Positions 1 through 64,000 of a DNA stretch of 64,000 nucleotides are shown in pieces (positions within the stretch are counted from its first letter, which is position 1; the number at the start of each line of letters is the position of its first letter). The notes below the pieces were generated by a model, which saw nothing but the letters and a program-made list of their open reading frames with translations, was not told where the DNA came from and did not search any database. The stretch covers positions 1 through 64,000 of the forward strand of contig JAHDBN010000005.1 of assembly GCA_020630335.1 (NCBI GenBank), written 5' to 3'. Made by a program: the position numbers and the translations under genes. Origin of the DNA: Bacteriovoracaceae bacterium (GTDB lineage Bacteria; Bdellovibrionota; Bacteriovoracia; Bacteriovoracales; Bacteriovoracaceae).

Positions 1-45
1 CTTCGAACCAATTGGTCGGGAGTTCGAATCTCTCACGCCGCGCCA
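1..45 (+). tRNA. tRNA-Arg (UCG), 3' part only
   Basis: The left edge cuts a tRNA. Bases 18-34 form a T arm (GGGAG, loop TTCGAAT, CTCTC), 35-41 are the 3' acceptor strand, 42 is a discriminator G, and 43-45 are an encoded CCA. Counting back through a 5-nt variable loop (13-17) and the 3' anticodon stem (8-12) puts CTTCGAA at 1-7 as the anticodon loop, with T33 at base 2 and anticodon TCG at 3-5. That would read CGA (arginine). The identity depends on the assumed variable-loop length; the 5' half lies outside the window. Confidence 0.8.
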
Positions 46-75
46 TTTTTTGAAACTCCATAGGAAATTATTACT

Positions 76-645
76 TCAATAAATATTGAGTAAGTATTTT
101 TCCATAAATAATGAACTTAGAATGTAATCTTCAGGTGAATTACCTTTTTCCTCTTGAGGTATATTACCATTGAAATATTTAAGCCAAAAATCATAATTCT
201 TAGTAAAATCCATATTTTTTAAACTCGGCTGTGAAACTCCTAAAGCATTAAAGATCAGATAGATTAATTCAGAACAATATATTTCTTCACTTCCCCACTT
301 GAATTGAGAATCGTATTTTTTACCTAATAGTGGTATTAGAACTTTCTTTATCGATTTTCCTGACAGCTCTTGATTAATATGCCTTAAAACTAATAGTTCT
401 GACCCTTTAGTTGATTTGGAAGAAAGTTCTTTAAAGCTTACTAATCTAACTGTTTCAAAAGCTTCAGCTACTAAAATTGGATTTATTGATATTACTATTC
501 CTATATGAGAATAATTTGAATCTTCTTCTGTTTCGATTGCTTTACAGGCATAGCAATTTAAAGATTGTAGTAGGAGATCTCCAACCTTCAATTCTACTCC
601 ATAGAGAAAGCTCGAATAAAAAAAAATCATGAGGAGGTTTTTCAT
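76..645 (-). CDS. YiiX/YebB-like permuted papain-fold (NlpC/P60-type) secreted protein
   Basis: The 189-aa product starts with a short hydrophobic signal (residues 1-17) and then shows the signature of the YiiX (DUF830) permuted NlpC/P60 group: GDLLLQ at 22-27, SHIGIV with a conserved His47, VAEAF at 59-63, a KYDSQF block near 110-115, and YCSELIY with the candidate nucleophile Cys124. Members of the group are thought to be cell-envelope amidases or thioesterases acting on lipid or peptide substrates; the substrate here is unknown. The gene stands alone between the tRNA and a 405-bp gap and is divergent from the next operon. A GAGG block precedes the start at a good distance. Confidence 0.75.
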   Translation of the reverse strand: MKNLLMIFFYSSFLYGVELKVGDLLLQSLNCYACKAIETEEDSNYSHIGIVISINPILVAEAFETVRLVSFKELSSKSTKGSELLVLRHINQELSGKSIKKVLIPLLGKKYDSQFKWGSEEIYCSELIYLIFNALGVSQPSLKNMDFTKNYDFWLKYFNGNIPQEEKGNSPEDYILSSLFMEKYLLNIY

Positions 646-1050
646 TTACCCCTATTAATATTTCAATAACATCTAAAACTCAAATGAATAATAAATTTTC
701 TTGTGTAAATGGATTTAGGGGGCATCTGAGTTCGTAAAGTACCTTCTAGGCTCCAAGAATTTAGCAAGGTTTCCTGTGAAAAGCATAGTAGGTGAAAAAT
801 CTTATTGAGTTTTTCGAACTCAGAGTAGATCTAATTTTGAAGAACGAGATCACTCTGAAAGGAATCAGTATCTATACTCTCTTTTTTGGTATCAAATATG
901 CATAGTATTCAATAGAAAATTAAATCAAAGAACGAATGGTGATTAGATTGCTTATTGTATGTCAGTAAACTTTTCAACTGTTTAAATTATTGTCACTTTT
1001 CGATCTTTTTTGTTTTCATAAACTGTTTGAGTATAAAATCGAGAGGATTG
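646..1050. other. 405-bp intergenic region with long-range inverted repeat
   Basis: No gene is supported here. Bases 725-734 (TCTGAGTTCG) are perfectly complementary to 815-824, enclosing 80 nt that could fold further. A T-rich run lies near 880-886. This could be a structured leader or a small RNA of the operon that begins at 1051, or chance. No known riboswitch class was recognised. Confidence 0.3.
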
Positions 1051-2307
1051 ATGTTAGCAAACTTAGACCTCCCAGGGTCAAATCTTCAATATTTAACAAT
1101 AGCTATAAGCTCTATTACGAGTTTGTTGTTATGTTTGGGACTTTTTAATTCTAAGAAAGAAATTCCGGGGCATAAGAGTTTAGTACTTTTTTTATTTGCA
1201 ATGGCAATCGCAAATGGTTTTCGAATTATAAGTTGGGTTGAGGGGCATGTAATCATCATTACTATCAGTTACATGGCATTTATTTTTGTTCCAATTTTTC
1301 TCGTCATCTTCCTAGAAGAGGCATTACGTCAAATGCTTCATCCTCTTGTAAAAATTATCCTCTTGATTACTTGTATTAGCTTACTTTTGACACTGCTTTT
1401 TAGTGATTATTCATCAAATAGAATTTGGAAATTTATTTATATCATCTATTTACAATATTCAGCAATATTGATTATGTCTTTATCCTTTAGAGGTATAAGG
1501 AAAACAGAATGTAATAATGAGAGATCCGTTTATACAAGTGTTTTTTTTACAGGAATTCTATGTGTTGTGTTTGTTGGGATTGATTTGTTAAGTGTTTATA
1601 TTCAAGGGATTAATTTGAGGTTAAGTGCTGTTGGCGTACTGGCCTTGAATTATTTTTTGGCTTCTATTCTTCTTTCAAGTGGAAGTTACAAGTTTCGCAA
1701 GCATATTAGGGTTCTGGCAATGATGATTGTTAGTAGTTTTATTATATCAGTTTTTTTAGTTATTGGTTTTTTTGATAAAATGAACTTAGACCTTATAAGT
1801 GAAATTGCTCTTGTTATTCTTTCTTGTGAAATACCTTTGTATATAGTTGATAAGCTTTTTGGAATAACTGCATCTACTACGGGGAGTGATACTCTAAAAA
1901 GATTAAATAAACTGAATATGAATTCAATTAAAAGTTTACTCCAAGGGATTTCTAATTGGGATGAAGTTAAAAGGTTTCATCTTCTTAGTAATGAATACCT
2001 TAAAGAAAAAGATCTTGAATTCATTTTTAGAGAACAGGAATTAATAGATTATGAAAATATCGTATTGACCAAAAAGATAATTAGTAGAAAGTTTAAGAAT
2101 GAAACTAGCAACTTAATTAAAGGTTTAAATCATGTATTGCTGCTAACGGATTGTGATTACCTTATTGTTTTACCAAGTAGTAGAGAAGTTTTAGTAGCTT
2201 CCTTTTCTAATATGATGAATAAGCAATACTTTAAGGATATTGTTCTTTTTATTAAAAGAGAGATCGTTTCTTTAAACTCAAGATCTCAAGAGGTTCAGTA
2301 TGAATAA
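1051..2307 (+). CDS. multi-pass membrane protein, first gene of ThiF/GNAT/nitroreductase operon
   Basis: I place the start at ATG 1051 because GAGAGG (1041-1046) is an ideal ribosome binding site; a TTG 96 nt upstream would add a doubtful N-terminus. The 418-aa product has eight or nine hydrophobic segments across about residues 12-260, then a charged cytoplasmic part of roughly 150 residues. That tail contains a stretch like a small sensor domain (CDYLIVLPSSREVLVASF) but no histidine-kinase, cyclase or GGDEF motifs. The layout resembles the membrane sensor half of 7TM receptor kinases, so a sensing or lipid-handling role is possible. The gene overlaps the next by 8 nt, so they are translationally coupled. 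Family not recognised. Confidence 0.7.
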   Translation: MLANLDLPGSNLQYLTIAISSITSLLLCLGLFNSKKEIPGHKSLVLFLFAMAIANGFRIISWVEGHVIIITISYMAFIFVPIFLVIFLEEALRQMLHPLVKIILLITCISLLLTLLFSDYSSNRIWKFIYIIYLQYSAILIMSLSFRGIRKTECNNERSVYTSVFFTGILCVVFVGIDLLSVYIQGINLRLSAVGVLALNYFLASILLSSGSYKFRKHIRVLAMMIVSSFIISVFLVIGFFDKMNLDLISEIALVILSCEIPLYIVDKLFGITASTTGSDTLKRLNKLNMNSIKSLLQGISNWDEVKRFHLLSNEYLKEKDLEFIFREQELIDYENIVLTKKIISRKFKNETSNLIKGLNHVLLLTDCDYLIVLPSSREVLVASFSNMMNKQYFKDIVLFIKREIVSLNSRSQEVQYE

Positions 2308-3274
2308 CCTAAAATCTAAGCTCCAGAGATTGGCTATTAAAATCAGTCATATGTCTTTTACTCTACCTATCGGTTCTTTGAAATATAGAGTTGTTGAATG
2401 TCCGGGATTATGGGCTACAGATGCTTATTTAAAAAAATTAACCAATGATCTAGTAGAAGTTGCGAGGAATTGCCAAGGAGAGAAGGAAATCCCTCTTTAT
2501 GGAGTATTAAAAGGGGAAAGAGAAGATTTGTCCAAGCGACTTATAACAATTGCCTATAATAGAAAAACTGGAAAACCAGTCGGGTTTTCCGCACAAATAT
2601 ACTTAGATCTTAAAGATTATGCTTTCTCTCAAAGAGTACTTCATCTTGGGCTTATTTATGTTGATAAAACTGCACAAGGTAAAAACGTATCTTACCTCCT
2701 TGCTGTTTTCCCAAATATTTTAATTCTACTGAAAAATATATTCCGAGATATATGGGTTTCAAATGTTTCACAAGTTCCAGCTGTTTGTGGCTTAGTTGCG
2801 CAGAATTATTACAATGTTTACCCGAATGTCGATGGAACAAGACAAACATTTCATCATAGAAAAATTGGAGAGTTGATTTTTGAAAATCATAAAAGTGCTT
2901 TTGGAGTTGGAGAAGATGCTTCTTATGATTCGAAACGACAAGTTATATCTAATGCTTATACCGGCGGGTCAGATAATTTAAAAAAATCTTTTAATGATTC
3001 GCCTAAACATCGAGATCCTAGAATTAATAAGATGTGTTCTGATGAATTAAACTATGAAAGAGGAGATGATTTCTTACAGCTTGGTGTTTTATCTGCTAAA
3101 GCTATAAGTGATCTTTACAAAAAAAAACTAAAGGCCTCCAAGGCCTTAACTATAACATTCTCTTTGATTGTTATTACAGTATGGGCGGTTTTTATTCCTC
3201 TCATTCGTTGGGTCTTAGAAAAACCAAGAAAAGAAAAAATTAATAGAGATTTAAAAACAAAAGTAGTGTGGTAA
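2300..3274 (+). CDS. GNAT-fold acyltransferase with C-terminal membrane anchor (possibly FeeM-like)
   Basis: The 324-aa protein has a GNAT-like core at about residues 30-190: the strand and loop LGLIYVDKTAQGKNVSYLL is in the place of the acyl-CoA binding motif A, followed by NVSQVPAVCGLVAQNYYNVYP where GNATs carry motif B. N-acyl amino-acid synthases of the FeeM type and autoinducer synthases share this variant fold, so an acyl-ACP or long-chain acyl-CoA donor is plausible but not shown. A single hydrophobic helix near residues 280-303 with basic flanks would tether it to the inner membrane. It overlaps both neighbours by a few bases. Function is inferred from fold and context only. Confidence 0.6.
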   Translation: MNNLKSKLQRLAIKISHMSFTLPIGSLKYRVVECPGLWATDAYLKKLTNDLVEVARNCQGEKEIPLYGVLKGEREDLSKRLITIAYNRKTGKPVGFSAQIYLDLKDYAFSQRVLHLGLIYVDKTAQGKNVSYLLAVFPNILILLKNIFRDIWVSNVSQVPAVCGLVAQNYYNVYPNVDGTRQTFHHRKIGELIFENHKSAFGVGEDASYDSKRQVISNAYTGGSDNLKKSFNDSPKHRDPRINKMCSDELNYERGDDFLQLGVLSAKAISDLYKKKLKASKALTITFSLIVITVWAVFIPLIRWVLEKPRKEKINRDLKTKVVW

Positions 3275-4146
3275 TGAAATTTAATTATGATGAATTTATA
3301 ACTCGTAATATTGGATTTGTATCCAAGAAGGAACAGAATCTAATTAAAGAGGCAAGGGTTTTTGTTGCCGGAGCAGGTGGAATGGGGGGAGCTGCGATTG
3401 CTTGTCTCGCTAGAATGGGTGTTGAGAATTTTATCATTGCTGATTTAGACGAGTTTGAAGTTTCCAATCTTAATAGACAGATCTTTGCAAATCTTAATAC
3501 AGTTGGAAAAGACAAGGCTCTTCAGACTAAAGAAGCCTTATTAAATATAAATCCTAATGTTCAAATAGAGCTTCATGATCATAGTTGGGTTGAGAAGTTA
3601 GAAGAGATTCTAACTCGAATAGATGTTGTTGTTAATGGATGTGATGACACTAGAGCGACGTTAATACTTATGAGAATGGCTGCGAAGTTTAAAGTTACTG
3701 TGATTGATGCTTTTGCTTCAACTCTTCCAAGTGTTTATAGTATTCAACCTAATGACAAAAGACCTGAGGAGATAATGAATTATCCTTCTATTGGTAGAGC
3801 AATTGAAACGTTGTCAGATGAAGAACTAGATTTATGTGCCAAAAGGGAAATTGAATATGTCATGATTCATTCATCTACAGCGAAACATGTAATCTTGGAT
3901 ATTGCAGCTGAAATGGTTAGTGGGAAAAGATCCCGGATTTCTTTTGCTCCAATGGTTTGGATGACAGGATGTTTAATGGCATTTGAAGTGACAAAAGTTA
4001 TTTTAGGAAAAGAAAAACTTGCAAGCGCTAGGGGAGTTTTTATCAATCCATGGTCATTTAAGATTGAAAAACCCATTAATTCAATCTTTGCTTTCTTTAA
4101 AGGGATTGCTGTGAGAACTTTCTTAAACAGATTAATGAAGGATTAA
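3274..4146 (+). CDS. ThiF/MoeB/E1-family adenylating enzyme
   Basis: A Rossmann ATP-binding loop GAGGMG sits at residues 33-38, then ADLDEFEVSNLNRQ (about 56-69) with the Arg that contacts ATP phosphates, a Lys in GKDKALQTKE, and VVNGCDDTRAT with the acidic residues typical of E1-like enzymes. These enzymes adenylate a C-terminal carboxylate. The two zinc CxxC pairs of MoeB and ThiF are absent, and no ubiquitin-like partner ending in GG is encoded nearby. I prefer ATG 3274, which overlaps the previous stop as TAATG, over an in-frame GTG at 3268. The combination of ThiF with a nitroreductase recalls the fused mycobacterial Rv1355c (MoeY) type. Substrate unknown. Confidence 0.85.
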   Translation: MKFNYDEFITRNIGFVSKKEQNLIKEARVFVAGAGGMGGAAIACLARMGVENFIIADLDEFEVSNLNRQIFANLNTVGKDKALQTKEALLNINPNVQIELHDHSWVEKLEEILTRIDVVVNGCDDTRATLILMRMAAKFKVTVIDAFASTLPSVYSIQPNDKRPEEIMNYPSIGRAIETLSDEELDLCAKREIEYVMIHSSTAKHVILDIAAEMVSGKRSRISFAPMVWMTGCLMAFEVTKVILGKEKLASARGVFINPWSFKIEKPINSIFAFFKGIAVRTFLNRLMKD

Positions 4147-4148
4147 CT

Positions 4149-5255
4149 ATGTATATTAAAGAAAAACCATCATTTAATGACTTCTTTAATGTTACAAAGA
4201 ATGTCTATGGAGATAATTCCAGCTATGTGTCTTTGTTTAAAGATGATTTGAAACGTTTCTTATCATTAAAAAACCCTCTTTTTAATAAATATGGTAGAGG
4301 AACTTACTTTGTTGCTTTTAAGGATAATATACCTGTAGGAAGAATTAGTGCTCATATTCATGATAAATCAAATGAAGTACATAATGAAAAAGTAGGATAC
4401 TTTGGATACTTTGAATCAATTAATGATCTAGATGTTGCAAAAGCACTTTTGAATCATGCAGAAGAATGGCTTAGAGAAAAAGGTATAAATAAAATTAAAG
4501 GAAATTTTAATCTTACGGCCATGCAACAAATAGGAGTCATGACTTCTGGGTTTGAAAACTATCATTATACCGATCAGGTTTATGGATCAAAGCATTTACC
4601 TTTAATGTTAGAAGAAAATGGTTATTCGAAAATTTTCCCAATGAGTACTTTTGAACTTGAACTTTCAGGTTTTGATGAGACACAACTTCTTAAAGAAAAA
4701 GTTCAATCAGTCTTAAATAATAATGATTATGAGTTTGTTACTTTAAAGAAAAAAAAGATAAAAGCTCAGATGGATTTAGTAAGACATGTTCTGAATGATG
4801 GATTTCAAGATAACCCTATGTTTGTTTCTTTAACTAATGAAGAGTTTGAATTTCAAGCAAAGGATATGATGTGGATTATTGATGAGAAAATTTCTTCTCT
4901 AGTCACTTATAAAGGAAAACCTGTGGGGACAGTAGTTTGTATCCCAGATCTGAATGACTTTCTTAAAAGTACAAAGTCACAATTTAGCTTGGGAACAATT
5001 TTCAAGTTCATAAGGCATAAGTTTAAGCGAGATAAAGCTGTTATTATTTTTTACTCTGTTACTAAAGATTTTCATGGGCAGGGAATTAACCCCGCCATGC
5101 TTTACCAAGTTATTACTGTTTTGAAACTAAGAGGATATAAGAAATTAGGTTTTACCTGGATTGCAGATGTTAATAAGTCGAGCTTGCGTCAGATGGAAAA
5201 GTTGGGAGCTAAGAAGCTCCATGGACTTCATTTATACGAGAAGGTTTTATCATGA
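4149..5255 (+). CDS. YghO-like protein with two GNAT acetyltransferase domains
   Basis: The 368-aa protein reads as two GNAT-like halves. The N-terminal half (about 1-170) includes VGRISAHIH and GYFGYFESINDLDVAKALL; the C-terminal half (about 190-368) includes PVGTVVCIPDLND, an acyl-CoA loop around FHGQGINPAMLYQV, and a closing IADVNKSSLRQMEKLGAKK segment where motif B lies. This length and layout match the YghO group of uncharacterised proteins. It starts 2 nt after the ThiF-like gene and overlaps the nitroreductase gene by 4 nt (ATGA), so all are in one transcript. It probably transfers an acyl group in the same pathway; the substrate is unknown. Confidence 0.8.
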   Translation: MYIKEKPSFNDFFNVTKNVYGDNSSYVSLFKDDLKRFLSLKNPLFNKYGRGTYFVAFKDNIPVGRISAHIHDKSNEVHNEKVGYFGYFESINDLDVAKALLNHAEEWLREKGINKIKGNFNLTAMQQIGVMTSGFENYHYTDQVYGSKHLPLMLEENGYSKIFPMSTFELELSGFDETQLLKEKVQSVLNNNDYEFVTLKKKKIKAQMDLVRHVLNDGFQDNPMFVSLTNEEFEFQAKDMMWIIDEKISSLVTYKGKPVGTVVCIPDLNDFLKSTKSQFSLGTIFKFIRHKFKRDKAVIIFYSVTKDFHGQGINPAMLYQVITVLKLRGYKKLGFTWIADVNKSSLRQMEKLGAKKLHGLHLYEKVLS

Positions 5256-6229
5256 TCAATCAGTATGAATTTAAATCAATTATCCAAAGAGTAAGTTTGT
5301 CTCCAACAGCTCATAATACTCAGCCTTTTAGGTGGGGTCTTAATAATAACATTATAAAAATGACTATTGATTCAAAAAGAAAACTGCCGATTGCCGATCC
5401 TAGTGATCATGATCTTTGGATCTCTGCAGGATGTATAGGGCTTGGGCTAAAAATAGAACTTAACGACAGGGGGCTGAAGGTTTCAGATATAAAAATAGAA
5501 GAAGATGGCATCACTTATGTCGTTAGTGAAGAGTCAGAATTAAATCACGAAATGAGAGATTTGAGTGCCTCGGTAGAGAAGCGCTATTGTCACCGAGATA
5601 TTTATAAAAAAAAGACGAGCTTTGATAAGAATGATTTAAGTGTTTTAGATTCTAAAAACTCTTCTTTTATCAAAGACTCTAAAGTTATTAAAAAGATTGC
5701 CAAGGCTCATGACAAATCTACTTACTTCTTTTTGAAGAAAGAAGAGTATTTTAAAGAACTGTGTATGTGGCTAAGACTAAGGCAAAAATCTGAAAATTAT
5801 CATTGGGATGGTATAAATCTTTGCTCCATGGGATTTAATTTTTTAGAAAAATTTTTCGCAAAATATGTTATGTCACCCAAAGTATTTTCTTTTCTTAAAA
5901 TGATATCTTTAGGAGAAGTGATAACTGCAGAAGCTTCAAAGGTTGCAACATCATCCGGTCTCATGGCCATTCATATAGATACTGAAGCTTCAAACTTAGA
6001 GGCTGGAGAGGTTTTTTATAAGAAATGGTTAGAGATGACTGCTTTAGGTTATACGGGAAGTCCATTATCGACTCTAATTGATCATCCTAAATATAATAAA
6101 AAATGTCGAGAGTGGTTTAATATTCCTAGCAACCATAAACTCATAAACATATTAAAAGTTGGGCCAACTGATCTTTTAAATCAACCTAAAAGATGTCGGC
6201 TTCCCATTGAAAAGATAATAGAGGATTAA
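5252..6229 (+). CDS. Acg-family nitroreductase-fold flavoprotein
   Basis: The 325-aa product begins with SPTAHNTQPFRW (residues 17-28), the FMN-binding signature of the Acg (Rv2032) branch of nitroreductases, followed by ADPSDHDLWISAGCIGLGL and RYCHRDIYKK, which match the two half-sites and helical lid of that branch. Such proteins bind FMN; several Acg members are thought to store flavin instead of acting as reductases. In azol(in)e peptide pathways an E1-like protein and an FMN oxidoreductase work together, and Rv1355c fuses ThiF with a nitroreductase, so the neighbourhood suggests oxidation of a product built by the ThiF-like and GNAT enzymes. That link is inference. Start overlaps the previous stop (ATGA). 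Confidence 0.8.
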   Translation: MINQYEFKSIIQRVSLSPTAHNTQPFRWGLNNNIIKMTIDSKRKLPIADPSDHDLWISAGCIGLGLKIELNDRGLKVSDIKIEEDGITYVVSEESELNHEMRDLSASVEKRYCHRDIYKKKTSFDKNDLSVLDSKNSSFIKDSKVIKKIAKAHDKSTYFFLKKEEYFKELCMWLRLRQKSENYHWDGINLCSMGFNFLEKFFAKYVMSPKVFSFLKMISLGEVITAEASKVATSSGLMAIHIDTEASNLEAGEVFYKKWLEMTALGYTGSPLSTLIDHPKYNKKCREWFNIPSNHKLINILKVGPTDLLNQPKRCRLPIEKIIED

Positions 6230-7888
6230 ATGAAAAAACTTTTTTTGCTTGTATTGTTAATTTTTTTAGGAACCTCTTGTTTGAAAGGAAAACCGGAGTT
6301 TGTAAGTAGTAATATAGATAGAGCTACAACAGATGAACAAAAAGGTGCAATTTATTTTTTACAAAGTGATTTTGGTGCTTTGAGACAGCACGGAATGAAA
6401 TCAAATATTTTGCCTTTTAAAATAGCTAATGCAGCGATTCTCATGATGAAAGGACATGATCCAGATAAAGAGAATAGCAGGCGTGCATTGAATAGAATGT
6501 ATCGAAGTTATGGTCTTTTGGTAGATGCCAATGTCGCTAATTTACCTTTGGGTACCACTATGAAAAAAAGTGAGTATCTTGGATTATTTAAAGGGAAGTT
6601 AAGTAGTGCTAGATCAAAACATGTTCCTCGGTTGGAAACAGAAGGAAGTGGGTTTTCTTGCGTTGCTTGTCATGGGGGCTTAAGTTACGATCCTACAGGT
6701 AAGCCCTTAGTGAATAAAGTTTATCTTGGAGTGCCTAATACCTCACTTAATATTGAAAAGTATACGAATGATGTCTATAAAGGATTTCTTAAAATCGTTG
6801 ACAAAAAAAAGGAGTTTCTCTCTTATTTAAAAAAAGTTTTTCCTGAGATGTCTAAAAGAGAATATCGAACAGTCAAAATGATTTTTAAAAAAGAAATCGT
6901 AAAAAAAGTTTTATCTTTAAAGAAAAATCTCGATAGGCAATCTCCTGCTTCCAATGGAGGTGCTGGTTTAACAAATGGTGTTGCGGCCCTGAAATTTCAA
7001 TTAGGATTAATTTCTAATAAACATAATGAAGAAAATGAGACAGGCTTTACATCAATTCCAGCGATTTTTGATAGAAATTTTAGATCTAGTTTATTATATG
7101 ATGGGCTTTATGAACCTTTGGTTTTTGTGGATAACAAAGATTTAGCAAACTCTACTGAGCATATTGACCAATTAGCCAGAATAACAACATTTTTTACTGT
7201 CCCATCTTCTGCTAATAAAATATCAGTTGCTCAACATCATTTCGATAAAAGTAAAAAAATTTTTCAATACTTAAAGACCGCTAAAAGACCTAAATTCCCA
7301 GGAAGAATAGATTATAATATTGCGAAGCATGGTGAGAAAATATTTTTAAACAAATGTAGCTCTTGTCATGGGGTGTATTCAAGTCTTGATAATAACTTAA
7401 CTCCCAAACTTGTTTCTTTTCCAAATAAATTTGTAGAATACTCTGAAATTGGAACAGATGCTTCCCGCTTAGATGTTATTGATAATCAACTCGTTGAAAC
7501 GATCAATGACTCTCTTATGGGGAAGTACCTAAATGCTGTAAAAAGAGATGGTTATATTGCTCCTATTTTAACGAATTTATGGATTACAGCACCTTATCTT
7601 CACAATGGATCCGTTCCTACTTTATGGGGAATGATGAATCCGGATCAAAGGCCCAAAAAGTTTTTAGTCGGAGGTCATGCACTTGATATGAATAAGGTAG
7701 GTGTTTTATCCACTGTATCTAATGTAGATAAATCGAGTACTTATAAAAATAACTATATTCCGTGGGCATCTCCTGAAATGTACAATACGGAATTAGAAGG
7801 ACGATCTAATAAGGGGCATGAAAAACCATTTGATCTAATGACTAGAAAAGAAAAATTAGATTTAATTGAGTATTTAAAAACAATCTGA
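6230..7888 (+). CDS. diheme c-type cytochrome lipoprotein, cytochrome c peroxidase / RoxA-like
   Basis: The 552-aa product has a lipoprotein signal ending in LGTSC, so it should be membrane-attached on the periplasmic side. It carries two heme c sites, CVACH at 144-148 and CSSCH at 376-380, the spacing expected for the diheme peroxidase superfamily. The block APYLHNGSVPTLWGMM near residue 460 matches the conserved segment of these enzymes and of rubber oxygenase RoxA, and KFLVGGHALD follows it. It could be a peroxidase, an oxygenase, or an electron acceptor for the upstream flavoprotein. It begins directly after the previous stop and ends the operon. Confidence 0.75.
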   Translation: MKKLFLLVLLIFLGTSCLKGKPEFVSSNIDRATTDEQKGAIYFLQSDFGALRQHGMKSNILPFKIANAAILMMKGHDPDKENSRRALNRMYRSYGLLVDANVANLPLGTTMKKSEYLGLFKGKLSSARSKHVPRLETEGSGFSCVACHGGLSYDPTGKPLVNKVYLGVPNTSLNIEKYTNDVYKGFLKIVDKKKEFLSYLKKVFPEMSKREYRTVKMIFKKEIVKKVLSLKKNLDRQSPASNGGAGLTNGVAALKFQLGLISNKHNEENETGFTSIPAIFDRNFRSSLLYDGLYEPLVFVDNKDLANSTEHIDQLARITTFFTVPSSANKISVAQHHFDKSKKIFQYLKTAKRPKFPGRIDYNIAKHGEKIFLNKCSSCHGVYSSLDNNLTPKLVSFPNKFVEYSEIGTDASRLDVIDNQLVETINDSLMGKYLNAVKRDGYIAPILTNLWITAPYLHNGSVPTLWGMMNPDQRPKKFLVGGHALDMNKVGVLSTVSNVDKSSTYKNNYIPWASPEMYNTELEGRSNKGHEKPFDLMTRKEKLDLIEYLKTI

Positions 7889-7909
7889 TAGCGATGCTTT
7901 AAACAATCA

Positions 7910-10063
7910 CTATTTCTTTCTTAAAGAACTAAATAGTACAATATCACCAAACCAACCCAAGAAGAATCCAGCGATCATAAGATAGGATATTTTTCCTAAC
8001 CCATTAAAATCAGAGAATAGAAAAATCATAGCGATCATGCTCATGATGATCAGAGAGACAAAAGAAGCCTCTTGTATGCTTTTTGATTCGAGATCTCCGC
8101 AATGATGAATCAATACATCCCCTGAAAGTCCAATGAGAATAGAAAGAACTATACTTGTGGCGAAATATATTCCTATATCATTTATTAATAGTAGTGAGAG
8201 TAAAACGAAAGGCCCCCAAAGAGAGCACAATAATACTAACAATTTATAATTTATCTTTCTTTGAAATAATATTAATAAAAGAAAGACAGAGATTAATACA
8301 AGAGAGAACTTAAAGCTTGAAACTAAAGTTTTTAATACTCTGATACCGAATTCACTATAAGAAATTAAAACACTAATTAAGTGACATTTTTTTTGACAAA
8401 CTTTATCAACATGTTTCTTGAGTGAAGATATGTCATTTATATCTGATGAGTCCGAATAGATTAATGCTCTTTCTTTGGAAGATATGGGAGATATCCAGCG
8501 TGCAGATGAAGAATGATTATTCATTGCTTTCTTCATTGCTTCTTTATGTTTCCCTTCTAAATTTTTAGTTAAGTAATCTTTTACTTCATCAAAACTTTCA
8601 TAATGCTTAATAAAAGAAAAATTATCCTGGATTTGATTTAGGAGCCTGTGTCGTTCGCTTTGATCGATCTTTTTATCAAAAACTAAAGAGATTTCTGCTA
8701 ACCAATCTCGTGAATCATTCAAGTACTGAGCGGATTCATAAAGTATATGATCTTTGTTAAATAATCTTTCAGGAGAATCTTCAATACGAAGGTTTATCTT
8801 TGAAAGAGATAAAAAAATAAAAGGGCTGCATACAATTATAATGGCAATGGTTTTAGGAAATTTAAAGTTGGATATCCTTTGTATAAAAGAAGTAAACCTT
8901 AGATCTGAAACTATATGTTTTCTAAATCTCAAAATTATTTTAGGCATAATCAAAAATGATACCACCCATTCTATTATTGCTGCTATTGCACAAATAATAC
9001 CGAACCTTCTTATTGCTCCAAGATCTGAAACAGCTAAAGAGCCAAAACCAATAGCCGTGGTTAGACTTGTCATAAAACTTGGAAAGATTTTGGCCTTAAA
9101 AGCATTAATATAATCATTTTCATAGTGCTCTAGTTTATAAATATAGAAGATAAGATCCTGAATCGTGGCCATTAAAAGCATTAAAGGAATTGCAGAGGTC
9201 AGCAGGTCAATAGGAACATGGAAAAGACTCATGATACCGTAAACTGGAATTAAGCTTAGCATATAACTTATAATCAAAAAAACTAACCAATAAAGAGAGA
9301 TACCAAAAAAGTAAAAGACTAATAAAAAGATGGGGAATATAAATAGGTTGAGTACATTCATCTTCTTATAACCCTGCTTTAAAAAATACTTATAACTTCC
9401 ACCTCCGACCCAATAGGTTTCTAAGTTATCTATTTGATTTTTCAGAGAATTTTCAATACTTTTTTTTATTTTAGAAAATGATTTTTCATTGAAACTCCCG
9501 AAGATATCTTCATCTTTTTTATCAAGAGGTCTCAAGTAAAAACTTACAAAGATATCATCTAGTTTTTTATTCGTAAGTAAATGACCAGATGGAGAGTTGG
9601 CTATTAATTGTAACTGATTGCTTATTTCGGAATTAGAATTTTCAATTGTACAATCAGGGATTAAAATGGGATGAACTTTTAAATCTTTTCCTTCTTTCTT
9701 AGCCATTTTTAAGCCATAACTAGAATAGATTCGAGTAAACTCATAGCTTTTTACTTGAATAGAGTTTATCCAATCAAGAATTAAGCAATGCTCTTGAAAA
9801 CTAAATTTATCTTTTTTTCTAAGAATAACTGAAACTTGATCTTTTTCGTCATAATTTTTTTCTAACTCATGTAGAGCATTATAAGTTTTAAAATCAGCAT
9901 CTATTAGATCACTAATATCAATTAATTGTCTTAGCTCTTTTAACTGAAGAAAAGAAGCAAGAAGTATGAAGAAATATACAGTGAAAAATACTTTGTAGTG
10001 AGAGATAGATAAATTAAAGAGTTTAATTAATAAGCTCTTTAATTTATCTAAAAAATTATTCAC
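7910..10063 (-). CDS. RND-superfamily (MMPL/HpnN-like) exporter
   Basis: The 717-aa protein has the RND layout: one N-terminal helix, a periplasmic loop of about 200 residues, a five-helix bundle near residues 230-380, a second helix and large loop, and a second five-helix bundle near 570-715. Segments such as IPLMLLMATIQDLIFYIYKLEHY and SILIGLSGDVLIHHCGD hold the acidic and polar residues in the place of the proton relay. This size fits the MMPL and HpnN-type lipid exporters, not the larger AcrB pumps. It lies 4 nt after an upstream lipoprotein gene, in the same operon, and converges on the cytochrome operon. A role in exporting that operon's product is plausible. Confidence 0.8.
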   Translation of the reverse strand: MNNFLDKLKSLLIKLFNLSISHYKVFFTVYFFILLASFLQLKELRQLIDISDLIDADFKTYNALHELEKNYDEKDQVSVILRKKDKFSFQEHCLILDWINSIQVKSYEFTRIYSSYGLKMAKKEGKDLKVHPILIPDCTIENSNSEISNQLQLIANSPSGHLLTNKKLDDIFVSFYLRPLDKKDEDIFGSFNEKSFSKIKKSIENSLKNQIDNLETYWVGGGSYKYFLKQGYKKMNVLNLFIFPIFLLVFYFFGISLYWLVFLIISYMLSLIPVYGIMSLFHVPIDLLTSAIPLMLLMATIQDLIFYIYKLEHYENDYINAFKAKIFPSFMTSLTTAIGFGSLAVSDLGAIRRFGIICAIAAIIEWVVSFLIMPKIILRFRKHIVSDLRFTSFIQRISNFKFPKTIAIIIVCSPFIFLSLSKINLRIEDSPERLFNKDHILYESAQYLNDSRDWLAEISLVFDKKIDQSERHRLLNQIQDNFSFIKHYESFDEVKDYLTKNLEGKHKEAMKKAMNNHSSSARWISPISSKERALIYSDSSDINDISSLKKHVDKVCQKKCHLISVLISYSEFGIRVLKTLVSSFKFSLVLISVFLLLILFQRKINYKLLVLLCSLWGPFVLLSLLLINDIGIYFATSIVLSILIGLSGDVLIHHCGDLESKSIQEASFVSLIIMSMIAMIFLFSDFNGLGKISYLMIAGFFLGWFGDIVLFSSLRKK

Positions 10064-10066
10064 AAG

Positions 10067-11560
10067 TTAAAATAAAACTGAACTTAATGTAGCACCCATA
10101 ATTGTTCCTCCCCATATTTGGGATAGAATTCTAGCTGAGTTTCGAACACCTTTTTCGTCTTTTGCATCTGGAAAGTATTTTGTATAAAAAGAATAATTCC
10201 ATGCATTTGGATTTCCATAATCATAATTTCTATAAAATCTGCCAGTTATAGGGTCTTTTAGTTCTTTATCATCAGATTTAGATAATATTTTTCTAACATT
10301 AGGAACATTAAATCCAGTGGCTAAGAAGTTTTTAAAATCACTTGGAGGAGACTCAAATAAGTCTTTAAATTTTACTTGTACAGTTTCTCCTTGAATAATT
10401 GTACTAGAAACTTTTTGTCCATCCATTAAATCATCAAGGTTATCAAATCCATTACCAATAATACGATTAAAAGGCATGAAGCTTCTTACATCAAATAAAG
10501 GAAAGCTTTGAAACTCTTGTTTTGAATCGCTAGCTTTTATAAACTCCCACGCTTGCTTGGAGTAGTCTAAAGCACAATCGAGATCATCATACGCACTCTT
10601 AGTATAACTTAATATTTCATCCTTACTAACATCTGAAATTAAATCTCTTCTTTTATAAAGGTCTTTAAACTTAGATTTTTTTGTAATTCTTTCAATTCTC
10701 TTCTTAGCAATCATAGCTCCTTCATTATCAAGTACTGCATGGAAACCATAACTACCGGCAATTGAGCTGATGGCCCTTAAAAGACCTTTCCACGAATAAG
10801 CTAGAGAATACTTTGTAGCAGACAAACTTAGCTTTATTGAAGCAGATAATGATTTAGCAACACCTTTATCAATTGCAACAAATCTATCTTGATCGTCAAT
10901 GATGTTCATCTGTGAATTAAAAAGCAACTTATTATCAAAATAAAATGGTTCGGATTCGGCTAATATCGCAAGTTTTTCAATTCTGTCTGAGTATAATTGA
11001 AGAGCTGGTGTTAATTCATTTTTCACATATAAAAAAAGCTCTTTCTCTGTCTTGATATTAGGAACAACAACCTTATTTTTTTTATCTATAAAATAAGGAA
11101 TAACTGTATAATCAAAGCCAGCTTTCCATTGACCATCAGGATTGAATGAATTAATTCCTGCATTTGTAGCTCTGAGCATTGCAACTAATTGTGAATGTAC
11201 AAATGCTCCGTTCTCAGATTTTTCAATCAAACCCCTTACTCTAGTAATCATACCTCTTAAAGGTTTTAAGGAAACGAGTTGAGCGGCAACCCACTTTGCT
11301 TGAGTAGATAAAGAATCATATTTTTCTTCATATTCTTCTATTAGTTCTGCAAGCTCTACGTGAGTTTTAACAGCTAATATTGCTTTGTTAAGTTCTTGCG
11401 TATCATTAGAAAAAACTTTTGAATAAATAAGCCTATCAGAATTAGCAAGCCTTCTCGTTTTTTTGTGACTAGATTGTTTTTCTTGATTACCGATCTCTTT
11501 ATGTTTAGGCTGACAACCCAAAAACAAAAGACCTGAAATAATAAGCTTTAAAAAATTCAT
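10067..11560 (-). CDS. large lipoprotein of unknown function
   Basis: The 497-aa product starts with a lipoprotein signal (ISGLLFLGC) and is predicted to be anchored to a membrane. The rest is mixed alpha-helical and hydrophilic, with no motif I recognise. The C-terminus ends in a small residue-rich hydrophobic stretch (IWGGTIMGATLSSVLF) that could be a membrane segment. It is the first gene of a two-gene transcript with the RND exporter 3 nt downstream, so it may be a partner or a substrate-carrying protein of that exporter. A region 11561-11697 upstream holds a plausible promoter, but I could not fix one. Confidence 0.65.
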   Translation of the reverse strand: MNFLKLIISGLLFLGCQPKHKEIGNQEKQSSHKKTRRLANSDRLIYSKVFSNDTQELNKAILAVKTHVELAELIEEYEEKYDSLSTQAKWVAAQLVSLKPLRGMITRVRGLIEKSENGAFVHSQLVAMLRATNAGINSFNPDGQWKAGFDYTVIPYFIDKKNKVVVPNIKTEKELFLYVKNELTPALQLYSDRIEKLAILAESEPFYFDNKLLFNSQMNIIDDQDRFVAIDKGVAKSLSASIKLSLSATKYSLAYSWKGLLRAISSIAGSYGFHAVLDNEGAMIAKKRIERITKKSKFKDLYKRRDLISDVSKDEILSYTKSAYDDLDCALDYSKQAWEFIKASDSKQEFQSFPLFDVRSFMPFNRIIGNGFDNLDDLMDGQKVSSTIIQGETVQVKFKDLFESPPSDFKNFLATGFNVPNVRKILSKSDDKELKDPITGRFYRNYDYGNPNAWNYSFYTKYFPDAKDEKGVRNSARILSQIWGGTIMGATLSSVLF

Positions 11561-11697
11561 TATTAATCCTCCTGAAAAAATGATTCTAAATTATTAGTAT
11601 TGTTATCAAATAAAATTTTAACAGTTTTCATCCAATTATGAATAGGATTTATAAAAGGAAAAAGTTTGCTTAAAAGAGTTAACCTTATAAATAAAAT

Positions 11698-12519
11698 CTA
11701 GATAAATGATAATGAAAGTGTCGAAATTTTATCTCCAGTGGAGCATTCGGCCCTAACTACATAGCTATTAATAATTTCCTTGAGTTCTTCAATCAGTCTT
11801 TCTTTATCCTTAGAAGAAATTGAGAAGTTATTTAGATAAAATAGCTTGCTTTTATTATTGAAGTCTAACTTTGCATGTCTCAAGCTAGTTTTCAGGGAGT
11901 CAAGATAGAGATTTTGAAAGAGCTCGGATGATTGTCCAGAATAGAAAGAGTGTTTTCTGTCTAGAAGATACTTATTTGATTTCATGCTAATGATTTTGTG
12001 ATCTAGTAATCTTCTTAATGCTTTTGATACAAATATTTGTGAAAATTGAGTTCGTTGACAAATTTCTTCGATGTCCGCACCCATCTCATCACCAAGCGCA
12101 CATAGAACATGTATATCTTTAATAGAGTTAATTGGAATATTTTTTTTATTTGAAGAATTAAGTATTTGTGTTTCAAGAGATTTTATCCGTTCTTGTAACT
12201 TTGATGTTTTCTTCCATGACATTGGTCTTGTATCTGCTTCTTCCAGATAAACTAATGTTTTAAAGTAGCTTTTTAATTCGTGTGAAAGAGTTAAAGCTCT
12301 TGAAAATTTATTCAAAGAAGTGTTAGAAATTCTTTTTCTCCCTGAAATAATGTCATGTATATGGCCTTTTGATTTAAATCCTGTTTTTTTTCTAAAAACA
12401 TCTAAAGAGAAATTAGAATTATATTCTTTTTTTAGAACTAAATAAGATTGGAGAAATCCTCGATAATTCGAGGATTTCAATAATATTTGAATTTGGCTTT
12501 CTATAAGCGGAAGCTGCAT
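11698..12519 (-). CDS. TIGR02147-family transcriptional regulator-like protein
   Basis: The 273-aa protein matches the TIGR02147/DUF4423 group, which is strongly expanded in Bdellovibrionota and Fibrobacteres. It has an N-terminal helix-turn-helix region (NYRGFLQSYLVLKKEY, TGFKSKGHIHDIISGRKRIS, LNKFSRALTLSHELKSYF), a coiled linker, and a winged-helix-like part (ISQIFVSKALRRLLDHKII equivalent near residues 160-180). It follows the secreted-protein gene with no spacing, so the two are translated together. TIGR02147 genes commonly sit next to small secreted proteins; a regulatory relation is inferred. Confidence 0.85.
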   Translation of the reverse strand: MQLPLIESQIQILLKSSNYRGFLQSYLVLKKEYNSNFSLDVFRKKTGFKSKGHIHDIISGRKRISNTSLNKFSRALTLSHELKSYFKTLVYLEEADTRPMSWKKTSKLQERIKSLETQILNSSNKKNIPINSIKDIHVLCALGDEMGADIEEICQRTQFSQIFVSKALRRLLDHKIISMKSNKYLLDRKHSFYSGQSSELFQNLYLDSLKTSLRHAKLDFNNKSKLFYLNNFSISSKDKERLIEELKEIINSYVVRAECSTGDKISTLSLSFI

Positions 12520-12921
12520 TTAATTACTTCCACCAAAAGAAGGATAAGGGCCAACTAGAGTTTCTTTTTCACAGGTAAATGAAATGTTGTTATCTTCTGA
12601 GATAAAATAATACTCACTTGATGCATTCATATCTGTGGAGACAATTTCTCCCATTTCAAAGGTAGTTACTATGAAATCATCTATCTTAGGTAAGCCCATA
12701 TTTAATACTTTGATTCCAGCTGAAACGTTTTTAGGATTAGTAATCCCCGAAATATCATCAAGTGATACAATTTCTTTGTTTTCATTGTAAAAAACAATAG
12801 AGTAGACCCTAAAATCATTAACGGAATCATCTGATAAACAAACAAGTCCTTCAAGATTAGGAGGGGAAGCCAAAAGATAATTTGAGCTAATTAATGTTAA
12901 AAATAAAATTAGAATTTTCAT
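12520..12921 (-). CDS. small secreted protein paired with TIGR02147 gene
   Basis: The 133-aa product has a clear signal peptide (residues 1-18, ending LLAS) and a mature part of about 114 residues with two cysteines (one in GLVCLSDD, one in SFTCEKE) that could form a disulfide. The mature sequence looks like a small beta-sandwich; no family was recognised. The stop codon abuts the start of the TIGR02147 gene, so the two form an operon. An SD-like AAGGAG lies just upstream of the start. Confidence 0.7.
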   Translation of the reverse strand: MKILILFLTLISSNYLLASPPNLEGLVCLSDDSVNDFRVYSIVFYNENKEIVSLDDISGITNPKNVSAGIKVLNMGLPKIDDFIVTTFEMGEIVSTDMNASSEYYFISEDNNISFTCEKETLVGPYPSFGGSN

Positions 12922-13094
12922 AAATCTCCTTTCGTTGAAATTTCTAAAGCTAAGCTAGCAATGAGTTTGAAAGCAAGCAAAATTTTTACATCAAAATCGT
13001 TCGCTCTAGAGAACGTAAGCTTTATAGCTATTCAAAGAAAGTGAGTCAATTCGATTGAAGAATTAATGCGAAGAGTTACTTCCTGTCATCATCC

Positions 13095-13111
13095 TTGGCA
13101 TGAAACTTGCT
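13095..13111 (+). promoter_or_regulatory. sigma-54 (-24/-12) promoter
   Basis: The sequence TTGGCATGAAACTTGCT matches the sigma-54 consensus: GG at 13097-13098 and GC at 13109-13110 are separated by exactly 10 bp, with TTGC in the -12 element. Transcription would begin near 13122, giving a leader of about 97 nt before ATG 13219. The leader contains GGCCAGAATGGCC-type short inverted repeats (13158-13172). Sigma-54 promoters need an enhancer-binding activator; no activator gene is in the window. This is the only good sigma-54 site I found here. Confidence 0.7.
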
Positions 13112-13218
13112 CTTGTAAGTTCAAAACAATAAATCACGGACTTTATAGATTTATTTTGGGGCCAGAATGGCCGTTATGAAGAAATTTGTAGGGCCAAATA
13201 GTCATTAAATAAGGAGAG

Positions 13219-16200
13219 ATGATGAAAATTTTAGGAATAGTATTAGTGTTACTTTATTCTTCTTTAATATTTGCTCAAAGAGGGGGAGCAGCTTGGAGAG
13301 AGGAGTTTATAGGAAAGATTAAATTTGAACTCACCGATGATCCTGAGTTTGCAACACTTAAATCAACAGTTCTAAGTTTAGAAGATGATTTAACTGTAAA
13401 AGATAAGCAACTTAAAGTTAATAAAAAGAAGTTAAAAGCAGCGAAAGAAGTAATTGCGAGTAATAAACCTAAAATTGATAAAAACAAAACACTCATACAA
13501 GAAAACAAAGCACTTATTACTTCATTGATTGAAAAAAATAAAGCGAACCAAGTAAAGCTTGTTACTGTTAAAGATAAATTGAAGAAAAAAAATCTTAAAG
13601 TGAAAAAGCTATCAGATGAACTAGTGCCTTTAAAAGAAAAACAAGCATTGAAGAAAAAGAAGTTTTTAAGAACTAAAAAGCAATGCATGACAGGTAAGAT
13701 CCCTAAAGAGGAATGCGATAAAACTCTTCCCGCCTTAGAACAAGAGCTTAGTAAGATTAGTGATAAAATTGGAGCTAAAGAAACTGTTTTGTCAGAAGAG
13801 AAAAAAATACAATCAGATCTATCAGAAAAAAAAGAGAACCTTTCAAGTTCAATTGCTAAAAATAAAGAAAAAACAAAGAAGAAGAAAACTCAAAATGAGA
13901 GTTTAGTTGCTCAAAATATTAAATTAAAAAAAGGTCTTGATCAGGCGAAGTTAGAACTTTCTGAATTGAAAAAAACAGTGTTGAGATTAGAAAAAAGAGT
14001 TGCTAGTCTTAAAAATCAAATTCAATCAAGAAAAGTGGAGCTTAAAAGTTACAAACAACAATTGATTACTAAAATTCTTAGATTAAACAAAAAAGGAGCT
14101 GAGATTGGTCGTAAAGATGGACGATTTGATGGAAGAAATGAAGCTACAAGAGTAGGGATTGCATATGGTCAAAAAGATGGCTTAGAACAAGGTTATATCA
14201 CCGGTGAGCAGTTGGGTATCGCAAGAGAAGAGCAGTTAGGATTAGAAGATGGGAGCTTAGAAGGGAGTAAGCAAGGAAATAAAGATGGAAGTCACAAAGG
14301 AGAGATAGAAGGAACAATTGCAGGAAATGTAGCTGTGGCGATTGTAGAAGCAAGCAAAAAAGCAAAGGTAGACGCGACAGGATCAAATGCAAGTGCTAGA
14401 GGAGCGGCTTTGGGAAGAGATGCTGGAAAAAAAGAAGCGATTGAAGATGGGCAAACAATTGGTAGTAAGCAAGGAATTCAAAAATCTATAAAGAAGAATG
14501 AAGAGAAAGTTTTAAAAAATACAACGATTAACGGTACTTTTGCGGGGGCATTCTCTGGAGAAATTCCTGATTTACCTGCAGGTTTTAGAGGACCAAGTTT
14601 TAGACCAAAGGGGCAAGCAAGAAAACCTATTTTGAGAAAAGCAAGAAGAGCAGGATATGTTCACACTTATAAAAAATCTTCCAGAAGAGCGTATAATAAA
14701 AATATTGAAAGAGAGTATTCAATAAATTTCGATCAAGCATTTAGCAGTGCTAAAGCTGAAGCGATGAGCGTTTTTTATCAAGTAGCTTATGACAATTCTT
14801 ATAAAAATGCTTTCGATTCTTCGTATAAGCAAAGTTTTGATTCAAGCTATGCATCTTTATTCAGACAATTTGAAAATCAATTTTTAGCAAGACCTAATAG
14901 GGTAGCTCCTGAATTTAAAAAACAATTTAATGAAACATATCTTGAAGTATTTGAAGAGTTAGCTGGAGAGATCTTGAAAGCTGCTTTTGATAAAGCTAAA
15001 GCTGAAGTTTATGATTCAATGATTAGTTCAGAAATTCAGAAAAATGAAAATAAAAGTTTTCAAGAAACTGAGAATGTTTACGCTTCTAATCCTGTTTTGA
15101 AGTATGAAAAGAGCACTTATTATGACGGAGGGATAAATAATGTTGGTAAAGCTGATGATGTTTACCAGCCAGGTGAAGAAGTTATTCAAAACGTTATTAT
15201 TAAAAATTTTGGAGGTAAAACAGCTCAGAATGTTATGCTGAAAATGAATGGTGAGATTTCAAAGATTTCTATACCAGCAAAATCAATAGTAACGATTAAA
15301 GGTGCTTCTAAAACTAAAATTTCAAAGCTGAAAAGCATTGGAGAAATAGAGAAAGTTCAAACAGAGCTTTCATTAGATCTCTCTAGTAATAACTCTATAG
15401 TTAGCAAGCATTTTGAAAATGCTTCAAGTGGACTCATCGCAATGGAGCAGACAAACTTAATGATTCAAAATCCGTTAAAGATTTCGACTCCTCAGGTAGA
15501 ATCAGCATTAAAAACTGGAGCAAATAATTTAATTCTTAAAGTTTCTAATATTTCTAGTAAACCATATTCTGGTGATTTAGAGCTTAGTGTAGATGGAATT
15601 CATAATTTTAAAAAAAATATAAAACTATCTGTAAGTAATTTGAGTGGAGAGAAGGTTCTTAATATTGGCTCTTTAGTGATAGATAAATCAGAGGGCCTTA
15701 AGAGTATGAGTTTGAATGCAAAGATTCTTAAAAACAATGTTCTTTTAGGAATGAGTGAAAAATCTAGCTCAAAGCTTGTACATATTCCTTTTACTGCGAG
15801 TGATTCGAATATTGTCGTTGCAGTTTCTCCTAGTACGCAATCTGATCTTGCCTTAGATGTTATTTCAGAACTTGGAGGGTTATCTGAAGTTAGTGTTTTA
15901 GATACTGAGTATGCTCCAAACTCTAAGTTTTTAAGTAAACCTCTTAGTAATAAGGCCATTATTTTATTAGGTGCTAATGATAAAATGAGACAAATTGTAA
16001 AAACATCTGAAAATGTGAGTCTCATTAGTGTTTCTCAAAATTTAGAAAGCGTAAAACAATCTATTCTTCCTGAAGCAGTTAAAATCATAGCTGGAGTAGA
16101 TAGTATGTTAATTGGTCAGTCGATGAAAAATACTCCTGTAGTTGTAGTAAGTTCTGAGCTTTATGAACTTAAAAAGAAACTTTTGTCATCGAAAATTTAT

Positions 16201-16665
16201 AACTTACCTAAGACGAGTATTATATCTCAGATAGAAAAAGTGAGAAGTGATGAAGAGAAGGTAATGGAATTGTTTAATAATCAACAAATCATTGAAGTTA
16301 TTCACTTGAGTAGTATGCTGAAAACTATGAGTAAGAAAGAAAAGAAAAAAGTTTTTGATAAACCAGAGAAATATTCAAAGCTTTCTGTTTTTTCTTTCAA
16401 TACATCAACTCAGAACAAAACAGTATTAGCTTTTGGGTATAATGCAGAAAAATTATTTAATGCCATTAGAGATAATGATGATTTGAGAAGTGTTGTGAAT
16501 TCTGATTTAATGAAAACATTGACAGGGAAAGGATTGTTTAAGAAGAGTAAACTTAAATTTCTTGGCGAGCTAGGGAAAAAACTAAAAACGATTGATGTAA
16601 ATTTATTTGAAAAAGTAAAAGAAGGACGTCCTCTTTGGATGCAAAGTGCAAGTGCGAATATTTAA
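13219..16665 (+). CDS. giant secreted coiled-coil protein with GX3 and aromatic-X3 repeats
   Basis: The 1148-aa protein has a signal peptide (1-20), then a lysine-rich coiled coil (about 45-290). From residue 293 to about 385 glycine recurs at every fourth position (GxxxGxxxG, as in the deca-GX3 motif of Yae1-like proteins), with a looser GX3 stretch to about 425. From about 504 to 550 and again about 566 to 597 the fourth position becomes aromatic (Y or F with three residues between). A CARDB-like beta domain follows at about 635-720 (PGEEVIQNVIIKNFGGKTAQ), then a mixed C-terminal half with a Rossmann-like rhythm. It is driven by a sigma-54-type promoter and has a good GGAG ribosome site. 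Function unknown; surface or periplasmic fibre is a guess. Confidence 0.8.
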   Translation: MMKILGIVLVLLYSSLIFAQRGGAAWREEFIGKIKFELTDDPEFATLKSTVLSLEDDLTVKDKQLKVNKKKLKAAKEVIASNKPKIDKNKTLIQENKALITSLIEKNKANQVKLVTVKDKLKKKNLKVKKLSDELVPLKEKQALKKKKFLRTKKQCMTGKIPKEECDKTLPALEQELSKISDKIGAKETVLSEEKKIQSDLSEKKENLSSSIAKNKEKTKKKKTQNESLVAQNIKLKKGLDQAKLELSELKKTVLRLEKRVASLKNQIQSRKVELKSYKQQLITKILRLNKKGAEIGRKDGRFDGRNEATRVGIAYGQKDGLEQGYITGEQLGIAREEQLGLEDGSLEGSKQGNKDGSHKGEIEGTIAGNVAVAIVEASKKAKVDATGSNASARGAALGRDAGKKEAIEDGQTIGSKQGIQKSIKKNEEKVLKNTTINGTFAGAFSGEIPDLPAGFRGPSFRPKGQARKPILRKARRAGYVHTYKKSSRRAYNKNIEREYSINFDQAFSSAKAEAMSVFYQVAYDNSYKNAFDSSYKQSFDSSYASLFRQFENQFLARPNRVAPEFKKQFNETYLEVFEELAGEILKAAFDKAKAEVYDSMISSEIQKNENKSFQETENVYASNPVLKYEKSTYYDGGINNVGKADDVYQPGEEVIQNVIIKNFGGKTAQNVMLKMNGEISKISIPAKSIVTIKGASKTKISKLKSIGEIEKVQTELSLDLSSNNSIVSKHFENASSGLIAMEQTNLMIQNPLKISTPQVESALKTGANNLILKVSNISSKPYSGDLELSVDGIHNFKKNIKLSVSNLSGEKVLNIGSLVIDKSEGLKSMSLNAKILKNNVLLGMSEKSSSKLVHIPFTASDSNIVVAVSPSTQSDLALDVISELGGLSEVSVLDTEYAPNSKFLSKPLSNKAIILLGANDKMRQIVKTSENVSLISVSQNLESVKQSILPEAVKIIAGVDSMLIGQSMKNTPVVVVSSELYELKKKLLSSKIYNLPKTSIISQIEKVRSDEEKVMELFNNQQIIEVIHLSSMLKTMSKKEKKKVFDKPEKYSKLSVFSFNTSTQNKTVLAFGYNAEKLFNAIRDNDDLRSVVNSDLMKTLTGKGLFKKSKLKFLGELGKKLKTIDVNLFEKVKEGRPLWMQSASANI

Positions 16666-16668
16666 TTA

Positions 16669-16715
16669 AAAGCATGAAGAGAGTAATATTTTGTTTATTA
16701 CTCTCTTCATGCTTT
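16669..16715 (+). terminator. 20-bp perfect hairpin between giant gene and lipoprotein gene
   Basis: Bases 16669-16688 pair without mismatch with 16696-16715 around a 7-nt loop (TTTTGTT). The stem starts 3 nt after the preceding stop codon. There is no proper T tract after it, so it is not a textbook intrinsic terminator. It covers the start codon (16674) and signal-peptide codons of the next gene, so it could end the giant-gene transcript, protect its 3' end, or block translation of the lipoprotein. Confidence 0.6.
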
Positions 16716-17312
16716 AGAAATCCTTCACCCGAGGTTGCTTTATTAGACACATTTTCTTGTAAAGAAAATCTTGAGAAAATTAAATTAGAAACGAATGAAT
16801 CCTTTCCACTATGTCCCGATAAATTAGACAAAAGAAAATATCACGCACAGCTTACTCTTAGGTACTTAAATAAATTTCTTTCAAGACGAATATTTATAAA
16901 AGCTTTCAATGTTTTTGATGCTACAGGTGTTTTGAAGGTTAAAAAACTTGAAGAATCATTAAGTGAAATTCAAAACAGCAAAATTAAAATTATCCTCCTG
17001 CCAATTGGCATTAGGCTTAAACACTTATCACCTGAGAAGAAAAAGATTCTTAATAGTTTATTGAAGAATAAGAAAATCATAGTCGCTTCAGGACAAATCG
17101 GTAATGGGATTAATAAGGATGATCTTTTGTGGCCTCAAGTTGAAGCTAAAAGAAAAAATGTTACTTTAGTTAGCTATCAAAGAATTAAAGGTGTTATTCC
17201 AGAAACCATTCTTCATAAGAATTTAATTGAAAAGTATCATCTACATCGGGAAGGCGAAGACTTATCTGGTAGTTCACAGGCAGTTCTAAATGAATATCTT
17301 TCATTGGAGTAG
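16674..17312 (+). CDS. lipoprotein with subtilase-like C-terminal half, no full triad
   Basis: From ATG 16674 the 212-aa product begins MKRVIFCLLLSSC, a good lipobox; a longer in-frame start would run through the previous gene's end. The C-terminal half reads like the last part of an S8 subtilase: ILLPIGIRL, then KIIVASGQIGNG (compare the SAGN oxyanion strand), then GEDLSGSSQAVLN, which resembles the catalytic-Ser motif GTSxA. The catalytic Asp and His motifs are not seen. It may be a degenerate, non-catalytic relative, or the likeness may be accidental. The whole signal region is within the 20-bp hairpin, so its translation may be restricted. Confidence 0.6.
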   Translation: MKRVIFCLLLSSCFRNPSPEVALLDTFSCKENLEKIKLETNESFPLCPDKLDKRKYHAQLTLRYLNKFLSRRIFIKAFNVFDATGVLKVKKLEESLSEIQNSKIKIILLPIGIRLKHLSPEKKKILNSLLKNKKIIVASGQIGNGINKDDLLWPQVEAKRKNVTLVSYQRIKGVIPETILHKNLIEKYHLHREGEDLSGSSQAVLNEYLSLE

Positions 17313-17337
17313 ATAAGTAAGCTTGCAGTATGAGTCA

Positions 17338-18120
17338 TTATAACTGTGTGAATTTATCCACAACTTTTTCTTCAAAATAATTCACATTCATTCCAGCATC
17401 GATAACTATCTCGCTTGCATTTATTCCACTAGAAGCATGAGAGAGTAAAAAAGTAATTGTGTTAGCAACTTCTTGAGTTTTTAAATTTTCTTTTCTTAAA
17501 GTCAGTTCTTCACAATATAAATAGTTTTCTAAATATTTAGGAATCCCTGCAGAGGCAGAAGTTTTAAGAGGGCCAGCAGCGATAGAGTTAAAACGAATCC
17601 TTGAGAAATGAGAAAACGATTTAGCAAGAAAATCAACATTGGCCTTAAGCATTGCCTTTATAGGCCCCATGAAGCCATAGTTAGTCGCTCGTAAATTACT
17701 AATCGAAACAGTAACGATAGATGCATCATTTACAAAGCAATGTTTTAAAAGATTAGACATTTCAATTAAAGAGTAAGCACTAATTCTTGTTGCTTCACTG
17801 AAGTCTTCAAAATTAGTTTCATGAAAATGAGGTGTAGAAAAACGAGCAAAAGCGATAGAATGAAGCATGCCGTTAAGTTTAATGTCTTTTAAAGATTCAG
17901 CAAGCTTCTTAATAGAAGAAGAATTAGAAACATCACATAGATAACAATGAGAATCAGGGAAATGTTTTTTTATAAAACTTTGTTGTTCTTCATTTTGAAC
18001 AGAGAAATATAAAGTAGAACCTAACTCAAGAAGAGTTTTTGCTGTAAAGTAAGCGACAGATTTCTTGTTACTTACACCTGTAATCAGGAAGGATTTTTTT
18101 GAAAGATTTAAAAAACTCAT
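17338..18120 (-). CDS. FabI-like enoyl-ACP reductase (SDR)
   Basis: The 260-aa protein has the FabI-type nucleotide loop ITGVSNKKSVAY (residues 13-24) and the active-site block NYGFMGPIKAML with Tyr149 and Lys156 six residues apart, the FabI spacing instead of the usual SDR YxxxK. The extra upstream Tyr of E. coli FabI (Tyr146) has no clear counterpart, so it is a divergent member. It would reduce the enoyl-ACP double bond with NAD(P)H. It overlaps fabZ-like by 4 nt and is the last gene of a four-gene operon with fabG-like and CrtI-like genes; no ketosynthase or ACP gene is present. It may serve a special fatty acid. Confidence 0.75.
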   Translation of the reverse strand: MSFLNLSKKSFLITGVSNKKSVAYFTAKTLLELGSTLYFSVQNEEQQSFIKKHFPDSHCYLCDVSNSSSIKKLAESLKDIKLNGMLHSIAFARFSTPHFHETNFEDFSEATRISAYSLIEMSNLLKHCFVNDASIVTVSISNLRATNYGFMGPIKAMLKANVDFLAKSFSHFSRIRFNSIAAGPLKTSASAGIPKYLENYLYCEELTLRKENLKTQEVANTITFLLSHASSGINASEIVIDAGMNVNYFEEKVVDKFTQL

Positions 18121-18530
18121 GATTCTTTTTCAATAAGAGCACAAGAAAAACTGATAGTTAAAATCGTTGTATCATCTTTCGTGATCTTTCCTTTTAAATG
18201 AAAGGCATGGCCTAAAGACTCTGTAATTTCGACAGAAATCTTGGCTTGTTCATTGGGCTTCAGCATATTTTTAAACTTGGTATTTTGAATTCTTGTAACT
18301 ATAGGAGTTTGATTCCCTGAATTACCCATTAATAATGCGCCACTTTGAAAAACTGCTTCACAAAGTAAAACCCCTGGAACAATAGGATTACCAGGAAAAT
18401 GGCCCTTAAAGACATCCATTTCTGACGAGAAGAGTGTACTTGTAATAATTGAACTCTCGGTTTGATCTATAATGTCTTTTACGAATAAAAATGGCTCTCT
18501 ATGAGGAATCAGTTCTTTAATTTTATCCAT
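18117..18530 (-). CDS. FabZ-like 3-hydroxyacyl-ACP dehydratase
   Basis: The 137-aa hot-dog protein has LIPHREPFLFVKDI near the N-terminus, GHFPGNPIVPGVLLCEAV at 43-60 with catalytic His44 and Glu58, and the normal FabZ length. It dehydrates 3-hydroxyacyl-ACP. It is packed with no gap between fabG-like and fabI-like genes, so one elongation cycle minus condensation is encoded. This could be the housekeeping FabZ or a second copy for a special lipid; the sequence alone cannot decide. Confidence 0.9.
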   Translation of the reverse strand: MDKIKELIPHREPFLFVKDIIDQTESSIITSTLFSSEMDVFKGHFPGNPIVPGVLLCEAVFQSGALLMGNSGNQTPIVTRIQNTKFKNMLKPNEQAKISVEITESLGHAFHLKGKITKDDTTILTISFSCALIEKES

Positions 18531-19283
18531 TTACAGTCCACCTGTAATCTCAATAGTCGCACCAGTGATGTAACTAGACTCTTTAGAAGCTAAGAATAAA
18601 ACAGTATTGGCAACTTCTTGGCTAGATCCAAATCTTTTCATAGGAACTTGTTTTTTATATTCACTAACCTGAGCTTCAGGTAAATCATCAATCAATTCCG
18701 TTTCAATAAAGCCTGGTGCGATGTTGTTGATAGTAATCCCTCTTTTAGCAACTTCTTTACTAAGAGATTTTGAAAAAGCAATTTGCCCTGCTTTAGAAGC
18801 TGAGTAATTACACTGTCCTGGAAGTCCTAATACTCCAGCGACTGAACTCATATTAATAATCCGGCCGTATCTATTTTTTAACATTGCCGCAGTAGCGAAC
18901 TTCGTCATGTTAAAAGTTCCCTTTAAATTTGTATGAAGCACAGAGTCCCATTGCTCTTCTTTCATCATCAATAAAAGTCCATCTCGCCTGATACCTGAAT
19001 TATTAACTAGAACATGAATAGAAGTATCTGAATATTTTTTAAAAAATTCCTCACAAGCATGATAATCAGAAACATCAACACTTTCTATAGTTAATCTATC
19101 AGATAGTTCTCCTAAGTCGTTTTTAAAAGCATTCGCTTTTTCGTGATTAGATTTATACAAAGCAATAACTTTTGCTCCTGCATTTAAAAAATGTTTTGAA
19201 ATTTCTCTTCCTATTCCTCTTGTTCCACCAGTTACGATACAAACTTGATCTGAGAAATCATATTTAATATTAGAGTCTTGCAT
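18531..19283 (-). CDS. FabG-like 3-oxoacyl-ACP reductase
   Basis: The 250-aa SDR has the TGGTRGIG cofactor loop at 18-25, an NNSG strand, and the catalytic Ser in SSVAG followed by YSASK. PMKRFG and ITGATIEITGGL are typical FabG segments. I place the start at ATG 19283, with AAGGTG a few bases upstream, and reject a longer in-frame start that lacks a ribosome site. It overlaps the upstream CrtI-like gene by 14 nt and abuts fabZ-like, so all are co-translated. It reduces 3-oxoacyl-ACP with NADPH. Confidence 0.85.
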   Translation of the reverse strand: MQDSNIKYDFSDQVCIVTGGTRGIGREISKHFLNAGAKVIALYKSNHEKANAFKNDLGELSDRLTIESVDVSDYHACEEFFKKYSDTSIHVLVNNSGIRRDGLLLMMKEEQWDSVLHTNLKGTFNMTKFATAAMLKNRYGRIINMSSVAGVLGLPGQCNYSASKAGQIAFSKSLSKEVAKRGITINNIAPGFIETELIDDLPEAQVSEYKKQVPMKRFGSSQEVANTVLFLASKESSYITGATIEITGGL

Positions 19284-20718
19284 GTGTTTCACCTTGTTGT
19301 TGTTTATAAAGATAAGATTCAATTTCATTGGCCTGAATCACGCCATAATTAGCAGCACCTAACCAGCCAGACATAATTATCCCAACAGATCCAGCATGAA
19401 ACAACCCATGAATTTCTTTATGAAGATTCATGCTAACGTCTAGGCCTTCAAACTTTGTTCCAAAGGAGGTTCCTTTAGGATGATGCGTATATCTCTTAAC
19501 AGTGAGTGGAGTAGCTGCATCGACATAAGCAATTTTAGATTTTATATCAGGAAGCAGGGTTTCTAAATGATCAAGAGTCTCATCAATCATTTTCTTTTTT
19601 TCTAATTCGTATTCTTCTTTTGAAAGTGCTGCCCAGTCTTCAAAGCGAGCATTAGTACTTGAAACAATAGATGTTTTAGGTACTTCATCTTGAGGCCGTA
19701 TTTCAGGATAATAAATAGAATATGTCCGACTTGTAATATTCATATCTAATAAAAGATCAGTATCAAAATGATCAGCCGTACTTGTAAAAACTAATTCACC
19801 TATATGTGGGATAGAAGCCTCCGGCTTTAAGGCCATATAAACCTGACAACTACTTGTATTTAATCTAATCGCTTCATTTTTATTCAAAAAGTCATTAGAA
19901 AAATGCTTAGTATCACAAAGAGTATTAATGGTCGTTTTTATATTCGCATTACTAAGAACTGACTTCGCATAGATGGTATCACCCATAAGCTTTACACCCT
20001 TAGCTTGTTTATTTTCAATAATAATTTCCTCTACTGGAGCATTCATTTTTATATCAACACCATTTTCTAAAAGCTCATCACGCATCATTTTTATTAAACG
20101 ATCAGTTCCTCCTTCAAAAGTGTAAACACCCTTGCTCATGAAATTTGAAAAAACAATTCCATAAGTGATGGCAGGGTCATCTAAGGTAGATCCATTCGCA
20201 TAACAAATAGGCTCCATTAAAAATCTCATGACATCATTTCTATCAGGGAAGAATTTTTGAAATAACTCTCTATTAGTCATTGATTGATTATCATAAAAAT
20301 TCATTTGTGAAAGAAACTCAAAAAACTCATGAACTTTTTTTTCATCAAGATTAAAATTATGAACAAGTTTATTGATATAATCTTCTTTGGTGAAATCTGT
20401 TTGTATTTGATATTGAGGATTTAGAAACCTAACGTCTTTAACTTGTATTATTGAATCAGCAATTTCTTTATTCCAATATTTCCTACAAGTTTTTTTCATA
20501 CCAATAGGAAAGCCATGAAGAGAGACATCAAAGATATACTTTTTTCTTTCCCTGAAAAACCAAGTCGCAAACCCACCGAGCTTATTATGCGCTTCAAGTA
20601 AAAGGACACTGTAGTTATCTTTAGCGAGTTTATTAGCCGCAGTTAAGCCACCAAGCCCGCTGCCAATAATTATAACATCATAGTTTTTATTTATTTTGTC
20701 TGATCGTTTATATAACAT
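19270..20718 (-). CDS. CrtI/phytoene-desaturase-like FAD oxidoreductase
   Basis: From ATG 20718 the 482-aa product has an N-terminal FAD Rossmann loop (IIGSGLGGLTAANKLAKD), the second FAD element (LLEAHNKLGGFATWF), and a C-terminal GLFHAGSVGIIMSGWLGA block of the phytoene desaturase, CrtISO and retinol saturase family. These enzymes desaturate, isomerise or saturate polyenes. Its place at the head of a FabG/FabZ/FabI operon suggests a fatty-acyl or polyene substrate and not carotenoids, as no carotenoid genes are near. The start is divergent from hemF with only 68 nt between, so the two promoters share that gap. Confidence 0.75.
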   Translation of the reverse strand: MLYKRSDKINKNYDVIIIGSGLGGLTAANKLAKDNYSVLLLEAHNKLGGFATWFFRERKKYIFDVSLHGFPIGMKKTCRKYWNKEIADSIIQVKDVRFLNPQYQIQTDFTKEDYINKLVHNFNLDEKKVHEFFEFLSQMNFYDNQSMTNRELFQKFFPDRNDVMRFLMEPICYANGSTLDDPAITYGIVFSNFMSKGVYTFEGGTDRLIKMMRDELLENGVDIKMNAPVEEIIIENKQAKGVKLMGDTIYAKSVLSNANIKTTINTLCDTKHFSNDFLNKNEAIRLNTSSCQVYMALKPEASIPHIGELVFTSTADHFDTDLLLDMNITSRTYSIYYPEIRPQDEVPKTSIVSSTNARFEDWAALSKEEYELEKKKMIDETLDHLETLLPDIKSKIAYVDAATPLTVKRYTHHPKGTSFGTKFEGLDVSMNLHKEIHGLFHAGSVGIIMSGWLGAANYGVIQANEIESYLYKQQQGETHARL

Positions 20719-20786
20719 ATTTTTTCCAGTAGACTGGCGTGTATCATAAAATGAATACAAAACCTTAGCAAGGATATAGAAAAGAA

Positions 20787-21677
20787 ATGGACTTGAAATT
20801 AGCTAAGACGCAATTCTCGGCACATGTGAAGAGCTTGCAGAATCAAATTACTGAGCAATTAAAGATATTTGATCCTTCTCTTGAGCTCACTGAAGATATC
20901 TGGGAAAGAAAAGATTTTGAGAAAAACCCTGGTGGTGGAGGAATTACTAGATATTTTGAAGGTGAACTTTTTGAAAGTGCAGGAGTGAATACTTCTGAGA
21001 TTTTTGGAAAAATAGATCCTAAATTTTCAAGTCAATTAAGCGGAGAAGGTGAGGAGCTTTGGGCGGCCGGAGTTTCCTTAATTATTCATCCACGAAACCC
21101 TAGAGTACCGACTGTACATGCAAACTTTAGAATGATTCAGCATGGATCAAAGCATTGGTTTGGCGGAGGTGCTGATTTAACCCCTTTTTATCCTCATACT
21201 GAAGATTTCAAGCATTTTCATGGAGTATGGAAAAAAGCTTGTGCTCCATATAATTGCTACGAAGCAATGAAAGATACATGCGATAAGTATTTTGTGAATA
21301 AGCATAGAGACAATGAAATGAGAGGAGTGGGGGGCATTTTTTTTGATCATTTAAGTAATGAGTTGGAAAGTGATTTCAAACAAGTTCAAAACATGTCAAA
21401 TCATTTTATTGATTCTTATTTCCCAATCGTAAAAAAGCGTATGCATGAAAATTTTTCTAAAGAAGATGAAGAATTTATGCTTCATAGAAGAAGTCGGTAT
21501 GTTGAGTTTAATCTTATTCACGATAGAGGTACACTTTTTGGGCTTAAAACTAACGGAAGAATAAAGTCTATTTTTGTTTCTTTACCAAGAAGATGTTCCT
21601 TTCATTATGATTATAATTCTAAGTTAAATTCCGCTCATAAAGAGATGAATTCTTACTATTCACCTCAAGAATGGTAA
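20787..21677 (+). CDS. hemF: oxygen-dependent coproporphyrinogen III oxidase
   Basis: The 296-aa protein matches HemF over its length: NPGGGGITRYFEGELFE near residue 46, the substrate region HANFRMIQHG, GGGADLTPFYPHTEDFKHFH, and GVGGIFFDHL followed by the C-terminal RYVEFNLIHDRGT and FGLKTNGR blocks. It turns coproporphyrinogen III into protoporphyrinogen IX with O2 in the cytoplasm, part of heme synthesis, and so agrees with an aerobic lifestyle and the diheme cytochrome at 6230. The start has an AAGGATA site. It is a single-gene transcript. Confidence 0.95.
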   Translation: MDLKLAKTQFSAHVKSLQNQITEQLKIFDPSLELTEDIWERKDFEKNPGGGGITRYFEGELFESAGVNTSEIFGKIDPKFSSQLSGEGEELWAAGVSLIIHPRNPRVPTVHANFRMIQHGSKHWFGGGADLTPFYPHTEDFKHFHGVWKKACAPYNCYEAMKDTCDKYFVNKHRDNEMRGVGGIFFDHLSNELESDFKQVQNMSNHFIDSYFPIVKKRMHENFSKEDEEFMLHRRSRYVEFNLIHDRGTLFGLKTNGRIKSIFVSLPRRCSFHYDYNSKLNSAHKEMNSYYSPQEW

Positions 21678-21801
21678 TTAAATTTAGTTTATCTTTTTTT
21701 ACATTTTCTATCTTGTGTAGAGTGAACTGTTTATGTAAGCTTTGTTTAAGTAAACTTTTTGTTAACTAATTTAACAATAACTAATTTCAAAGGAGAAACG
21801 T

Positions 21802-22935
21802 ATGAAATTACTTTCATTAATTTTTGTTGCTTTACTTTCTCTTCAAGTATCTGCTCATGACTTAAGTAAAACTTTTAGTCTTGGTGCTAGTTACGGTCTT
21901 CCATTCCCAGTTGGTCAAACTGTGTTGAGAGATTCTCTTGAAGATAAATTTAGCTTAAATGGTAGACTAAGATACCATTTCAACTCGAAGCTTGGTGCCC
22001 AACTTTCTTACTCTCATCAAGAATTCCTTGCACAAGGAACTGATCTTTATGCTGGTAAGCAAAGAGTAGCTACTATTGATGGTTTATTATCTTTAGTTCC
22101 TAACACAAGTAAGTGGCATAACTACCTGACTGTTGGTGTTGGTGTTGCTAATCCTGTATTTGGCGCTTATGACGAGTGGAACCTTCACGGGAAAGCTGGT
22201 CTTGGAATTGAGTATTTTATCACTCATTTCTTAAGTGCTGGAATCAATCTTGATTATCACTACACTAAGCTTGATGAAGATAAAGCTGGTGTAAAAGAAC
22301 TTCACGTATTTAACCCACAAATCGGATTAAACTATACTTTTGGTGCTGCTCCAGCTGTTGCTGCTGCTGTTCCTGCTGTAGTTAATGCTATGGCTGATAG
22401 TGATAATGATGGTGTTAAAGATGGTTCTGATAAGTGTCCTAACACTCCAGCTGGTGAAACTGTAAATGCTGATGGTTGTTCTGCTTCTCAAGTAGATAGC
22501 GATAATGATGGTGTTTATGATTCACTTGATAAGTGTCCAGGAACTGAAGCTGGTGCAACTGTAAACTCTGCAGGTTGTAAGGCTGATGAAGCTGTTGAGA
22601 TTACTCTTAACATTAACTTTGCTACAAATTCTTCTGCTATTGAGTCTCAATATCACAATGAATTAGGTAGAGTTGCTGACTTCCTTAAAACTTACCCAGA
22701 TACTAGAGCTGAAATCGAAGGTCACACTGACTCAAGAGGTTCTAGAAGCTATAACATCTCTCTTTCTCAAAGAAGAGCTGACGCTGTTAAGTCTTACCTT
22801 GTAAATAATCACGGTGTTGATGCATCTAGATTATCTTCTGCAGGTTACGGACCAGACAGACCAGTTGCTGATAACGCAACTTCAGCTGGTAGAAGAGAAA
22901 ACAGAAGAGTTATGGCAACTTTTAGATCTAAGTAA
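21802..22935 (+). CDS. OmpA-family outer membrane protein with TSP3 repeats
   Basis: The 377-aa protein has a signal peptide (1-18), an eight-strand barrel-like N-terminal domain to about residue 180, an Ala/Val-rich linker, two calcium-binding TSP3 repeats (DSDNDGVKDGSDKCP and DSDNDGVYDSLDKCP), and a C-terminal OmpA/MotB domain (about 265-377) with the peptidoglycan-binding signature IEGHTDSRGSRSYN and LSQRRADAVKSYL. It links outer membrane and peptidoglycan. Codon use is notably optimised, with an AAAGGAGA ribosome site, as expected of an abundant protein. The transcript ends at the strong terminator at 22966. Confidence 0.93.
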   Translation: MKLLSLIFVALLSLQVSAHDLSKTFSLGASYGLPFPVGQTVLRDSLEDKFSLNGRLRYHFNSKLGAQLSYSHQEFLAQGTDLYAGKQRVATIDGLLSLVPNTSKWHNYLTVGVGVANPVFGAYDEWNLHGKAGLGIEYFITHFLSAGINLDYHYTKLDEDKAGVKELHVFNPQIGLNYTFGAAPAVAAAVPAVVNAMADSDNDGVKDGSDKCPNTPAGETVNADGCSASQVDSDNDGVYDSLDKCPGTEAGATVNSAGCKADEAVEITLNINFATNSSAIESQYHNELGRVADFLKTYPDTRAEIEGHTDSRGSRSYNISLSQRRADAVKSYLVNNHGVDASRLSSAGYGPDRPVADNATSAGRRENRRVMATFRSK

Positions 22936-22965
22936 TTAGTTCTTTAGAATTGTTTATATATTCGG

Positions 22966-22996
22966 AAAGGCCCACTCAAAGAGTGGGCTTTTTTTA
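22966..22996 (+). terminator. intrinsic terminator after ompA-like gene
   Basis: GCCCACTC (22970-22977) pairs perfectly with GAGTGGGC (22981-22988) around AAA, followed by seven T. The A run before the stem makes it bidirectional, so it also serves the helicase gene that converges from the right. Confidence 0.92.
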
Positions 22997-24664
22997 TGCT
23001 CTTTTTCGAGAATTTCTATTAGATCGATTACCAAAAGATCTTTCAGACCTATTGCCATTTCTTTCAGACCTATTGCCATATGATCTTTCAGATCTGTTAC
23101 CATTTCTTTCTGATCGATTGCCATATGATCTTTCAGATCTATTTCCGTCTCTATCAGATCTAGAGTATCTATCATTACTTCTGCTATTTCCTCGATCCCT
23201 GTCTCTTCCACCTCGGCCACCTCTTCGTCTATCACCACCACGACCACCGCCGTTTCCACCACGTCTAGAATTAAAACGTCTTTCTCGACGACCACCACCA
23301 CCACCACTATTATCGGCTTTGGCCTCGATGTCTCCAAGATTATTATAAGTTCTTAAAACCTCATTAAATTTCCAGCTAAACATAAGCTTAAGAAGATCTT
23401 CACTTGAAAGATCAGAAAATGAAGCAGAGAAGTTTTCAAATGCTTTATCTATTTTAAAAGTTTCACCTTTTTCTTGTAGGACTTCTTTGAGTCTCGCCAT
23501 ATTAGCGATTTCTTTATCTACAATTTTTCCTTTAAGTTCTTCTATCCTTGGTAGTCGTCCTAGTTCAATTTTCTGACTAGTATCTCGCTCTATTCTTTTT
23601 ATAGCGAACGCACTCTTAGGCCCCACAATAGTATAAGCCTTTCCTTCAGATCCAGCTCTTCCAGTTCTTCCAATTCTATGCACATAAGATTCATTATTCT
23701 GTGGAAGTCCATAATTAAAAACATGAGTAAGGTGATTGACATCAATACCTCTGGCAGCAACGTCTGTACAAACCATAAGTGTTGCTTTTTTCTCTTTGAA
23801 CTTTCTCATCGAGTAATCTCTTTCATTTTGTCCCATGTCTCCATTAAGAACTTCTACTCGATATCCTCTTTTCTTTAAGTCATCTCCGACTTCTTTTGTT
23901 TCAATTTTAGTTTTACAAAAAACAATCGCATAAATATTTTCTTCAAGATCAATTAATCTAGCGAGTGCTTCTGTTTTATATTTATTTTTTACAATGAAGT
24001 ATTTTTGATCAATCTGAGCGTTATGAGTATTCTGGTTCTTTGTTTTAACAAGATCATACTCATTAAATGAATGTCCTATAAGGTTTAAAATAGATTTAGA
24101 CATTGTCGCTGAGAACATAATGAGTTGTCTTGAAACATCAAAAACATCTAGAATAGTTTTTACGTCTTCTAGAAATCCCATGTTAAGCATTTCATCTGCT
24201 TCATCTAGAACACAATACTTAGCATGATCTAAGATGAGTTTATTTTTTTTAATAAGATCCCAAACTCTACCAGGAGTACCAACTACAATTTGAGGGCCAG
24301 CTCTAAGTGCTTTGAATTGCTTCTCATAAGAACTTCCACCGTAAATACAAGTAGAAGTAATATCAGTATATTTAGTAAACTTTTTAATTTCTGATTCAAC
24401 TTGAGTTGCAAGTTCTCTAGTAGGAGCTAGAATAAGTACTTGGACAAAAGAAGAGTCCTGATCAATCTTGTCTAAAAGTGGAAGACTAAACGCTGCAGTT
24501 TTTCCAGTACCAGTTTTTGCTTGGCCAATAAAATCCTTAGTGGTTGTTTTTAATAATGGTATGGCTTTTTCTTGTATTTCTGTAGGCGTTTCATAGCCCA
24601 TCTCTGTAACTGCTTGGAGAACATCCATATTATCAATTAATGAACTAAACTTTACTTCTTTCAC
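22994..24664 (-). CDS. DEAD-box RNA helicase with repetitive Arg/Gly/Asn tail
   Basis: The 556-aa product shows all helicase motifs in order: AKTGTGKT, PTRELA, GTPGR, DEAD, SAT, and ARGIDV then HRIGRTGR. After the core (to about 370) there is a DbpA/CsdA-like region, then from about 455 a basic disordered tail of RGG-like blocks followed by degenerate SER-GNR repeats with a period near 14 residues. Such tails bind RNA and can drive condensates. It resembles DeaD/CsdA cold-shock helicases for ribosome assembly and mRNA decay. GTG is the likely start. The 3' DNA of the gene is correspondingly repetitive. Confidence 0.92.
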   Translation of the reverse strand: MKEVKFSSLIDNMDVLQAVTEMGYETPTEIQEKAIPLLKTTTKDFIGQAKTGTGKTAAFSLPLLDKIDQDSSFVQVLILAPTRELATQVESEIKKFTKYTDITSTCIYGGSSYEKQFKALRAGPQIVVGTPGRVWDLIKKNKLILDHAKYCVLDEADEMLNMGFLEDVKTILDVFDVSRQLIMFSATMSKSILNLIGHSFNEYDLVKTKNQNTHNAQIDQKYFIVKNKYKTEALARLIDLEENIYAIVFCKTKIETKEVGDDLKKRGYRVEVLNGDMGQNERDYSMRKFKEKKATLMVCTDVAARGIDVNHLTHVFNYGLPQNNESYVHRIGRTGRAGSEGKAYTIVGPKSAFAIKRIERDTSQKIELGRLPRIEELKGKIVDKEIANMARLKEVLQEKGETFKIDKAFENFSASFSDLSSEDLLKLMFSWKFNEVLRTYNNLGDIEAKADNSGGGGGRRERRFNSRRGGNGGGRGGDRRRGGRGGRDRDRGNSRSNDRYSRSDRDGNRSERSYGNRSERNGNRSERSYGNRSERNGNRSERSFGNRSNRNSRKRA

Positions 24665-24979
24665 GTTTTACCTTCTGATTTGAGTTAAATGAGATATACC
24701 TTATTTAGTAAACAAGAGATACTTATAAATAATATAGTTTGAATGTGTGAAGATTTTACTTCATAGCTGATATTATTCACGATAGCGTAAATAAAAAATC
24801 CATAGTGTAAGTAGATCTTAGTTTTTAATTAAGCTAGATATAATCAAGTAAAATCAATAGCTTACTGGGGTTATTTTGATTACAACTTGAAATGCGATGC
24901 GTTAAAGAGAGGCAAGGAGCTAGCCTTACATAAATGACGTTTGTTATAAACATTTACTTTTTAATTTTGGAGATAACGA
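24665..24979. other. 315-bp divergent intergenic region
   Basis: The upstream region of the helicase (minus) and of the secreted-protein gene at 24980 (plus). DEAD-box genes of the cold-shock type often have long leaders, which would fit the space, but no structured element or clear promoter is evident to me. Confidence 0.3.
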
Positions 24980-25435
24980 ATGAAATCATTACTAGTGGCC
25001 TTTTTCTTTTCTGTAACTTTTAGTTCTCAAGCTCAAGAACTTGTAGCTTTGAGCTTTGAAGATTCAATATCAGTTTGTTCTTCTAGTATGGATGCAGAAA
25101 GTGGTGGTCAGGGTGATCTTGGAATTACAGTGAGCTTTACCTTAGAAAAATATATTCCTTGTGTCTCTGATGCTTTAATGAAAGCAAACTCAAATGTTGA
25201 GCCTCAGAAATTACAACCTTTGCTTACTAACTTACTTACTGAAATTCTTTCAGAAAAATATGCTTACGCAACAGTAATGTTAAATGCTGGGACATCGGAA
25301 AGTAGAATAGACTCTAGCTTTGGCTTATCTAAAAAGGGTCAGATTCAATTAGTAAATAAGAGTGCTTTTTTTGGTCAAGGATCAATTGTTAAAATGCCTC
25401 TTCAAAGAGTTATTGCTTTTAGAGTAGAACTTTAA
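24980..25435 (+). CDS. small secreted protein of unknown function
   Basis: The 151-aa product has a signal peptide of about 18 residues (ending SSQAQ) and two cysteines (SVCSSSM and IPCVSDA). The mature part shows alternating hydrophobic segments but no known domain. The last ten codons lie within the tandem duplication at 25404-25867, so an exact copy of its 3' end is present again at 25636-25667. GGAGATAAC gives the ribosome site. Confidence 0.6.
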   Translation: MKSLLVAFFFSVTFSSQAQELVALSFEDSISVCSSSMDAESGGQGDLGITVSFTLEKYIPCVSDALMKANSNVEPQKLQPLLTNLLTEILSEKYAYATVMLNAGTSESRIDSSFGLSKKGQIQLVNKSAFFGQGSIVKMPLQRVIAFRVEL

Positions 25436-25531
25436 AAACTCACAAATTTAATTTTTAAGTAAAAATTCACGATATTTAGATGTATTCATGCTTTCTGTAG
25501 GAATCGATTGGCTTTGAGTTGAATTTTGCCC

Positions 25532-25566
25532 TTGAAATAAAGTATATATTGGTATATACTTTATTT
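25532..25566 (+). promoter_or_regulatory. duplicate promoter/operator in repeat unit 1
   Basis: Exact copy of the -35, -10 and 14-bp palindrome described at 25764-25798, in repeat unit 1, in front of the truncated gene fragment. It doubles the number of putative operator sites. Confidence 0.55.
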
Positions 25567-25659
25567 GTGAGAATAACACACTTAGCAGAAATATTAAAAA
25601 AAGAACGTGTCCACTACATGATCGTGGGTGGTTATAAAGAGTTATTGCTTTTAGAGTAG
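25567..25659 (+). pseudogene. truncated first copy of nucleotidyltransferase gene
   Basis: In repeat unit 1 the GTG that starts the nucleotidyltransferase gene in unit 2 opens a frame of 30 codons: 23 identical to the true N-terminus (through IVGGY), then seven codons read from the duplicated tail of the upstream gene, then TAG. It has its own promoter and palindrome copy, so a short peptide or an RNA could be made. It is a by-product of the tandem duplication. Confidence 0.8.
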
Positions 25660-25763
25660 AACTTTAAAAACTCACAAATTTAATTTTTAAGTAAAAATTC
25701 ACGATATTTAGATGTATTCATGCTTTCTGTAGGAATCGATTGGCTTTGAGTTGAATTTTGCCC

Positions 25764-25798
25764 TTGAAATAAAGTATATATTGGTATATACTTTATTT
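25764..25798 (+). promoter_or_regulatory. sigma-70 promoter overlapped by 14-bp palindrome
   Basis: TTGAAA (25764-25769) and TATACT (25787-25792) are 17 bp apart, an excellent sigma-70 match. Bases 25767-25780 and 25785-25798 are a perfect 14-bp inverted repeat around TTGG, covering the spacer and -10. A repressor bound here would block the promoter; the RHH protein encoded at 26251 is the natural candidate. The predicted start point, about 25799, is the G of the GTG codon, so the mRNA may be leaderless. Confidence 0.65.
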
Positions 25799-26254
25799 GT
25801 GAGAATAACACACTTAGCAGAAATATTAAAAAAAGAACGTGTCCACTACATGATCGTGGGTGGTTATGCAGTAAATTTTCATGGATATTCAAGAAATACT
25901 GTAGATATAGATCTAGTTATCAAGTTTAATCTCTCAAGCTTAAAGAAAGTTGAAAAACTATTAAATGAAATGGGAATGGAGTCGAAGTTACCTATTGATG
26001 CCGTTTCAATTTTTAAGTTTAGAGAAGAATATATTAAGAATCGAAATCTTATTGCGTGGAACTTTTATAATAAAAATGATCCATTTGATCAGATAGACAT
26101 ACTTATCAATCATGACTTTAGTGATTTTAAATCAGAGAACTTCAAGGTAGGGGATAGTATTATTAGAGTTATTTCAAAGGAAGACCTCATAAAAATGAAA
26201 AAAGCGTCTGCTAGACCTAAAGATTTAATTGATATAAAAGAGCTCACTAAATGA
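25799..26254 (+). CDS. nucleotidyltransferase-fold protein (MNT/AbiEii-like)
   Basis: From GTG 25799 the product is 151 aa. It has the NTase core VGGYAVNFHGYSRNTVDIDL (GG, then DxD), as in the small DUF6036/MNT-type proteins found in toxin-antitoxin and abortive-infection pairs. The C-terminus contains the usual ISKEDLIKMKKASARPKDLIDI block. A TTG 48 nt upstream would lie inside the promoter palindrome, so I reject it. The gene overlaps the RHH gene by 4 nt (ATGA). It would be a toxin or regulator that transfers a nucleotide to a target; the target is unknown. Confidence 0.8.
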   Translation: MRITHLAEILKKERVHYMIVGGYAVNFHGYSRNTVDIDLVIKFNLSSLKKVEKLLNEMGMESKLPIDAVSIFKFREEYIKNRNLIAWNFYNKNDPFDQIDILINHDFSDFKSENFKVGDSIIRVISKEDLIKMKKASARPKDLIDIKELTK

Positions 26255-26457
26255 AAGATGCAACAAAACAAATCCAGTGGCTGGAATCAATGAGAGATTT
26301 AAATAGCAAGATCAAAAAAGTAAAAAAATCAAAGTTAATTACAATGAAAATAGATCCGGATCTATTAGATGCTTTTCGTTTGAAATGCGAACTAGAAAAA
26401 AGGCCTTACACAACGAAGATAAAAGAGTTAATAAAAGAGTATTTAAAAAATATTTAA
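26251..26457 (+). CDS. small ribbon-helix-helix-type DNA-binding protein
   Basis: The 68-aa product has a basic linker followed by a strand-helix-helix pattern (KLITMKIDPDLLDAFRLKCELEKRPYTTKIKELIKEYLKN), typical of the RHH/CopG class of antitoxins. It overlaps the nucleotidyltransferase gene by 4 nt and its last bases overlap the end of trxB on the other strand. The likely role is partner and repressor acting on the palindrome at 25767-25798, inferred from the order and fold. Confidence 0.7.
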   Translation: MKDATKQIQWLESMRDLNSKIKKVKKSKLITMKIDPDLLDAFRLKCELEKRPYTTKIKELIKEYLKNI

Positions 26458-27371
26458 GAATGTAAAAACCGCTCAGCCAGCATAGAAGCTTGGCACCCTG
26501 ACCCAGCAGCCGAAATCGCTTGTCTAAAAATAGGATCTTGAACATCTCCACAAGCAAAAATACCAGCAATATTAGTTTCACCACCATTTTTAGTAGAAAT
26601 AAAGCCATGGTCATCAAGATCAATTTGCTTTTCTAAAAATGCAGTATTAGGTCTGTGTCCAATGGCATAAAAAAGTCCATCAGTTTGTCTTGTTGATACT
26701 TCATTTGATTTATTATTAATAACTTTTATTCCCGTTACTCCGGAATCATCAAAAAGAATTTCTTGGACTTCTGTATTCCATAAGAATTCTATTTTTTCAT
26801 TATCCATTGCTCTTTTTTGCATTGGTTTACTTGCTCTAAGTGTATCTTTTCTAACGCACATATAAACTTTCGAAGCAAACTTCGCAATAAAAGTAGCATC
26901 TTCCATTGCAGTATCACCTCCACCTACAATATGAACAACCTTATCTCTATAAAAGAATCCATCACAAGTGGCACAAGTACTTACACCTTTACCAGTTAAT
27001 TCTTTTTCATTAGCTAATCCAAGAAACTTTGCACTCGCACCAGTAGAAATAATTAACGTTTCAGATTGAAACTCTTCATCATCACAATAAAATTTAAAAG
27101 GCCTTGAAGTTGTATCAACTCTTGTTACATGTTTTTGAATATATTCAGCTCCAAAGCGAGCAGCTTGTTTTTTGATATTGTTTATAAGATCTGGTCCCAT
27201 GACACCTTCTGGGAATCCAGGAAAATTTTCAACATCAGTGGTAAGAGTTAATTGACCACCAGGTTCATGTCCTTCAAATACAATGGGAGCAAGATCAGCT
27301 CTAGCTGAATAAAGTGCAGCAGTCAGACCAGCAGGCCCGGTTCCAATAATAGCAACCTTGTGAACAGTCAT
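26454..27371 (-). CDS. trxB: thioredoxin reductase
   Basis: The 305-aa flavoprotein has the FAD loop IGTGPAGLTAALYSARA (residues 9-25), the redox-active STCATCDGFF with CxxC, a NADPH loop VGGGDTAMEDATF, and the C-terminal GIFACGDVQD block. It passes electrons from NADPH to thioredoxin and so supplies the methionine sulfoxide reductases at 52969-53914. Length and motifs are normal. It is followed on the same strand by nothing and preceded by a small protein gene. Confidence 0.95.
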   Translation of the reverse strand: MTVHKVAIIGTGPAGLTAALYSARADLAPIVFEGHEPGGQLTLTTDVENFPGFPEGVMGPDLINNIKKQAARFGAEYIQKHVTRVDTTSRPFKFYCDDEEFQSETLIISTGASAKFLGLANEKELTGKGVSTCATCDGFFYRDKVVHIVGGGDTAMEDATFIAKFASKVYMCVRKDTLRASKPMQKRAMDNEKIEFLWNTEVQEILFDDSGVTGIKVINNKSNEVSTRQTDGLFYAIGHRPNTAFLEKQIDLDDHGFISTKNGGETNIAGIFACGDVQDPIFRQAISAAGSGCQASMLAERFLHS

Positions 27372-27392
27372 AAATTTTCCTTAAATAGTGAA

Positions 27393-27611
27393 TTAGTTTT
27401 TGGTTTCTTCCGTGTCTTCAGTTTCTTCTTCAACGCCCAATCTTTTTTTGATAGCAACAGGACGATCATCTTGATCAGGATTAAGTTGATAAAAAGCATC
27501 TACTGAAACAAGTTCGTCTGTTTTTTCTACTTTTTGAGTTAACCTATATTCCTTACCTGTAAGAGTGCATTCGTATTTATAAGTTCTTTGTTCTCTTTTT
27601 CTTTTTGACAT
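27393..27611 (-). CDS. conserved small basic/acidic protein
   Basis: The 72-aa product is basic at the N-terminus (MSKRKREQRTYKYECTLTGK) and acidic at the C-terminus (EEETEDTEETKN). The middle reads like a small beta-sheet nucleic-acid or ribosome-associated protein, but no family is named. It lies 21 nt upstream of trxB and is likely in the same transcript. The start is supported by a nearby AGGATTAA site. Confidence 0.7.
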   Translation of the reverse strand: MSKRKREQRTYKYECTLTGKEYRLTQKVEKTDELVSVDAFYQLNPDQDDRPVAIKKRLGVEEETEDTEETKN

Positions 27612-27690
27612 GGCGAGTTAATCCTCTTTTGTATTATTTTATTGTTTAAATTTATAGCACGCATTAAAATTAAATGTATAGAGTAAAAGG

Positions 27691-28779
27691 ATGTATTCTA
27701 TGGGTAAGTTATTAATATTATGTCTCTCATTTTCAATTTTAAGTTTCGCGCTTCCTATTGATTCTCAGTTAACTATTAAGATTTTAGAAACGACTAAATC
27801 GGGGAAAACAATCTTTTTGAATAGAGGATCAGCTGATGGCCTGAATGTAGGAGATCACGCCAAACTCTTTGTCACAGAAGCCATTGTCGCTAGGGCAGTT
27901 CTTATCAAAAATAATACTCAAACTTCTATTTGGTCTGTTTATAGAATGGTAAATCCTGATCTCGTTATCAACGATGCTGTTTTAAAACTTAAAATTACAC
28001 CAGAGGTTAAGCTATCAAAAAATCCTTATAGTATGCTTGCTAGAGAATCAATTACTGGATTGAATGTGTTAAGTGGATCAGGGGATGATTACTCTGTTTA
28101 CTCTGATCTTTTAGATGATAGAGATTATTCTAAAACAGTAGGCGAGGAAATAGTAAGTAAAGATGCCATCAGAAGTCCTAGATTAGAAAGAAATTTCAAA
28201 AAAAGATTTTTAGAGATTTGGTCTCATATAGGGTTTCATTATTTCACATCAGAAGTGAGCTCAGGAGATAATTTTTCAGGAACAGAATTTTTTAGCCGAA
28301 TAAGTGGAGGACTAGAAATATATATAGGACGATGGTTTTCATTGGCTCCACAATTTACTTATATGCAAGATTCGGTTTTAACTTTTGATGGTTCTGTAAC
28401 AGATAGTATTCTTTATGAATATGGAGGAGCATTAAATATTTATCCATTCACTAGCCCTCATGATGCTTACAAGCTTATTCCTTATCTTCACGGGGGAGCT
28501 GCAATAGGAAGTATTGTTGATAGTCTCGCTCCAGGTACTTTAGGAGGAGCAACCTCAACAAGTAGTACAACAACAGATGCGAGTGGGACAAGTTTTGCTT
28601 ATTTTGCTGGCTTGGGACTTAAGTATCATTTTAAATCTAAACTAGGCGTAAGGATGTTACTTGATGTTTATAGAAGACTTGATACGTTTTCAGATTTACC
28701 AGCAAGTGTTGGGATGGCTGAATGGGAAAGAGCGAGAATAGGCCCTAGAATTTCATTTGGTTTTTCTTATCGGTTCTAA
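27691..28779 (+). CDS. outer-membrane barrel protein of unknown function
   Basis: The 362-aa product has a signal peptide (to about residue 23; ATG 27700 is an alternative start) followed by a soluble part (about 25-160) with a rhythm like a FlgT/CsgG-type small beta domain (TTKSGKTIFLNRGSADGLNVG), then a barrel from about 170 that ends RISFGFSYRF, with the terminal Phe needed for Bam insertion. The gene converges with the glpD-like gene, and the ends overlap by 27 nt. Confidence 0.7.
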   Translation: MYSMGKLLILCLSFSILSFALPIDSQLTIKILETTKSGKTIFLNRGSADGLNVGDHAKLFVTEAIVARAVLIKNNTQTSIWSVYRMVNPDLVINDAVLKLKITPEVKLSKNPYSMLARESITGLNVLSGSGDDYSVYSDLLDDRDYSKTVGEEIVSKDAIRSPRLERNFKKRFLEIWSHIGFHYFTSEVSSGDNFSGTEFFSRISGGLEIYIGRWFSLAPQFTYMQDSVLTFDGSVTDSILYEYGGALNIYPFTSPHDAYKLIPYLHGGAAIGSIVDSLAPGTLGGATSTSSTTTDASGTSFAYFAGLGLKYHFKSKLGVRMLLDVYRRLDTFSDLPASVGMAEWERARIGPRISFGFSYRF

Positions 28780-29934
28780 AGTCAAATTAGCATGATAAGG
28801 AATTTGTTTTTTTCTAAAAATTTGCGCTACTAAATCAGCTGCCATTTTTCTAAATGTTGTATACTTTCCTCCAATAAGAACATACATGTTTTCTTGAGGG
28901 ATAAAAATTTGATGGTTCCTACTTACTGCTCCTGGTGCTTGATTTTCACTAAGGCCTTTACTAATCACTAAAGGCCTTACTCCAGCAGTAGAATTGAGAA
29001 TAGCATTTGTAATATCCTGTCCTGGGAAGTAGCGATTGAAATGATGAATTAAATATTTTTTTTCCTCTTCAGATATTTTCATATCAAAAAAATCTTGATT
29101 AGGAGATAACTTTAACTCAGTTGTGCCGAGTAATATAAAATCATCATGAGGAATAATAAAGATAACTCTATTTTTTTCTTGTATAACGATAGGATGTGGG
29201 CAATTTATTTTTTTTGGATCAAGTTTTAAGTGAGATCCTTTCGAAGGAAGAATTTTAGGTTTCCATGGTATAGATAAGTTCTTCAGCACTTGATCTGTAA
29301 ATGGGCCAGTACAAAAAATAAGTTCTTCACAAGTAATGATTTCATTATTTGATAAAGTTATTTTTAAATGCTTTTCTCTGGAAATAGAGATAACCTCAGT
29401 TTCTTCTTTCACAGAAGTATTTTTTAAAGACAAAACATCTTTGATGTTTTTAAGGCCAAAATCTTTATCATCAAGAATAACATCATAATATGTAATTGCT
29501 CCTAAAAGATCTTTTGATTCTAATTCTGGAGATTTCTTGAGAAGCTCATCCTTAGAAAGCTTACCTGATGGAGAATTTTGAAAATAAGATAAAGCATCGT
29601 AAAGTTTTACTCCACAAAATAGTTTTAATAAAGAATGTGGAGAGTTTTTGTAAACAGGGATGAAGAATTCCTTTTCTTTTACAAGATGAGGAGCATTGTT
29701 TTTCCAAGTATTTTTTTCTTTAAGAGCTTCACTTACTAATGAGAATTCTAAGTGTTCTAAATATCTAATACCTCCATGTAGCATTTTAGAGCTAATAGAA
29801 GAAGTTTGAGATAAGAATTTTTTCTTATCTACTAATAAAACTTTTTTTCCATGAAGAGCTAGATCTCTAAAAACTCCTGCTCCAGTAATACCTCCGCCAA
29901 CTATAAGGTATTCAAAATGTTTTATCTTATCCAT
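28753..29934 (-). CDS. FAD-dependent glycerol-3-phosphate dehydrogenase-like protein
   Basis: The 393-aa product shows the GlpD start: YLIVGGGITGAGVFRDLALHG, then SSKMLHGGIRYLEHLEFSLVSEAL and the C-terminal YVLIGGKYTTFRKMA block. GlpD oxidises glycerol-3-phosphate to DHAP at the membrane and passes electrons to quinone. Normal GlpD has about 500 residues, with a C-terminal helical domain that is missing here; several short relatives exist. It overlaps the upstream YbjQ-like gene by 13 nt, so the pair is co-translated. Confidence 0.8.
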   Translation of the reverse strand: MDKIKHFEYLIVGGGITGAGVFRDLALHGKKVLLVDKKKFLSQTSSISSKMLHGGIRYLEHLEFSLVSEALKEKNTWKNNAPHLVKEKEFFIPVYKNSPHSLLKLFCGVKLYDALSYFQNSPSGKLSKDELLKKSPELESKDLLGAITYYDVILDDKDFGLKNIKDVLSLKNTSVKEETEVISISREKHLKITLSNNEIITCEELIFCTGPFTDQVLKNLSIPWKPKILPSKGSHLKLDPKKINCPHPIVIQEKNRVIFIIPHDDFILLGTTELKLSPNQDFFDMKISEEEKKYLIHHFNRYFPGQDITNAILNSTAGVRPLVISKGLSENQAPGAVSRNHQIFIPQENMYVLIGGKYTTFRKMAADLVAQIFRKKQIPYHANLTLEPIRKTK

Positions 29935-30893
29935 GCAAGAGTTCCAGAAACGAGTACTTTAATTTTATTTTTTGAGTAATGGTTTAAATGTTGAGTTGTT
30001 ATTCCAATAATAGCATCTGCTTTTTCTCTAATTGCTTTTAATTTCAAACTTTCAAGTAATAAAGATTCTTCTGTCTTTAAATCTAAGTCTTGATTATCTT
30101 CTAAATAAGATTCTACAGAAATCAGTTTTCCTAGTTTTTTTATCTTAATGCCATCTATATGATCACTAGTAGATGTTAGAATTTCTTTTTGTTTGAAATC
30201 CTCATTATCTTCCTTGCTAAGACTCCCATAATCCATGGAATCATATTCACTTGGAAAAACATCTTCACTTAATCCATACAGATAAGTTGCTCCTAGTCTC
30301 TTTACAAGATGGATGATTTGAATTCCAATAAGCTCTGGAATTCTAGGAATGAAAAGCTCTTTTCTATCTAATGATCTTTTTAAAAATTCCTCATTCATTA
30401 AATCCTCTAATGCCATATCCATAAGAATTTTCTTAATATCTTCAAGATATTCATTTCCAAGTCCATAAACTTTCAAACTATAACTAGGGCTTGCTTGAAT
30501 AGGAATATTTCTTGGAATTTTGGCGTTTAAAGGCTCATTTATATCACTGATGGGTTGAATCGTTGTTTCTATTTCTTTATCAATTTCTTGAATAGTCGTA
30601 GCTTCTTTTTCTAAATCTATAAATTCTTGATCTGCTTGAAAATCATGGATCTCTGATAAAAGAGTAGGTGAGTCCTGGATTTTTGTTCTACCAGCCTCTA
30701 ATTCTTCTTCAAGAGTTAAAGCTTCTTGCTCATGATTTGTATCAAATATATCAGTGACTTCATCAGCTTGAATTTCTTCTTCGGTGTTGGACTCATCAAA
30801 AAGATCAGTAGCTGACTCAAAGTCTATATCGTCATGTTCAAAATCGGCAAGATCACCAATTTTAGTAATATCTTTTTTAGTATTATCACTCAC
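29922..30893 (-). CDS. protein with acidic N-terminal half and YbjQ-like C-terminal domain
   Basis: The 323-aa product has a very acidic, probably disordered first half (residues 1-130, Glu/Asp/Ile-rich). The C-terminal part, about 235-323, resembles the YbjQ/UPF0145 beta-alpha fold (LKLKAIREKADAIIGITTQHL). A middle domain near 135-200 may be another copy (YSLKVYGLGNEYLEDIKKIL). No enzyme motif is visible. It may bind a metal or form oligomers as UPF0145 does. It is coupled to the glpD-like gene. Confidence 0.55.
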   Translation of the reverse strand: MSDNTKKDITKIGDLADFEHDDIDFESATDLFDESNTEEEIQADEVTDIFDTNHEQEALTLEEELEAGRTKIQDSPTLLSEIHDFQADQEFIDLEKEATTIQEIDKEIETTIQPISDINEPLNAKIPRNIPIQASPSYSLKVYGLGNEYLEDIKKILMDMALEDLMNEEFLKRSLDRKELFIPRIPELIGIQIIHLVKRLGATYLYGLSEDVFPSEYDSMDYGSLSKEDNEDFKQKEILTSTSDHIDGIKIKKLGKLISVESYLEDNQDLDLKTEESLLLESLKLKAIREKADAIIGITTQHLNHYSKNKIKVLVSGTLAWIR

Positions 30894-30958
30894 ACTTTAT
30901 TATAACAAAGATGCTAGGGAGTGCTAGTGCCTGTATACCTTAGCGCACTTGTAGAGAA

Positions 30959-33502
30959 TTACTTACCATGACATTGCTTAAACTTTTTACCTGAACCACA
31001 AGGGCATGGATCATTTCTCCCAACTTTAACCTTATCACGCTTATAAGGAGTTCTAGCAGCTTCAGCTTGAGCAACGGCTTGTTTATGAGCATCAAGCTTT
31101 GCTTTAAGCTCTGCTTCATGTTGCCTCTTCATCTCTTCAACTTCTTCTTTGGTGTAAAGTCTTACAGTAAAAAGAGTATCAGTTACAGCACGTTTTATTG
31201 TCTCTTTCATATTTCCAAAAAGAACAAATGCTTCTTTTTTATATTCAATCTTTGGATCTTTTTGTCCGTAAGCTCTTAAATTTATCCCTTCTTTTAAATG
31301 ATCCATGGATAATAAATGATCTTTCCAATGTGAATCAAAGTTAGAAAGAAGTATTTCTCTAATTGCAATACGGACTTGATCCTCATCGTATTCTGAGAAT
31401 TTTTTGTCTAAAACATCTTTAGCGATAGAGTGAAAATATCTTCCAAGGTCATCGTTAAATTTATCTGCACACTCATTTGCATTAAAAGAATAATCATGAT
31501 GAAAAGCAGCTTTAAAAGAAGCATTAATCTCATCCCAAGGCCAATCGATAAGAGGAATTTTCTTATCTGGCATGAACTGAAGGGCAAGATAATCGCAGTT
31601 ATCTTCTAGAAAGCTTTGAACAAGTTCAGTATTACCATCATCATTAAGAATTTCTTTTCTTAAACGATAAATCACCATTCTTTGCTCATTCATAACATTA
31701 TCGTATTCTAATAAATGTTTTCTAATATCAAAGTTATGAGTCTCAACTCTTTTTTGAGCTTTAGCGATCGCATTTGAAATCATTTTATGCTCAATTGGCT
31801 CATCATCATTCATTCCAAAACGACTCATAATTGTTTTGATTCTATCTGAACCAAAAATTCGCATCAAATCATCTTCAAGAGATAAAAAGAATTTCGACCG
31901 ACCAGCATCTCCTTGTCGACCAGATCGACCTCTTAGTTGATTATCAATTCTTCTTGATTCATGTCTTTCGGTACCGATAATAAAAAGTCCACCAATACTT
32001 TTGGTTTCATCGGTCAGCTTAATATCTGTCCCTCTACCTGCCATATTTGTTGCAATCGTTACTGAGCCTCTTTGGCCAGCATTAGCAACGATAGTCGCTT
32101 CTCTTTCGTGTTGTTTTGCATTTAAAATTTCGTGTTTAACACCTAACTTAGTTAGATAAGTTGAAAGAATTTCAGAACTCTCAATTGAAATGGTACCAAC
32201 TAAAACAGGTTGTCCTTTATCATGAGCTTCCTTGATTGTTTGAGCAACATTTCTGTATTTTGCATCTTTTGTAACGAAAACAGAATCAGCCTCATCTTTT
32301 CTAATTAAAGGAAGGTTGGTCGGAATAACAACAACATCTAAAGTATAGATTTTATGAAACTCTTCTGCCTCTGTATCAGCAGTACCAGTCATCCCAGCTA
32401 GTTTTTTATAAAGTCTAAAATAGTTTTGAAAAGTAATCGAGGCAAGTGTTTGATTCTCTTTTTTGATCTTTACACCTTCTTTTGCTTCAACCGCTTGATG
32501 TAATCCATCTGACCATCTTGATCCATGCTTCAAACGTCCCGTGAACTCATCAACAATAATAACCTTACCATCGTTAATGACATAGTTTACATCTTTAACA
32601 AATAAGTTATGGGCCTTAAGAGCTTGATTTACATGGTGAAGCACTTCAACATGCTTAACATCATATAAATTATCAATTTTTAATAAAGATTGAACTTGAT
32701 TAATCCCTTCCTCAATTAAAACGACACTATGAGATTTTTCATCAACTGTGTAATGTGTATCTTTTTGAAGCTTGGGAATAATTTTATCAATTTTGTAGTA
32801 AAGCTCTGTTTCTCCCTCACTAGGCCCAGAGATTAAAAGAGGAGTTCTTGCTTCATCAATTAAAATTGAATCGACCTCATCGACAATGCAAAAGTTATGA
32901 TCACGCTGAACGTAATGATCAAGATCAAACTTCATATTGTCTCTTAGATAATCAAAAGCAAATTCGTTATTCGTTCCATAAGTAATATCTGCTTGATAAG
33001 CAGCTTTTCTATCCTCATCACTCATGTCATGAACAATGCAACCAACACTTAATCCTAACCACTGATAGAGCTCTCCCATTTCTTCAGCATCTCTGCTGGC
33101 AAGATAATCATTAACAGTAATTAAGTGAGTTCCTTTTCCTGATAAAGCATTTAGATACATCGGAAGAGTTGCAGTTAGAGTTTTACCTTCCCCCGTTTTC
33201 ATCTCTGCAATCTTTCCTTGATGAAGAGTGATACCTCCATATATTTGCACATCATAGGGACGCATGCCTAGAACTCTTACCGCAGCTTCTCTGGCAACAG
33301 CAAAAGCTTCGGGTAGAATGTCATCTAAACTTGTACCATTAGATATTTTATCTCTAAAAACCTGAGTTTGTGATTGAAGCTCTTGATCAGACATTGCTTG
33401 ATAAGTCGCTTCTAAGGAATTGATCTTATCCAAGATCGGTTTCATAAGTTTTATGTCTCGGTCTTGCTTTGTTCCGAATACTTTTTTGATTACGTTTAAC
33501 AT
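30959..33502 (-). CDS. secA: preprotein translocase ATPase SecA
   Basis: The 847-aa product is full-length SecA: Walker [22 protein letters not shown], the cross-linking region, GTRGTDIKL-type motif VI region with [18 protein letters not shown], and a C-terminal zinc site [15 protein letters not shown] for SecB and phospholipid contact. It drives Sec export, which is needed for the many secreted proteins in this window. It stands between the YbjQ-like gene and the M23 peptidase gene. Confidence 0.97.
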
Positions 33503-33562
33503 ATAAGCTCCTGAAACTTTCAGTTCTAATTTGTAGTTAATAAACCCTTAAATTTTAATCTT

Positions 33563-34492
33563 TTATTGTTCGATTAGGAAGTAATAGGGATCAACTGGGA
33601 TACCATTTATTCTAACCTCATAATGTAGGTGAGGGCCAGTAGAATGACCTGTACTACCAACTCTTGCGATTGTTTGACCTTTAGAGACAGCTTCTCCAGA
33701 TCTAACTAAAAGTTTTTGAGAATGAGCATAAGTTGTTTGGATGCCATACCCATGATCCACCTGAACGACCTTACCCATAGCTGATTTATAACCCGAATAA
33801 ACCACTATTCCATCTGCTGCAGCTAAGATAGGTGCTCCATAAGATGCTCCAATATCAAGTCCTGCGTGTAACTTATATCTACCAGTTACAGGATTTTTTC
33901 TTTTGCCATAAAAAGATGTAATCCAGCCTATGGTAGGAAAAAGCGTAGGAAGAGCATGAAAAATCATTTTCCTATCACTATAAAGTTTAGTTAGCTTGGA
34001 TAGTTGTTCTTTTAGCTCAGTTGATTTGTTCTGGAATTGATCTAAGTGTGCATCAAATTTTTGATAATCAGCATCTGCTCGCTCAAGACTTTCCGTTGGC
34101 CTTAGTGGAGCGGCGATAGTTGTTTTTAATTCATCAATTTCTTTTTCAGTATAATAAGGCTTGGTTAAAATTGTTTTATCAAGGTTGGCAAAGCTCTTGA
34201 GTCTTTTCTCAAAGTTAGTGATTGTTTTTAAATTTTTATTAATCTTTTTAATTTTATCTCTATATCTTTTTAACTTGGTTCTAAGTGTTTTGTTTTCACT
34301 TTCTAAATAATCATTAGAGACAACAGTTGAGAAAAGATTTAAATAATGAATTGCTCCTGAAAGTGCTACGAACGATCCCAAAAGAGTTGAGATAAGAAGA
34401 ACCTTAGAAGTATTTGCACTAAAAGAATAGTGCTTTTCTTTAAGGCTTCCTTCTTTATCTTTACTCTTTAATGTGATCGAAAATGGTTTCAT
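33563..34492 (-). CDS. M23-family murein endopeptidase, membrane-anchored
   Basis: The 309-aa product has one N-terminal transmembrane helix (about 30-50), a coiled-coil stalk (70-175), and a C-terminal M23 (LytM) domain with the metal ligands HAGLDIG and the HLHYEVR block (GSTGHSTGPHLHYEVR). All zinc ligands are seen, so it should be an active glycyl or D,D/D,L endopeptidase rather than an EnvC-like activator. It follows icd with 4 nt between. Confidence 0.9.
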   Translation of the reverse strand: MKPFSITLKSKDKEGSLKEKHYSFSANTSKVLLISTLLGSFVALSGAIHYLNLFSTVVSNDYLESENKTLRTKLKRYRDKIKKINKNLKTITNFEKRLKSFANLDKTILTKPYYTEKEIDELKTTIAAPLRPTESLERADADYQKFDAHLDQFQNKSTELKEQLSKLTKLYSDRKMIFHALPTLFPTIGWITSFYGKRKNPVTGRYKLHAGLDIGASYGAPILAAADGIVVYSGYKSAMGKVVQVDHGYGIQTTYAHSQKLLVRSGEAVSKGQTIARVGSTGHSTGPHLHYEVRINGIPVDPYYFLIEQ

Positions 34493-34496
34493 TTAA

Positions 34497-35723
34497 TTAA
34501 AAAAATCTAGCTCTTAAGTTCTCATCTAGTGCTTGAAGAAAATCTTCTGTTACTAAATAATGACTCTCATTTAATTCTTTACCGTGTATACAAAGAGCAA
34601 GGTCTTTTGTCATTTTTCCTGATTCAACTGTTTTCACACATACATCTTCAAGGGTATGACAAAAATCAATGAGCTTTTGATTTCCATCTAATTTACCTCT
34701 AAATGCTAGCCCTCTAGTCCAAGCAAAGATTGAAGCTATTGGATTTGTTGAAGTTTTCTCACCAGCTTGGTGTCTTCGGTAATGACGCGTAACGGTACCA
34801 TGAGCTGCTTCCGCTTCCATTGTTTTTCCATCTGGAGTTACTAAAGTTGAAGTCATAAGTCCCAAGGATCCAAAACCTTGAGCAACTGTATCTGATTGAA
34901 CATCGCCATCATAATTTTTACAGGCCCAAACAAATCCACCATCCCATTTAAGAGCGGCGGCAACCATATCATCAATTAGTCTATGCTCATAAGTTAATCC
35001 AAGAGTTTCAAACTTTCCTTTATACTCTTTGTCATAAACTTCTTGGAAGATATCTTTAAATCTTCCGTCATATTTTTTTAGAATGGTATTCTTAGTTGAT
35101 AAGTATAAAGGCCACTTTTTTGATAGTGCTTGGTTAAAGCACGATCTTGCGAATCCGTAAATGGATTCATCAGTGTTATACATCGCCATTCCAACTCCAC
35201 CATCACCAGTGAATTCAAATACTTCATGAGTTTGAGCTTCACCGTTTTCTGGATGAAAAGTCATTGTTAGCTTTCCTTTACCTTTAATAACTACATCTGT
35301 TGCTTTGTATTGATCACCAAATGCGTGTCTTCCAATACAAATTGGTCTAGTCCAGTTAGTTACTAATCTTGGAACATTTTCACAGACTATAGGCTCTCTA
35401 AAAACAGTTCCGCCTAGAATGTTTCTGATTGTTCCGTTAGGAGATCTCCACATTTTTTTTAGCTTAAACTCTTCAACCCTTGCTTCATCAGGAGTAATAG
35501 TTGCACACTTAATTCCAACCCCATGTTCTTTAATTGCATTAGCTGCATCTATAGTAATTTGATCATCAGTCTCATCTCTTGATTCCATACCAAGATCAAA
35601 GTATTTAATATCCAAATCTAAGTAAGGAAAGATCAATTTATCTTTAATAAATTTCCAAATAATTCTAGTCATCTCATCGCCGTCTAGCTCAACGACAGGG
35701 TTATCAACTTTGATTTTTTCCAT
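34497..35723 (-). CDS. icd: NADP-dependent isocitrate dehydrogenase
   Basis: The 408-aa product is of the eukaryotic-like NADP-IDH type: [15 protein letters not shown] at the start, [36 protein letters not shown], and [30 protein letters not shown]. It converts isocitrate to 2-oxoglutarate with NADP, and so complements the aconitase at 42150. It precedes the M23 gene in the same strand. Confidence 0.96.
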
Positions 35724-35962
35724 GTGTTTTTCCTTTAATTTTAAGTATTTGAAGTGCTAGGAGTTTAACATAGAGCGAAAGGATCGAAAAGAGAGGAGCT
35801 CTAATTCTTTGAATAATCATTATTTGTTGTATCTGGAAGATTTCACTCGACCTGAAGGGCTAATGTTTAAAATCTAGAGCTCGTTTGTAAAAAGTACTTA
35901 ATAAGCCTGAAGAGCCTACTGAAGAGAGTAAAATAGTTCATACACTATAAATTAGGAGAATA

Positions 35963-36565
35963 GTGAAGCAATTTCTATTAACAGCACTCTTTGTTTTTTG
36001 CTCTTTAGAAGCGCAAGCAAATATTGCTTGCCCCGATTCTTTTCAAAAAACAATGCATTTAGAATTGAGATTTGAAGTTGAAAAAGATGGAATTGATAGC
36101 TTTCATTATGATTTAACCTTCTTTACTTCTCTAGATCAGGAGGAGTACACAATATGCATTCATAAGAAGCATAAAAAAAATAATGAAGAAATAAAAGAAT
36201 CCATACTTGAGTTTTCATTTACTGAATTAGCAGAATTAAATAAAGAGATGAAAGTAATTATTTCATCACCGGTGAAAATAAGAGGCAAGTATCCAGGTTT
36301 AGTTTTTCTAGATCGAAAAAGCACAGATTCAAATAATTTCTTTGGTATAAGCTATCCTAAAGAGGTGAAGCTTTTTGGAAGCAAGTGGGGATGGATCCCG
36401 GTGATTATTGATAATCAAGAAGTTTTATCTTTCAAAACCCTTGATGGTGATGAGTATCATACTTTTTCAAAACTAGAGATTTTTAGCGAAAATATGCTTT
36501 ATAAGAGTAAAATGGGCTATAAGAGGGTTCCGTTAGGCATTAAGAATTATGTAGTGAAATTTTAG
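35963..36565 (+). CDS. secreted protein of unknown function
   Basis: The 200-aa product starts at GTG 35963, with TAGGAGA before it, and has a signal peptide (to about residue 20). The mature region contains two cysteines and looks all-beta. No family recognised. It is followed 63 nt later by a gluzincin gene on the same strand. Confidence 0.6.
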   Translation: MKQFLLTALFVFCSLEAQANIACPDSFQKTMHLELRFEVEKDGIDSFHYDLTFFTSLDQEEYTICIHKKHKKNNEEIKESILEFSFTELAELNKEMKVIISSPVKIRGKYPGLVFLDRKSTDSNNFFGISYPKEVKLFGSKWGWIPVIIDNQEVLSFKTLDGDEYHTFSKLEIFSENMLYKSKMGYKRVPLGIKNYVVKF

Positions 36566-36628
36566 ACATGTTTTGTAAAAAATACTGAAAAACAATTATC
36601 AAGAGATTTAGGACATAGAATATTAATT

Positions 36629-37969
36629 ATGCGATTTCTAATAATAGCACTTTTTTTCTCTTTAAGCGGGATTTCAAATCCTGACTTTGCTCCTAAAAGC
36701 TTTCAATTTCAAGAGGGAAAAAAAGCAGTTTTTATAGATATAATAAAAACTGAGAGTGAATGGAAGTTTACCAAGAAAAAAATAAAAATTAAAACGAGGG
36801 TTATATTTGAAGTCTCAGAAAGTGGATATCCACTATTTGACCTAGTTCCTGAAGATATACAGAAAGTTGTATTAAATAACGAAGAAGTATCCCAAGAGCT
36901 TATCTTGCTTCCAGGTGGACAAGATCCAATGAGAGTGCTGAGTGAAGAGGTTGATAATGGTGATGGACTATTTCATGAATTAGAAGTTCACCATGTTATT
37001 AAAATGGGGGAAGCTAACCCAGAATTTAAGGTTTCAAGAGATAAGGTTAATTTCTTTTTTAAATTTTGTGATGGAAAAGGGAAGAGGCAATTATTGGAGC
37101 GTTATATACCTAGTAATCTTCAGTTTGATCAATACCCTTTAACTCTAAATATTATTTTTGATAAAAGCTACAGCGCGCAACAAGTCATTGCTAATGGAGA
37201 GGTTATCAAAATCAATGATCATGATTATCTTATTAAGTACCCTGAGTTTTATAATTCAGCGGCTCCATTTTTTCATACACTTTCTAATAAAGAAAAACTT
37301 CACACTCTTAATTATAAAGGAGTAGAGGTTCAGTACTATTATTCTAAAATAAATAAAATTCTTGAGATTAAAAAAGAAAAATTTTTTCTTAATTCGATCA
37401 AAGAGATTATTGATGAATTGTTTTTTGATTATGGTAGTTTAAAACATGAGAAGCTTATTATTTATCTTGGGGAGAAGTTTTCAGGAATAGAACATTTTGG
37501 AGCAACTAGAACTTCTAGGTATTCTTTAGGCCATGAACTTTTTCATATGTATTTTGGTAGAGGAGTTATGCCAGCAGATGGGCGATCGGCTTGGATTGAT
37601 GAAGGCCTAGCGAGATGGAGAGATGGAGCTGATTGGAAAACCTGGATTAAAGATCTTTTTAGAACAAAACCTTATAAGAACTATGTAGAGCTTCCTAGTG
37701 ATTTTACGGGGCTAGGACAACAATCAGAGTATTTAAGAAGAACGTGGAACCCTGTAACTATGCTTGATCCTTATCATCAAGGAGCGTTGTTTTTTGGACA
37801 TGTTGATAGTTTGATGAATGGAACATTTAAAGATTTCTTAAGAGTTTTTCATAAGGATTTTTTTGGAAAACTTTATACTCAAGAGATATTCTTTTCAGAG
37901 TTGTATGAGTTTATTTGTGATGAAAAAAAGAATGAGGAAATTAGAAAATTAGTAAAAAGTTATTTTTAA
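36629..37969 (+). CDS. gluzincin (M1/M61-like) secreted metallopeptidase
   Basis: The 446-aa product has a signal peptide (about 1-17). The zinc site is GHELFHMYFG (HExxH) followed by WIDEGLARWRDG, with the third ligand Glu about 20 residues on, as in M1/M61-like gluzincins. The N-terminal half is beta-rich, as in M61 glycyl aminopeptidases. It should be a periplasmic or extracellular peptidase. It ends before a bidirectional hairpin. Confidence 0.7.
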   Translation: MRFLIIALFFSLSGISNPDFAPKSFQFQEGKKAVFIDIIKTESEWKFTKKKIKIKTRVIFEVSESGYPLFDLVPEDIQKVVLNNEEVSQELILLPGGQDPMRVLSEEVDNGDGLFHELEVHHVIKMGEANPEFKVSRDKVNFFFKFCDGKGKRQLLERYIPSNLQFDQYPLTLNIIFDKSYSAQQVIANGEVIKINDHDYLIKYPEFYNSAAPFFHTLSNKEKLHTLNYKGVEVQYYYSKINKILEIKKEKFFLNSIKEIIDELFFDYGSLKHEKLIIYLGEKFSGIEHFGATRTSRYSLGHELFHMYFGRGVMPADGRSAWIDEGLARWRDGADWKTWIKDLFRTKPYKNYVELPSDFTGLGQQSEYLRRTWNPVTMLDPYHQGALFFGHVDSLMNGTFKDFLRVFHKDFFGKLYTQEIFFSELYEFICDEKKNEEIRKLVKSYF

Positions 37970-37992
37970 AGGCCCCGATAAAATCAGGGCCT
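37970..37992. terminator. bidirectional hairpin between convergent genes
   Basis: AGGCCC (37970-37975) pairs with GGGCCT (37987-37992), with one C-A mismatch and then GAT/ATC inside, loop AAA. It lies between the stops of two convergent genes; only a weak T/A run follows on each side. Confidence 0.6.
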
Positions 37993-37999
37993 AGAAAAA

Positions 38000-39658
38000 T
38001 TACTGAATAGTTATAACGTAATACTCATAAACCTTTGTTGATTTAGCTGAGTCAGGAAATCTTTTCTGATCTCCTCTTTCGTATTTAAAATATTTCTTAG
38101 GGACTTTAATTATATAGTTTCCATCTTCGAGTTTCTTGTTAAAATTTAACGCTACATAATCATTTTTCTTATCATAAGTAGCTTTCACTTTTAATCTTGA
38201 GTAAGTTTGAGGTGCATCTATTGCAGGTTTTGTTATATAAACATAAGCCATGCTTTCTAGAACTGACTTATTAATTATATCAGTTAAAGAAAATTTCATT
38301 TGGAAATCACCTGATTTATTTTTCTTGATTTTTTTTGAAAATAAAGAAATTTCAAGAACTTTTGCCTTACTCTTTAACGAGTTTGGAACATTTATTCTAC
38401 CAGTTCCAAGTAGGCCCTTCATTTTAGGGTTTTTAGCACTTACATTATCAGCTCCCTTAAGAAGCTTTGCTAGAACCTCAGTATTAGTGAGTTCAGGGTT
38501 TTGAGACCAAATAAGTGCAGCAACACCAGCGGCAGCAGGAGAAGCCATACTTGTCCCACTCATATCACCATAGCCACCTCTTAATACTGTTGAATAAATT
38601 GGATGACCTGGAGCTGAAATATCAATTCCTTCTCCGTAGTTTGAAAAATACGCTTTAGTATCAACTTTATTTTTTTCAAAATCAGAATCAAGAGCAGCAA
38701 CTAATACAACTTCTTCGATCTCAGCTCTTGGAGGATCTTTTTTTCCACCATTTCCAGCAGAGTTAAATACTAGCATTCCTTCTTTTTTAAGAAGTTTTAC
38801 GACGTCTCTATAAATCTTATCATTAACAAACCCATCAATATTATAAGATGTGTTAATGATTTGAGCCCCATTGTTAAGTGCATACAGATAAGATTCAGCG
38901 ATCATTTCTGAGGTCCATCTTTTTGAACCACCATACCATCTAATAGGCATAATCTTTACACCAGGAGCAATCCCAGCACCACCTATACCATTATTTATAG
39001 TTGCACCAATAATACCAGCAACGTGAGTACCATGAGATCCACCATCTGGATTATTATCTCCATCACTAAAGTCCCATCCATTTACATCGTCAATAAATCC
39101 ATTCTCATCATCATCTTTTCCGTTATTTGGGATTTCTTTTTTATTAAACCAAATAGCATCTTTTAAATCTTTATGCTTGAGACTTACTCCATCATCAGTA
39201 ACAGCTACGATGATTTCTGCTTTTCCAAAAGATTTATTTTTCCATGCATTAAATGTTTGAATAATTTCATGATGATCCTGTTTTTCTAATTCTGGATCAT
39301 CTTGTTCTATGGCCAAAGAAGAAGATGTAATTGCTTCTCTAGGATCTCCAATATAATGATAGTTTGGCCCAATAATCATCCCAGGGTCACTATCAGCGAA
39401 ATTTTTAAAGTTTTGGTACTCTTGATTTGAAACACCTTTAACTTTAATCATTGAATACTTATTTTTACCCTTGAAAAAAGTCTTAACTCTAGATCTTGAT
39501 CTAGCTTTAAATCCTTTTCGGATATTTTTAATACAATTAGATTTACAGATAACTAATAATTCACCAGGAATAAGTTTTTGCTGAAGTTTCCTTCCTTGAA
39601 AAGTTTGAGCATGCCCAAGTGACATGATAAAAAATAAGAATGCTATGATTTGGTTCAT
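38000..39658 (-). CDS. S8 subtilisin-like serine peptidase, secreted
   Basis: The 552-aa product has a signal peptide (about 1-18), a short propeptide-like domain (to about 110), and the S8 triad: Asp in VAVTDDGVSLKHKDL, His in GSHGTHVAGIIG, Ser in GTSMASPAAAG. The SAGNGG oxyanion region is present (FNSAGNGG). An 80-120-residue C-terminal beta domain follows. It should degrade proteins outside the cytoplasm, in keeping with a predatory or scavenging lifestyle. Confidence 0.92.
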   Translation of the reverse strand: MNQIIAFLFFIMSLGHAQTFQGRKLQQKLIPGELLVICKSNCIKNIRKGFKARSRSRVKTFFKGKNKYSMIKVKGVSNQEYQNFKNFADSDPGMIIGPNYHYIGDPREAITSSSLAIEQDDPELEKQDHHEIIQTFNAWKNKSFGKAEIIVAVTDDGVSLKHKDLKDAIWFNKKEIPNNGKDDDENGFIDDVNGWDFSDGDNNPDGGSHGTHVAGIIGATINNGIGGAGIAPGVKIMPIRWYGGSKRWTSEMIAESYLYALNNGAQIINTSYNIDGFVNDKIYRDVVKLLKKEGMLVFNSAGNGGKKDPPRAEIEEVVLVAALDSDFEKNKVDTKAYFSNYGEGIDISAPGHPIYSTVLRGGYGDMSGTSMASPAAAGVAALIWSQNPELTNTEVLAKLLKGADNVSAKNPKMKGLLGTGRINVPNSLKSKAKVLEISLFSKKIKKNKSGDFQMKFSLTDIINKSVLESMAYVYITKPAIDAPQTYSRLKVKATYDKKNDYVALNFNKKLEDGNYIIKVPKKYFKYERGDQKRFPDSAKSTKVYEYYVITIQ

Positions 39659-39709
39659 CTATCCTCCGTGAGATTGGTGCCAATTAAGTATCTACTATTA
39701 GAGGGGAAG

Positions 39710-40651
39710 ATGACTAAGAAAGTCAAGAATAAGTGTGCAATTATTGGTGATGGGATAGCTGCAAACATTTTATGTTTTTATTTGAAAAAAATCTGTCCAG
39801 AACTAACTCTTAGTCAATTTTTTGAAGATTCTTTCTATCCGAACAGTTCTATTCGAAGTACGGCCATTGTTGCTAGTAGGAACGCTCAGGCAATGAGTAC
39901 ATTGGGAGATTATTTAGTTAGAAGCTTTGAAGAAGTTAAAAATTTTCTGATTTTCAACGAATCTTTGTTTAGAGATTCTATAGAATGGGTATTGCATCGT
40001 GAAATTGGCAATGGTGATAACTTTTTTAAACGCTTTCCTGAAACTAAAGAATCTAAATTGGGATTTGAATATCAAGAACAAGCAATAATGTTTTATCCTG
40101 AGAGATTTCTAGAATCATTACAGACAAGTCATCAAGCAACAAGAGTCGTGAAGTTAATTAAAAGTTATGATGATTTAAGTGAATTTGATTATATTTTTGA
40201 TTGCACGTCTCATTATAAAAAGTTTTTAAACAAAGAAGAGACTTATAAAACGGTAAGTGGTTCATACTTTTTATCTGAAGCTGATTTTGATAAGTCTTTT
40301 TCGATTAGTTATTTTCATAACAACATTATTTATCGAAAGAAAACAAAGGAGCTTATTATTGGTAGTACGTCAGGAGAATCAGAATTTTATGTGGATGATT
40401 TTATTTCTTTAAAGAAAATTTACAATAGATGCAAGGAGGTCTTGGAACTTCCTCGAATGGAATCTTTTCGATTGATTTCAGCAAAAAGACAAAAATACTC
40501 TAAAAGGTTGCCACACTGGGGGAGAGTAAGTGATGGCCTGTTCACAAATGGTGGGTACTATAAAAATGGGTATCAGTTTGCTTTTTTAGCAGCAAAGGAA
40601 CTCTCAGATGAGTTAAGACTCATCTTGGATAAGGATAGAATTGAAAGCTAA
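39710..40651 (+). CDS. DAO-like FAD oxidoreductase
   Basis: From ATG 39710, preceded by GAGGGG, the 313-aa product has a dinucleotide loop CAIIGDGIAANILCFYLKK and a C-terminal GGYYKNGYQFAFLAAKEL block like the GHG...A..A end of DAO-family flavoenzymes (compare ThiO and MnmC). Substrate unknown. Its last 11 nt overlap the next gene. I reject the longer in-frame start that would reach 39650. Confidence 0.6.
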   Translation: MTKKVKNKCAIIGDGIAANILCFYLKKICPELTLSQFFEDSFYPNSSIRSTAIVASRNAQAMSTLGDYLVRSFEEVKNFLIFNESLFRDSIEWVLHREIGNGDNFFKRFPETKESKLGFEYQEQAIMFYPERFLESLQTSHQATRVVKLIKSYDDLSEFDYIFDCTSHYKKFLNKEETYKTVSGSYFLSEADFDKSFSISYFHNNIIYRKKTKELIIGSTSGESEFYVDDFISLKKIYNRCKEVLELPRMESFRLISAKRQKYSKRLPHWGRVSDGLFTNGGYYKNGYQFAFLAAKELSDELRLILDKDRIES

Positions 40652-41555
40652 TCAAAGAGAAGCTTATTTAAATGTTTATAAAGGAAGTCTATTAGAGTTT
40701 TTAGTGGCAGGAGAGTTTGCGAGAAGATTTGGTATTTATTCTGATTTTATTAGAAGTCTAAGTAGTGATTTATTGAATCAGCTAAAGGCTTATGAGTTAG
40801 CAATTAGAAATAGTGATAAGAAACTTTTGGATGCCTTAGGGAAATTTTCAAAAAGTATTGCTGATCATATTCTTTTAGAATTACAGCTAGGAAAACTTAA
40901 TAAAGTCATTTTAACAGCTCATGAAAAAAATCACTCTGAAGCAGACTTTTTATTAGTGACTGAAACAAAAACTCTGCCTATTTCGCTGAAACTTTGTAAG
41001 AAGTCTTCTTTCGTGAATACAAAAAGTGCTGGAGCAAGATCTTTTTTTTCAAATTACTTTAAAAATGAAGAATCACAATCAAGGTTTAATCAATTAATAG
41101 ATCTAGAATTTGAAAAGTTTGCGAGAAAAATGCATGAAGAATATGATTTGAAATATAATCAAGGTTTTAAAAATTGGCCTTTAGATTTAGAAGAATTGCC
41201 AGGTCAATTGGTAGGGAGATCAAGAGAAATTTATTTGTCTTATCTACATAAGATTGGCACGCATCTTTATAACGAGTTCTCATTGTTAAAAACTGATTAT
41301 GACTCATTGATAGGCTTTGGAAGTGAGGATATTCTACAAGTGATTTGTCTTCATAAAGGTACAGAGACTTATGAGTTTGAAGATCTTTATATTCACAAGC
41401 GAGAAAAACAAAAATGGGTTTTAGAAGATTTAAATACTCACTCCGCGAGCTTTCACTTACATTCTAAAAAACGAACACTTCAAATACGTTGTAAACCAAT
41501 GAATAAATTTACGGTGCCGAGCTTTAAGATTAATTGTGCTGTTAAATATTTTTAA
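40641..41555 (+). CDS. putative PD-(D/E)xK nuclease-like protein
   Basis: The 304-aa product starts at TTG 40641 with AAGGAT in front. It has a helix with Glu19 (LLEFLVAGEFA), then SEADFLLVTE (Asp102) and PISLKLCK (S-x-K at 115-117), a spacing that fits PD-(D/E)xK folds, and VNTKSAGARSFFSNYF, like the loop of some type II restriction-type enzymes. This is a motif-level suggestion only; no methyltransferase is nearby. It is coupled to the DAO-like gene by overlap and converges with the small membrane protein gene. Confidence 0.45.
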   Translation: MKANQREAYLNVYKGSLLEFLVAGEFARRFGIYSDFIRSLSSDLLNQLKAYELAIRNSDKKLLDALGKFSKSIADHILLELQLGKLNKVILTAHEKNHSEADFLLVTETKTLPISLKLCKKSSFVNTKSAGARSFFSNYFKNEESQSRFNQLIDLEFEKFARKMHEEYDLKYNQGFKNWPLDLEELPGQLVGRSREIYLSYLHKIGTHLYNEFSLLKTDYDSLIGFGSEDILQVICLHKGTETYEFEDLYIHKREKQKWVLEDLNTHSASFHLHSKKRTLQIRCKPMNKFTVPSFKINCAVKYF

Positions 41556-41998
41556 GCGGCTTGAGAATAAGAATTTTGTTGAGCGTGAATAATTCTGGCA
41601 ACTTTTTCAGCTTCATCAACAAAATAAAAATTCATTTTACTACCATCAAAAAAGTTTAAAAGAATATTAGCAAAGGGTGCATTCTGCTCAGAAACAATAA
41701 CCTCTTTTATATCAGTTACTTTAATAATTTTATTGATGAACAAGAGTTTGAAATTAACAGTGATATAGTTTTCATAGATATGAACCTTGTGTTGAAGGTC
41801 GTATTGTAAAAAAAGGCTAAGAAGCAAAAGGATCGCAGAGCCTAGAAAAAAGCACATGTTTCCAATAGAAGGGTCATTAGGGAAAATACTTTTAAATAAA
41901 AAACATTGCATGACGAAAATACCAAAGATGAAAGGAATAACTTTAAAAAAGTGATCCAGATGTCTTTGTCTCGTAATCACATGTATTGGTTTCGTCAT
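41552..41998 (-). CDS. small two-TM membrane protein, PH-like C-terminal part
   Basis: The 148-aa product has two transmembrane helices (about 21-41 and 50-66) and a soluble C-terminal domain with a strand pattern like the bacterial PH (YdbT-like) fold (KVHIYENYITVNF). Function unknown. The stop overlaps the end of the nuclease-like gene on the other strand by 4 nt. Confidence 0.6.
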   Translation of the reverse strand: MTKPIHVITRQRHLDHFFKVIPFIFGIFVMQCFLFKSIFPNDPSIGNMCFFLGSAILLLLSLFLQYDLQHKVHIYENYITVNFKLLFINKIIKVTDIKEVIVSEQNAPFANILLNFFDGSKMNFYFVDEAEKVARIIHAQQNSYSQAA

Positions 41999-42125
41999 AT
42001 AAAGCTTGTCGGAATATGAATTAAAACCTTGAGAGCATGAGCACTTATCTCGACTAAAAGAGTTTTAAGTAGAAATAGAAGTAAAGCATCTGGTCGGTTT
42101 CAAGATAATTTGATAGATTTTACCA

Positions 42126-42145
42126 TATAATTTTATTAAGGAGTT
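42126..42145 (+). promoter_or_regulatory. -10 box and ribosome site of aconitase gene
   Basis: TATAAT at 42126-42131 is a perfect -10. No good -35 is found 16-18 bp upstream. AAGGAG (42138-42143) is the ribosome site for GTG 42150, the start I support because it gives the normal aconitase N-terminus (PITSKNSF). Confidence 0.5.
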
Positions 42146-42149
42146 ACAC

Positions 42150-44837
42150 GTGCCAATCACATCAAAGAATAGCTTTAATGTTAAAAGTTCTTTTTCGGTA
42201 GATGGAAAAGACTATTCATTTTTTAGTTTAAAAAAACTTGCTGAAAAAGATGGTTTCAAAGATATTTCATCTCTACCTTTTACTCTAAAAGTGTTACTAG
42301 AAAATCTTTTAAGAAATGAAGATGGAGAAACATCAACAGCTAGTGATGTTACAGCTATGGCAAATTGGTTAGATAATAGAAAATCAAATACTGAGATTTC
42401 TTATTATCCTGCCAGAGTTTTGATGCAAGATTTCACAGGTGTCCCTGCAGTTGTTGATTTGGCAGCAATGAGAGATGCGATGAAAAACCTTGGTGGTGAT
42501 CCTCAAAAGATTAACCCACAAGTTCCAGTGGACTTAGTTATTGATCATTCTGTTGCCGTAGATGCTTTTGGAGATGCCAATTCATTTGATGCGAATGTAA
42601 AGCTTGAATTTGAAAGAAATAATGAAAGATATGAATTTTTAAAGTGGGGACAAAATTCTTTTGAAAACTTTAATGTTGTTCCTCCAGGTACGGGTATTTG
42701 TCACCAAGTAAATCTTGAAAATTTAGGGAAAGTTGTTTTCTCTAGAAAAGATGGTGATGAAACACTTGCTTATTGCGATACACTTGTTGGTACTGATTCT
42801 CATACAACGATGATTAACGGCCTTGCAATTCTTGGTTGGGGAGTTGGAGGTATTGAAGCGGAAGCGGCAATGTTAGGCCAAGCTGTTACTATGCTTATTC
42901 CTGAAGTTATCGGCTTTAAGGTTACTGGTAAGCTTCCAGAAGGAGCAACGGCAACTGATTTAGTTTTAAAAGTTGTTGAAATGCTAAGAGCAAAAGGTGT
43001 TGTAGGAAAATTTGTAGAGTTCTTTGGTGATGGGCTTGATAACTTAAGTCTTGCCGATAGAGCAACACTTGCTAACATGGCACCAGAGTATGGAGCTACG
43101 TGTGGATTTTTCCCAGTAGATGATGAAACTCTTAACTACCTTAGATTTTCAGGTAGATCAGAAGAGCAAGTAAAATTAGTAGAAGCTTATTGTAAAGAAC
43201 AAGGATTATGGAGAGATGACGCTGGCAAGGCTCCATCTTTTACAGATACACTTGAGTTAGATATTTCTACAGTTATCCCTGCTATTTCAGGGCCTAAAAG
43301 ACCTCAAGATAGAATCGATTTAGATAAAGCTGCTTCAGCTTTTAATAATGAGTTAGTGAAAAACTTTAAAGTTGATGACTCTGATAAGAGCATGGAAGTT
43401 GCTGATGAAAACTTTGAGATTAATCAAGGAGATGTAACTATTGCTGCGATTACTTCTTGTACAAATACTTCTAATCCATCAGTCATGCTAGCAGCAGGTC
43501 TTGTGGCCAAGAAAGCTCACGAGCTCGGATTAAAAGTAAAGCCATGGGTGAAGACTTCACTTGCACCTGGCTCTCAAGTTGTTTCAGACTATCTAGAAAG
43601 TTCTGGGCTTCAGACTTACTTAGATAATCTTGGGTTTAACTTAGTTGGCTATGGATGTACGACTTGTATTGGGAATTCAGGCCCTTTACAAGAAAATATT
43701 TCTAAATCTATTAATGAGGGAGACTTGGTTGTAACTTCAGTCTTATCTGGAAATAGAAACTTTGAAGGAAGAATTAGTCAGGATATTAAAGCTAACTATC
43801 TTGCTTCTCCTCCTTTAGTAGTTGCTTATGCAATTGCTGGTTCTATGAAAATTAATATCACCGAAGACCCAATTGACTCAGATGCAAACGGTAAGCCTGT
43901 TTATTTAAAAGATATTTGGCCAACTAATGAAGAAGTTTCAAATGTTTTAAGAGAATCGATTTCTACAGAAATGTTTGTGAATAGATATAAAGATGTTTTT
44001 AAGGGAACTGAAGATTGGCAAGCCATTCCAGTTGATAAGGGAGAGCTTTTTCAATGGAATAATCAAAGTACTTATATTCAAAACCCTCCATTCTTTGCAG
44101 GTATGACAAAAGATGTAGAAGGTGTTTCTGATATTGAAGGTGCTAAAATCTTAGCACTGCTTGCTGATAGTACAACGACTGATCATATTTCTCCAGCGGG
44201 TGCAATTAAGTTTGATTCACCAGCAGGGAAGTATTTGCAAAATAATAAAATTGAAATCAAAAATTTTAATTCTTATGGGTCAAGGCGTGGAAATCATGAA
44301 GTTATGATGCGAGGAACCTTTGCTAATATTAGAATTAAAAATGAAATGCTTGATGGTGTAGAAGGTGGTTTTACTAAATACATTCCAAACGGTGAGCAGA
44401 TGGCCATCTATGATGCGGCAATGAAGTATATTGATGATGGAACACCATTAGTTGTTATTGCTGGGAAAGAATATGGGACAGGGTCATCAAGAGATTGGGC
44501 CGCAAAAGGAACAAGACTTTTGGGTGTGAGTGCTGTCGTTGCTGAGAGTTTTGAGAGAATTCATAGATCAAATTTAATTGGAATGGGAGTTTTACCATTG
44601 CAATTTCCTGAAGGAGTGAGTAGAGCAAGTCTAGAATTAGATGGAAGTGAGACTATAAATATTTCTGGAATTAAAGGAAATACGACTCCTAAGTCTAAAA
44701 TTAAGATGGAGATTATTAAGTCTGATGGAGAACGTATTAGTATTGATCTTGTTAGTAGAATTGATACAAGTAATGAGATGCAATACTTTCTTAACGGTGG
44801 GATTCTTCATTATGTTTTAAGGAATTTAAATAATTAA
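42150..44837 (+). CDS. acnA: aconitate hydratase A
   Basis: The 895-aa product is a full-length AcnA/IRP-type aconitase: DLVIDHSV, VVPPGTGICHQVNLE, GTDSHTTMINGL, three Fe-S cysteines in TSCTNTSNP and GCTTCIGNSG, and the C-terminal swivel domain ending with FNSYGSRRGNHEVM and KEYGTGSSRDWA. It interconverts citrate and isocitrate and joins with icd at 34497. It is the first gene in a four-gene transcript with three small proteins downstream. Confidence 0.97.
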   Translation: MPITSKNSFNVKSSFSVDGKDYSFFSLKKLAEKDGFKDISSLPFTLKVLLENLLRNEDGETSTASDVTAMANWLDNRKSNTEISYYPARVLMQDFTGVPAVVDLAAMRDAMKNLGGDPQKINPQVPVDLVIDHSVAVDAFGDANSFDANVKLEFERNNERYEFLKWGQNSFENFNVVPPGTGICHQVNLENLGKVVFSRKDGDETLAYCDTLVGTDSHTTMINGLAILGWGVGGIEAEAAMLGQAVTMLIPEVIGFKVTGKLPEGATATDLVLKVVEMLRAKGVVGKFVEFFGDGLDNLSLADRATLANMAPEYGATCGFFPVDDETLNYLRFSGRSEEQVKLVEAYCKEQGLWRDDAGKAPSFTDTLELDISTVIPAISGPKRPQDRIDLDKAASAFNNELVKNFKVDDSDKSMEVADENFEINQGDVTIAAITSCTNTSNPSVMLAAGLVAKKAHELGLKVKPWVKTSLAPGSQVVSDYLESSGLQTYLDNLGFNLVGYGCTTCIGNSGPLQENISKSINEGDLVVTSVLSGNRNFEGRISQDIKANYLASPPLVVAYAIAGSMKINITEDPIDSDANGKPVYLKDIWPTNEEVSNVLRESISTEMFVNRYKDVFKGTEDWQAIPVDKGELFQWNNQSTYIQNPPFFAGMTKDVEGVSDIEGAKILALLADSTTTDHISPAGAIKFDSPAGKYLQNNKIEIKNFNSYGSRRGNHEVMMRGTFANIRIKNEMLDGVEGGFTKYIPNGEQMAIYDAAMKYIDDGTPLVVIAGKEYGTGSSRDWAAKGTRLLGVSAVVAESFERIHRSNLIGMGVLPLQFPEGVSRASLELDGSETINISGIKGNTTPKSKIKMEIIKSDGERISIDLVSRIDTSNEMQYFLNGGILHYVLRNLNN

Positions 44838-44838
44838 T

Positions 44839-45045
44839 ATGAATGATGAATTAAAACAGGCGATTAAGTATTTAAAAAAAGCTGTAAAACACTCAACATC
44901 CTTAGATGAGTTTAGGCATTTAGATCCTTCTTTAATTGGAGCAGAGGAAAGAGAGTTCTTCGAGCAACAAATGATGATTGTACAAAGAGCGATTAGAAAT
45001 GGAGAGCTAAGTAAAGAAGAGTTCTCTCAATATGTTGGTTTTTAA
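44839..45045 (+). CDS. small helical protein downstream of aconitase
   Basis: The 68-aa product starts 1 nt after the aconitase stop and is all-helical and charged, with no known motif. It overlaps the next gene by 1 nt, and the run of overlaps shows a single translationally coupled transcript. Function unknown. Confidence 0.7.
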   Translation: MNDELKQAIKYLKKAVKHSTSLDEFRHLDPSLIGAEEREFFEQQMMIVQRAIRNGELSKEEFSQYVGF

Positions 45046-45293
45046 TGATTATTAAAATCTTTGGTTCTAAAAATGAAGGCAAGACAACAATTGCTCAATA
45101 TTTAGAGAAGGTTTTAAGCGAACAAGGCATACAAGTCATTAACGAGGACAAAGATGTACGTGAGTTAAGTCTTGAGCAAAGATTATCTATTCTCGGAAAT
45201 TCTGATGATCCTATGAAATGTACTATCAAAACAATTCCTTTGAAATTGGAGACGAGGCCAAAGTACGCAAGTGACTTTGATAATCAAAAATGA
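45045..45293 (+). CDS. 82-aa mini P-loop protein
   Basis: The product opens MIIKIFGSKNEGKTTIAQYLEKVL; GSKNEGKTT fits Walker A (GxxxxGKT/S) after a strand, as in nucleotide kinases and MobB-like proteins. No Walker B or further kinase domain follows, as the protein ends at 82 residues. It could be a truncated kinase or an NTP-binding accessory. It is coupled to the J-domain gene by a 4-nt overlap (ATGA). Confidence 0.7.
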   Translation: MIIKIFGSKNEGKTTIAQYLEKVLSEQGIQVINEDKDVRELSLEQRLSILGNSDDPMKCTIKTIPLKLETRPKYASDFDNQK

Positions 45294-46105
45294 TCTCTTT
45301 TCTTTATTTACTTGTCGTTGGAATTATTGTGTTTATTATTGTGAAGCACTTTACGTCTGTTGAGAAAAATATTAATGAGTATGATTTTGATAGATTGGTT
45401 GAGGATAAGAAGAGATCGCTAAGAGGAGAATCTACCAGAGTTGATCAACTCATAAACTCAAAAAAGAAGAAAACAACCGATCCGTATTTAGAAAAAATTT
45501 TCAAAGATCTCGAATGGGGTGGGGGAGATATTTTAGATAAAGAGCTTTCTAGAGATTTAAGTTCATTTTTGGAATGTGACGTCAAATTCGTTAAAGTTCA
45601 AAATATTATTCATGAAATCATTCATCAGTCTAAAAATAAAAATGATTTTTTAAGTAAGTTATCTTTTGAAGCTTTTAAAACTTCTTTTATCCAGGCCAAT
45701 ATTTTTAGAGTTAAAAATCTTTCTTCGCAACTTTTTAACTCACTATATTTGCTAAGTCTTGGGAAGGTTGATGAAGTATTTACCAAGTTTGATGGTAGTC
45801 TTGCATCCTTGAGAATAAAAGTGAATAAACAAGAACAGGCTCAGTTAAAGCATCTAAATATTAAGGATGTTTTACAAAAAATGATGTCTTTTCAGAAATC
45901 AATAGAGCGATTGGTTTTGTTAAATGAGGAAAAAGTTGAGACTCTCGCGAGGAAAGCACAAGGGAGCAAGGAAGAATATAGAAAAGTTTTAAAAACTTAT
46001 CATCCAGATCGTATGGATCTTCATATCATACCCAAGAAGTATCATGAGAAATTTTTAAAAATCTATTCTGAACAGTTTTCTCAAATAAAATCCAAGCTTG
46101 ATTAA
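45290..46105 (+). CDS. membrane-anchored J-domain protein with C-terminal HPD
   Basis: The 271-aa product has one N-terminal transmembrane helix (residues 1-21), a helical middle part, and ends in a truncated J domain: EEYRKVLKTYHPDRM (HPD at 238-240) then EKFLKIYSEQFSQIKSKLD as helix III. The C-terminal placement and the membrane anchor recall DjlA. It should recruit DnaK to a membrane client. It converges with the S41 peptidase gene, and the ends overlap by 4 nt. Confidence 0.75.
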   Translation: MISFLYLLVVGIIVFIIVKHFTSVEKNINEYDFDRLVEDKKRSLRGESTRVDQLINSKKKKTTDPYLEKIFKDLEWGGGDILDKELSRDLSSFLECDVKFVKVQNIIHEIIHQSKNKNDFLSKLSFEAFKTSFIQANIFRVKNLSSQLFNSLYLLSLGKVDEVFTKFDGSLASLRIKVNKQEQAQLKHLNIKDVLQKMMSFQKSIERLVLLNEEKVETLARKAQGSKEEYRKVLKTYHPDRMDLHIIPKKYHEKFLKIYSEQFSQIKSKLD

Positions 46106-47760
46106 TCCATGCAAGATAAAACATCTAAAGCATAAAGCACTTCAAACTCATCTGATCTTTCAAATTTAGGATCTAATGACTTGTTTCTATAATGAGTGTT
46201 TTTACTTACACACTTTTTTAGACTTGATGATGGAGTGTAATGTATAGGCTTTTGTAAATTATTCATATAAATAGGGTTTTGGTTCGAATCGATTTTAGAA
46301 TATTTTTTATTATCACTTTTTGTTACAAAATGAGGCGTAATCCCTTGTATATGATTTGTATTCTTGGATGGCCCAAAGAATACGCCAGAGTTTACACGTA
46401 CACCCATATATTTTAGTTGTGAGGTAGGAAAAATTTCAGAAATCTCTTTATAGGCCTGGATAGATCCTTTTCCATAACTTTTTTTCCCAATGCTAATTGC
46501 TCTGCCATGATCAACAAGTGTTTGAGTTAGAAGCTCTGAAGCACTGGCTGAACCTTCATCTATAAGGATAGTCATTTTTTCATCTATCACTGAAATGGTT
46601 TCTGTTTCATAGGTAGATCCTTTAATAAACTTTCCATCCTTTAGATCTTTTGTAAAAGTAACAACTTGTCCTTCATCCAAAAATAAATCAGCAATATTTT
46701 TTGCAAGCTCTAATGATCCCCCTCCATTTCCTCTTAAATCTAAAATGATTCCTTCAACCTCACCTTGAGTTTTAGCAGTAAGGTACTCCTTAATGATTTT
46801 AAAATGTGCCATTGGATCCATGAAATCTGCAAGCTTCAAGTAGAGAGTGTTTTGATCTTGAAAATAGTGTGCATCTAAATTTTTCTTATATTCATTTGTT
46901 AGTCTGAAGACAATAGAGAAGGTATGAGTTCTAAACCCCATTTTTCTTTTAATGATCATTGAAGTTATTGAGCCAGGAGTTTTTTCTAATAATGAAAGAG
47001 ATTTTTTATGATCGATATTTTTTAAGTACTTCCCGTTAATATTTATCACTTGATCCATTGATCTCAAACCTTTTTTATAAGCACTTGAGTGATGTAGGAT
47101 ATCAGAGATAATATATTGATCTTTATTGTTTTTAGTTAAGCTAAAACCTGGAAATTTAACTACTCTTTTTTGGGGAGTAACTTCTTTGGACTTTAGTACT
47201 TTAGAAAGAGCATAATTATTAATTTGTAAGTAAGAATTATCTCCAAACTTTGAAACTAGATAAGAGTTATAAATTCTAAGACTAATTGAAGCTTCTTTGT
47301 CTTTATCTAGTTTATATTGAGATTTAATTTGATTTAATAACTCATGAAATTTTAAGGTTAATGTATTATCTTTTAAATACTTACTCCATGATCTTTGTAT
47401 AAGCTTGTAATTTCTTTGAGTAAACTGAACATAAGATTTAAGATCTAATGATTTAATATAGTTGTCATCAATATAGTAAAGTCTAAAGTCATCATTGATA
47501 GCTTCATATGTTTTTAGAAATGGCAGTTCAGACGTTTTCAATTGAGTATTAGGTAATAATAAAGAAGTCTTGGGAAGAGACACAAAAAGAAACTGAATGG
47601 CCTGAACACAGTGAATGGATTCCTTTTTGTTCTCATAACACTTATTTGTGAAGATATCTTCTTTAAGTGAATTAAAATTAAGGTTGGTGAGTTCAGCAAC
47701 AGAATTAGAATGAGCAAGAGAACTTAGAAATAATAAAGTAAGAAGAATATTTTTAGTCAT
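46102..47760 (-). CDS. S41-family C-terminal processing peptidase
   Basis: Start chosen at ATG 47760 (MTKNILLTLLFLSS signal peptide); a longer ATG 15 nt upstream adds MLFTR. The 552-aa product has a PDZ domain (GLRSMDQVININGKYLKNIDH), then IILDLRGNGGGSLELA and the catalytic Ser/Lys pair: DEGSASASELLTQ and KKSYGKGSIQ. It is a periplasmic C-terminal processing peptidase. A region of about 200 residues before the PDZ is specific to it. Confidence 0.9.
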   Translation of the reverse strand: MTKNILLTLLFLSSLAHSNSVAELTNLNFNSLKEDIFTNKCYENKKESIHCVQAIQFLFVSLPKTSLLLPNTQLKTSELPFLKTYEAINDDFRLYYIDDNYIKSLDLKSYVQFTQRNYKLIQRSWSKYLKDNTLTLKFHELLNQIKSQYKLDKDKEASISLRIYNSYLVSKFGDNSYLQINNYALSKVLKSKEVTPQKRVVKFPGFSLTKNNKDQYIISDILHHSSAYKKGLRSMDQVININGKYLKNIDHKKSLSLLEKTPGSITSMIIKRKMGFRTHTFSIVFRLTNEYKKNLDAHYFQDQNTLYLKLADFMDPMAHFKIIKEYLTAKTQGEVEGIILDLRGNGGGSLELAKNIADLFLDEGQVVTFTKDLKDGKFIKGSTYETETISVIDEKMTILIDEGSASASELLTQTLVDHGRAISIGKKSYGKGSIQAYKEISEIFPTSQLKYMGVRVNSGVFFGPSKNTNHIQGITPHFVTKSDNKKYSKIDSNQNPIYMNNLQKPIHYTPSSSLKKCVSKNTHYRNKSLDPKFERSDEFEVLYALDVLSCMD

Positions 47761-47888
47761 CCTTGTAAATAACATCTAGTTAGTTCTGGCGCAGTGTCTG
47801 AAGTCAAAAAACTTCTTACATCTCTTAAGTTATTAGAATTATTAGAAAAAATTTAACTGATGGAGTAATTTTTACAGATTCGTGAAGT

Positions 47889-47929
47889 GAATAAGAAGCT
47901 TAGAGTAACGTTCTTCAAGCTTCTTATTC
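47889..47929 (-). terminator. 13-bp stem terminator-like hairpin
   Basis: GAATAAGAAGCTT (47889-47901) pairs perfectly with 47917-47929, loop 15 nt. It lies downstream (minus direction) of the eight-cysteine gene at 47954. It abuts a perfect palindrome CCAAAACGTTTTGG (47929-47942). The T run after it is weak. Confidence 0.55.
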
Positions 47930-47953
47930 CAAAACGTTTTGGTTTGATGTTTT

Positions 47954-48346
47954 TTAAAAAGTATGGCTTCTCATGCAAGTATTATTACATGAGCCGAAGA
48001 ATCCAGTAGGACAAGGTTTTACTATTGTACAATAGGCTCTCTTTGGTTGACACCCTGTAGCCAGATTGCAGACGACGGCAGCGACTCCTCCATTCTTAGG
48101 TATACACCCACCAGTACATTTCAAAGATCCTAAAGAAGCACTTCCATCTTCATTGATAACTCGGTAATCTTGTTCTGATACTCTTCTCTCTTGACCATCA
48201 TTTCCTCGTTCAATATAAGTTCTGATACTTCCAACTTCTACTGCTCGACCTTCTTCATAAGCTTTAGCAAGTCTATCGTTTGAGAAAACTTGAATCGATG
48301 TAATTCCAGCGAATAGGACCATCATAAGCAATTTGTTTGTTTTCAT
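47954..48346 (-). CDS. secreted eight-cysteine protein, paralogue 1
   Basis: The 130-aa product has a signal peptide (about 1-22), the family head AYEEGRAVEVGS then ERGNDGQERRVSEQDYRVI, and an eight-cysteine C-terminal part with spacing C-x3-C-x11-C-x5-C-x6-C-x5-C-x7-C-x3-C. All eight cysteines align with the other three full members at 48404, 49095 and 52484. A compact disulfide-bonded domain, exported to the periplasm or beyond, is expected; the family is not one I know. Confidence 0.8.
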   Translation of the reverse strand: MKTNKLLMMVLFAGITSIQVFSNDRLAKAYEEGRAVEVGSIRTYIERGNDGQERRVSEQDYRVINEDGSASLGSLKCTGGCIPKNGGVAAVVCNLATGCQPKRAYCTIVKPCPTGFFGSCNNTCMRSHTF

Positions 48347-48403
48347 AAATTTTTCCTTTTTTAGTGTTTTTAAATCAAAACGAGAAACTGTTCATTTCTA
48401 TAA

Positions 48404-48808
48404 TTAATTAGATATCAGCGAAAAACTTCGACCGCAATCACCAGAACATGCTGGAAGACCAATCCCACTCCAAACATCACCACAGTGAATCGGCGTACAC
48501 TGTCCGCTTACTTCCTTGCATCCAGTAATGTCCCCACAAGTTGGGCCAGAGTGCTTAACGCAATATCCTTTGCATTTCATAGAACCAAATGATGTCACTG
48601 CACCATCTGGAGATACAACTTCATAGTTTTGATGAGAAACCTCTAAGGTTCTATTTTGAGAATCTCTTTCCATGTAAGATTGTTTAGGACCGATCTCTCT
48701 AGCTCTTCCTTCTTTAATTGCTTTAACTAAGTCATCCGGACTCATAGTGCTTTGTGCAAAATTCAAATTAGCGAACAAACATAATAAAACTAAAATACTT
48801 CTTTTCAT
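48404..48808 (-). CDS. secreted eight-cysteine protein, paralogue 2
   Basis: The 134-aa product is nearly identical to the gene at 49095 (about 95% in amino acids) and shares its upstream 160 bp. The signal peptide is about 1-18. It reads SPDDLVKAIKEGRAREIGP, then ERDSQNRTLEVSHQNYEVV SPDG, then eight cysteines with spacing C-x3-C-x7-C-x5-C-x6-C-x4-C-x11-C-x3-C. The pair is a recent duplication. Located 57 bp upstream of the next paralogue on the same strand. Confidence 0.85.
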   Translation of the reverse strand: MKRSILVLLCLFANLNFAQSTMSPDDLVKAIKEGRAREIGPKQSYMERDSQNRTLEVSHQNYEVVSPDGAVTSFGSMKCKGYCVKHSGPTCGDITGCKEVSGQCTPIHCGDVWSGIGLPACSGDCGRSFSLISN

Positions 48809-48942
48809 AAAATTCCTTTTTTTGGGTTGTTAATTACAGCATCAGAGTAAAACATCAGTTCCATTTACTTTGATATACTTAGCAATGATGTGATGAATAA
48901 ATGTTAGTTTTTTGAAAGTTAAATTGCGAGCGAGTAGGAAAT

Positions 48943-48969
48943 AAACTGCGGCATTGTTTGCCACAGTTT
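48943..48969 (-). repeat. hairpin element, copy 1, upstream of paralogue 2
   Basis: In the minus direction AAACTGTGGCA (48969-48959) pairs with TGCCGCAGTTT (48953-48943), 11 bp with one G-U, loop of 5 nt. The same element is at 49653-49679, 27 bases with the same sequence. It was carried along in the duplication. Confidence 0.7.
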
Positions 48970-49020
48970 TAGTAAGTTTCTGATTGTGCAAAAAATAAAA
49001 ATTTTGTTCAGGAAAAAGAT

Positions 49021-49055
49021 AGAGTCTAAAACTTAGAATTTAAACTTTAGACTCT
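49021..49055 (-). terminator. intrinsic terminator after paralogue 3
   Basis: AGAGTCTAAA (49021-49030) pairs perfectly with TTTAGACTCT (49046-49055); read on the minus strand the stem is followed by ATCTTTTTCC. It lies 40 nt past the stop of the gene at 49095. Confidence 0.75.
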
Positions 49056-49094
49056 TTTGTTTTCAAATTAAAATAAACTAGAAATTGTTAATCT

Positions 49095-49505
49095 TTATAA
49101 TGAATGAGACATTAAGGAGAAGCTTCTACCGCAATCACCTGAACATGCTGGAAGACCAATCCCACTCCAAACATCACCACAGTGAATCGGCGTACACTGT
49201 CCACTTACTTCCTTGCATCCAGTAATGTCCCCACAGGTTGGGCCAGAGTGCTTAGTACAATATCCTTTGCATTTCATAGAACCAAATGATGTCACTGAAC
49301 CATCTGGAGATACAACTTCATAGTTTTGATGAGAAACCTCTAAAGTTCTATTTTGAGAATCTCTTTCCATGTAAGATTGCTTAGGACCGATCTCTCTAGC
49401 TCTTCCTTCTTTAATTGCTCTAACTAAATCATCTGGGCTCATAGTGCTTTGCGCGAAATTTAAATTAGAGAATAAACATAACAAAATTAAAATACTTCTT
49501 TTCAT
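49095..49505 (-). CDS. secreted eight-cysteine protein, paralogue 3
   Basis: The 136-aa product is a near-copy of paralogue 2, with a few substitutions (for example S for A after SPDG, T for V after KGYC). It has the signal peptide and all eight cysteines. The start is preceded by GGAAGGAGAAG. It is the first gene after the 728-aa secreted-protein gene in the minus direction, and has its own terminator at 49021. Confidence 0.85.
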   Translation of the reverse strand: MKRSILILLCLFSNLNFAQSTMSPDDLVRAIKEGRAREIGPKQSYMERDSQNRTLEVSHQNYEVVSPDGSVTSFGSMKCKGYCTKHSGPTCGDITGCKEVSGQCTPIHCGDVWSGIGLPACSGDCGRSFSLMSHSL

Positions 49506-49652
49506 AAAATTCTTCTCCTTCCTTGGTTGTTAAAAACTACAGCATCAGAGTAAAGACAAACTAGCTTTCCTTGCTCTGATATGCTCAGTAATAATTTGAT
49601 GAATATAAAAATGCTAGCTAGCAAAAAACTAAATTGCGAGTGTATATCAAAT

Positions 49653-49679
49653 AAACTGCGGCATTGTTTGCCACAGTTT
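49653..49679 (-). terminator. hairpin element, copy 2, directly after the 728-aa protein gene
   Basis: Same 11-bp stem as at 48943-48969. Here the hairpin begins 2 nt past the TAG stop (49684-49682), where a terminator would sit; the following ATTTGAT is a weak T run. This is the likely parent copy, as the duplicate lies upstream of paralogue 2. Confidence 0.6.
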
Positions 49680-49681
49680 TG

Positions 49682-51868
49682 CTAAATTTCCCACCTTTCA
49701 AAGATTAAGGAATTCCGCATGAAGTTATGATAGGTACAAGCTCTTTTTTCTAAAGGTTCATTAAACTTTTCCATTGTAATTAATTCTGAACTAGGGCCAT
49801 CTTGAAAATAAGATTGAAGTTTTAAATTAATACAAAGATGTTTAGGTATTTTGCTGGGCCAATGTTCTACTCCTAAAAGGGCCATGCAAAGTTCAGTTCT
49901 CGATCTCTTATACTCAAGTTTTTGAGTTGGAGCAGCTTGTTTTTCTTTATCAATAAGAAAATTTAAAGTTTGTTTAATATTTTTTGAAAAAGCGTCAACA
50001 AAGCTCGTCATGACGTGTTGATTGATAGGTTTTGCGCGCATGATGTCTGTTTTAATTTTAGTATAAGAATTACTACCACTGATTTCAAAAATTAAATCTT
50101 TAAATCTATCGGCAGCAAGAAGTTGTGCTGTCGCATTTCTTTGTTTGGGGATTTCATTTTTAATTTTATCAATAAGGACGGTTCGTACAAGCATGTTTAA
50201 TCGGCTTTGAATGACAACTGTTCCAAACTCAAGGTTACCGATAACATAAATCTCACTAACAGCGTCAGAGGCATTTGATGAATCATTGAGTAAAGCATTA
50301 TCGATCAATTTATTAATTTCTTTTAGATCACTTTGAAGATCTACATACAGTTTTCTAAATGCACCATTCTTTAACAGTTCAGGTTTATTAATCTCTATGA
50401 AATGTATGATTTTTTCTAAAGATGTTTTTGCAGAGACTTTATAAGAATTAGAAGTTTCATCATACGAGCTTGAAAGAACTTGGATCGCATCAGGTTGAAG
50501 AACTACTGAGAACTCATCGTTTACTCTTTTGGTCGCTAAATCAATCCATTTTTGTAATTGATTAGAGAGCAATGGAGAATAGGTTGGCACATAAGGTCCA
50601 TTTGGCCATTGAGAGAAGGGATCAAAAATAGAGAAGTTGACAAATCCACCAAAGCCGTTAGAAGGGACCTCTGATCTTTCTAAACCTAGCAAATAATATG
50701 GAGCATAATTGAAGTCGTAAATATCACTCAAGGGATTTGTACCAGCTCCATTTGTTGTTGGTTGGCTATATGGACTAGCGCTCCCTGTAATAGTAGAGAT
50801 TGTTTTTTTTATAATATCATATTTTTCTTGCTCACTAACAGCTTTATTGAATAAAGCTTTATTTTCTTCAATAAGAGCGTGAAACTCAAGAGATGAAACT
50901 AGCAAGGATCTTTGTCGTTGAATAACATTTTTTTGTCTATTAGCATCAGCGGAGGTTGAAGCCTTCGTACCAGAACGCACGTTGTTGAGCCAGTCGAGTA
51001 GAGATGGAATTTCAATCTCTAAAAGTTTAATAGAGTTCAAAAGATCTGTATGGATATCAGCATGTCGCAAGTCTCTTCTGAAATCAAGAAAACTTTCAGC
51101 ATCATTCATCGTGCACCATTTTGAATTTAAAGATTGTAACGCACACTTATATCCTTCAAGAGCAATTGAGCCCTGTGAAATTTTTTTAATTTTCTTAGCA
51201 TACTTATATTGTCTGGCTTTTTCTGCTACAGAACCAAGAAAATCAGATCCAGCTGCTATACCAAAAGAGAGTAATGGGTTGGCAATAGTTGCAGCACTTG
51301 CGATTGAACCTGCTATGGAAAAAGCAGAAGAGAGTACTGCAGGGTTTTCTTGAGTGCACGCTTGGTTTTGAGTTATTTGATACAACATCGTATCTGTACT
51401 TTTCATAATTTGAGAAAATAATTTTTCTTTTTTAGGAGCAAAATGTTTATTCTTCGAATATTGCCTACTCAATACATTAAATCTTTCTAGCTGAATATTA
51501 CTTATATAACTTGAAAGGTTATCTCTTTGAATGAGATCAGTTGTTTGGTTGAGTTTGGAGAAGAGTAATTGTTCATTCTCATTTAACTTAGAGATTTCGA
51601 ATTCTTCATTATTAAGTTGATTTATTTCGTTTACTCTTGTCACAAGATTATTTAATTGCGAGATTGCCCCTGCAACGCTTTGGCAGTTTGGATCTTTTGA
51701 AATTGTATCGATGACTTTGATAAGTGATTGTGCATCTTCCAAAACGGATCTTGTCCAATCACCTTGTTCATTACATGTCGAGCTGAAAATATTAAGAAGG
51801 TGTTCACCAGGAATCTCTTGAGCATTTAAATTAATAAAGAGAAAAAAAACGATTAGATAAGTTTTCAT
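49682..51868 (-). CDS. large secreted helical protein, possible membrane-active segment
   Basis: From ATG 51868 the product is 728 aa with a signal peptide MKTYLIVFFLFINLNAQ. A longer in-frame start adds 21 residues without a ribosome site. The protein is mostly helical and coiled, with a hydrophobic Ala/Gly/Ile-rich stretch of about 40 residues near residues 180-220 (AFSIAGSIASAATIANP and FGIAAGSDFLGSV), and six cysteines spread in the sequence. The mix of a helical bundle and a glycine-rich hydrophobic hairpin is seen in alpha-pore-forming proteins, but no homology is shown. It lies in the middle of the eight-cysteine locus. Confidence 0.7.
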   Translation of the reverse strand: MKTYLIVFFLFINLNAQEIPGEHLLNIFSSTCNEQGDWTRSVLEDAQSLIKVIDTISKDPNCQSVAGAISQLNNLVTRVNEINQLNNEEFEISKLNENEQLLFSKLNQTTDLIQRDNLSSYISNIQLERFNVLSRQYSKNKHFAPKKEKLFSQIMKSTDTMLYQITQNQACTQENPAVLSSAFSIAGSIASAATIANPLLSFGIAAGSDFLGSVAEKARQYKYAKKIKKISQGSIALEGYKCALQSLNSKWCTMNDAESFLDFRRDLRHADIHTDLLNSIKLLEIEIPSLLDWLNNVRSGTKASTSADANRQKNVIQRQRSLLVSSLEFHALIEENKALFNKAVSEQEKYDIIKKTISTITGSASPYSQPTTNGAGTNPLSDIYDFNYAPYYLLGLERSEVPSNGFGGFVNFSIFDPFSQWPNGPYVPTYSPLLSNQLQKWIDLATKRVNDEFSVVLQPDAIQVLSSSYDETSNSYKVSAKTSLEKIIHFIEINKPELLKNGAFRKLYVDLQSDLKEINKLIDNALLNDSSNASDAVSEIYVIGNLEFGTVVIQSRLNMLVRTVLIDKIKNEIPKQRNATAQLLAADRFKDLIFEISGSNSYTKIKTDIMRAKPINQHVMTSFVDAFSKNIKQTLNFLIDKEKQAAPTQKLEYKRSRTELCMALLGVEHWPSKIPKHLCINLKLQSYFQDGPSSELITMEKFNEPLEKRACTYHNFMRNSLIFERWEI

Positions 51869-52061
51869 AGAAGATAATAAACTATTTAATATAATACTTT
51901 GCAATGAAAACTTATATAAAAAGCGTTGCAATTATGCCGCAGATTTTTATGAAGAGCACAAGTGTTCTGCTTGACGGAAAACAGGATAAAAATATACTCT
52001 CAGCAATAAAAGCAACTCTGTGTGTTAGTACTACAAGATATTCTATAAAAGAGGAGAGAAG

Positions 52062-52430
52062 ATGCAATGTGAGAATTTTTTATATATGTTCTTGTTGATT
52101 TTTTTATTATCATGTTCTTCTCTTGTCAATTCTAATTACTCTTTGATTCAAGCGAAATTAAAAAATTTTGAAAGACTCCATCTTGGTAAAGAAAGCAAAG
52201 GCAGTAAAACTTGGGTGAGGCATTACGTTGTTGAAAAAAATAAAAAGTTTTTTCCTATGAAAATTGTCTGTCTCGGGAATTGTCATCCTTACCCGTGTGG
52301 AAAGAAAAAAGATAATGAAATAAGACTTCAATGTAAACCAACAAAAGAATGCAGTAGAGAGTTTTATCAGATTGAAGAAAAAATACAGACAACTCGAGAA
52401 GCTTATAGTTGGTTGGAGTCAGTAAAGTAA
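52062..52430 (+). CDS. lipoprotein, divergent relative of the eight-cysteine family
   Basis: The 122-aa product has a lipobox (FLLSCSS) and a C-terminal part with IVCLGNC (C-x3-C), then HPYPC, then LQC and KECSREF, which matches the last family motif (PECNRAF in paralogue 4). It keeps only five of the eight cysteines. AGGAGAGAAG gives a good ribosome site at 52049-52058. It probably tethers a related domain to the membrane. It is divergent from the 728-aa gene and in front of paralogue 4. Confidence 0.65.
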   Translation: MQCENFLYMFLLIFLLSCSSLVNSNYSLIQAKLKNFERLHLGKESKGSKTWVRHYVVEKNKKFFPMKIVCLGNCHPYPCGKKKDNEIRLQCKPTKECSREFYQIEEKIQTTREAYSWLESVK

Positions 52431-52483
52431 AAATAACGTTAATTTGATAATGATCAATTGCTAACTATTAATAAGGAGAAATT

Positions 52484-52879
52484 ATGAAAAAAGTATTAAC
52501 GTTGATGATCTTACTCTCAGGATTTAGTTTTGCAAGTCCATCGCTGAGTCCCCAAGAATTAGAACGAGCTATTGAAGAAGGTCGTGCAATAAAAATTGGT
52601 CCTCAGAAAGACCATCTTGAGCATGATGCGGAAGGCAGAACTGTTAAAGTTTCTAGTCAAGATTACCGCATCACATCTCCTGATGGAAGTTCTATTACGA
52701 ATGGTTCACTTACTTGTTCGGGGATATGCAGGGGAGCTCTTTGGACAGGTATGGTGTGTGGAAATACAGAAAATTGTGAACCAAGAAGGGCTTATTGTAC
52801 AAAAGGCAAGTGCCCTGGTCCTGCTAATGGTCCTGGCGCATGTATTCCGGAGTGCAACAGAGCATTTACAACGAAGTAA
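52484..52879 (+). CDS. secreted eight-cysteine protein, paralogue 4
   Basis: The 131-aa product has a signal peptide (about 1-17), SPQELERAIEEGRAIKIGP, EHDAEGRTVKVSSQDYRI, SPDGSS, and eight cysteines with spacing C-x3-C-x9-C-x5-C-x6-C-x4-C-x9-C-x3-C. It is on the opposite strand to the other three members, and 53 nt after the lipoprotein cousin, so the two are likely co-transcribed. AAGGAG is the ribosome site. Confidence 0.8.
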   Translation: MKKVLTLMILLSGFSFASPSLSPQELERAIEEGRAIKIGPQKDHLEHDAEGRTVKVSSQDYRITSPDGSSITNGSLTCSGICRGALWTGMVCGNTENCEPRRAYCTKGKCPGPANGPGACIPECNRAFTTK

Positions 52880-52908
52880 GATTGTTGTTTTTTCGATTCT
52901 TTTTAAAG

Positions 52909-52945
52909 TTTACATTCATACTTTAGCAAATAGTATGAATGTAAA
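52909..52945 (+). terminator. intrinsic terminator after paralogue 4
   Basis: TTTACATTCATACT (52909-52922) pairs perfectly over 14 bp with 52932-52945, with TTTCTTTTATT after. It lies between paralogue 4 and the convergent msrA. Confidence 0.9.
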
Positions 52946-52968
52946 TTTCTTTTATTAATAAAAATCAA

Positions 52969-53472
52969 TTAAAAAGGAAAATCGATCTTTTTATACAAGT
53001 GACACATATAACCATCTGGTTTCTTCTCTAGATAATCTTGATGATATTCTTCGGCTTTATAAAAAGTGCTCGCTTTTAATAGAACGGTCGCGATAGGTTT
53101 GTTGAAAATGTTATGAATAGCTAATTGTTTTAAGAAGTTCTCTCCTTCAATTTTTTGTTCATCATTTAGATAAAAAATAGCTGATTTGTATTGATGTCCA
53201 ATATCATTATGTTGACCATCAATTTGAGTTGGGTCATGAATTTGAAAAAAGTATTTGAGTATTTCTTGAAAACTTAGCTCATTGGAATCAAACGAGATCT
53301 CAATGGCCTCAAAGTGACCATTGTTTATGGTGCAGACTTCTTCGTAAGTAGGATTTTTGGTAGTACCACCAATATATCCAACCTGAGTGTTGATGACTCC
53401 TGAGAGATTTTTGAAAAGTTTTTCTACCCCCCAGAAACATCCACATGCTAGTATTGCTCTATTCATTATCAT
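52969..53472 (-). CDS. msrA: peptide methionine (S)-S-oxide reductase
   Basis: The 167-aa product has the catalytic [10 protein letters not shown] (near residue 13), [15 protein letters not shown], and the [11 protein letters not shown] block. It reduces S-methionine sulfoxide in proteins with thioredoxin, supplied here by TrxB. It overlaps msrB by 14 nt. ATG 53472 or 53466 can serve as the start; there is no strong ribosome site, as expected with coupling to msrB. Confidence 0.95.
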
Positions 53473-53914
53473 TAAAAAGTTTCAAAAATTCTGAATAACC
53501 TTCTTCTTCTAATTTTTCTTTGGGAATAAAACGCATGGCCGCTGAGTTCATACAATATCTTTTATTCGTAGGGGCTGGGCCATCATCAAAAACGTGGCCT
53601 AAATGAGAATCAGCAATCTTGGATCTAACTTCAGTTCGCACTCTTAAGAAAAGAGAACGATCTGTTTTTAACTCAAGTGAGTCTTCATTTAAAGGCTTGA
53701 AAAAAGAGGGCCATCCCGTTCCTGATTTGTATTTATGTTGAGAAGAAAACAAGGCTTCGCCACTAACTATATCAACATAAATCCCTTCTTCTTGATTATC
53801 CCAATATTCGTTTTTAAAAGGTTTCTCAGTCCCATCTTTTTGAGTAACTTTATATTGAATCGCACTCAGCTTAGCTTTTAATTCTTGATCACTTGGTTTT
53901 TTAAAATCGGTCAT
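53459..53914 (-). CDS. msrB: peptide methionine (R)-S-oxide reductase
   Basis: From ATG 53914 the 151-aa product has [20 protein letters not shown] and [11 protein letters not shown] with the catalytic Cys. The two CxxC zinc pairs of many MsrB are absent. GGAG (53921-53924) is the ribosome site; it lies right at the end of a strong terminator (53925-53954), so the gene cannot have its own promoter between. It is co-translated with msrA. Confidence 0.93.
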
Positions 53915-53924
53915 TATGAACTCC

Positions 53925-53954
53925 AAAAAAAAAAGGATCTCCGAAGAGATCCTT
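53925..53954 (-). terminator. strong intrinsic terminator abutting the msrB ribosome site
   Basis: Read on the minus strand: AAGGATCTC, loop TTCG, GAGATCCTT, then a run of ten T. It ends the barrel-protein gene at 53984. The T run is followed at once by the GGAG of msrB, leaving no space for a promoter, so msrBA may depend on read-through. Confidence 0.9.
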
Positions 53955-53983
53955 ATAAAATATCATAATTTTAAGTTTTTGGT

Positions 53984-55192
53984 CTAGAGTTTAAAAGCTA
54001 GATTTAAGCTAGCTGATTTTGCTGAAAATCTTGATGCCCAACCACCATTTTCTATTTCATAACCCATAGTTGCTGTCATAGGAGCGTTGAATGGATTTTC
54101 TATTGTAAGAGTTGCCCCGTAAGTATCGTATTTTTCATCTCCAACATATTCAGCATCTTGTGCCCAATCGTCAGTTTCTAAAGCATAACTTAGATCAAAA
54201 GTAATTTTATCTGTAATTGCAGTACTTAAGCTAGATTCAACTGTTAAGATCTCACCTCGAAGTGCTGAGTTTGATACTCTTTGCTCGTCGTATCTTCCAA
54301 TTTCAAATCCACCTTTTAGAGTGAACATTCCCATCTTAAATGTCCCCTTAAGTCCACCACCATAGATATATCTAAGGCTAGTTACTCCATCTGGAGATGC
54401 TCCCCAACCTGTAGTGAAGGCGTTTAATGTATCGTAATCTCTCACTTGAAATTCAAGAGGGATTTCAAATGAAACATTCTTAGATGCAATAAATTGATTT
54501 GTGATGGCTGCTGAATATCTTGTATGATCTGCTTCTTTTGTCGACATATTAGCAAAGTTAGGAGCTGGAATATTTCTGAAGTCAGGATAGTAGTTTGAAG
54601 AGTTGTTATATCTAATAACTTTCGCTTCTCCTGAGAGCTTATATTGAGGATCAATTAAAATACTCGCAAAAATATCTGCTTGAATCTTAGTATTTGTGTT
54701 ATCTCTTTTATAAGCTTCTTCAGCGTTATCACCATTTCGATCTCTCATTCTAATAGTATAACCTGTATTATAACTAGCATCTAAGTTCATTCCATAACTT
54801 AAGTTACCTTTCTGAGTCGCCAAAGATAGTTTATTACCAATACTACCAGACTTTAAAGTATCAGACTCAGGAAGATCTCCTCCCAAGAAGAAAGCAGCAC
54901 TTGCTTTTGGAGTTGTCGTTACATTAAAGCCAGCGAACTTTCCAACGTTAAACTTTTTATCCATAGATATTTCATTTAAAAATATATTCTGATCAGGAAT
55001 TTCAGTACCTCTAGAGAAAAAAGACCAAACTCCATGCACATTTGTTTTAAAAGTCGACTTAACACTTACATTTAGTGGGTTAACTTTTGGTGCTGTTGTT
55101 GGTGCTTCAAGTTTTCCTTCAACTACATTTGGGTCAGTCGAAGCAAATGTAAAACTTGCTAAAAACAAAGTAAATAATACAACGATATTCAT
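53984..55192 (-). CDS. outer-membrane barrel protein
   Basis: The 402-aa product has a signal peptide (1-17) and a long series of alternating amphipathic strands with aromatic girdles, ending SASLNLAFKL; the final hydrophobic residue is compatible with Bam insertion. No channel family was recognised. It has a single-gene transcript with the terminator at 53925, and a 181-nt upstream gap. Confidence 0.65.
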   Translation of the reverse strand: MNIVVLFTLFLASFTFASTDPNVVEGKLEAPTTAPKVNPLNVSVKSTFKTNVHGVWSFFSRGTEIPDQNIFLNEISMDKKFNVGKFAGFNVTTTPKASAAFFLGGDLPESDTLKSGSIGNKLSLATQKGNLSYGMNLDASYNTGYTIRMRDRNGDNAEEAYKRDNTNTKIQADIFASILIDPQYKLSGEAKVIRYNNSSNYYPDFRNIPAPNFANMSTKEADHTRYSAAITNQFIASKNVSFEIPLEFQVRDYDTLNAFTTGWGASPDGVTSLRYIYGGGLKGTFKMGMFTLKGGFEIGRYDEQRVSNSALRGEILTVESSLSTAITDKITFDLSYALETDDWAQDAEYVGDEKYDTYGATLTIENPFNAPMTATMGYEIENGGWASRFSAKSASLNLAFKL

Positions 55193-55373
55193 AATTTCTC
55201 CCTCTAGAAACTCTAGTGTTTTCCAAACACATTGATTTAAACAGGATAAATTTAGCTAAAAGATTATGCTCTGCCAATAAGTGCATATTGGGACTACATG
55301 GTTTTTTTTAGACTTAAGTACTTGAAATTATGTTGTCAAAAAAAATAAATGCTAAGAATTTCTATCAGGTCTA

Positions 55374-55592
55374 TTATTGAGCTGAAGTATCTTCGATTTT
55401 TTCTTCGATTTTAGATTTTTCTTCTTTTTTCTTTTTTACTAACTCTTCATCTTCAGAGACTTCTTCAGATGCTTCATCAATTAATTCTGAAAGATCATCT
55501 TCAGACACACTGGCAGCACCGCCACCACCTCCGCCAGAGGCCCAAATATTTAAAGAGCAGATAAGTGCAAGCATTAAAATTGATTTAATCAT
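55374..55592 (-). CDS. tiny secreted Gly-rich/acidic-basic protein
   Basis: The 72-aa product has a signal peptide ending in NIWA, a run of six Gly, then an acidic stretch (EDDLSELIDEASEEVSEDEE) and Lys/Glu repeats. No family recognised; it looks intrinsically disordered. AGGAGAAT before the start supports a real gene. Confidence 0.55.
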   Translation of the reverse strand: MIKSILMLALICSLNIWASGGGGGGAASVSEDDLSELIDEASEEVSEDEELVKKKKEEKSKIEEKIEDTSAQ

Positions 55593-55650
55593 ATGTATTC
55601 TCCTAAATATGTATTCGAAATCTAACTTATTATTGTTACATTTTAAATAG

Positions 55651-56358
55651 ATGTCTCAGAAAATGCTACTATCTATTGTTTATCCCGTTAAATCTTTAAA
55701 ACAAGACAAATTAGTCAACAAATGTCTCAAAAACTACAATTTTGATGATGTAGAGCAAATTATTGTTACTAGCGATAAAGAAGATCTAGAAAAAGTTTTC
55801 GCTGAAAACGTAACAATTATTATTAAGGGAACGAATTCTAGAGCAATACGACTAAATCATGGGATAAAAAATGCTCGGGGCGATATGATTTTATTACATC
55901 ACCCAAGAAGTCTTATAGAAAGAAAAGGTATAGAAGAGCTGTTAATGAAATCTAACGAGCTCGTTTGGGGAGCTTTTACTCATGCTTTCGATACATTAGG
56001 TTTTCTATATAAATTCACATCTTTTTACTCTAATAAGATAAGAGGTGATATGAGAAAAGTTTATTATCTCGATCATTGTATCTTTGCTAAGAAAAGAGTT
56101 TTAGAAGAGATTGGTTATGTGCCCGAGTTAGATATTTTTGAAGATACGGCCTTATGTGAAAAACTTAAAAAAATTGGTTCGGGTGAAAGACTTCATGCCA
56201 TCTCAACTACTGAAGCGATTAGGTTTGAAAAAAATGGTTTTTTCAGGCAAGCATTTTTAAATATGAAGCTTAAGTTTCAATATAGAAGAGGAAAGGATCA
56301 TCAAATGCTTAATAAAGAGTATGAGGAAAACTTGGAGCTGAATTCAGAATATGAGTAA
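55651..56358 (+). CDS. GT2-type glycosyltransferase, TIGR04283-like
   Basis: The 235-aa product matches the TIGR04283 group: NSRAIRLNHGIKNARGDMILLHHP, LDHCIFAKKRVLEEIGYVPELDIFEDTALCEKLKK, and IRFEKNGFFRQAFLNMKLKFQYRRG. The DxD is in an altered form. It overlaps the DUF2064 gene by 8 nt; the two families are commonly neighbours. They are named for arsenosugar clusters, but no arsenic methyltransferase or radical-SAM gene is here. Confidence 0.75.
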   Translation: MSQKMLLSIVYPVKSLKQDKLVNKCLKNYNFDDVEQIIVTSDKEDLEKVFAENVTIIIKGTNSRAIRLNHGIKNARGDMILLHHPRSLIERKGIEELLMKSNELVWGAFTHAFDTLGFLYKFTSFYSNKIRGDMRKVYYLDHCIFAKKRVLEEIGYVPELDIFEDTALCEKLKKIGSGERLHAISTTEAIRFEKNGFFRQAFLNMKLKFQYRRGKDHQMLNKEYEENLELNSEYE

Positions 56359-56980
56359 ATGCTTAATAGTTTTTTCAAAATATTATGATGATGTTTCTTC
56401 TAAGACTCGTTTAAGAGCTTCAATGAATTCCAAAATAGTTGATGAGTTTAACAGAAATTGTTTTGAGGTAATAAAAGAAAAAACTGTTATGTATGATACG
56501 CTTTGGTCTATTCAATCCAAAGGAAGTACCAAACATGTCGATTATAAAAATCTCAATGTTTATTTTCAAAAAAAACACAACTTAGGAGACATTATCGTTG
56601 AGTCACTTTTAGTCTTAAGAGATCAATATGAAAGAATTGGAATTTTAGGAACAGATACACCACATCTTGATGAATCAATCTTTGAAAATGATTTTGAATA
56701 TTATTTATCTAAAAGTGATGATGGAGGGTTTTATTACTTCGGATTTCCTTCAAGTATAGATTTAAGTATTTTTTCTAATATTCGATATTCCACTGGATTT
56801 ACAAGTGATGATCTCGCTAGCAGATTAGAGAGTGCTGGAGTAAACCTTAAATATGGAGAAGACTTATTTGATATTGATATTGAAAAAGATTTGTATCGAT
56901 TAAAAGAATTCTATGAAGGGAAAAAGATAAATCTTGAATCAGAGAAAAAACTAGTCAGTTTTCTTGAGGGGAAAATTTGA
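56351..56980 (+). CDS. DUF2064/TIGR04282-like nucleotidyl or glycosyltransferase
   Basis: The 209-aa product has the GT-A-like LGTDTPHLDESIF and SKSDDGGFYYFGF motifs of DUF2064, which stand for a GTD(S/T)P and EDGGY box. The family is thought to be a glycosyl- or nucleotidyltransferase. It overlaps both neighbours by a few bases. A role in surface glycan or glycolipid synthesis with the flanking GTs is inferred. Confidence 0.8.
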   Translation: MSKCLIVFSKYYDDVSSKTRLRASMNSKIVDEFNRNCFEVIKEKTVMYDTLWSIQSKGSTKHVDYKNLNVYFQKKHNLGDIIVESLLVLRDQYERIGILGTDTPHLDESIFENDFEYYLSKSDDGGFYYFGFPSSIDLSIFSNIRYSTGFTSDDLASRLESAGVNLKYGEDLFDIDIEKDLYRLKEFYEGKKINLESEKKLVSFLEGKI

Positions 56981-57669
56981 AAAGAGTTGTGATTATTCCA
57001 GTTTATAACGAAGAAAAGAGTCTTCCTTTTGTTTTAAAGGACTTATTGAAACTTAAACTCGATGAAATCATTGTTGTTGATAATGCTTCAAGTGATGAGA
57101 GTAAAAAGATTATTCTTGAACATCATGTAAGTTATCTTTACGAATCTAGGGCCGGATACGGAAGTGCGTGTTTAAAAGGCCTTGATTATGTATATTCTAA
57201 ATATCAAGAAGATATTAGTATCGGGTTTATAGATGGAGATTATTCTGATCATCCAGAAGATTTGTTAAAACTTTTTTCTAAAATTGATGATGGATATGAC
57301 TTTGTTCTTGGATCTCGTTTACTAGGAAAGAGTGAGAAGGGAGCACTTCTCATTCATGCCAAATTAGGTAATAAGTTTGCCTGCTTTGTCATGAGCTTAC
57401 TTTACCCTCGTGGTTATAAGTTTAGTGACTTAGGGCCAATGAGAGTCATTAAGAAATCTAAACTTTTGAAACTAGGTATGGTTGATACAAACTTTGGCTG
57501 GACAATAGAAATGCAGCTTAAGGCATTAAGAGATAAATTAAAAATTTCAGAGCTACCAGCTAGTTATAAAAAAAGAATAGGGCAATCAAAGATTTCAGGA
57601 ACTTTAGTTGGCTCTTTGAAAGCATCCATTAAAATACTATATTCTCTTTATCTTTATTCTAGAAAATAA
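56977..57669 (+). CDS. GT2 polyprenyl-phosphate glycosyltransferase (DPM-like)
   Basis: The 230-aa product has VIIPVYNEEKSLPFVL, IIVVDNASSDES, FIDGDYSDHPEDL with the catalytic DxD, and FVLGSRLLGKSEKGA, the order of the dolichyl-phosphate mannose synthase group. It would load a sugar on a lipid phosphate for the membrane GT encoded on the other strand at 57637. The 3' ends overlap by 33 nt. Confidence 0.85.
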   Translation: MKRVVIIPVYNEEKSLPFVLKDLLKLKLDEIIVVDNASSDESKKIILEHHVSYLYESRAGYGSACLKGLDYVYSKYQEDISIGFIDGDYSDHPEDLLKLFSKIDDGYDFVLGSRLLGKSEKGALLIHAKLGNKFACFVMSLLYPRGYKFSDLGPMRVIKKSKLLKLGMVDTNFGWTIEMQLKALRDKLKISELPASYKKRIGQSKISGTLVGSLKASIKILYSLYLYSRK

Positions 57670-58815
57670 ATAAAATATAAAAACCCCGTGAGTCAGAAGT
57701 GAAATAAGAAGCTCTAGGTTTTGATATTCAAAGTTTATATACCCTAAAAAAGGAGTGAGGGAATAAAGAACTAAATACTTATCTTTTGCTAGATAAGCAG
57801 GAATAAATAACCAAATACCATACCAAGGATTATAGACATGAGCACAGAAAAAGAGCAGAGCAAATATAAATGCAATGGCTTGGTTAAATCCGAGTTTATT
57901 ATTTTTGTATTGAAGTAATGTGAAGATATAGAATAAAGCAAAGATGAGTCTTGCTATGTTTTTACTTGTTTGATGGCTTAGATTAAAGTGTAGAAAATAC
58001 TCATAGAGCCCAGCATTCCATTTCCAGTTTTTGATAAAAGATAAACTTCCAGCATCTTGTGTTTGTAAGACAGGAATGAAGTAAAAGAACACAGCTGATA
58101 AAAGTACTAGCCATAAAATTATTTTCATTGCTTGAGCTTTGTTTCTGAGCCATAAAAAGGGAATTATTAAACCACTAAGTAATTTAGTGAAAAAAGATGC
58201 GAGAAATGAAGCAAAGCCCTGGTTTTTAGATAACAGAAAGTAAGCAAATAGAAATGCTGCAAGCAAATCAATATGCACTGATTGAACAAACTCTTTTAAT
58301 AACATCATTGAGAGCAAAGATAATTGAAAATAATCGATATGCTTTTTCATTAAAAAATGCATAAGAGCCATTGAGAGCAAAAGAAAGAGAAACTGATTAA
58401 TGACGAGCATGTATTGATAAGAGAAGGAGGAAAAAGTTCTCCAAAATAATAAGGCCAGGGGCGGATAAATAGTTGTGAGTTTATTATAGGCAATAAGAGA
58501 TCTCTCAGGGTAGTTAATAAAATCCAAGCTTGAATGAACAGGTGGCTTTAGGTAAGGGTTTTCTAAGTGAGAGAGAACTTTTCCTTCCCAAAAATATCGA
58601 TACTGATCGTTTTCTAAAAGTGGAGAAGATCCAAGAAGGAGCAAGCCAGAGATAAAAAATGATATGAGGAAATTTTTAGGAGTAATGTGTTTTTTTGAAT
58701 AATAAAAAAATAACGAGAAACTTAAGCATACTAAAACATAAGCCAAGCTGGATTTTTCTAAATGGTCTAAAGCTCTTAAGATAATAGAAAATAAAGGTAA
58801 TAATATTAGAATCAC
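57637..58815 (-). CDS. polytopic membrane glycosyltransferase (GT-C/GT87-like)
   Basis: The 392-aa product has ten or more transmembrane helices with an early periplasmic-loop block LENDQYRYFWEGKVL and PYLKPP, where the Asp and the aromatic cluster resemble the catalytic loop of GT-C polyprenyl-sugar-using enzymes. It starts with GTG 58815. It very likely uses the product of the DPM-like gene that it converges with. Confidence 0.7.
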   Translation of the reverse strand: MILILLPLFSIILRALDHLEKSSLAYVLVCLSFSLFFYYSKKHITPKNFLISFFISGLLLLGSSPLLENDQYRYFWEGKVLSHLENPYLKPPVHSSLDFINYPERSLIAYNKLTTIYPPLALLFWRTFSSFSYQYMLVINQFLFLLLSMALMHFLMKKHIDYFQLSLLSMMLLKEFVQSVHIDLLAAFLFAYFLLSKNQGFASFLASFFTKLLSGLIIPFLWLRNKAQAMKIILWLVLLSAVFFYFIPVLQTQDAGSLSFIKNWKWNAGLYEYFLHFNLSHQTSKNIARLIFALFYIFTLLQYKNNKLGFNQAIAFIFALLFFCAHVYNPWYGIWLFIPAYLAKDKYLVLYSLTPFLGYINFEYQNLELLISLLTHGVFIFYLFSRIKIKRI

Positions 58816-59095
58816 GAAAGTTATTCTAATAAAATAGGCCTAAAAGTAAAACTCTTAGGCCCATTTTGGGGAAGGGCAAGAGGAATCACCATTATGGCGA
58901 TTCCTTTAAGGGGTCCCTATATATTGTTTTTATGAGTCACAAGTTCTTCCTTTTTCATGGTGGTGATCTCGCTCATTCCCTATATTTAGTTTAAAGTAAA
59001 ACAAGAGATTATTTGGTTTATGATTCAGATTTTTTTCTTCTCTTTAGTAAAATTGGGTACTTACAAATATTTTAAAAAAATAAGAGGGAATGAAA

Positions 59096-59188
59096 ATGCC
59101 ACAAAAAATAGTCAATTTTCTTAATGAAGGAATAAGTAGTCTTAGAAGCTCGTATTTCTCAAAAGTATTAAGATCTTCCTTGATATAA
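59096..59188 (+). CDS. possible 30-aa peptide (MPQKIVNFLNEGISSLRSS...)
   Basis: ATG 59096 has a good AGAGGGA ribosome site 7 nt upstream and runs 30 codons to TAA inside repeat copy 1. It may be a truncated 5' end of a former gene cut by the duplication, a real small protein, or chance. Low confidence. Confidence 0.25.
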   Translation: MPQKIVNFLNEGISSLRSSYFSKVLRSSLI

Positions 59189-59290
59189 GTTAATGCTTGA
59201 TAAATCTCTTTATGATAAATTTTTCAGTATAAATTGATTTAGAGTAATTTGAAGGGGAATTATTAAGCTTGAATTCAACCAAAAAACATA
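59149..59290 (+). repeat. direct repeat copy 1 (defective epimerase 5' region)
   Basis: Matches 60518-60659 at 135 of 142 positions, offset 1369. It includes the leader and ribosome site (GAAGGGGAA) of the epimerase gene, but where the true copy has ATG (60647) this one has ACC (59278-59280: A, C, C), and the coding frame then diverges after AAAAAACATA. Confidence 0.9.
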
Positions 59291-59370
59291 GTAATTGCTT
59301 ACCCACTTTTAAAAACCTTTTGAGATTTTCTCTGCTCTCTTACTTATGATACTTACTTCATGGAGCGCGA

Positions 59371-60249
59371 TCAATAATGACAACTAAAAGGATCCCTGAG
59401 AAAATTTTCATCAAAATCTATTAGTATTGTTGCTAAGCATGAAGGATTAGGAGTTCTATTAAGTCTAACCCCTGTTATAATTGAAATTCCATCATCAATA
59501 CTAAATGGAGTCGAAGACTGAACAGAAGCTATACTGGGCCAGCCCAAAGAAGATAAAATAGCATTTATTTCATTTAGATAGTCTATCCCATTGATAAAAC
59601 CTGTGATTGAATTACTTACTATAACAGGAGAATTAAACGGATAGTAGATTCCTTGCACAGTAATTCCTAGCGCAGTTTCATCATGATAATACAGACCAAA
59701 TGGGCATGTAATAGAGGTGTATGATATATCTAAGTCACAGAAGAGTTCTTTTATATCAGTAATTTCTTCTAAATCATTTCCATCATCACTAGGGTCTTCT
59801 AAGTCACCAATGGGAGCTTCGACTATATTTTCTATGATGCCGGCATCTGTCATTATTTCACATGCCAGAAATAAATCAGCTTGTTCTCCTACGGAGATGG
59901 TTCCAATGTTCCACAATCCTGTTGTTGGATTGAAAGTTCCTGAAAAAGTAGAATGAGAAATATAGTCAGAACCAGCTGGACACAAATCAGACATAAAAAC
60001 ATTTGTATTTTCACTTGGACCAAGATTACTGACCTCTAAATGATACATTATTTGATCTCCTAGCTCTGCTTCACATGGGTCTACTGAACAATCTCCATCT
60101 CCAATAATTGTGTCTAAACTCTTAGAGGTAATTAGATCAGATAGTTTTTCAGTAGAAGTTTTATTTTCTTCTCCATCAAACAAGTGAGCATTTTCATTAT
60201 TACAAGATGTAATGAATAAAGTTAATATAAGAGTAAATAATTTTTTCAT
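59371..60249 (-). CDS. lipoprotein with one DUF11 (CARDB-like) domain
   Basis: The 292-aa product has a lipobox (TLFITSCNN). A DUF11 repeat is at about 60-145 (GDQIMYHLEVSNLGPSENTNVFMSDLCPAGSDYI and NPTTGLWNIGTISVGEQADL), unusual in having cysteines. The rest (about 160-292) has further cysteines (CDLDIS, ITCPFG, SCLATI, FSCHY) and no family match. DUF11 repeats are found in surface adhesins. It lies between the two copies of the 142-bp repeat. Confidence 0.75.
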   Translation of the reverse strand: MKKLFTLILTLFITSCNNENAHLFDGEENKTSTEKLSDLITSKSLDTIIGDGDCSVDPCEAELGDQIMYHLEVSNLGPSENTNVFMSDLCPAGSDYISHSTFSGTFNPTTGLWNIGTISVGEQADLFLACEIMTDAGIIENIVEAPIGDLEDPSDDGNDLEEITDIKELFCDLDISYTSITCPFGLYYHDETALGITVQGIYYPFNSPVIVSNSITGFINGIDYLNEINAILSSLGWPSIASVQSSTPFSIDDGISIITGVRLNRTPNPSCLATILIDFDENFLRDPFSCHY

Positions 60250-60646
60250 CTAGTTCCCCTTATCGATATTGTATGCAAACTCTAGTAAGTGGTAATCTTT
60301 TTACATTACTCTTCTTATCGTCAACTCACTTTCTATCTTTAATATTTATTACTACAGCGCGATTTTGTCGTATGAAGTTTACACAGGGAATTTGACGGTC
60401 ACAGCGCATCAATTATCAATAATCAATAGTTTAACTATCAATTATTGGGAGGATGCAAAAGGTGATTATTATGATTTCAATCTTATTTTTTCATCAAGAA
60501 ATAAGAATCCTTAGGGGCTAGTATTTAACAAAAGTATTAAGATCTTCCTTGATATAAGTTAATGCTTGATAAATCTCTTTATGATAAATTTTTCAGTATA
60601 AAGTGATTTAGAGTAATTTGAAGGGGAATGATTAAGCTTGAATTCA
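60250..60646. other. 397-bp intergenic region with repeat copy 2
   Basis: The first part holds AT-rich, partly self-complementary sequence (CAATAATCAATAG near 60417-60450) without a clear terminator. The last 130 bp are the repeat copy 2, the natural leader of the epimerase gene. Confidence 0.4.
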
Positions 60647-60659
60647 ATGAAAAAACATA
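60518..60659 (+). repeat. direct repeat copy 2 (functional epimerase 5' region)
   Basis: The matching copy of 59149-59290; it runs into the epimerase start codon and its first four codons. Confidence 0.9.
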
Positions 60660-61666
60660 AAGTACTTATAACTGGAGCTAATGGATTTATAGCTAGCCAC
60701 CTTGTAGAGAAGTTACAAGAAAGTAATAGCTTTGAAGTTTTTCTGACATCACGATCTTCGTTGAAACGCAGAAACTTTCCGCCTAAGAATTTCATTCAAG
60801 CAGACATAAGCAGTAAGGAAGATATTAGTAAAATCTTAGAGGGGATCGAAGAGATTGATACCGTAGTTCATCTTGCAGGAAGGACAGGATTGTCTAATAT
60901 TAAAAAGAAGTTCCAAAAAATAAATGTAGATGGAACACAAAATATTGTTGAGATAGCTCAGAAACTTAGTTGCAAAAATTTTATATTCATCTCAAGTCCA
61001 AGTGTTTATTTGAGTTCTCAAAATAAAAAAGAAATAAAAGAAGATGATATACCTGCTCGATTTTTAACACATTATGCTGAGTCGAAATTTAATGCGGAAC
61101 AATTTTTAATGCTAAACAATTCTTTGAACTTTCAAAAGATGATTATATTGAGACCAGGTACGGTGTTCGGACCAGGCAATTTAGTTTTACTAAATACTAT
61201 AAAAAATTTAATAAAAAAAAGAACATTACTAGTTTTAAAGAAACCTGAAGCGAGTACGAGTGTAACTGGAATACAAAATATGGTTTATGCTATTTTAGTT
61301 TCCATTAAGTCCAACCTGAAAGGGAACCATGTGTTTAATATCGCAAATAAAGAAGAAGTTCAGATGAGTGGATTATTTAGAAGAATTTTAGAGAGAAGGA
61401 AAGTGCCGTTTAAAGAAGTATATCTTCCATTTGCTTTATTATTTTATCCCTTAAAGGTTTTGTCGTGGGTGAAAAGTTTTTTGAGAATAGATGATGAATC
61501 TGTACTGCATCCCTATATTGCATGCAACTTAGGAAGAGATAAGACGCTTTCTATAGCGAAAGCGTCTAAAGAATTAGGGTATGAGCCTTCTTTTACACTT
61601 GAGAGTGAATTTGAAGTGTTTTTAGAGTGGTTAGATAAAAGGATTGATTCCAATGAGCTTTCTTAA
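60647..61666 (+). CDS. NAD-dependent epimerase/dehydratase (extended SDR)
   Basis: From ATG 60647 the 339-aa product begins MKKHKVLITGANGFIASHL, with the GxxGxxG loop, then VHLAGRTG, SSPSVY, and HYAESKFNAEQ (YxxxK), RPGTVFGPG. It is a sugar- or sterol-type extended SDR. TTG 60638 lies at a better distance from GAAGGGGAA (60620-60628) than the ATG, so it could also be the true start. It overlaps the GH3 gene by 14 nt. Confidence 0.85.
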   Translation: MKKHKVLITGANGFIASHLVEKLQESNSFEVFLTSRSSLKRRNFPPKNFIQADISSKEDISKILEGIEEIDTVVHLAGRTGLSNIKKKFQKINVDGTQNIVEIAQKLSCKNFIFISSPSVYLSSQNKKEIKEDDIPARFLTHYAESKFNAEQFLMLNNSLNFQKMIILRPGTVFGPGNLVLLNTIKNLIKKRTLLVLKKPEASTSVTGIQNMVYAILVSIKSNLKGNHVFNIANKEEVQMSGLFRRILERRKVPFKEVYLPFALLFYPLKVLSWVKSFLRIDDESVLHPYIACNLGRDKTLSIAKASKELGYEPSFTLESEFEVFLEWLDKRIDSNELS

Positions 61667-63194
61667 CTCTTGCTTGAAGTGGGGAACGAGGTTGCAAGCA
61701 AAAAAGTTTGAATCTAGTTGTCGGAATATTGAAGAGGTTTTTAAAAAGAATTGGGAAAAGACAATCTCTACTCTCATTTTTGATGATTCCTATTGGGGCA
61801 AGAAAGGTTATTCAAGAAAGTCGAAATTAGAAGATTTTCCCATTTCAAATTATGAGCAGTACGAAAAAGTTATTCAAGAAAGTATGAGAACTGGAATAAG
61901 CAAGCTTAATAATGAAAAAATTCTTTTTGCGGCAATGACTTCAGGAACAAATGGAACAATGAAGCCGTTTTTAATTACTAATAAATATAAGAAGCAATAT
62001 CAATTAGTTACTGGACCGACTGTTCATTATCTCACTAAAAAATATGATATAGGAAAAGGGAAGTTTTTGTATTTAATTAGTTTAAGCTCTGCTAGTTTTA
62101 TAAAAGCAAACGTACGAACTGGGACTATTGGTAATTTTACATATAAAACATTACCTTTTTATTTAAAGTTTTTTTACTCTATACCATTTCATGTTTTTAC
62201 TTCAAAAGAGAAGTTTAAAAAGTATGCTTATCACTACGCTGTTGCCGCAGACATGTCAGCGATATTTTCTGTAACCCCACCTATAGCAATTAATTTTTTA
62301 TCTCAAGTTTTTACTCACTTATCTGAAATAATAGATGATTTATTAGATGAGAACTTTATTAAGAAATCTGGGATAGCGCTTTCAAAAGAAAGACGCATAT
62401 TCCTTAAGGAGTTAAAATCTAGCAATAACATTCAAGGGATTGATTTATGGCCTAAACTTCTAACCATGACAACATGGACTACATCTGTGTGCAAACTTTC
62501 TTTACCGAAACTAAAATCTTTATTAAATGAAAAGGTAAAAGTTGTGGATGGGATTTATTCAGCAACGGAAGGGTGGGTAACGGTCCAAAATAATTTGGAT
62601 CAAGAAGGATGTACTTACCATCCAGGAGGAACTCTTTTGGAATTCATACCCGAAGGAGAAGAACTTATCGCTGGAAACATCATAAAACCTTGGGAGTTGG
62701 AAGAAGGGAAATGTTATGAGATTTTATTTACTAATGTAATGGGCCTTGTTCGTTACCGAATCGGAGACGTCGTAAAGTGCAATGGTTTTTTTGCCAGAAG
62801 CCCAATCTTAGTTTTTTCACATAAAACATCGGCTAGTATTTCATTGGGTATTATTCGCTTAAGTGAAGGTGAATTAATAGAAGCTACACTAGGCTTTGTG
62901 AAGAAATTTCAAGACATAAGTTATTTTTTTTCCTTCTCTCAGGATGGATTATCTCTAGGGATTTATTTTTATTGCAAAGATGATAACTATGATAGTAACG
63001 ATTTAAATAACACATTACTTGAAATTGAAGAAAAGTTGCAAGAAATAAGCTTAGATTATAAAAAGGAAAGAGCAAATGGTACAATTAAGCCTTTGCAGTT
63101 TTATAGATTAAAAATTGAAGAAAAGTATTTCGTTACAGACGAAACGGGACAAAGAAAACCTCGCTTGATTATTAATGAGAGAATAGAAATCTAA
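61653..63194 (+). CDS. GH3-family acyl-adenylating enzyme
   Basis: The 513-aa product from ATG 61653 has AAMTSGTNGTMKPF (the GH3 phosphate loop), YSATEGWVTVQNN and LVRYRIGDVVKC, the order of plant-type GH3 acyl-acid-amido synthetases of the ANL superfamily. Such enzymes activate an acyl acid as adenylate and couple it to an amine. Bacterial GH3 proteins are little known. It overlaps the epimerase gene and precedes the acyltransferase gene by 7 nt. Confidence 0.85.
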   Translation: MSFLNSCLKWGTRLQAKKFESSCRNIEEVFKKNWEKTISTLIFDDSYWGKKGYSRKSKLEDFPISNYEQYEKVIQESMRTGISKLNNEKILFAAMTSGTNGTMKPFLITNKYKKQYQLVTGPTVHYLTKKYDIGKGKFLYLISLSSASFIKANVRTGTIGNFTYKTLPFYLKFFYSIPFHVFTSKEKFKKYAYHYAVAADMSAIFSVTPPIAINFLSQVFTHLSEIIDDLLDENFIKKSGIALSKERRIFLKELKSSNNIQGIDLWPKLLTMTTWTTSVCKLSLPKLKSLLNEKVKVVDGIYSATEGWVTVQNNLDQEGCTYHPGGTLLEFIPEGEELIAGNIIKPWELEEGKCYEILFTNVMGLVRYRIGDVVKCNGFFARSPILVFSHKTSASISLGIIRLSEGELIEATLGFVKKFQDISYFFSFSQDGLSLGIYFYCKDDNYDSNDLNNTLLEIEEKLQEISLDYKKERANGTIKPLQFYRLKIEEKYFVTDETGQRKPRLIINERIEI

Positions 63195-63201
63195 ACTAAA
63201 G

Positions 63202-63993
63202 ATGAAAAGATCTAATAGAAATATATTAATTTATCTAGATATTATTAATGTGCTTTATAACTCTGCACTGATAATTCTTTGCTTGTATTTAGCTTGGAGC
63301 TTAGGAACAATAATAAACTCACCATTTTGGTCTATCATAGTATCTTTATATGTCTTTTTGATAAGTTTTCTTATTATTCCTCTCGTTATCTATTATATGT
63401 TACCTAAGTTAGAGGAGGGGAAATACTCTTTGAAAGAGAAAAATGTACTTGTTTGGACTTTGAAGTTTTATATCAAAAAGCCTCTCTCTTTACCTTTGAT
63501 TTCTGAGTTTTTCTCTACCTTTCATTTTGTACAATTTTTTATGCTAAAGATGTTTAGAACTAAAGTTTCTAATTCATTTCAGATCGCAGCAAATGCATTT
63601 ATTTGCGATCCTGAGATGGTAGAGCTTGGAGAAGATGTAACAATTGGGGGATTTGCAACGCTTGTGTCCCATGCCATTGTTGGAGAAACGCTAATTCTAA
63701 GAAAAATCAGAATAGGCGATAATGTCATGTTAGGTGGGGGAATTAATCTAAATTTTGGTACAACGATAGGGAAAAATACTAAGACAGCACAATTGGTTGA
63801 AATTTCAAATGATGCAGTTATTGGTGAGAATTGCATCATTGAAAAATCTGCAACAATTGGGACAAAATGCATTGTGGGAAATAATGTAAGGATTGGAGAA
63901 AAAGCCTGTATTATGCGAGGAGTACGTGTTCCTGATAATGCAATTATTCCTGCGGGTACGTTAGTGACTGAAGGATACTTTGGAAAGCAATAA
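63202..63993 (+). CDS. hexapeptide-repeat (left-handed beta-helix) acyltransferase with TM anchor
   Basis: The 263-aa product has two transmembrane helices (about 9-30 and 43-66), then from about 140 hexapeptide repeats (VELGEDVTIGGFATL, IRIGDNVMLGGGINL, AVIGENCIIEKSATIG, CIVGNNVRIGEKACIM). These bind acyl-CoA or acyl-ACP or acetyl-CoA. It ends the window and may be followed by more genes. Together with the epimerase and GH3 genes it forms an operon for a surface or lipid acylated compound, by inference. Confidence 0.8.
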   Translation: MKRSNRNILIYLDIINVLYNSALIILCLYLAWSLGTIINSPFWSIIVSLYVFLISFLIIPLVIYYMLPKLEEGKYSLKEKNVLVWTLKFYIKKPLSLPLISEFFSTFHFVQFFMLKMFRTKVSNSFQIAANAFICDPEMVELGEDVTIGGFATLVSHAIVGETLILRKIRIGDNVMLGGGINLNFGTTIGKNTKTAQLVEISNDAVIGENCIIEKSATIGTKCIVGNNVRIGEKACIMRGVRVPDNAIIPAGTLVTEGYFGKQ

Positions 63994-64000
63994 AAATATT

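Follow-up and report, generated by a model that had tools for sequence, protein, structure and literature searches.

The window analysed here, a 64,000-nucleotide stretch of a Bacteriovoracaceae genome, carries six successive open reading frames on the forward strand, designated A to F (Table 1). In the ORF list of the window, neighbouring genes either overlap or are separated by no more than 2 nt. A and B overlap by 8 nt, B and C by 7 nt with a GTG start or by 1 nt with the ATG at 3274, and D and E by 4 nt; a 2-nt gap separates C from D, and E runs into F with no gap. The ATG that begins A has GAGAGG ahead of it, and a TTG at 955 further upstream is likewise open. Opposite-strand genes lie on both sides of the unit, at 76-645 and, downstream, in the form of the transporter gene listed in the table.

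Table 1. Genes of the unit and two adjoining genes, with positions in the window
Feature	Position	Strand	Basis
A, membrane protein	1051..2307	+	ORF; no Pfam or NCBIfam match
B, GNAT-like protein with C-terminal TM anchor	2300..3274	+	no Pfam or NCBIfam match
C, ThiF/E1-like adenylating enzyme	3268..4146	+	PF00899, E 3e-39
D, tandem-GNAT N-acyltransferase	4149..5255	+	two GNAT stretches, PF00583, E 6e-15
E, Acg/nitroreductase-type FMN oxidase (FDO)	5252..6229	+	NF047509, E 4e-28
F, diheme c-type cytochrome lipoprotein	6230..7888	+	NF040606, E 7e-39; RoxA-like PF21419, E 3e-18
RND (HpnN/MmpL-like) transporter	7910..10063	-	TIGR03480, 1e-8
Protein without annotated function, usually paired with the RND transporter	10067..11560	-	locus L046; RND adjoins in 18 of 30 loci fetched

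Conservation of the gene set and its neighbours

The six genes constitute a genuine functional unit. At least 13 further species of the phylum Bdellovibrionota, from five families, also carry the set, some of the contigs being partial. When the tandem GNAT D served as bait, loci were recovered from Alpha- and Gammaproteobacteria, Bdellovibrionota, Gemmatimonadota, Acidobacteriota and others, and 67 of the 80 contain all of A to E (23 of the 67 have F as well). Given this recurrence within the phylum and across many others, the set is more than a product of chance. Joint conservation in relatives, on which the earlier note had staked its proposal of a single unit, is thus present, and with the overlapping or abutting ORFs that proposal stands. 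With E as bait within the phylum, 13 of 19 other matches fall within this cluster, whose gene arrangement takes several forms; where D is detached, the core genes missing beside it were found elsewhere in the same genome (8 of 8 genomes tested). Apart from the compact packing, nothing favours the view that the genes are unrelated and simply adjacent. It is refuted by the cross-phylum conservation, the rearranged gene orders and the completeness of the split sets, and we give it practically no chance. Carriers include Bradyrhizobium, Ruegeria, Bosea and Ensifer, in which the genes are annotated as hypothetical, ‘ThiF family’ or ‘GNAT family’. The literature searched, which took in few subscription papers, held no description of a ThiF/GNAT/nitroreductase/PspA cluster.

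Genes for PspA/IM30 neighbour the set in 39 loci and those for LplT-PlsC-AMP-ligase in 15; alphaproteobacterial clusters are often adjoined by PspA, TetR and LplT-Aas. The membrane-acting neighbours among these, PspA/IM30 and LplT-PlsC-AMP-ligase, count in favour of a lipid product. The RND transporter, also found beside the system in locus L046 and elsewhere a free-standing module, is possibly the exporter of that product. As a core part, the transporter and its partner were considered and rejected: the partner occurs in 60 of 369 genomes of the phylum, and the pair usually stands alone. Because the partner is common in the phylum and the pair mostly free-standing, its linkage to the operon is at most suggestive.

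Relationships of the encoded proteins

By sequence, D represents a family that is sister to YghO/bCerS, which acts as acyl-CoA N-acyltransferase when bacteria make ceramides. YghO is aca, the N-acyltransferase of dihydroceramide synthesis (PMC9386255), and bCerS is the bacterial ceramide synthase (PMC11087976). The homology between D and YghO (Aca, CC_1154) spans the whole length, with tandem GNATs of equal size (E 1e-51 to 1e-56; profile positions 4-368), and the AF2 model of D (pLDDT 88) finds tandem GNATs as its top PDB matches (5kf1, 7q3a and 2wpw). Counter to these likenesses, D is 24% identical to bCerS/YghO, falls in a distinct clade in our tree (support 100/100), and belongs to an operon that contains no SPT, AcpR, AasR or CerR. 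We examined seven distant homologues of D, and each belongs to a lipid-synthesis locus: the neighbour is an SPT-like aminotransferase in six, and other lipid genes in the seventh. The D-type system and bCerS occur together in 2 of the 13 carriers searched; genome G061, for example, has its own SPT-bCerS-reductase cluster (L239). The earlier description of D as a ‘double GNAT’ agrees with the predicted tandem fold but missed the relation to ceramide-synthase-like N-acyltransferases.

C and E lead to another branch of lipid chemistry. Acyl-oxazolones have been shown biochemically to be made by an N-acyltransferase, a ThiF protein and an FDO, as in OxzAB of Pseudoalteromonas rubra and TyzACB and TrzAS of M. 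tuberculosis (PMC10404671, PMC12856293), and N-acyl dehydrotyrosines are related products (PMC12479983). Oxazolones are hydrolysed under acidic conditions (PMC12856293). Our unit likewise encodes an acyltransferase, a ThiF-like, ATP-dependent cyclase candidate and an Acg-type flavin oxidase together, and it has an RND-type transporter nearby, as tyz has mmpL9 (PMC10404671). Moreover, C and E retain the catalytic residues known from the pathway's cyclase and oxidase (OxzB, TyzB/C, TrzS). C keeps all ATP and adenylation residues (R13, GxGGMGG at 35-41, R49, D59, N67, R70, Q71, K83 and D126), and OxzB-like fusions share with it R13, GxGGxGG, R49, D59, D61, N67, R70, Q71, K83 and D126. The FDO residues that E has in common with OxzB-like proteins are N22, Q24, R43, R111, R115, W259, G304 and R316; a TrzS-family protein, too, shares most of the adenylation and flavin residues of C and E. 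Telling against an oxazolone role, the model closest to E is Acg/Rv3131, for whose members we know of no demonstrated part in oxazolone formation; the NF047509 match of E lies below that model's cut-off, and PRK07877 matches at 3e-12.

The earlier note had foreseen a pathway of adenylation, acyl transfer and flavin redox, and this is supported. A lack of chemical precedent is not, the combination of N-acyltransferase, ThiF and Acg-like oxidase being known acyl-oxazolone chemistry (PMC10404671, PMC12856293). The fusion of ThiF and nitroreductase that the note named, Rv1355c, is TrzS of the acyl-oxazolone pathway.

The unit also differs from the known acyl-oxazolone systems. C and E are unfused in all clusters read and form their own clades (support 97/96 for C, 100/100 for E) outside the Oxz/Tyz reference clades, the OxzB-like references having been chosen by architecture and NCBIfam in place of the authentic P. 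rubra OxzB and TyzB/C. B is not recognisably TrzA-like, and the strictly kept A and D, often with F, are additional. Three activities suffice in the known oxazolone clusters, and the excess represented by A and D counts against an oxazolone model. The N-acyl dehydrotyrosine clusters of thalassotalic acids, kyonggic acids and stieleriacines also contain genes for an N-acyl amino acid synthase, ThiF and a nitroreductase, sometimes operon-like, but PMC12479983 describes no counterpart of A, D or F in them.

The remaining proteins are less readily placed. In A, nine TM helices are predicted, together with an alpha/beta domain of some 140 aa at the C terminus (AF2 model, pLDDT 82), and the charged residues R58, E89 and K101 are invariant in an 18-member alignment. 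It is the most divergent member of the set (12-29% identity to the window copy) and has no PDB match at E ≤ 0.001; identification with a known receptor or transporter was rejected, Pfam, PDB sequence and Foldseek searches having returned nothing significant. B carries its TM anchor at approximately residues 284-302 and the conserved motifs HLGL.xVDP..R..G.S, YTGGSD.LKK and RGDD.LQ.G. Its likeness in sequence to FeeM is weak: profile-profile comparison with FeeM-type GNATs gave probabilities of 87-92% over motif A only, with a broad profile and few other GNAT families compared. We rejected B as a clear FeeM/OxzA homologue, as neither Pfam FeeM nor a TrzA-like protein compared with it directly gave a match; nor did B match the PDB by sequence. 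F, present in part of the clusters, has a lipobox (LGTSC) and haem sites CVACH (144-148) and CSSCH (376-380). Its two CxxCH sites and RoxA-like motif recall RoxA/RoxB-type and CytoC_perox diheme cytochromes, but it scores far under the RoxA and RoxB/C models and below the curated CytoC_perox NF040606 cut-off (134 against 150 bits).

A proposed lipid pathway and its alternatives

We see an even chance that A to E form a membrane-associated pathway to a fatty-acylated, amino-acid-derived lipid, as a distinct variant of acyl-oxazolone synthesis. Gene content, co-occurrence, family relationships, retained active-site residues and the predicted tandem-GNAT fold of D are what the analysis shows; every reaction, the order of the steps, the amino-acid substrate and what A, B and F do are inferred, as follows. 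An amino acid (or an amino lipid) would be N-acylated with long-chain acyl groups by D and/or B, D drawing on acyl-CoA as bacterial ceramide synthase does, and membrane-anchored B either taking the OxzA/FeeM role or adding a second chain. C would adenylate the carboxylate with ATP, leading to closure to an azlactone (oxazolone) as with TyzB and TrzS, and E, using FMN and O2, would desaturate the C-alpha/C-beta bond. A may be a membrane component of the complex, whether scaffold, flippase or sensor. Where present, F could be a periplasmic lipoprotein cytochrome that oxidises the exported product; in clusters lacking F, PspA and LplT-Aas may cope with side effects on the membrane. On the best reading the putative product is an amino-acid lipid that bears a fatty acyl group and is ring-closed, desaturated or both. 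The earlier note had guessed at an N-acylated metabolite or a modified lipid, and that guess is supported.

Other products are conceivable from the same genes. B could make an N-acyl amino acid that C, as an amide-forming activator, would adenylate for joining to a further amine, either borne by D or acylated by it, giving a two-part, lipopeptide-like membrane lipid that contains a dehydroamino acid and no oxazolone. Two distinct acyltransferase families are always kept together, the clades of C and E stand apart from the oxazolone enzymes, and no oxazolones were seen for the thalassotalic, kyonggic and stieleriacine families despite their ThiF and nitroreductase genes (PMC12479983). We nonetheless think this unlikely, since ThiF-FDO pairs of known chemistry yield oxazolones (PMC10404671, PMC12856293) and the operon has no separate condensing enzyme. 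Alternatively, B to E may make a diffusible AHL- or azlactone-like signal, with A, through its nine TM helices and cytosolic C-terminal domain, as receptor or regulator. Arguing for this, A is the most variable member, a frequent trait of receptors, and 7TMR-DISM is weakly matched (4e-4) by one of its 18 members. However, A lacks an output domain of the kinase, cyclase or DNA-binding kind, its structure matches no receptor significantly, and it is kept strictly together with the enzymes; a signalling role thus seems quite improbable.

That C serves protein conjugation or anti-phage defence as an E1-like enzyme is strongly disfavoured, and we assign this only a very slight probability. C does match PADLOC E1-E2 models across the ThiF fold (4e-14), but we reject the role because these matches are confined to the common ThiF core. 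Further against it (CBASS and Bil included), none of the six genes encodes an E2, a JAB peptidase or a ubiquitin-like protein, the family alignment of C contains no invariant Cys, and PADLOC gave no match for seven other proteins tested. An azol(in)e RiPP pathway was also rejected, with no YcaO match and no space in the operon for a peptide gene; the absence of YcaO, ubiquitin-like protein and precursor peptide from the operon is as the earlier note had reported.

Returning to the proposed lipid pathway, the five-gene set is complete across several phyla, well-studied genera included, and probably makes an undescribed lipid. If the proposal is true, the pathway joins two recently found bacterial lipid chemistries, those of acyl-oxazolones and ceramides. 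We entertain as possible, though on balance doubtful, a broader view in which A to E produce a widespread, unrecognised class of membrane lipid: a two-chain amino-acid lipid from a membrane complex in which N-acylation of the ceramide-synthase type is coupled to ring closure and desaturation of the oxazolone type, the lipid being used under envelope stress, as the PspA and LplT-Aas neighbours may hint, in rhizobia, roseobacters and Bdellovibrionota. The physiological role of acyl-oxazolones has been left as an open question (PMC12856293). The genetically tractable, non-pathogenic carriers of the set would allow the function of such lipids to be studied.

A gene set kept in content and shuffled in order

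Six open reading frames, A to F, overlap or abut where the earlier note had placed them, and the genes on both flanks lie on the opposite strand. Domain matches agree with its ThiF, double GNAT, Acg-type and diheme assignments for C, D, E and F.

Features of the window and of related loci
Feature	Position	Strand	Description
A	1051-2307	+	ORF; no match to any Pfam or NCBIfam model
B	2300-3274	+	ORF; no match to any Pfam or NCBIfam model
C	3268-4146	+	ThiF protein, PF00899 (3e-39)
D	4149-5255	+	two GNAT stretches
E	5252-6229	+	Acg-family FMN oxidoreductase, NF047509 (4e-28)
F	6230-7888	+	diheme cytochrome, near CytoC_perox and RoxA
RND transporter and usual partner	7910-11560	-	convergent to F
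Small secreted cysteine-rich proteins	47954-49505 and 52484-52879		at least four paralogues, ~130-136 aa
Near-identical pair among these	48404-48808 and 49095-49505
Row of genes at window end	60638-63993		NAD-epimerase, GH3-like (61644-63194), hexapeptide-repeat-like acetyltransferase (named by eye)
RND pair within a cluster	L046:4016-7821
LplT-PlsC-AMP-ligase fusions	L059:3474-6923; L068; L073; L111; L184:10123-13521 (Ensifer)		Aas-like

The gene set is conserved in relatives, its content kept while its order varies. With E as query, 19 other genomes were matched among 369 of the phylum Bdellovibrionota, and 13 of the 19 hold the cluster, whole or truncated by a contig end. The order A-B-C-D-E-F is found in three families (loci L035, L036 and L037) and B-C-A-D-E-F at L042, L043 and L044; L039 and L041 show D-E-C accompanied by F and A-B on other strands. 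This combination of shuffled order and kept content argues for function. B as query recovered stand-alone relatives only, in near genomes; those at L009-L014 (near positions 8800-10750), from six genera of the same family, have 28-33% identity and are not accompanied by ThiF, FMN oxidase or D.

A search of the GTDB genome set with D yielded 180 relatives, of which the best 80 were examined. Complete A-E is present at 67 of these 80 loci, 23 of them with F too, and three further loci lie on contigs of 3-4.5 kb. Carriers include Bradyrhizobium, Bosea, Ruegeria, Roseibium, Rhizobium, Devosia, Lysobacter, a Halomonas MAG, a Legionellales MAG, Thermoanaerobaculia, Gemmatimonadales and ANGP1. B is missing from the remaining ten loci, as are A, C and E from nine of these. 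B was found elsewhere in all eight searched genomes having such a locus: in seven, B-C-A-E forms one operon away from D, and in the eighth B-A lies apart from C-D-E-F. Thus, the five core genes are complete in 8/8. A-E is a real, widespread unit, and we found no description of it in the literature searched. At L066, L074 and L127, D and F adjoin and B-C-A-E occupies a separate genomic site, a hint that F acts on the product of D.

Accessory and neighbouring genes

PspA/IM30 and a TetR regulator lie near 39 of the 80 D loci, in alphaproteobacteria (for example L059, L061, L065, L073, L075 and the Ensifer plasmid locus L184); many of these loci come from related genera, so that they count as fewer than 39 independent events. 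F and PspA never occur together at the 67 complete loci (F in 23, PspA in 39), which suggests two types of cluster by accessory genes. Near 15 of the 80 D loci, again in alphaproteobacteria, lies an LplT-PlsC-AMP-ligase fusion. Lysophospholipid recycling is the role of Aas (see also PMC9386255), and an Aas-like neighbour would be in keeping with an acyltransferase supplied from phospholipids.

The RND transporter and its partner (~500 aa) recur in the phylum (among loci L188-L217), where the partner is present in 60 of 369 genomes. Because the two are widespread together and usually stand alone, their part in the A-F system is only suggestive. The row of genes at the window end could be another small-molecule locus.

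C and E beside the acyl-oxazolone enzymes

Acyl-oxazolones are the products of OxzAB, TyzACB and TrzAS. In these pathways an N-acyltransferase loads an acyl group onto an amino acid, ATP-dependent ring closure falls to a ThiF protein, and desaturation, with O2, to an Acg-type flavin oxidase (PMC10404671; PMC12856293). Rv1355c, named for comparison in the earlier note, is TrzS of this pathway, a link that the note had missed.

Reference fusions of ThiF and FDO, and pairs of the two encoded side by side, were collected from Gammaproteobacteria with the Rv1355c model; they include one true Rv1355c-family protein (L163, 755 bits). Operon C retains the ATP/adenylation-site residues and operon E the conserved flavin-oxidase residues. 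However, in maximum-likelihood trees the operon C proteins form one group (support 97/96) and the E proteins another (100/100), both outside the OxzB-like ones. Deep placement is uncertain owing to several long reference branches; the separateness of both groups is stable.

Candidate acyltransferases and the overall reading

D is modelled as a tandem GNAT fold (AlphaFold2, pLDDT 88). Translated searches of plasmids revealed E. coli YghO and its relatives as distant homologues, and the D profile matches YghO across its full length (1e-51 to 1e-56). In bacterial dihydroceramide synthesis YghO acts as the acyl-CoA N-acyltransferase (aca, CC_1154; PMC9386255), and the Caulobacter enzyme of this type is named bCerS (PMC11087976). 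An SPT-like aminotransferase adjoins the distant homologues in E. coli, Pseudomonas, Klebsiella, Rubrobacter, Streptomyces and Acidisoma, most of these loci also holding a reductase gene; in Diaphorobacter other lipid genes lie alongside. Operon D forms a separate group (100/100), and only 2 of 13 carriers searched have a second YghO-like protein. Taken together, D is most likely an N-acyltransferase of lipid synthesis that acts on something other than the sphingoid base.

The window's own genome holds a further YghO-like ORF with an in-frame TAA (G000:C35:37244-38329), possibly a ceramide synthase gene that has decayed or was misassembled. In genome G061, of the window's family, an SPT-like aminotransferase, a bCerS homologue and an NAD-dependent reductase (L239:3962-7356) likely form a sphingolipid cluster in this phylum.

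B contains GNAT motif A and, by hydropathy, a hydrophobic C-terminal segment in 10 of 12 relatives checked. A broad B profile matched FeeM-type GNATs at 87-92% probability, limited to motif A (D control, 1%). We call B GNAT-like and treat its likeness to FeeM as tentative. A is predicted to have nine transmembrane helices and a small C-terminal domain, and we found no known relatives of it. F carries a lipobox and two CxxCH motifs.

We do not file A-E within the Oxz/Tyz/Trz family, for two reasons: in the clade test C and E fell outside the known clades, and the FeeM-likeness of the acyltransferase is tentative. We infer all of its reactions: A-E most likely works like acyl-oxazolone or N-acyl-dehydroamino-acid synthesis combined with ceramide-synthase-like acylation.
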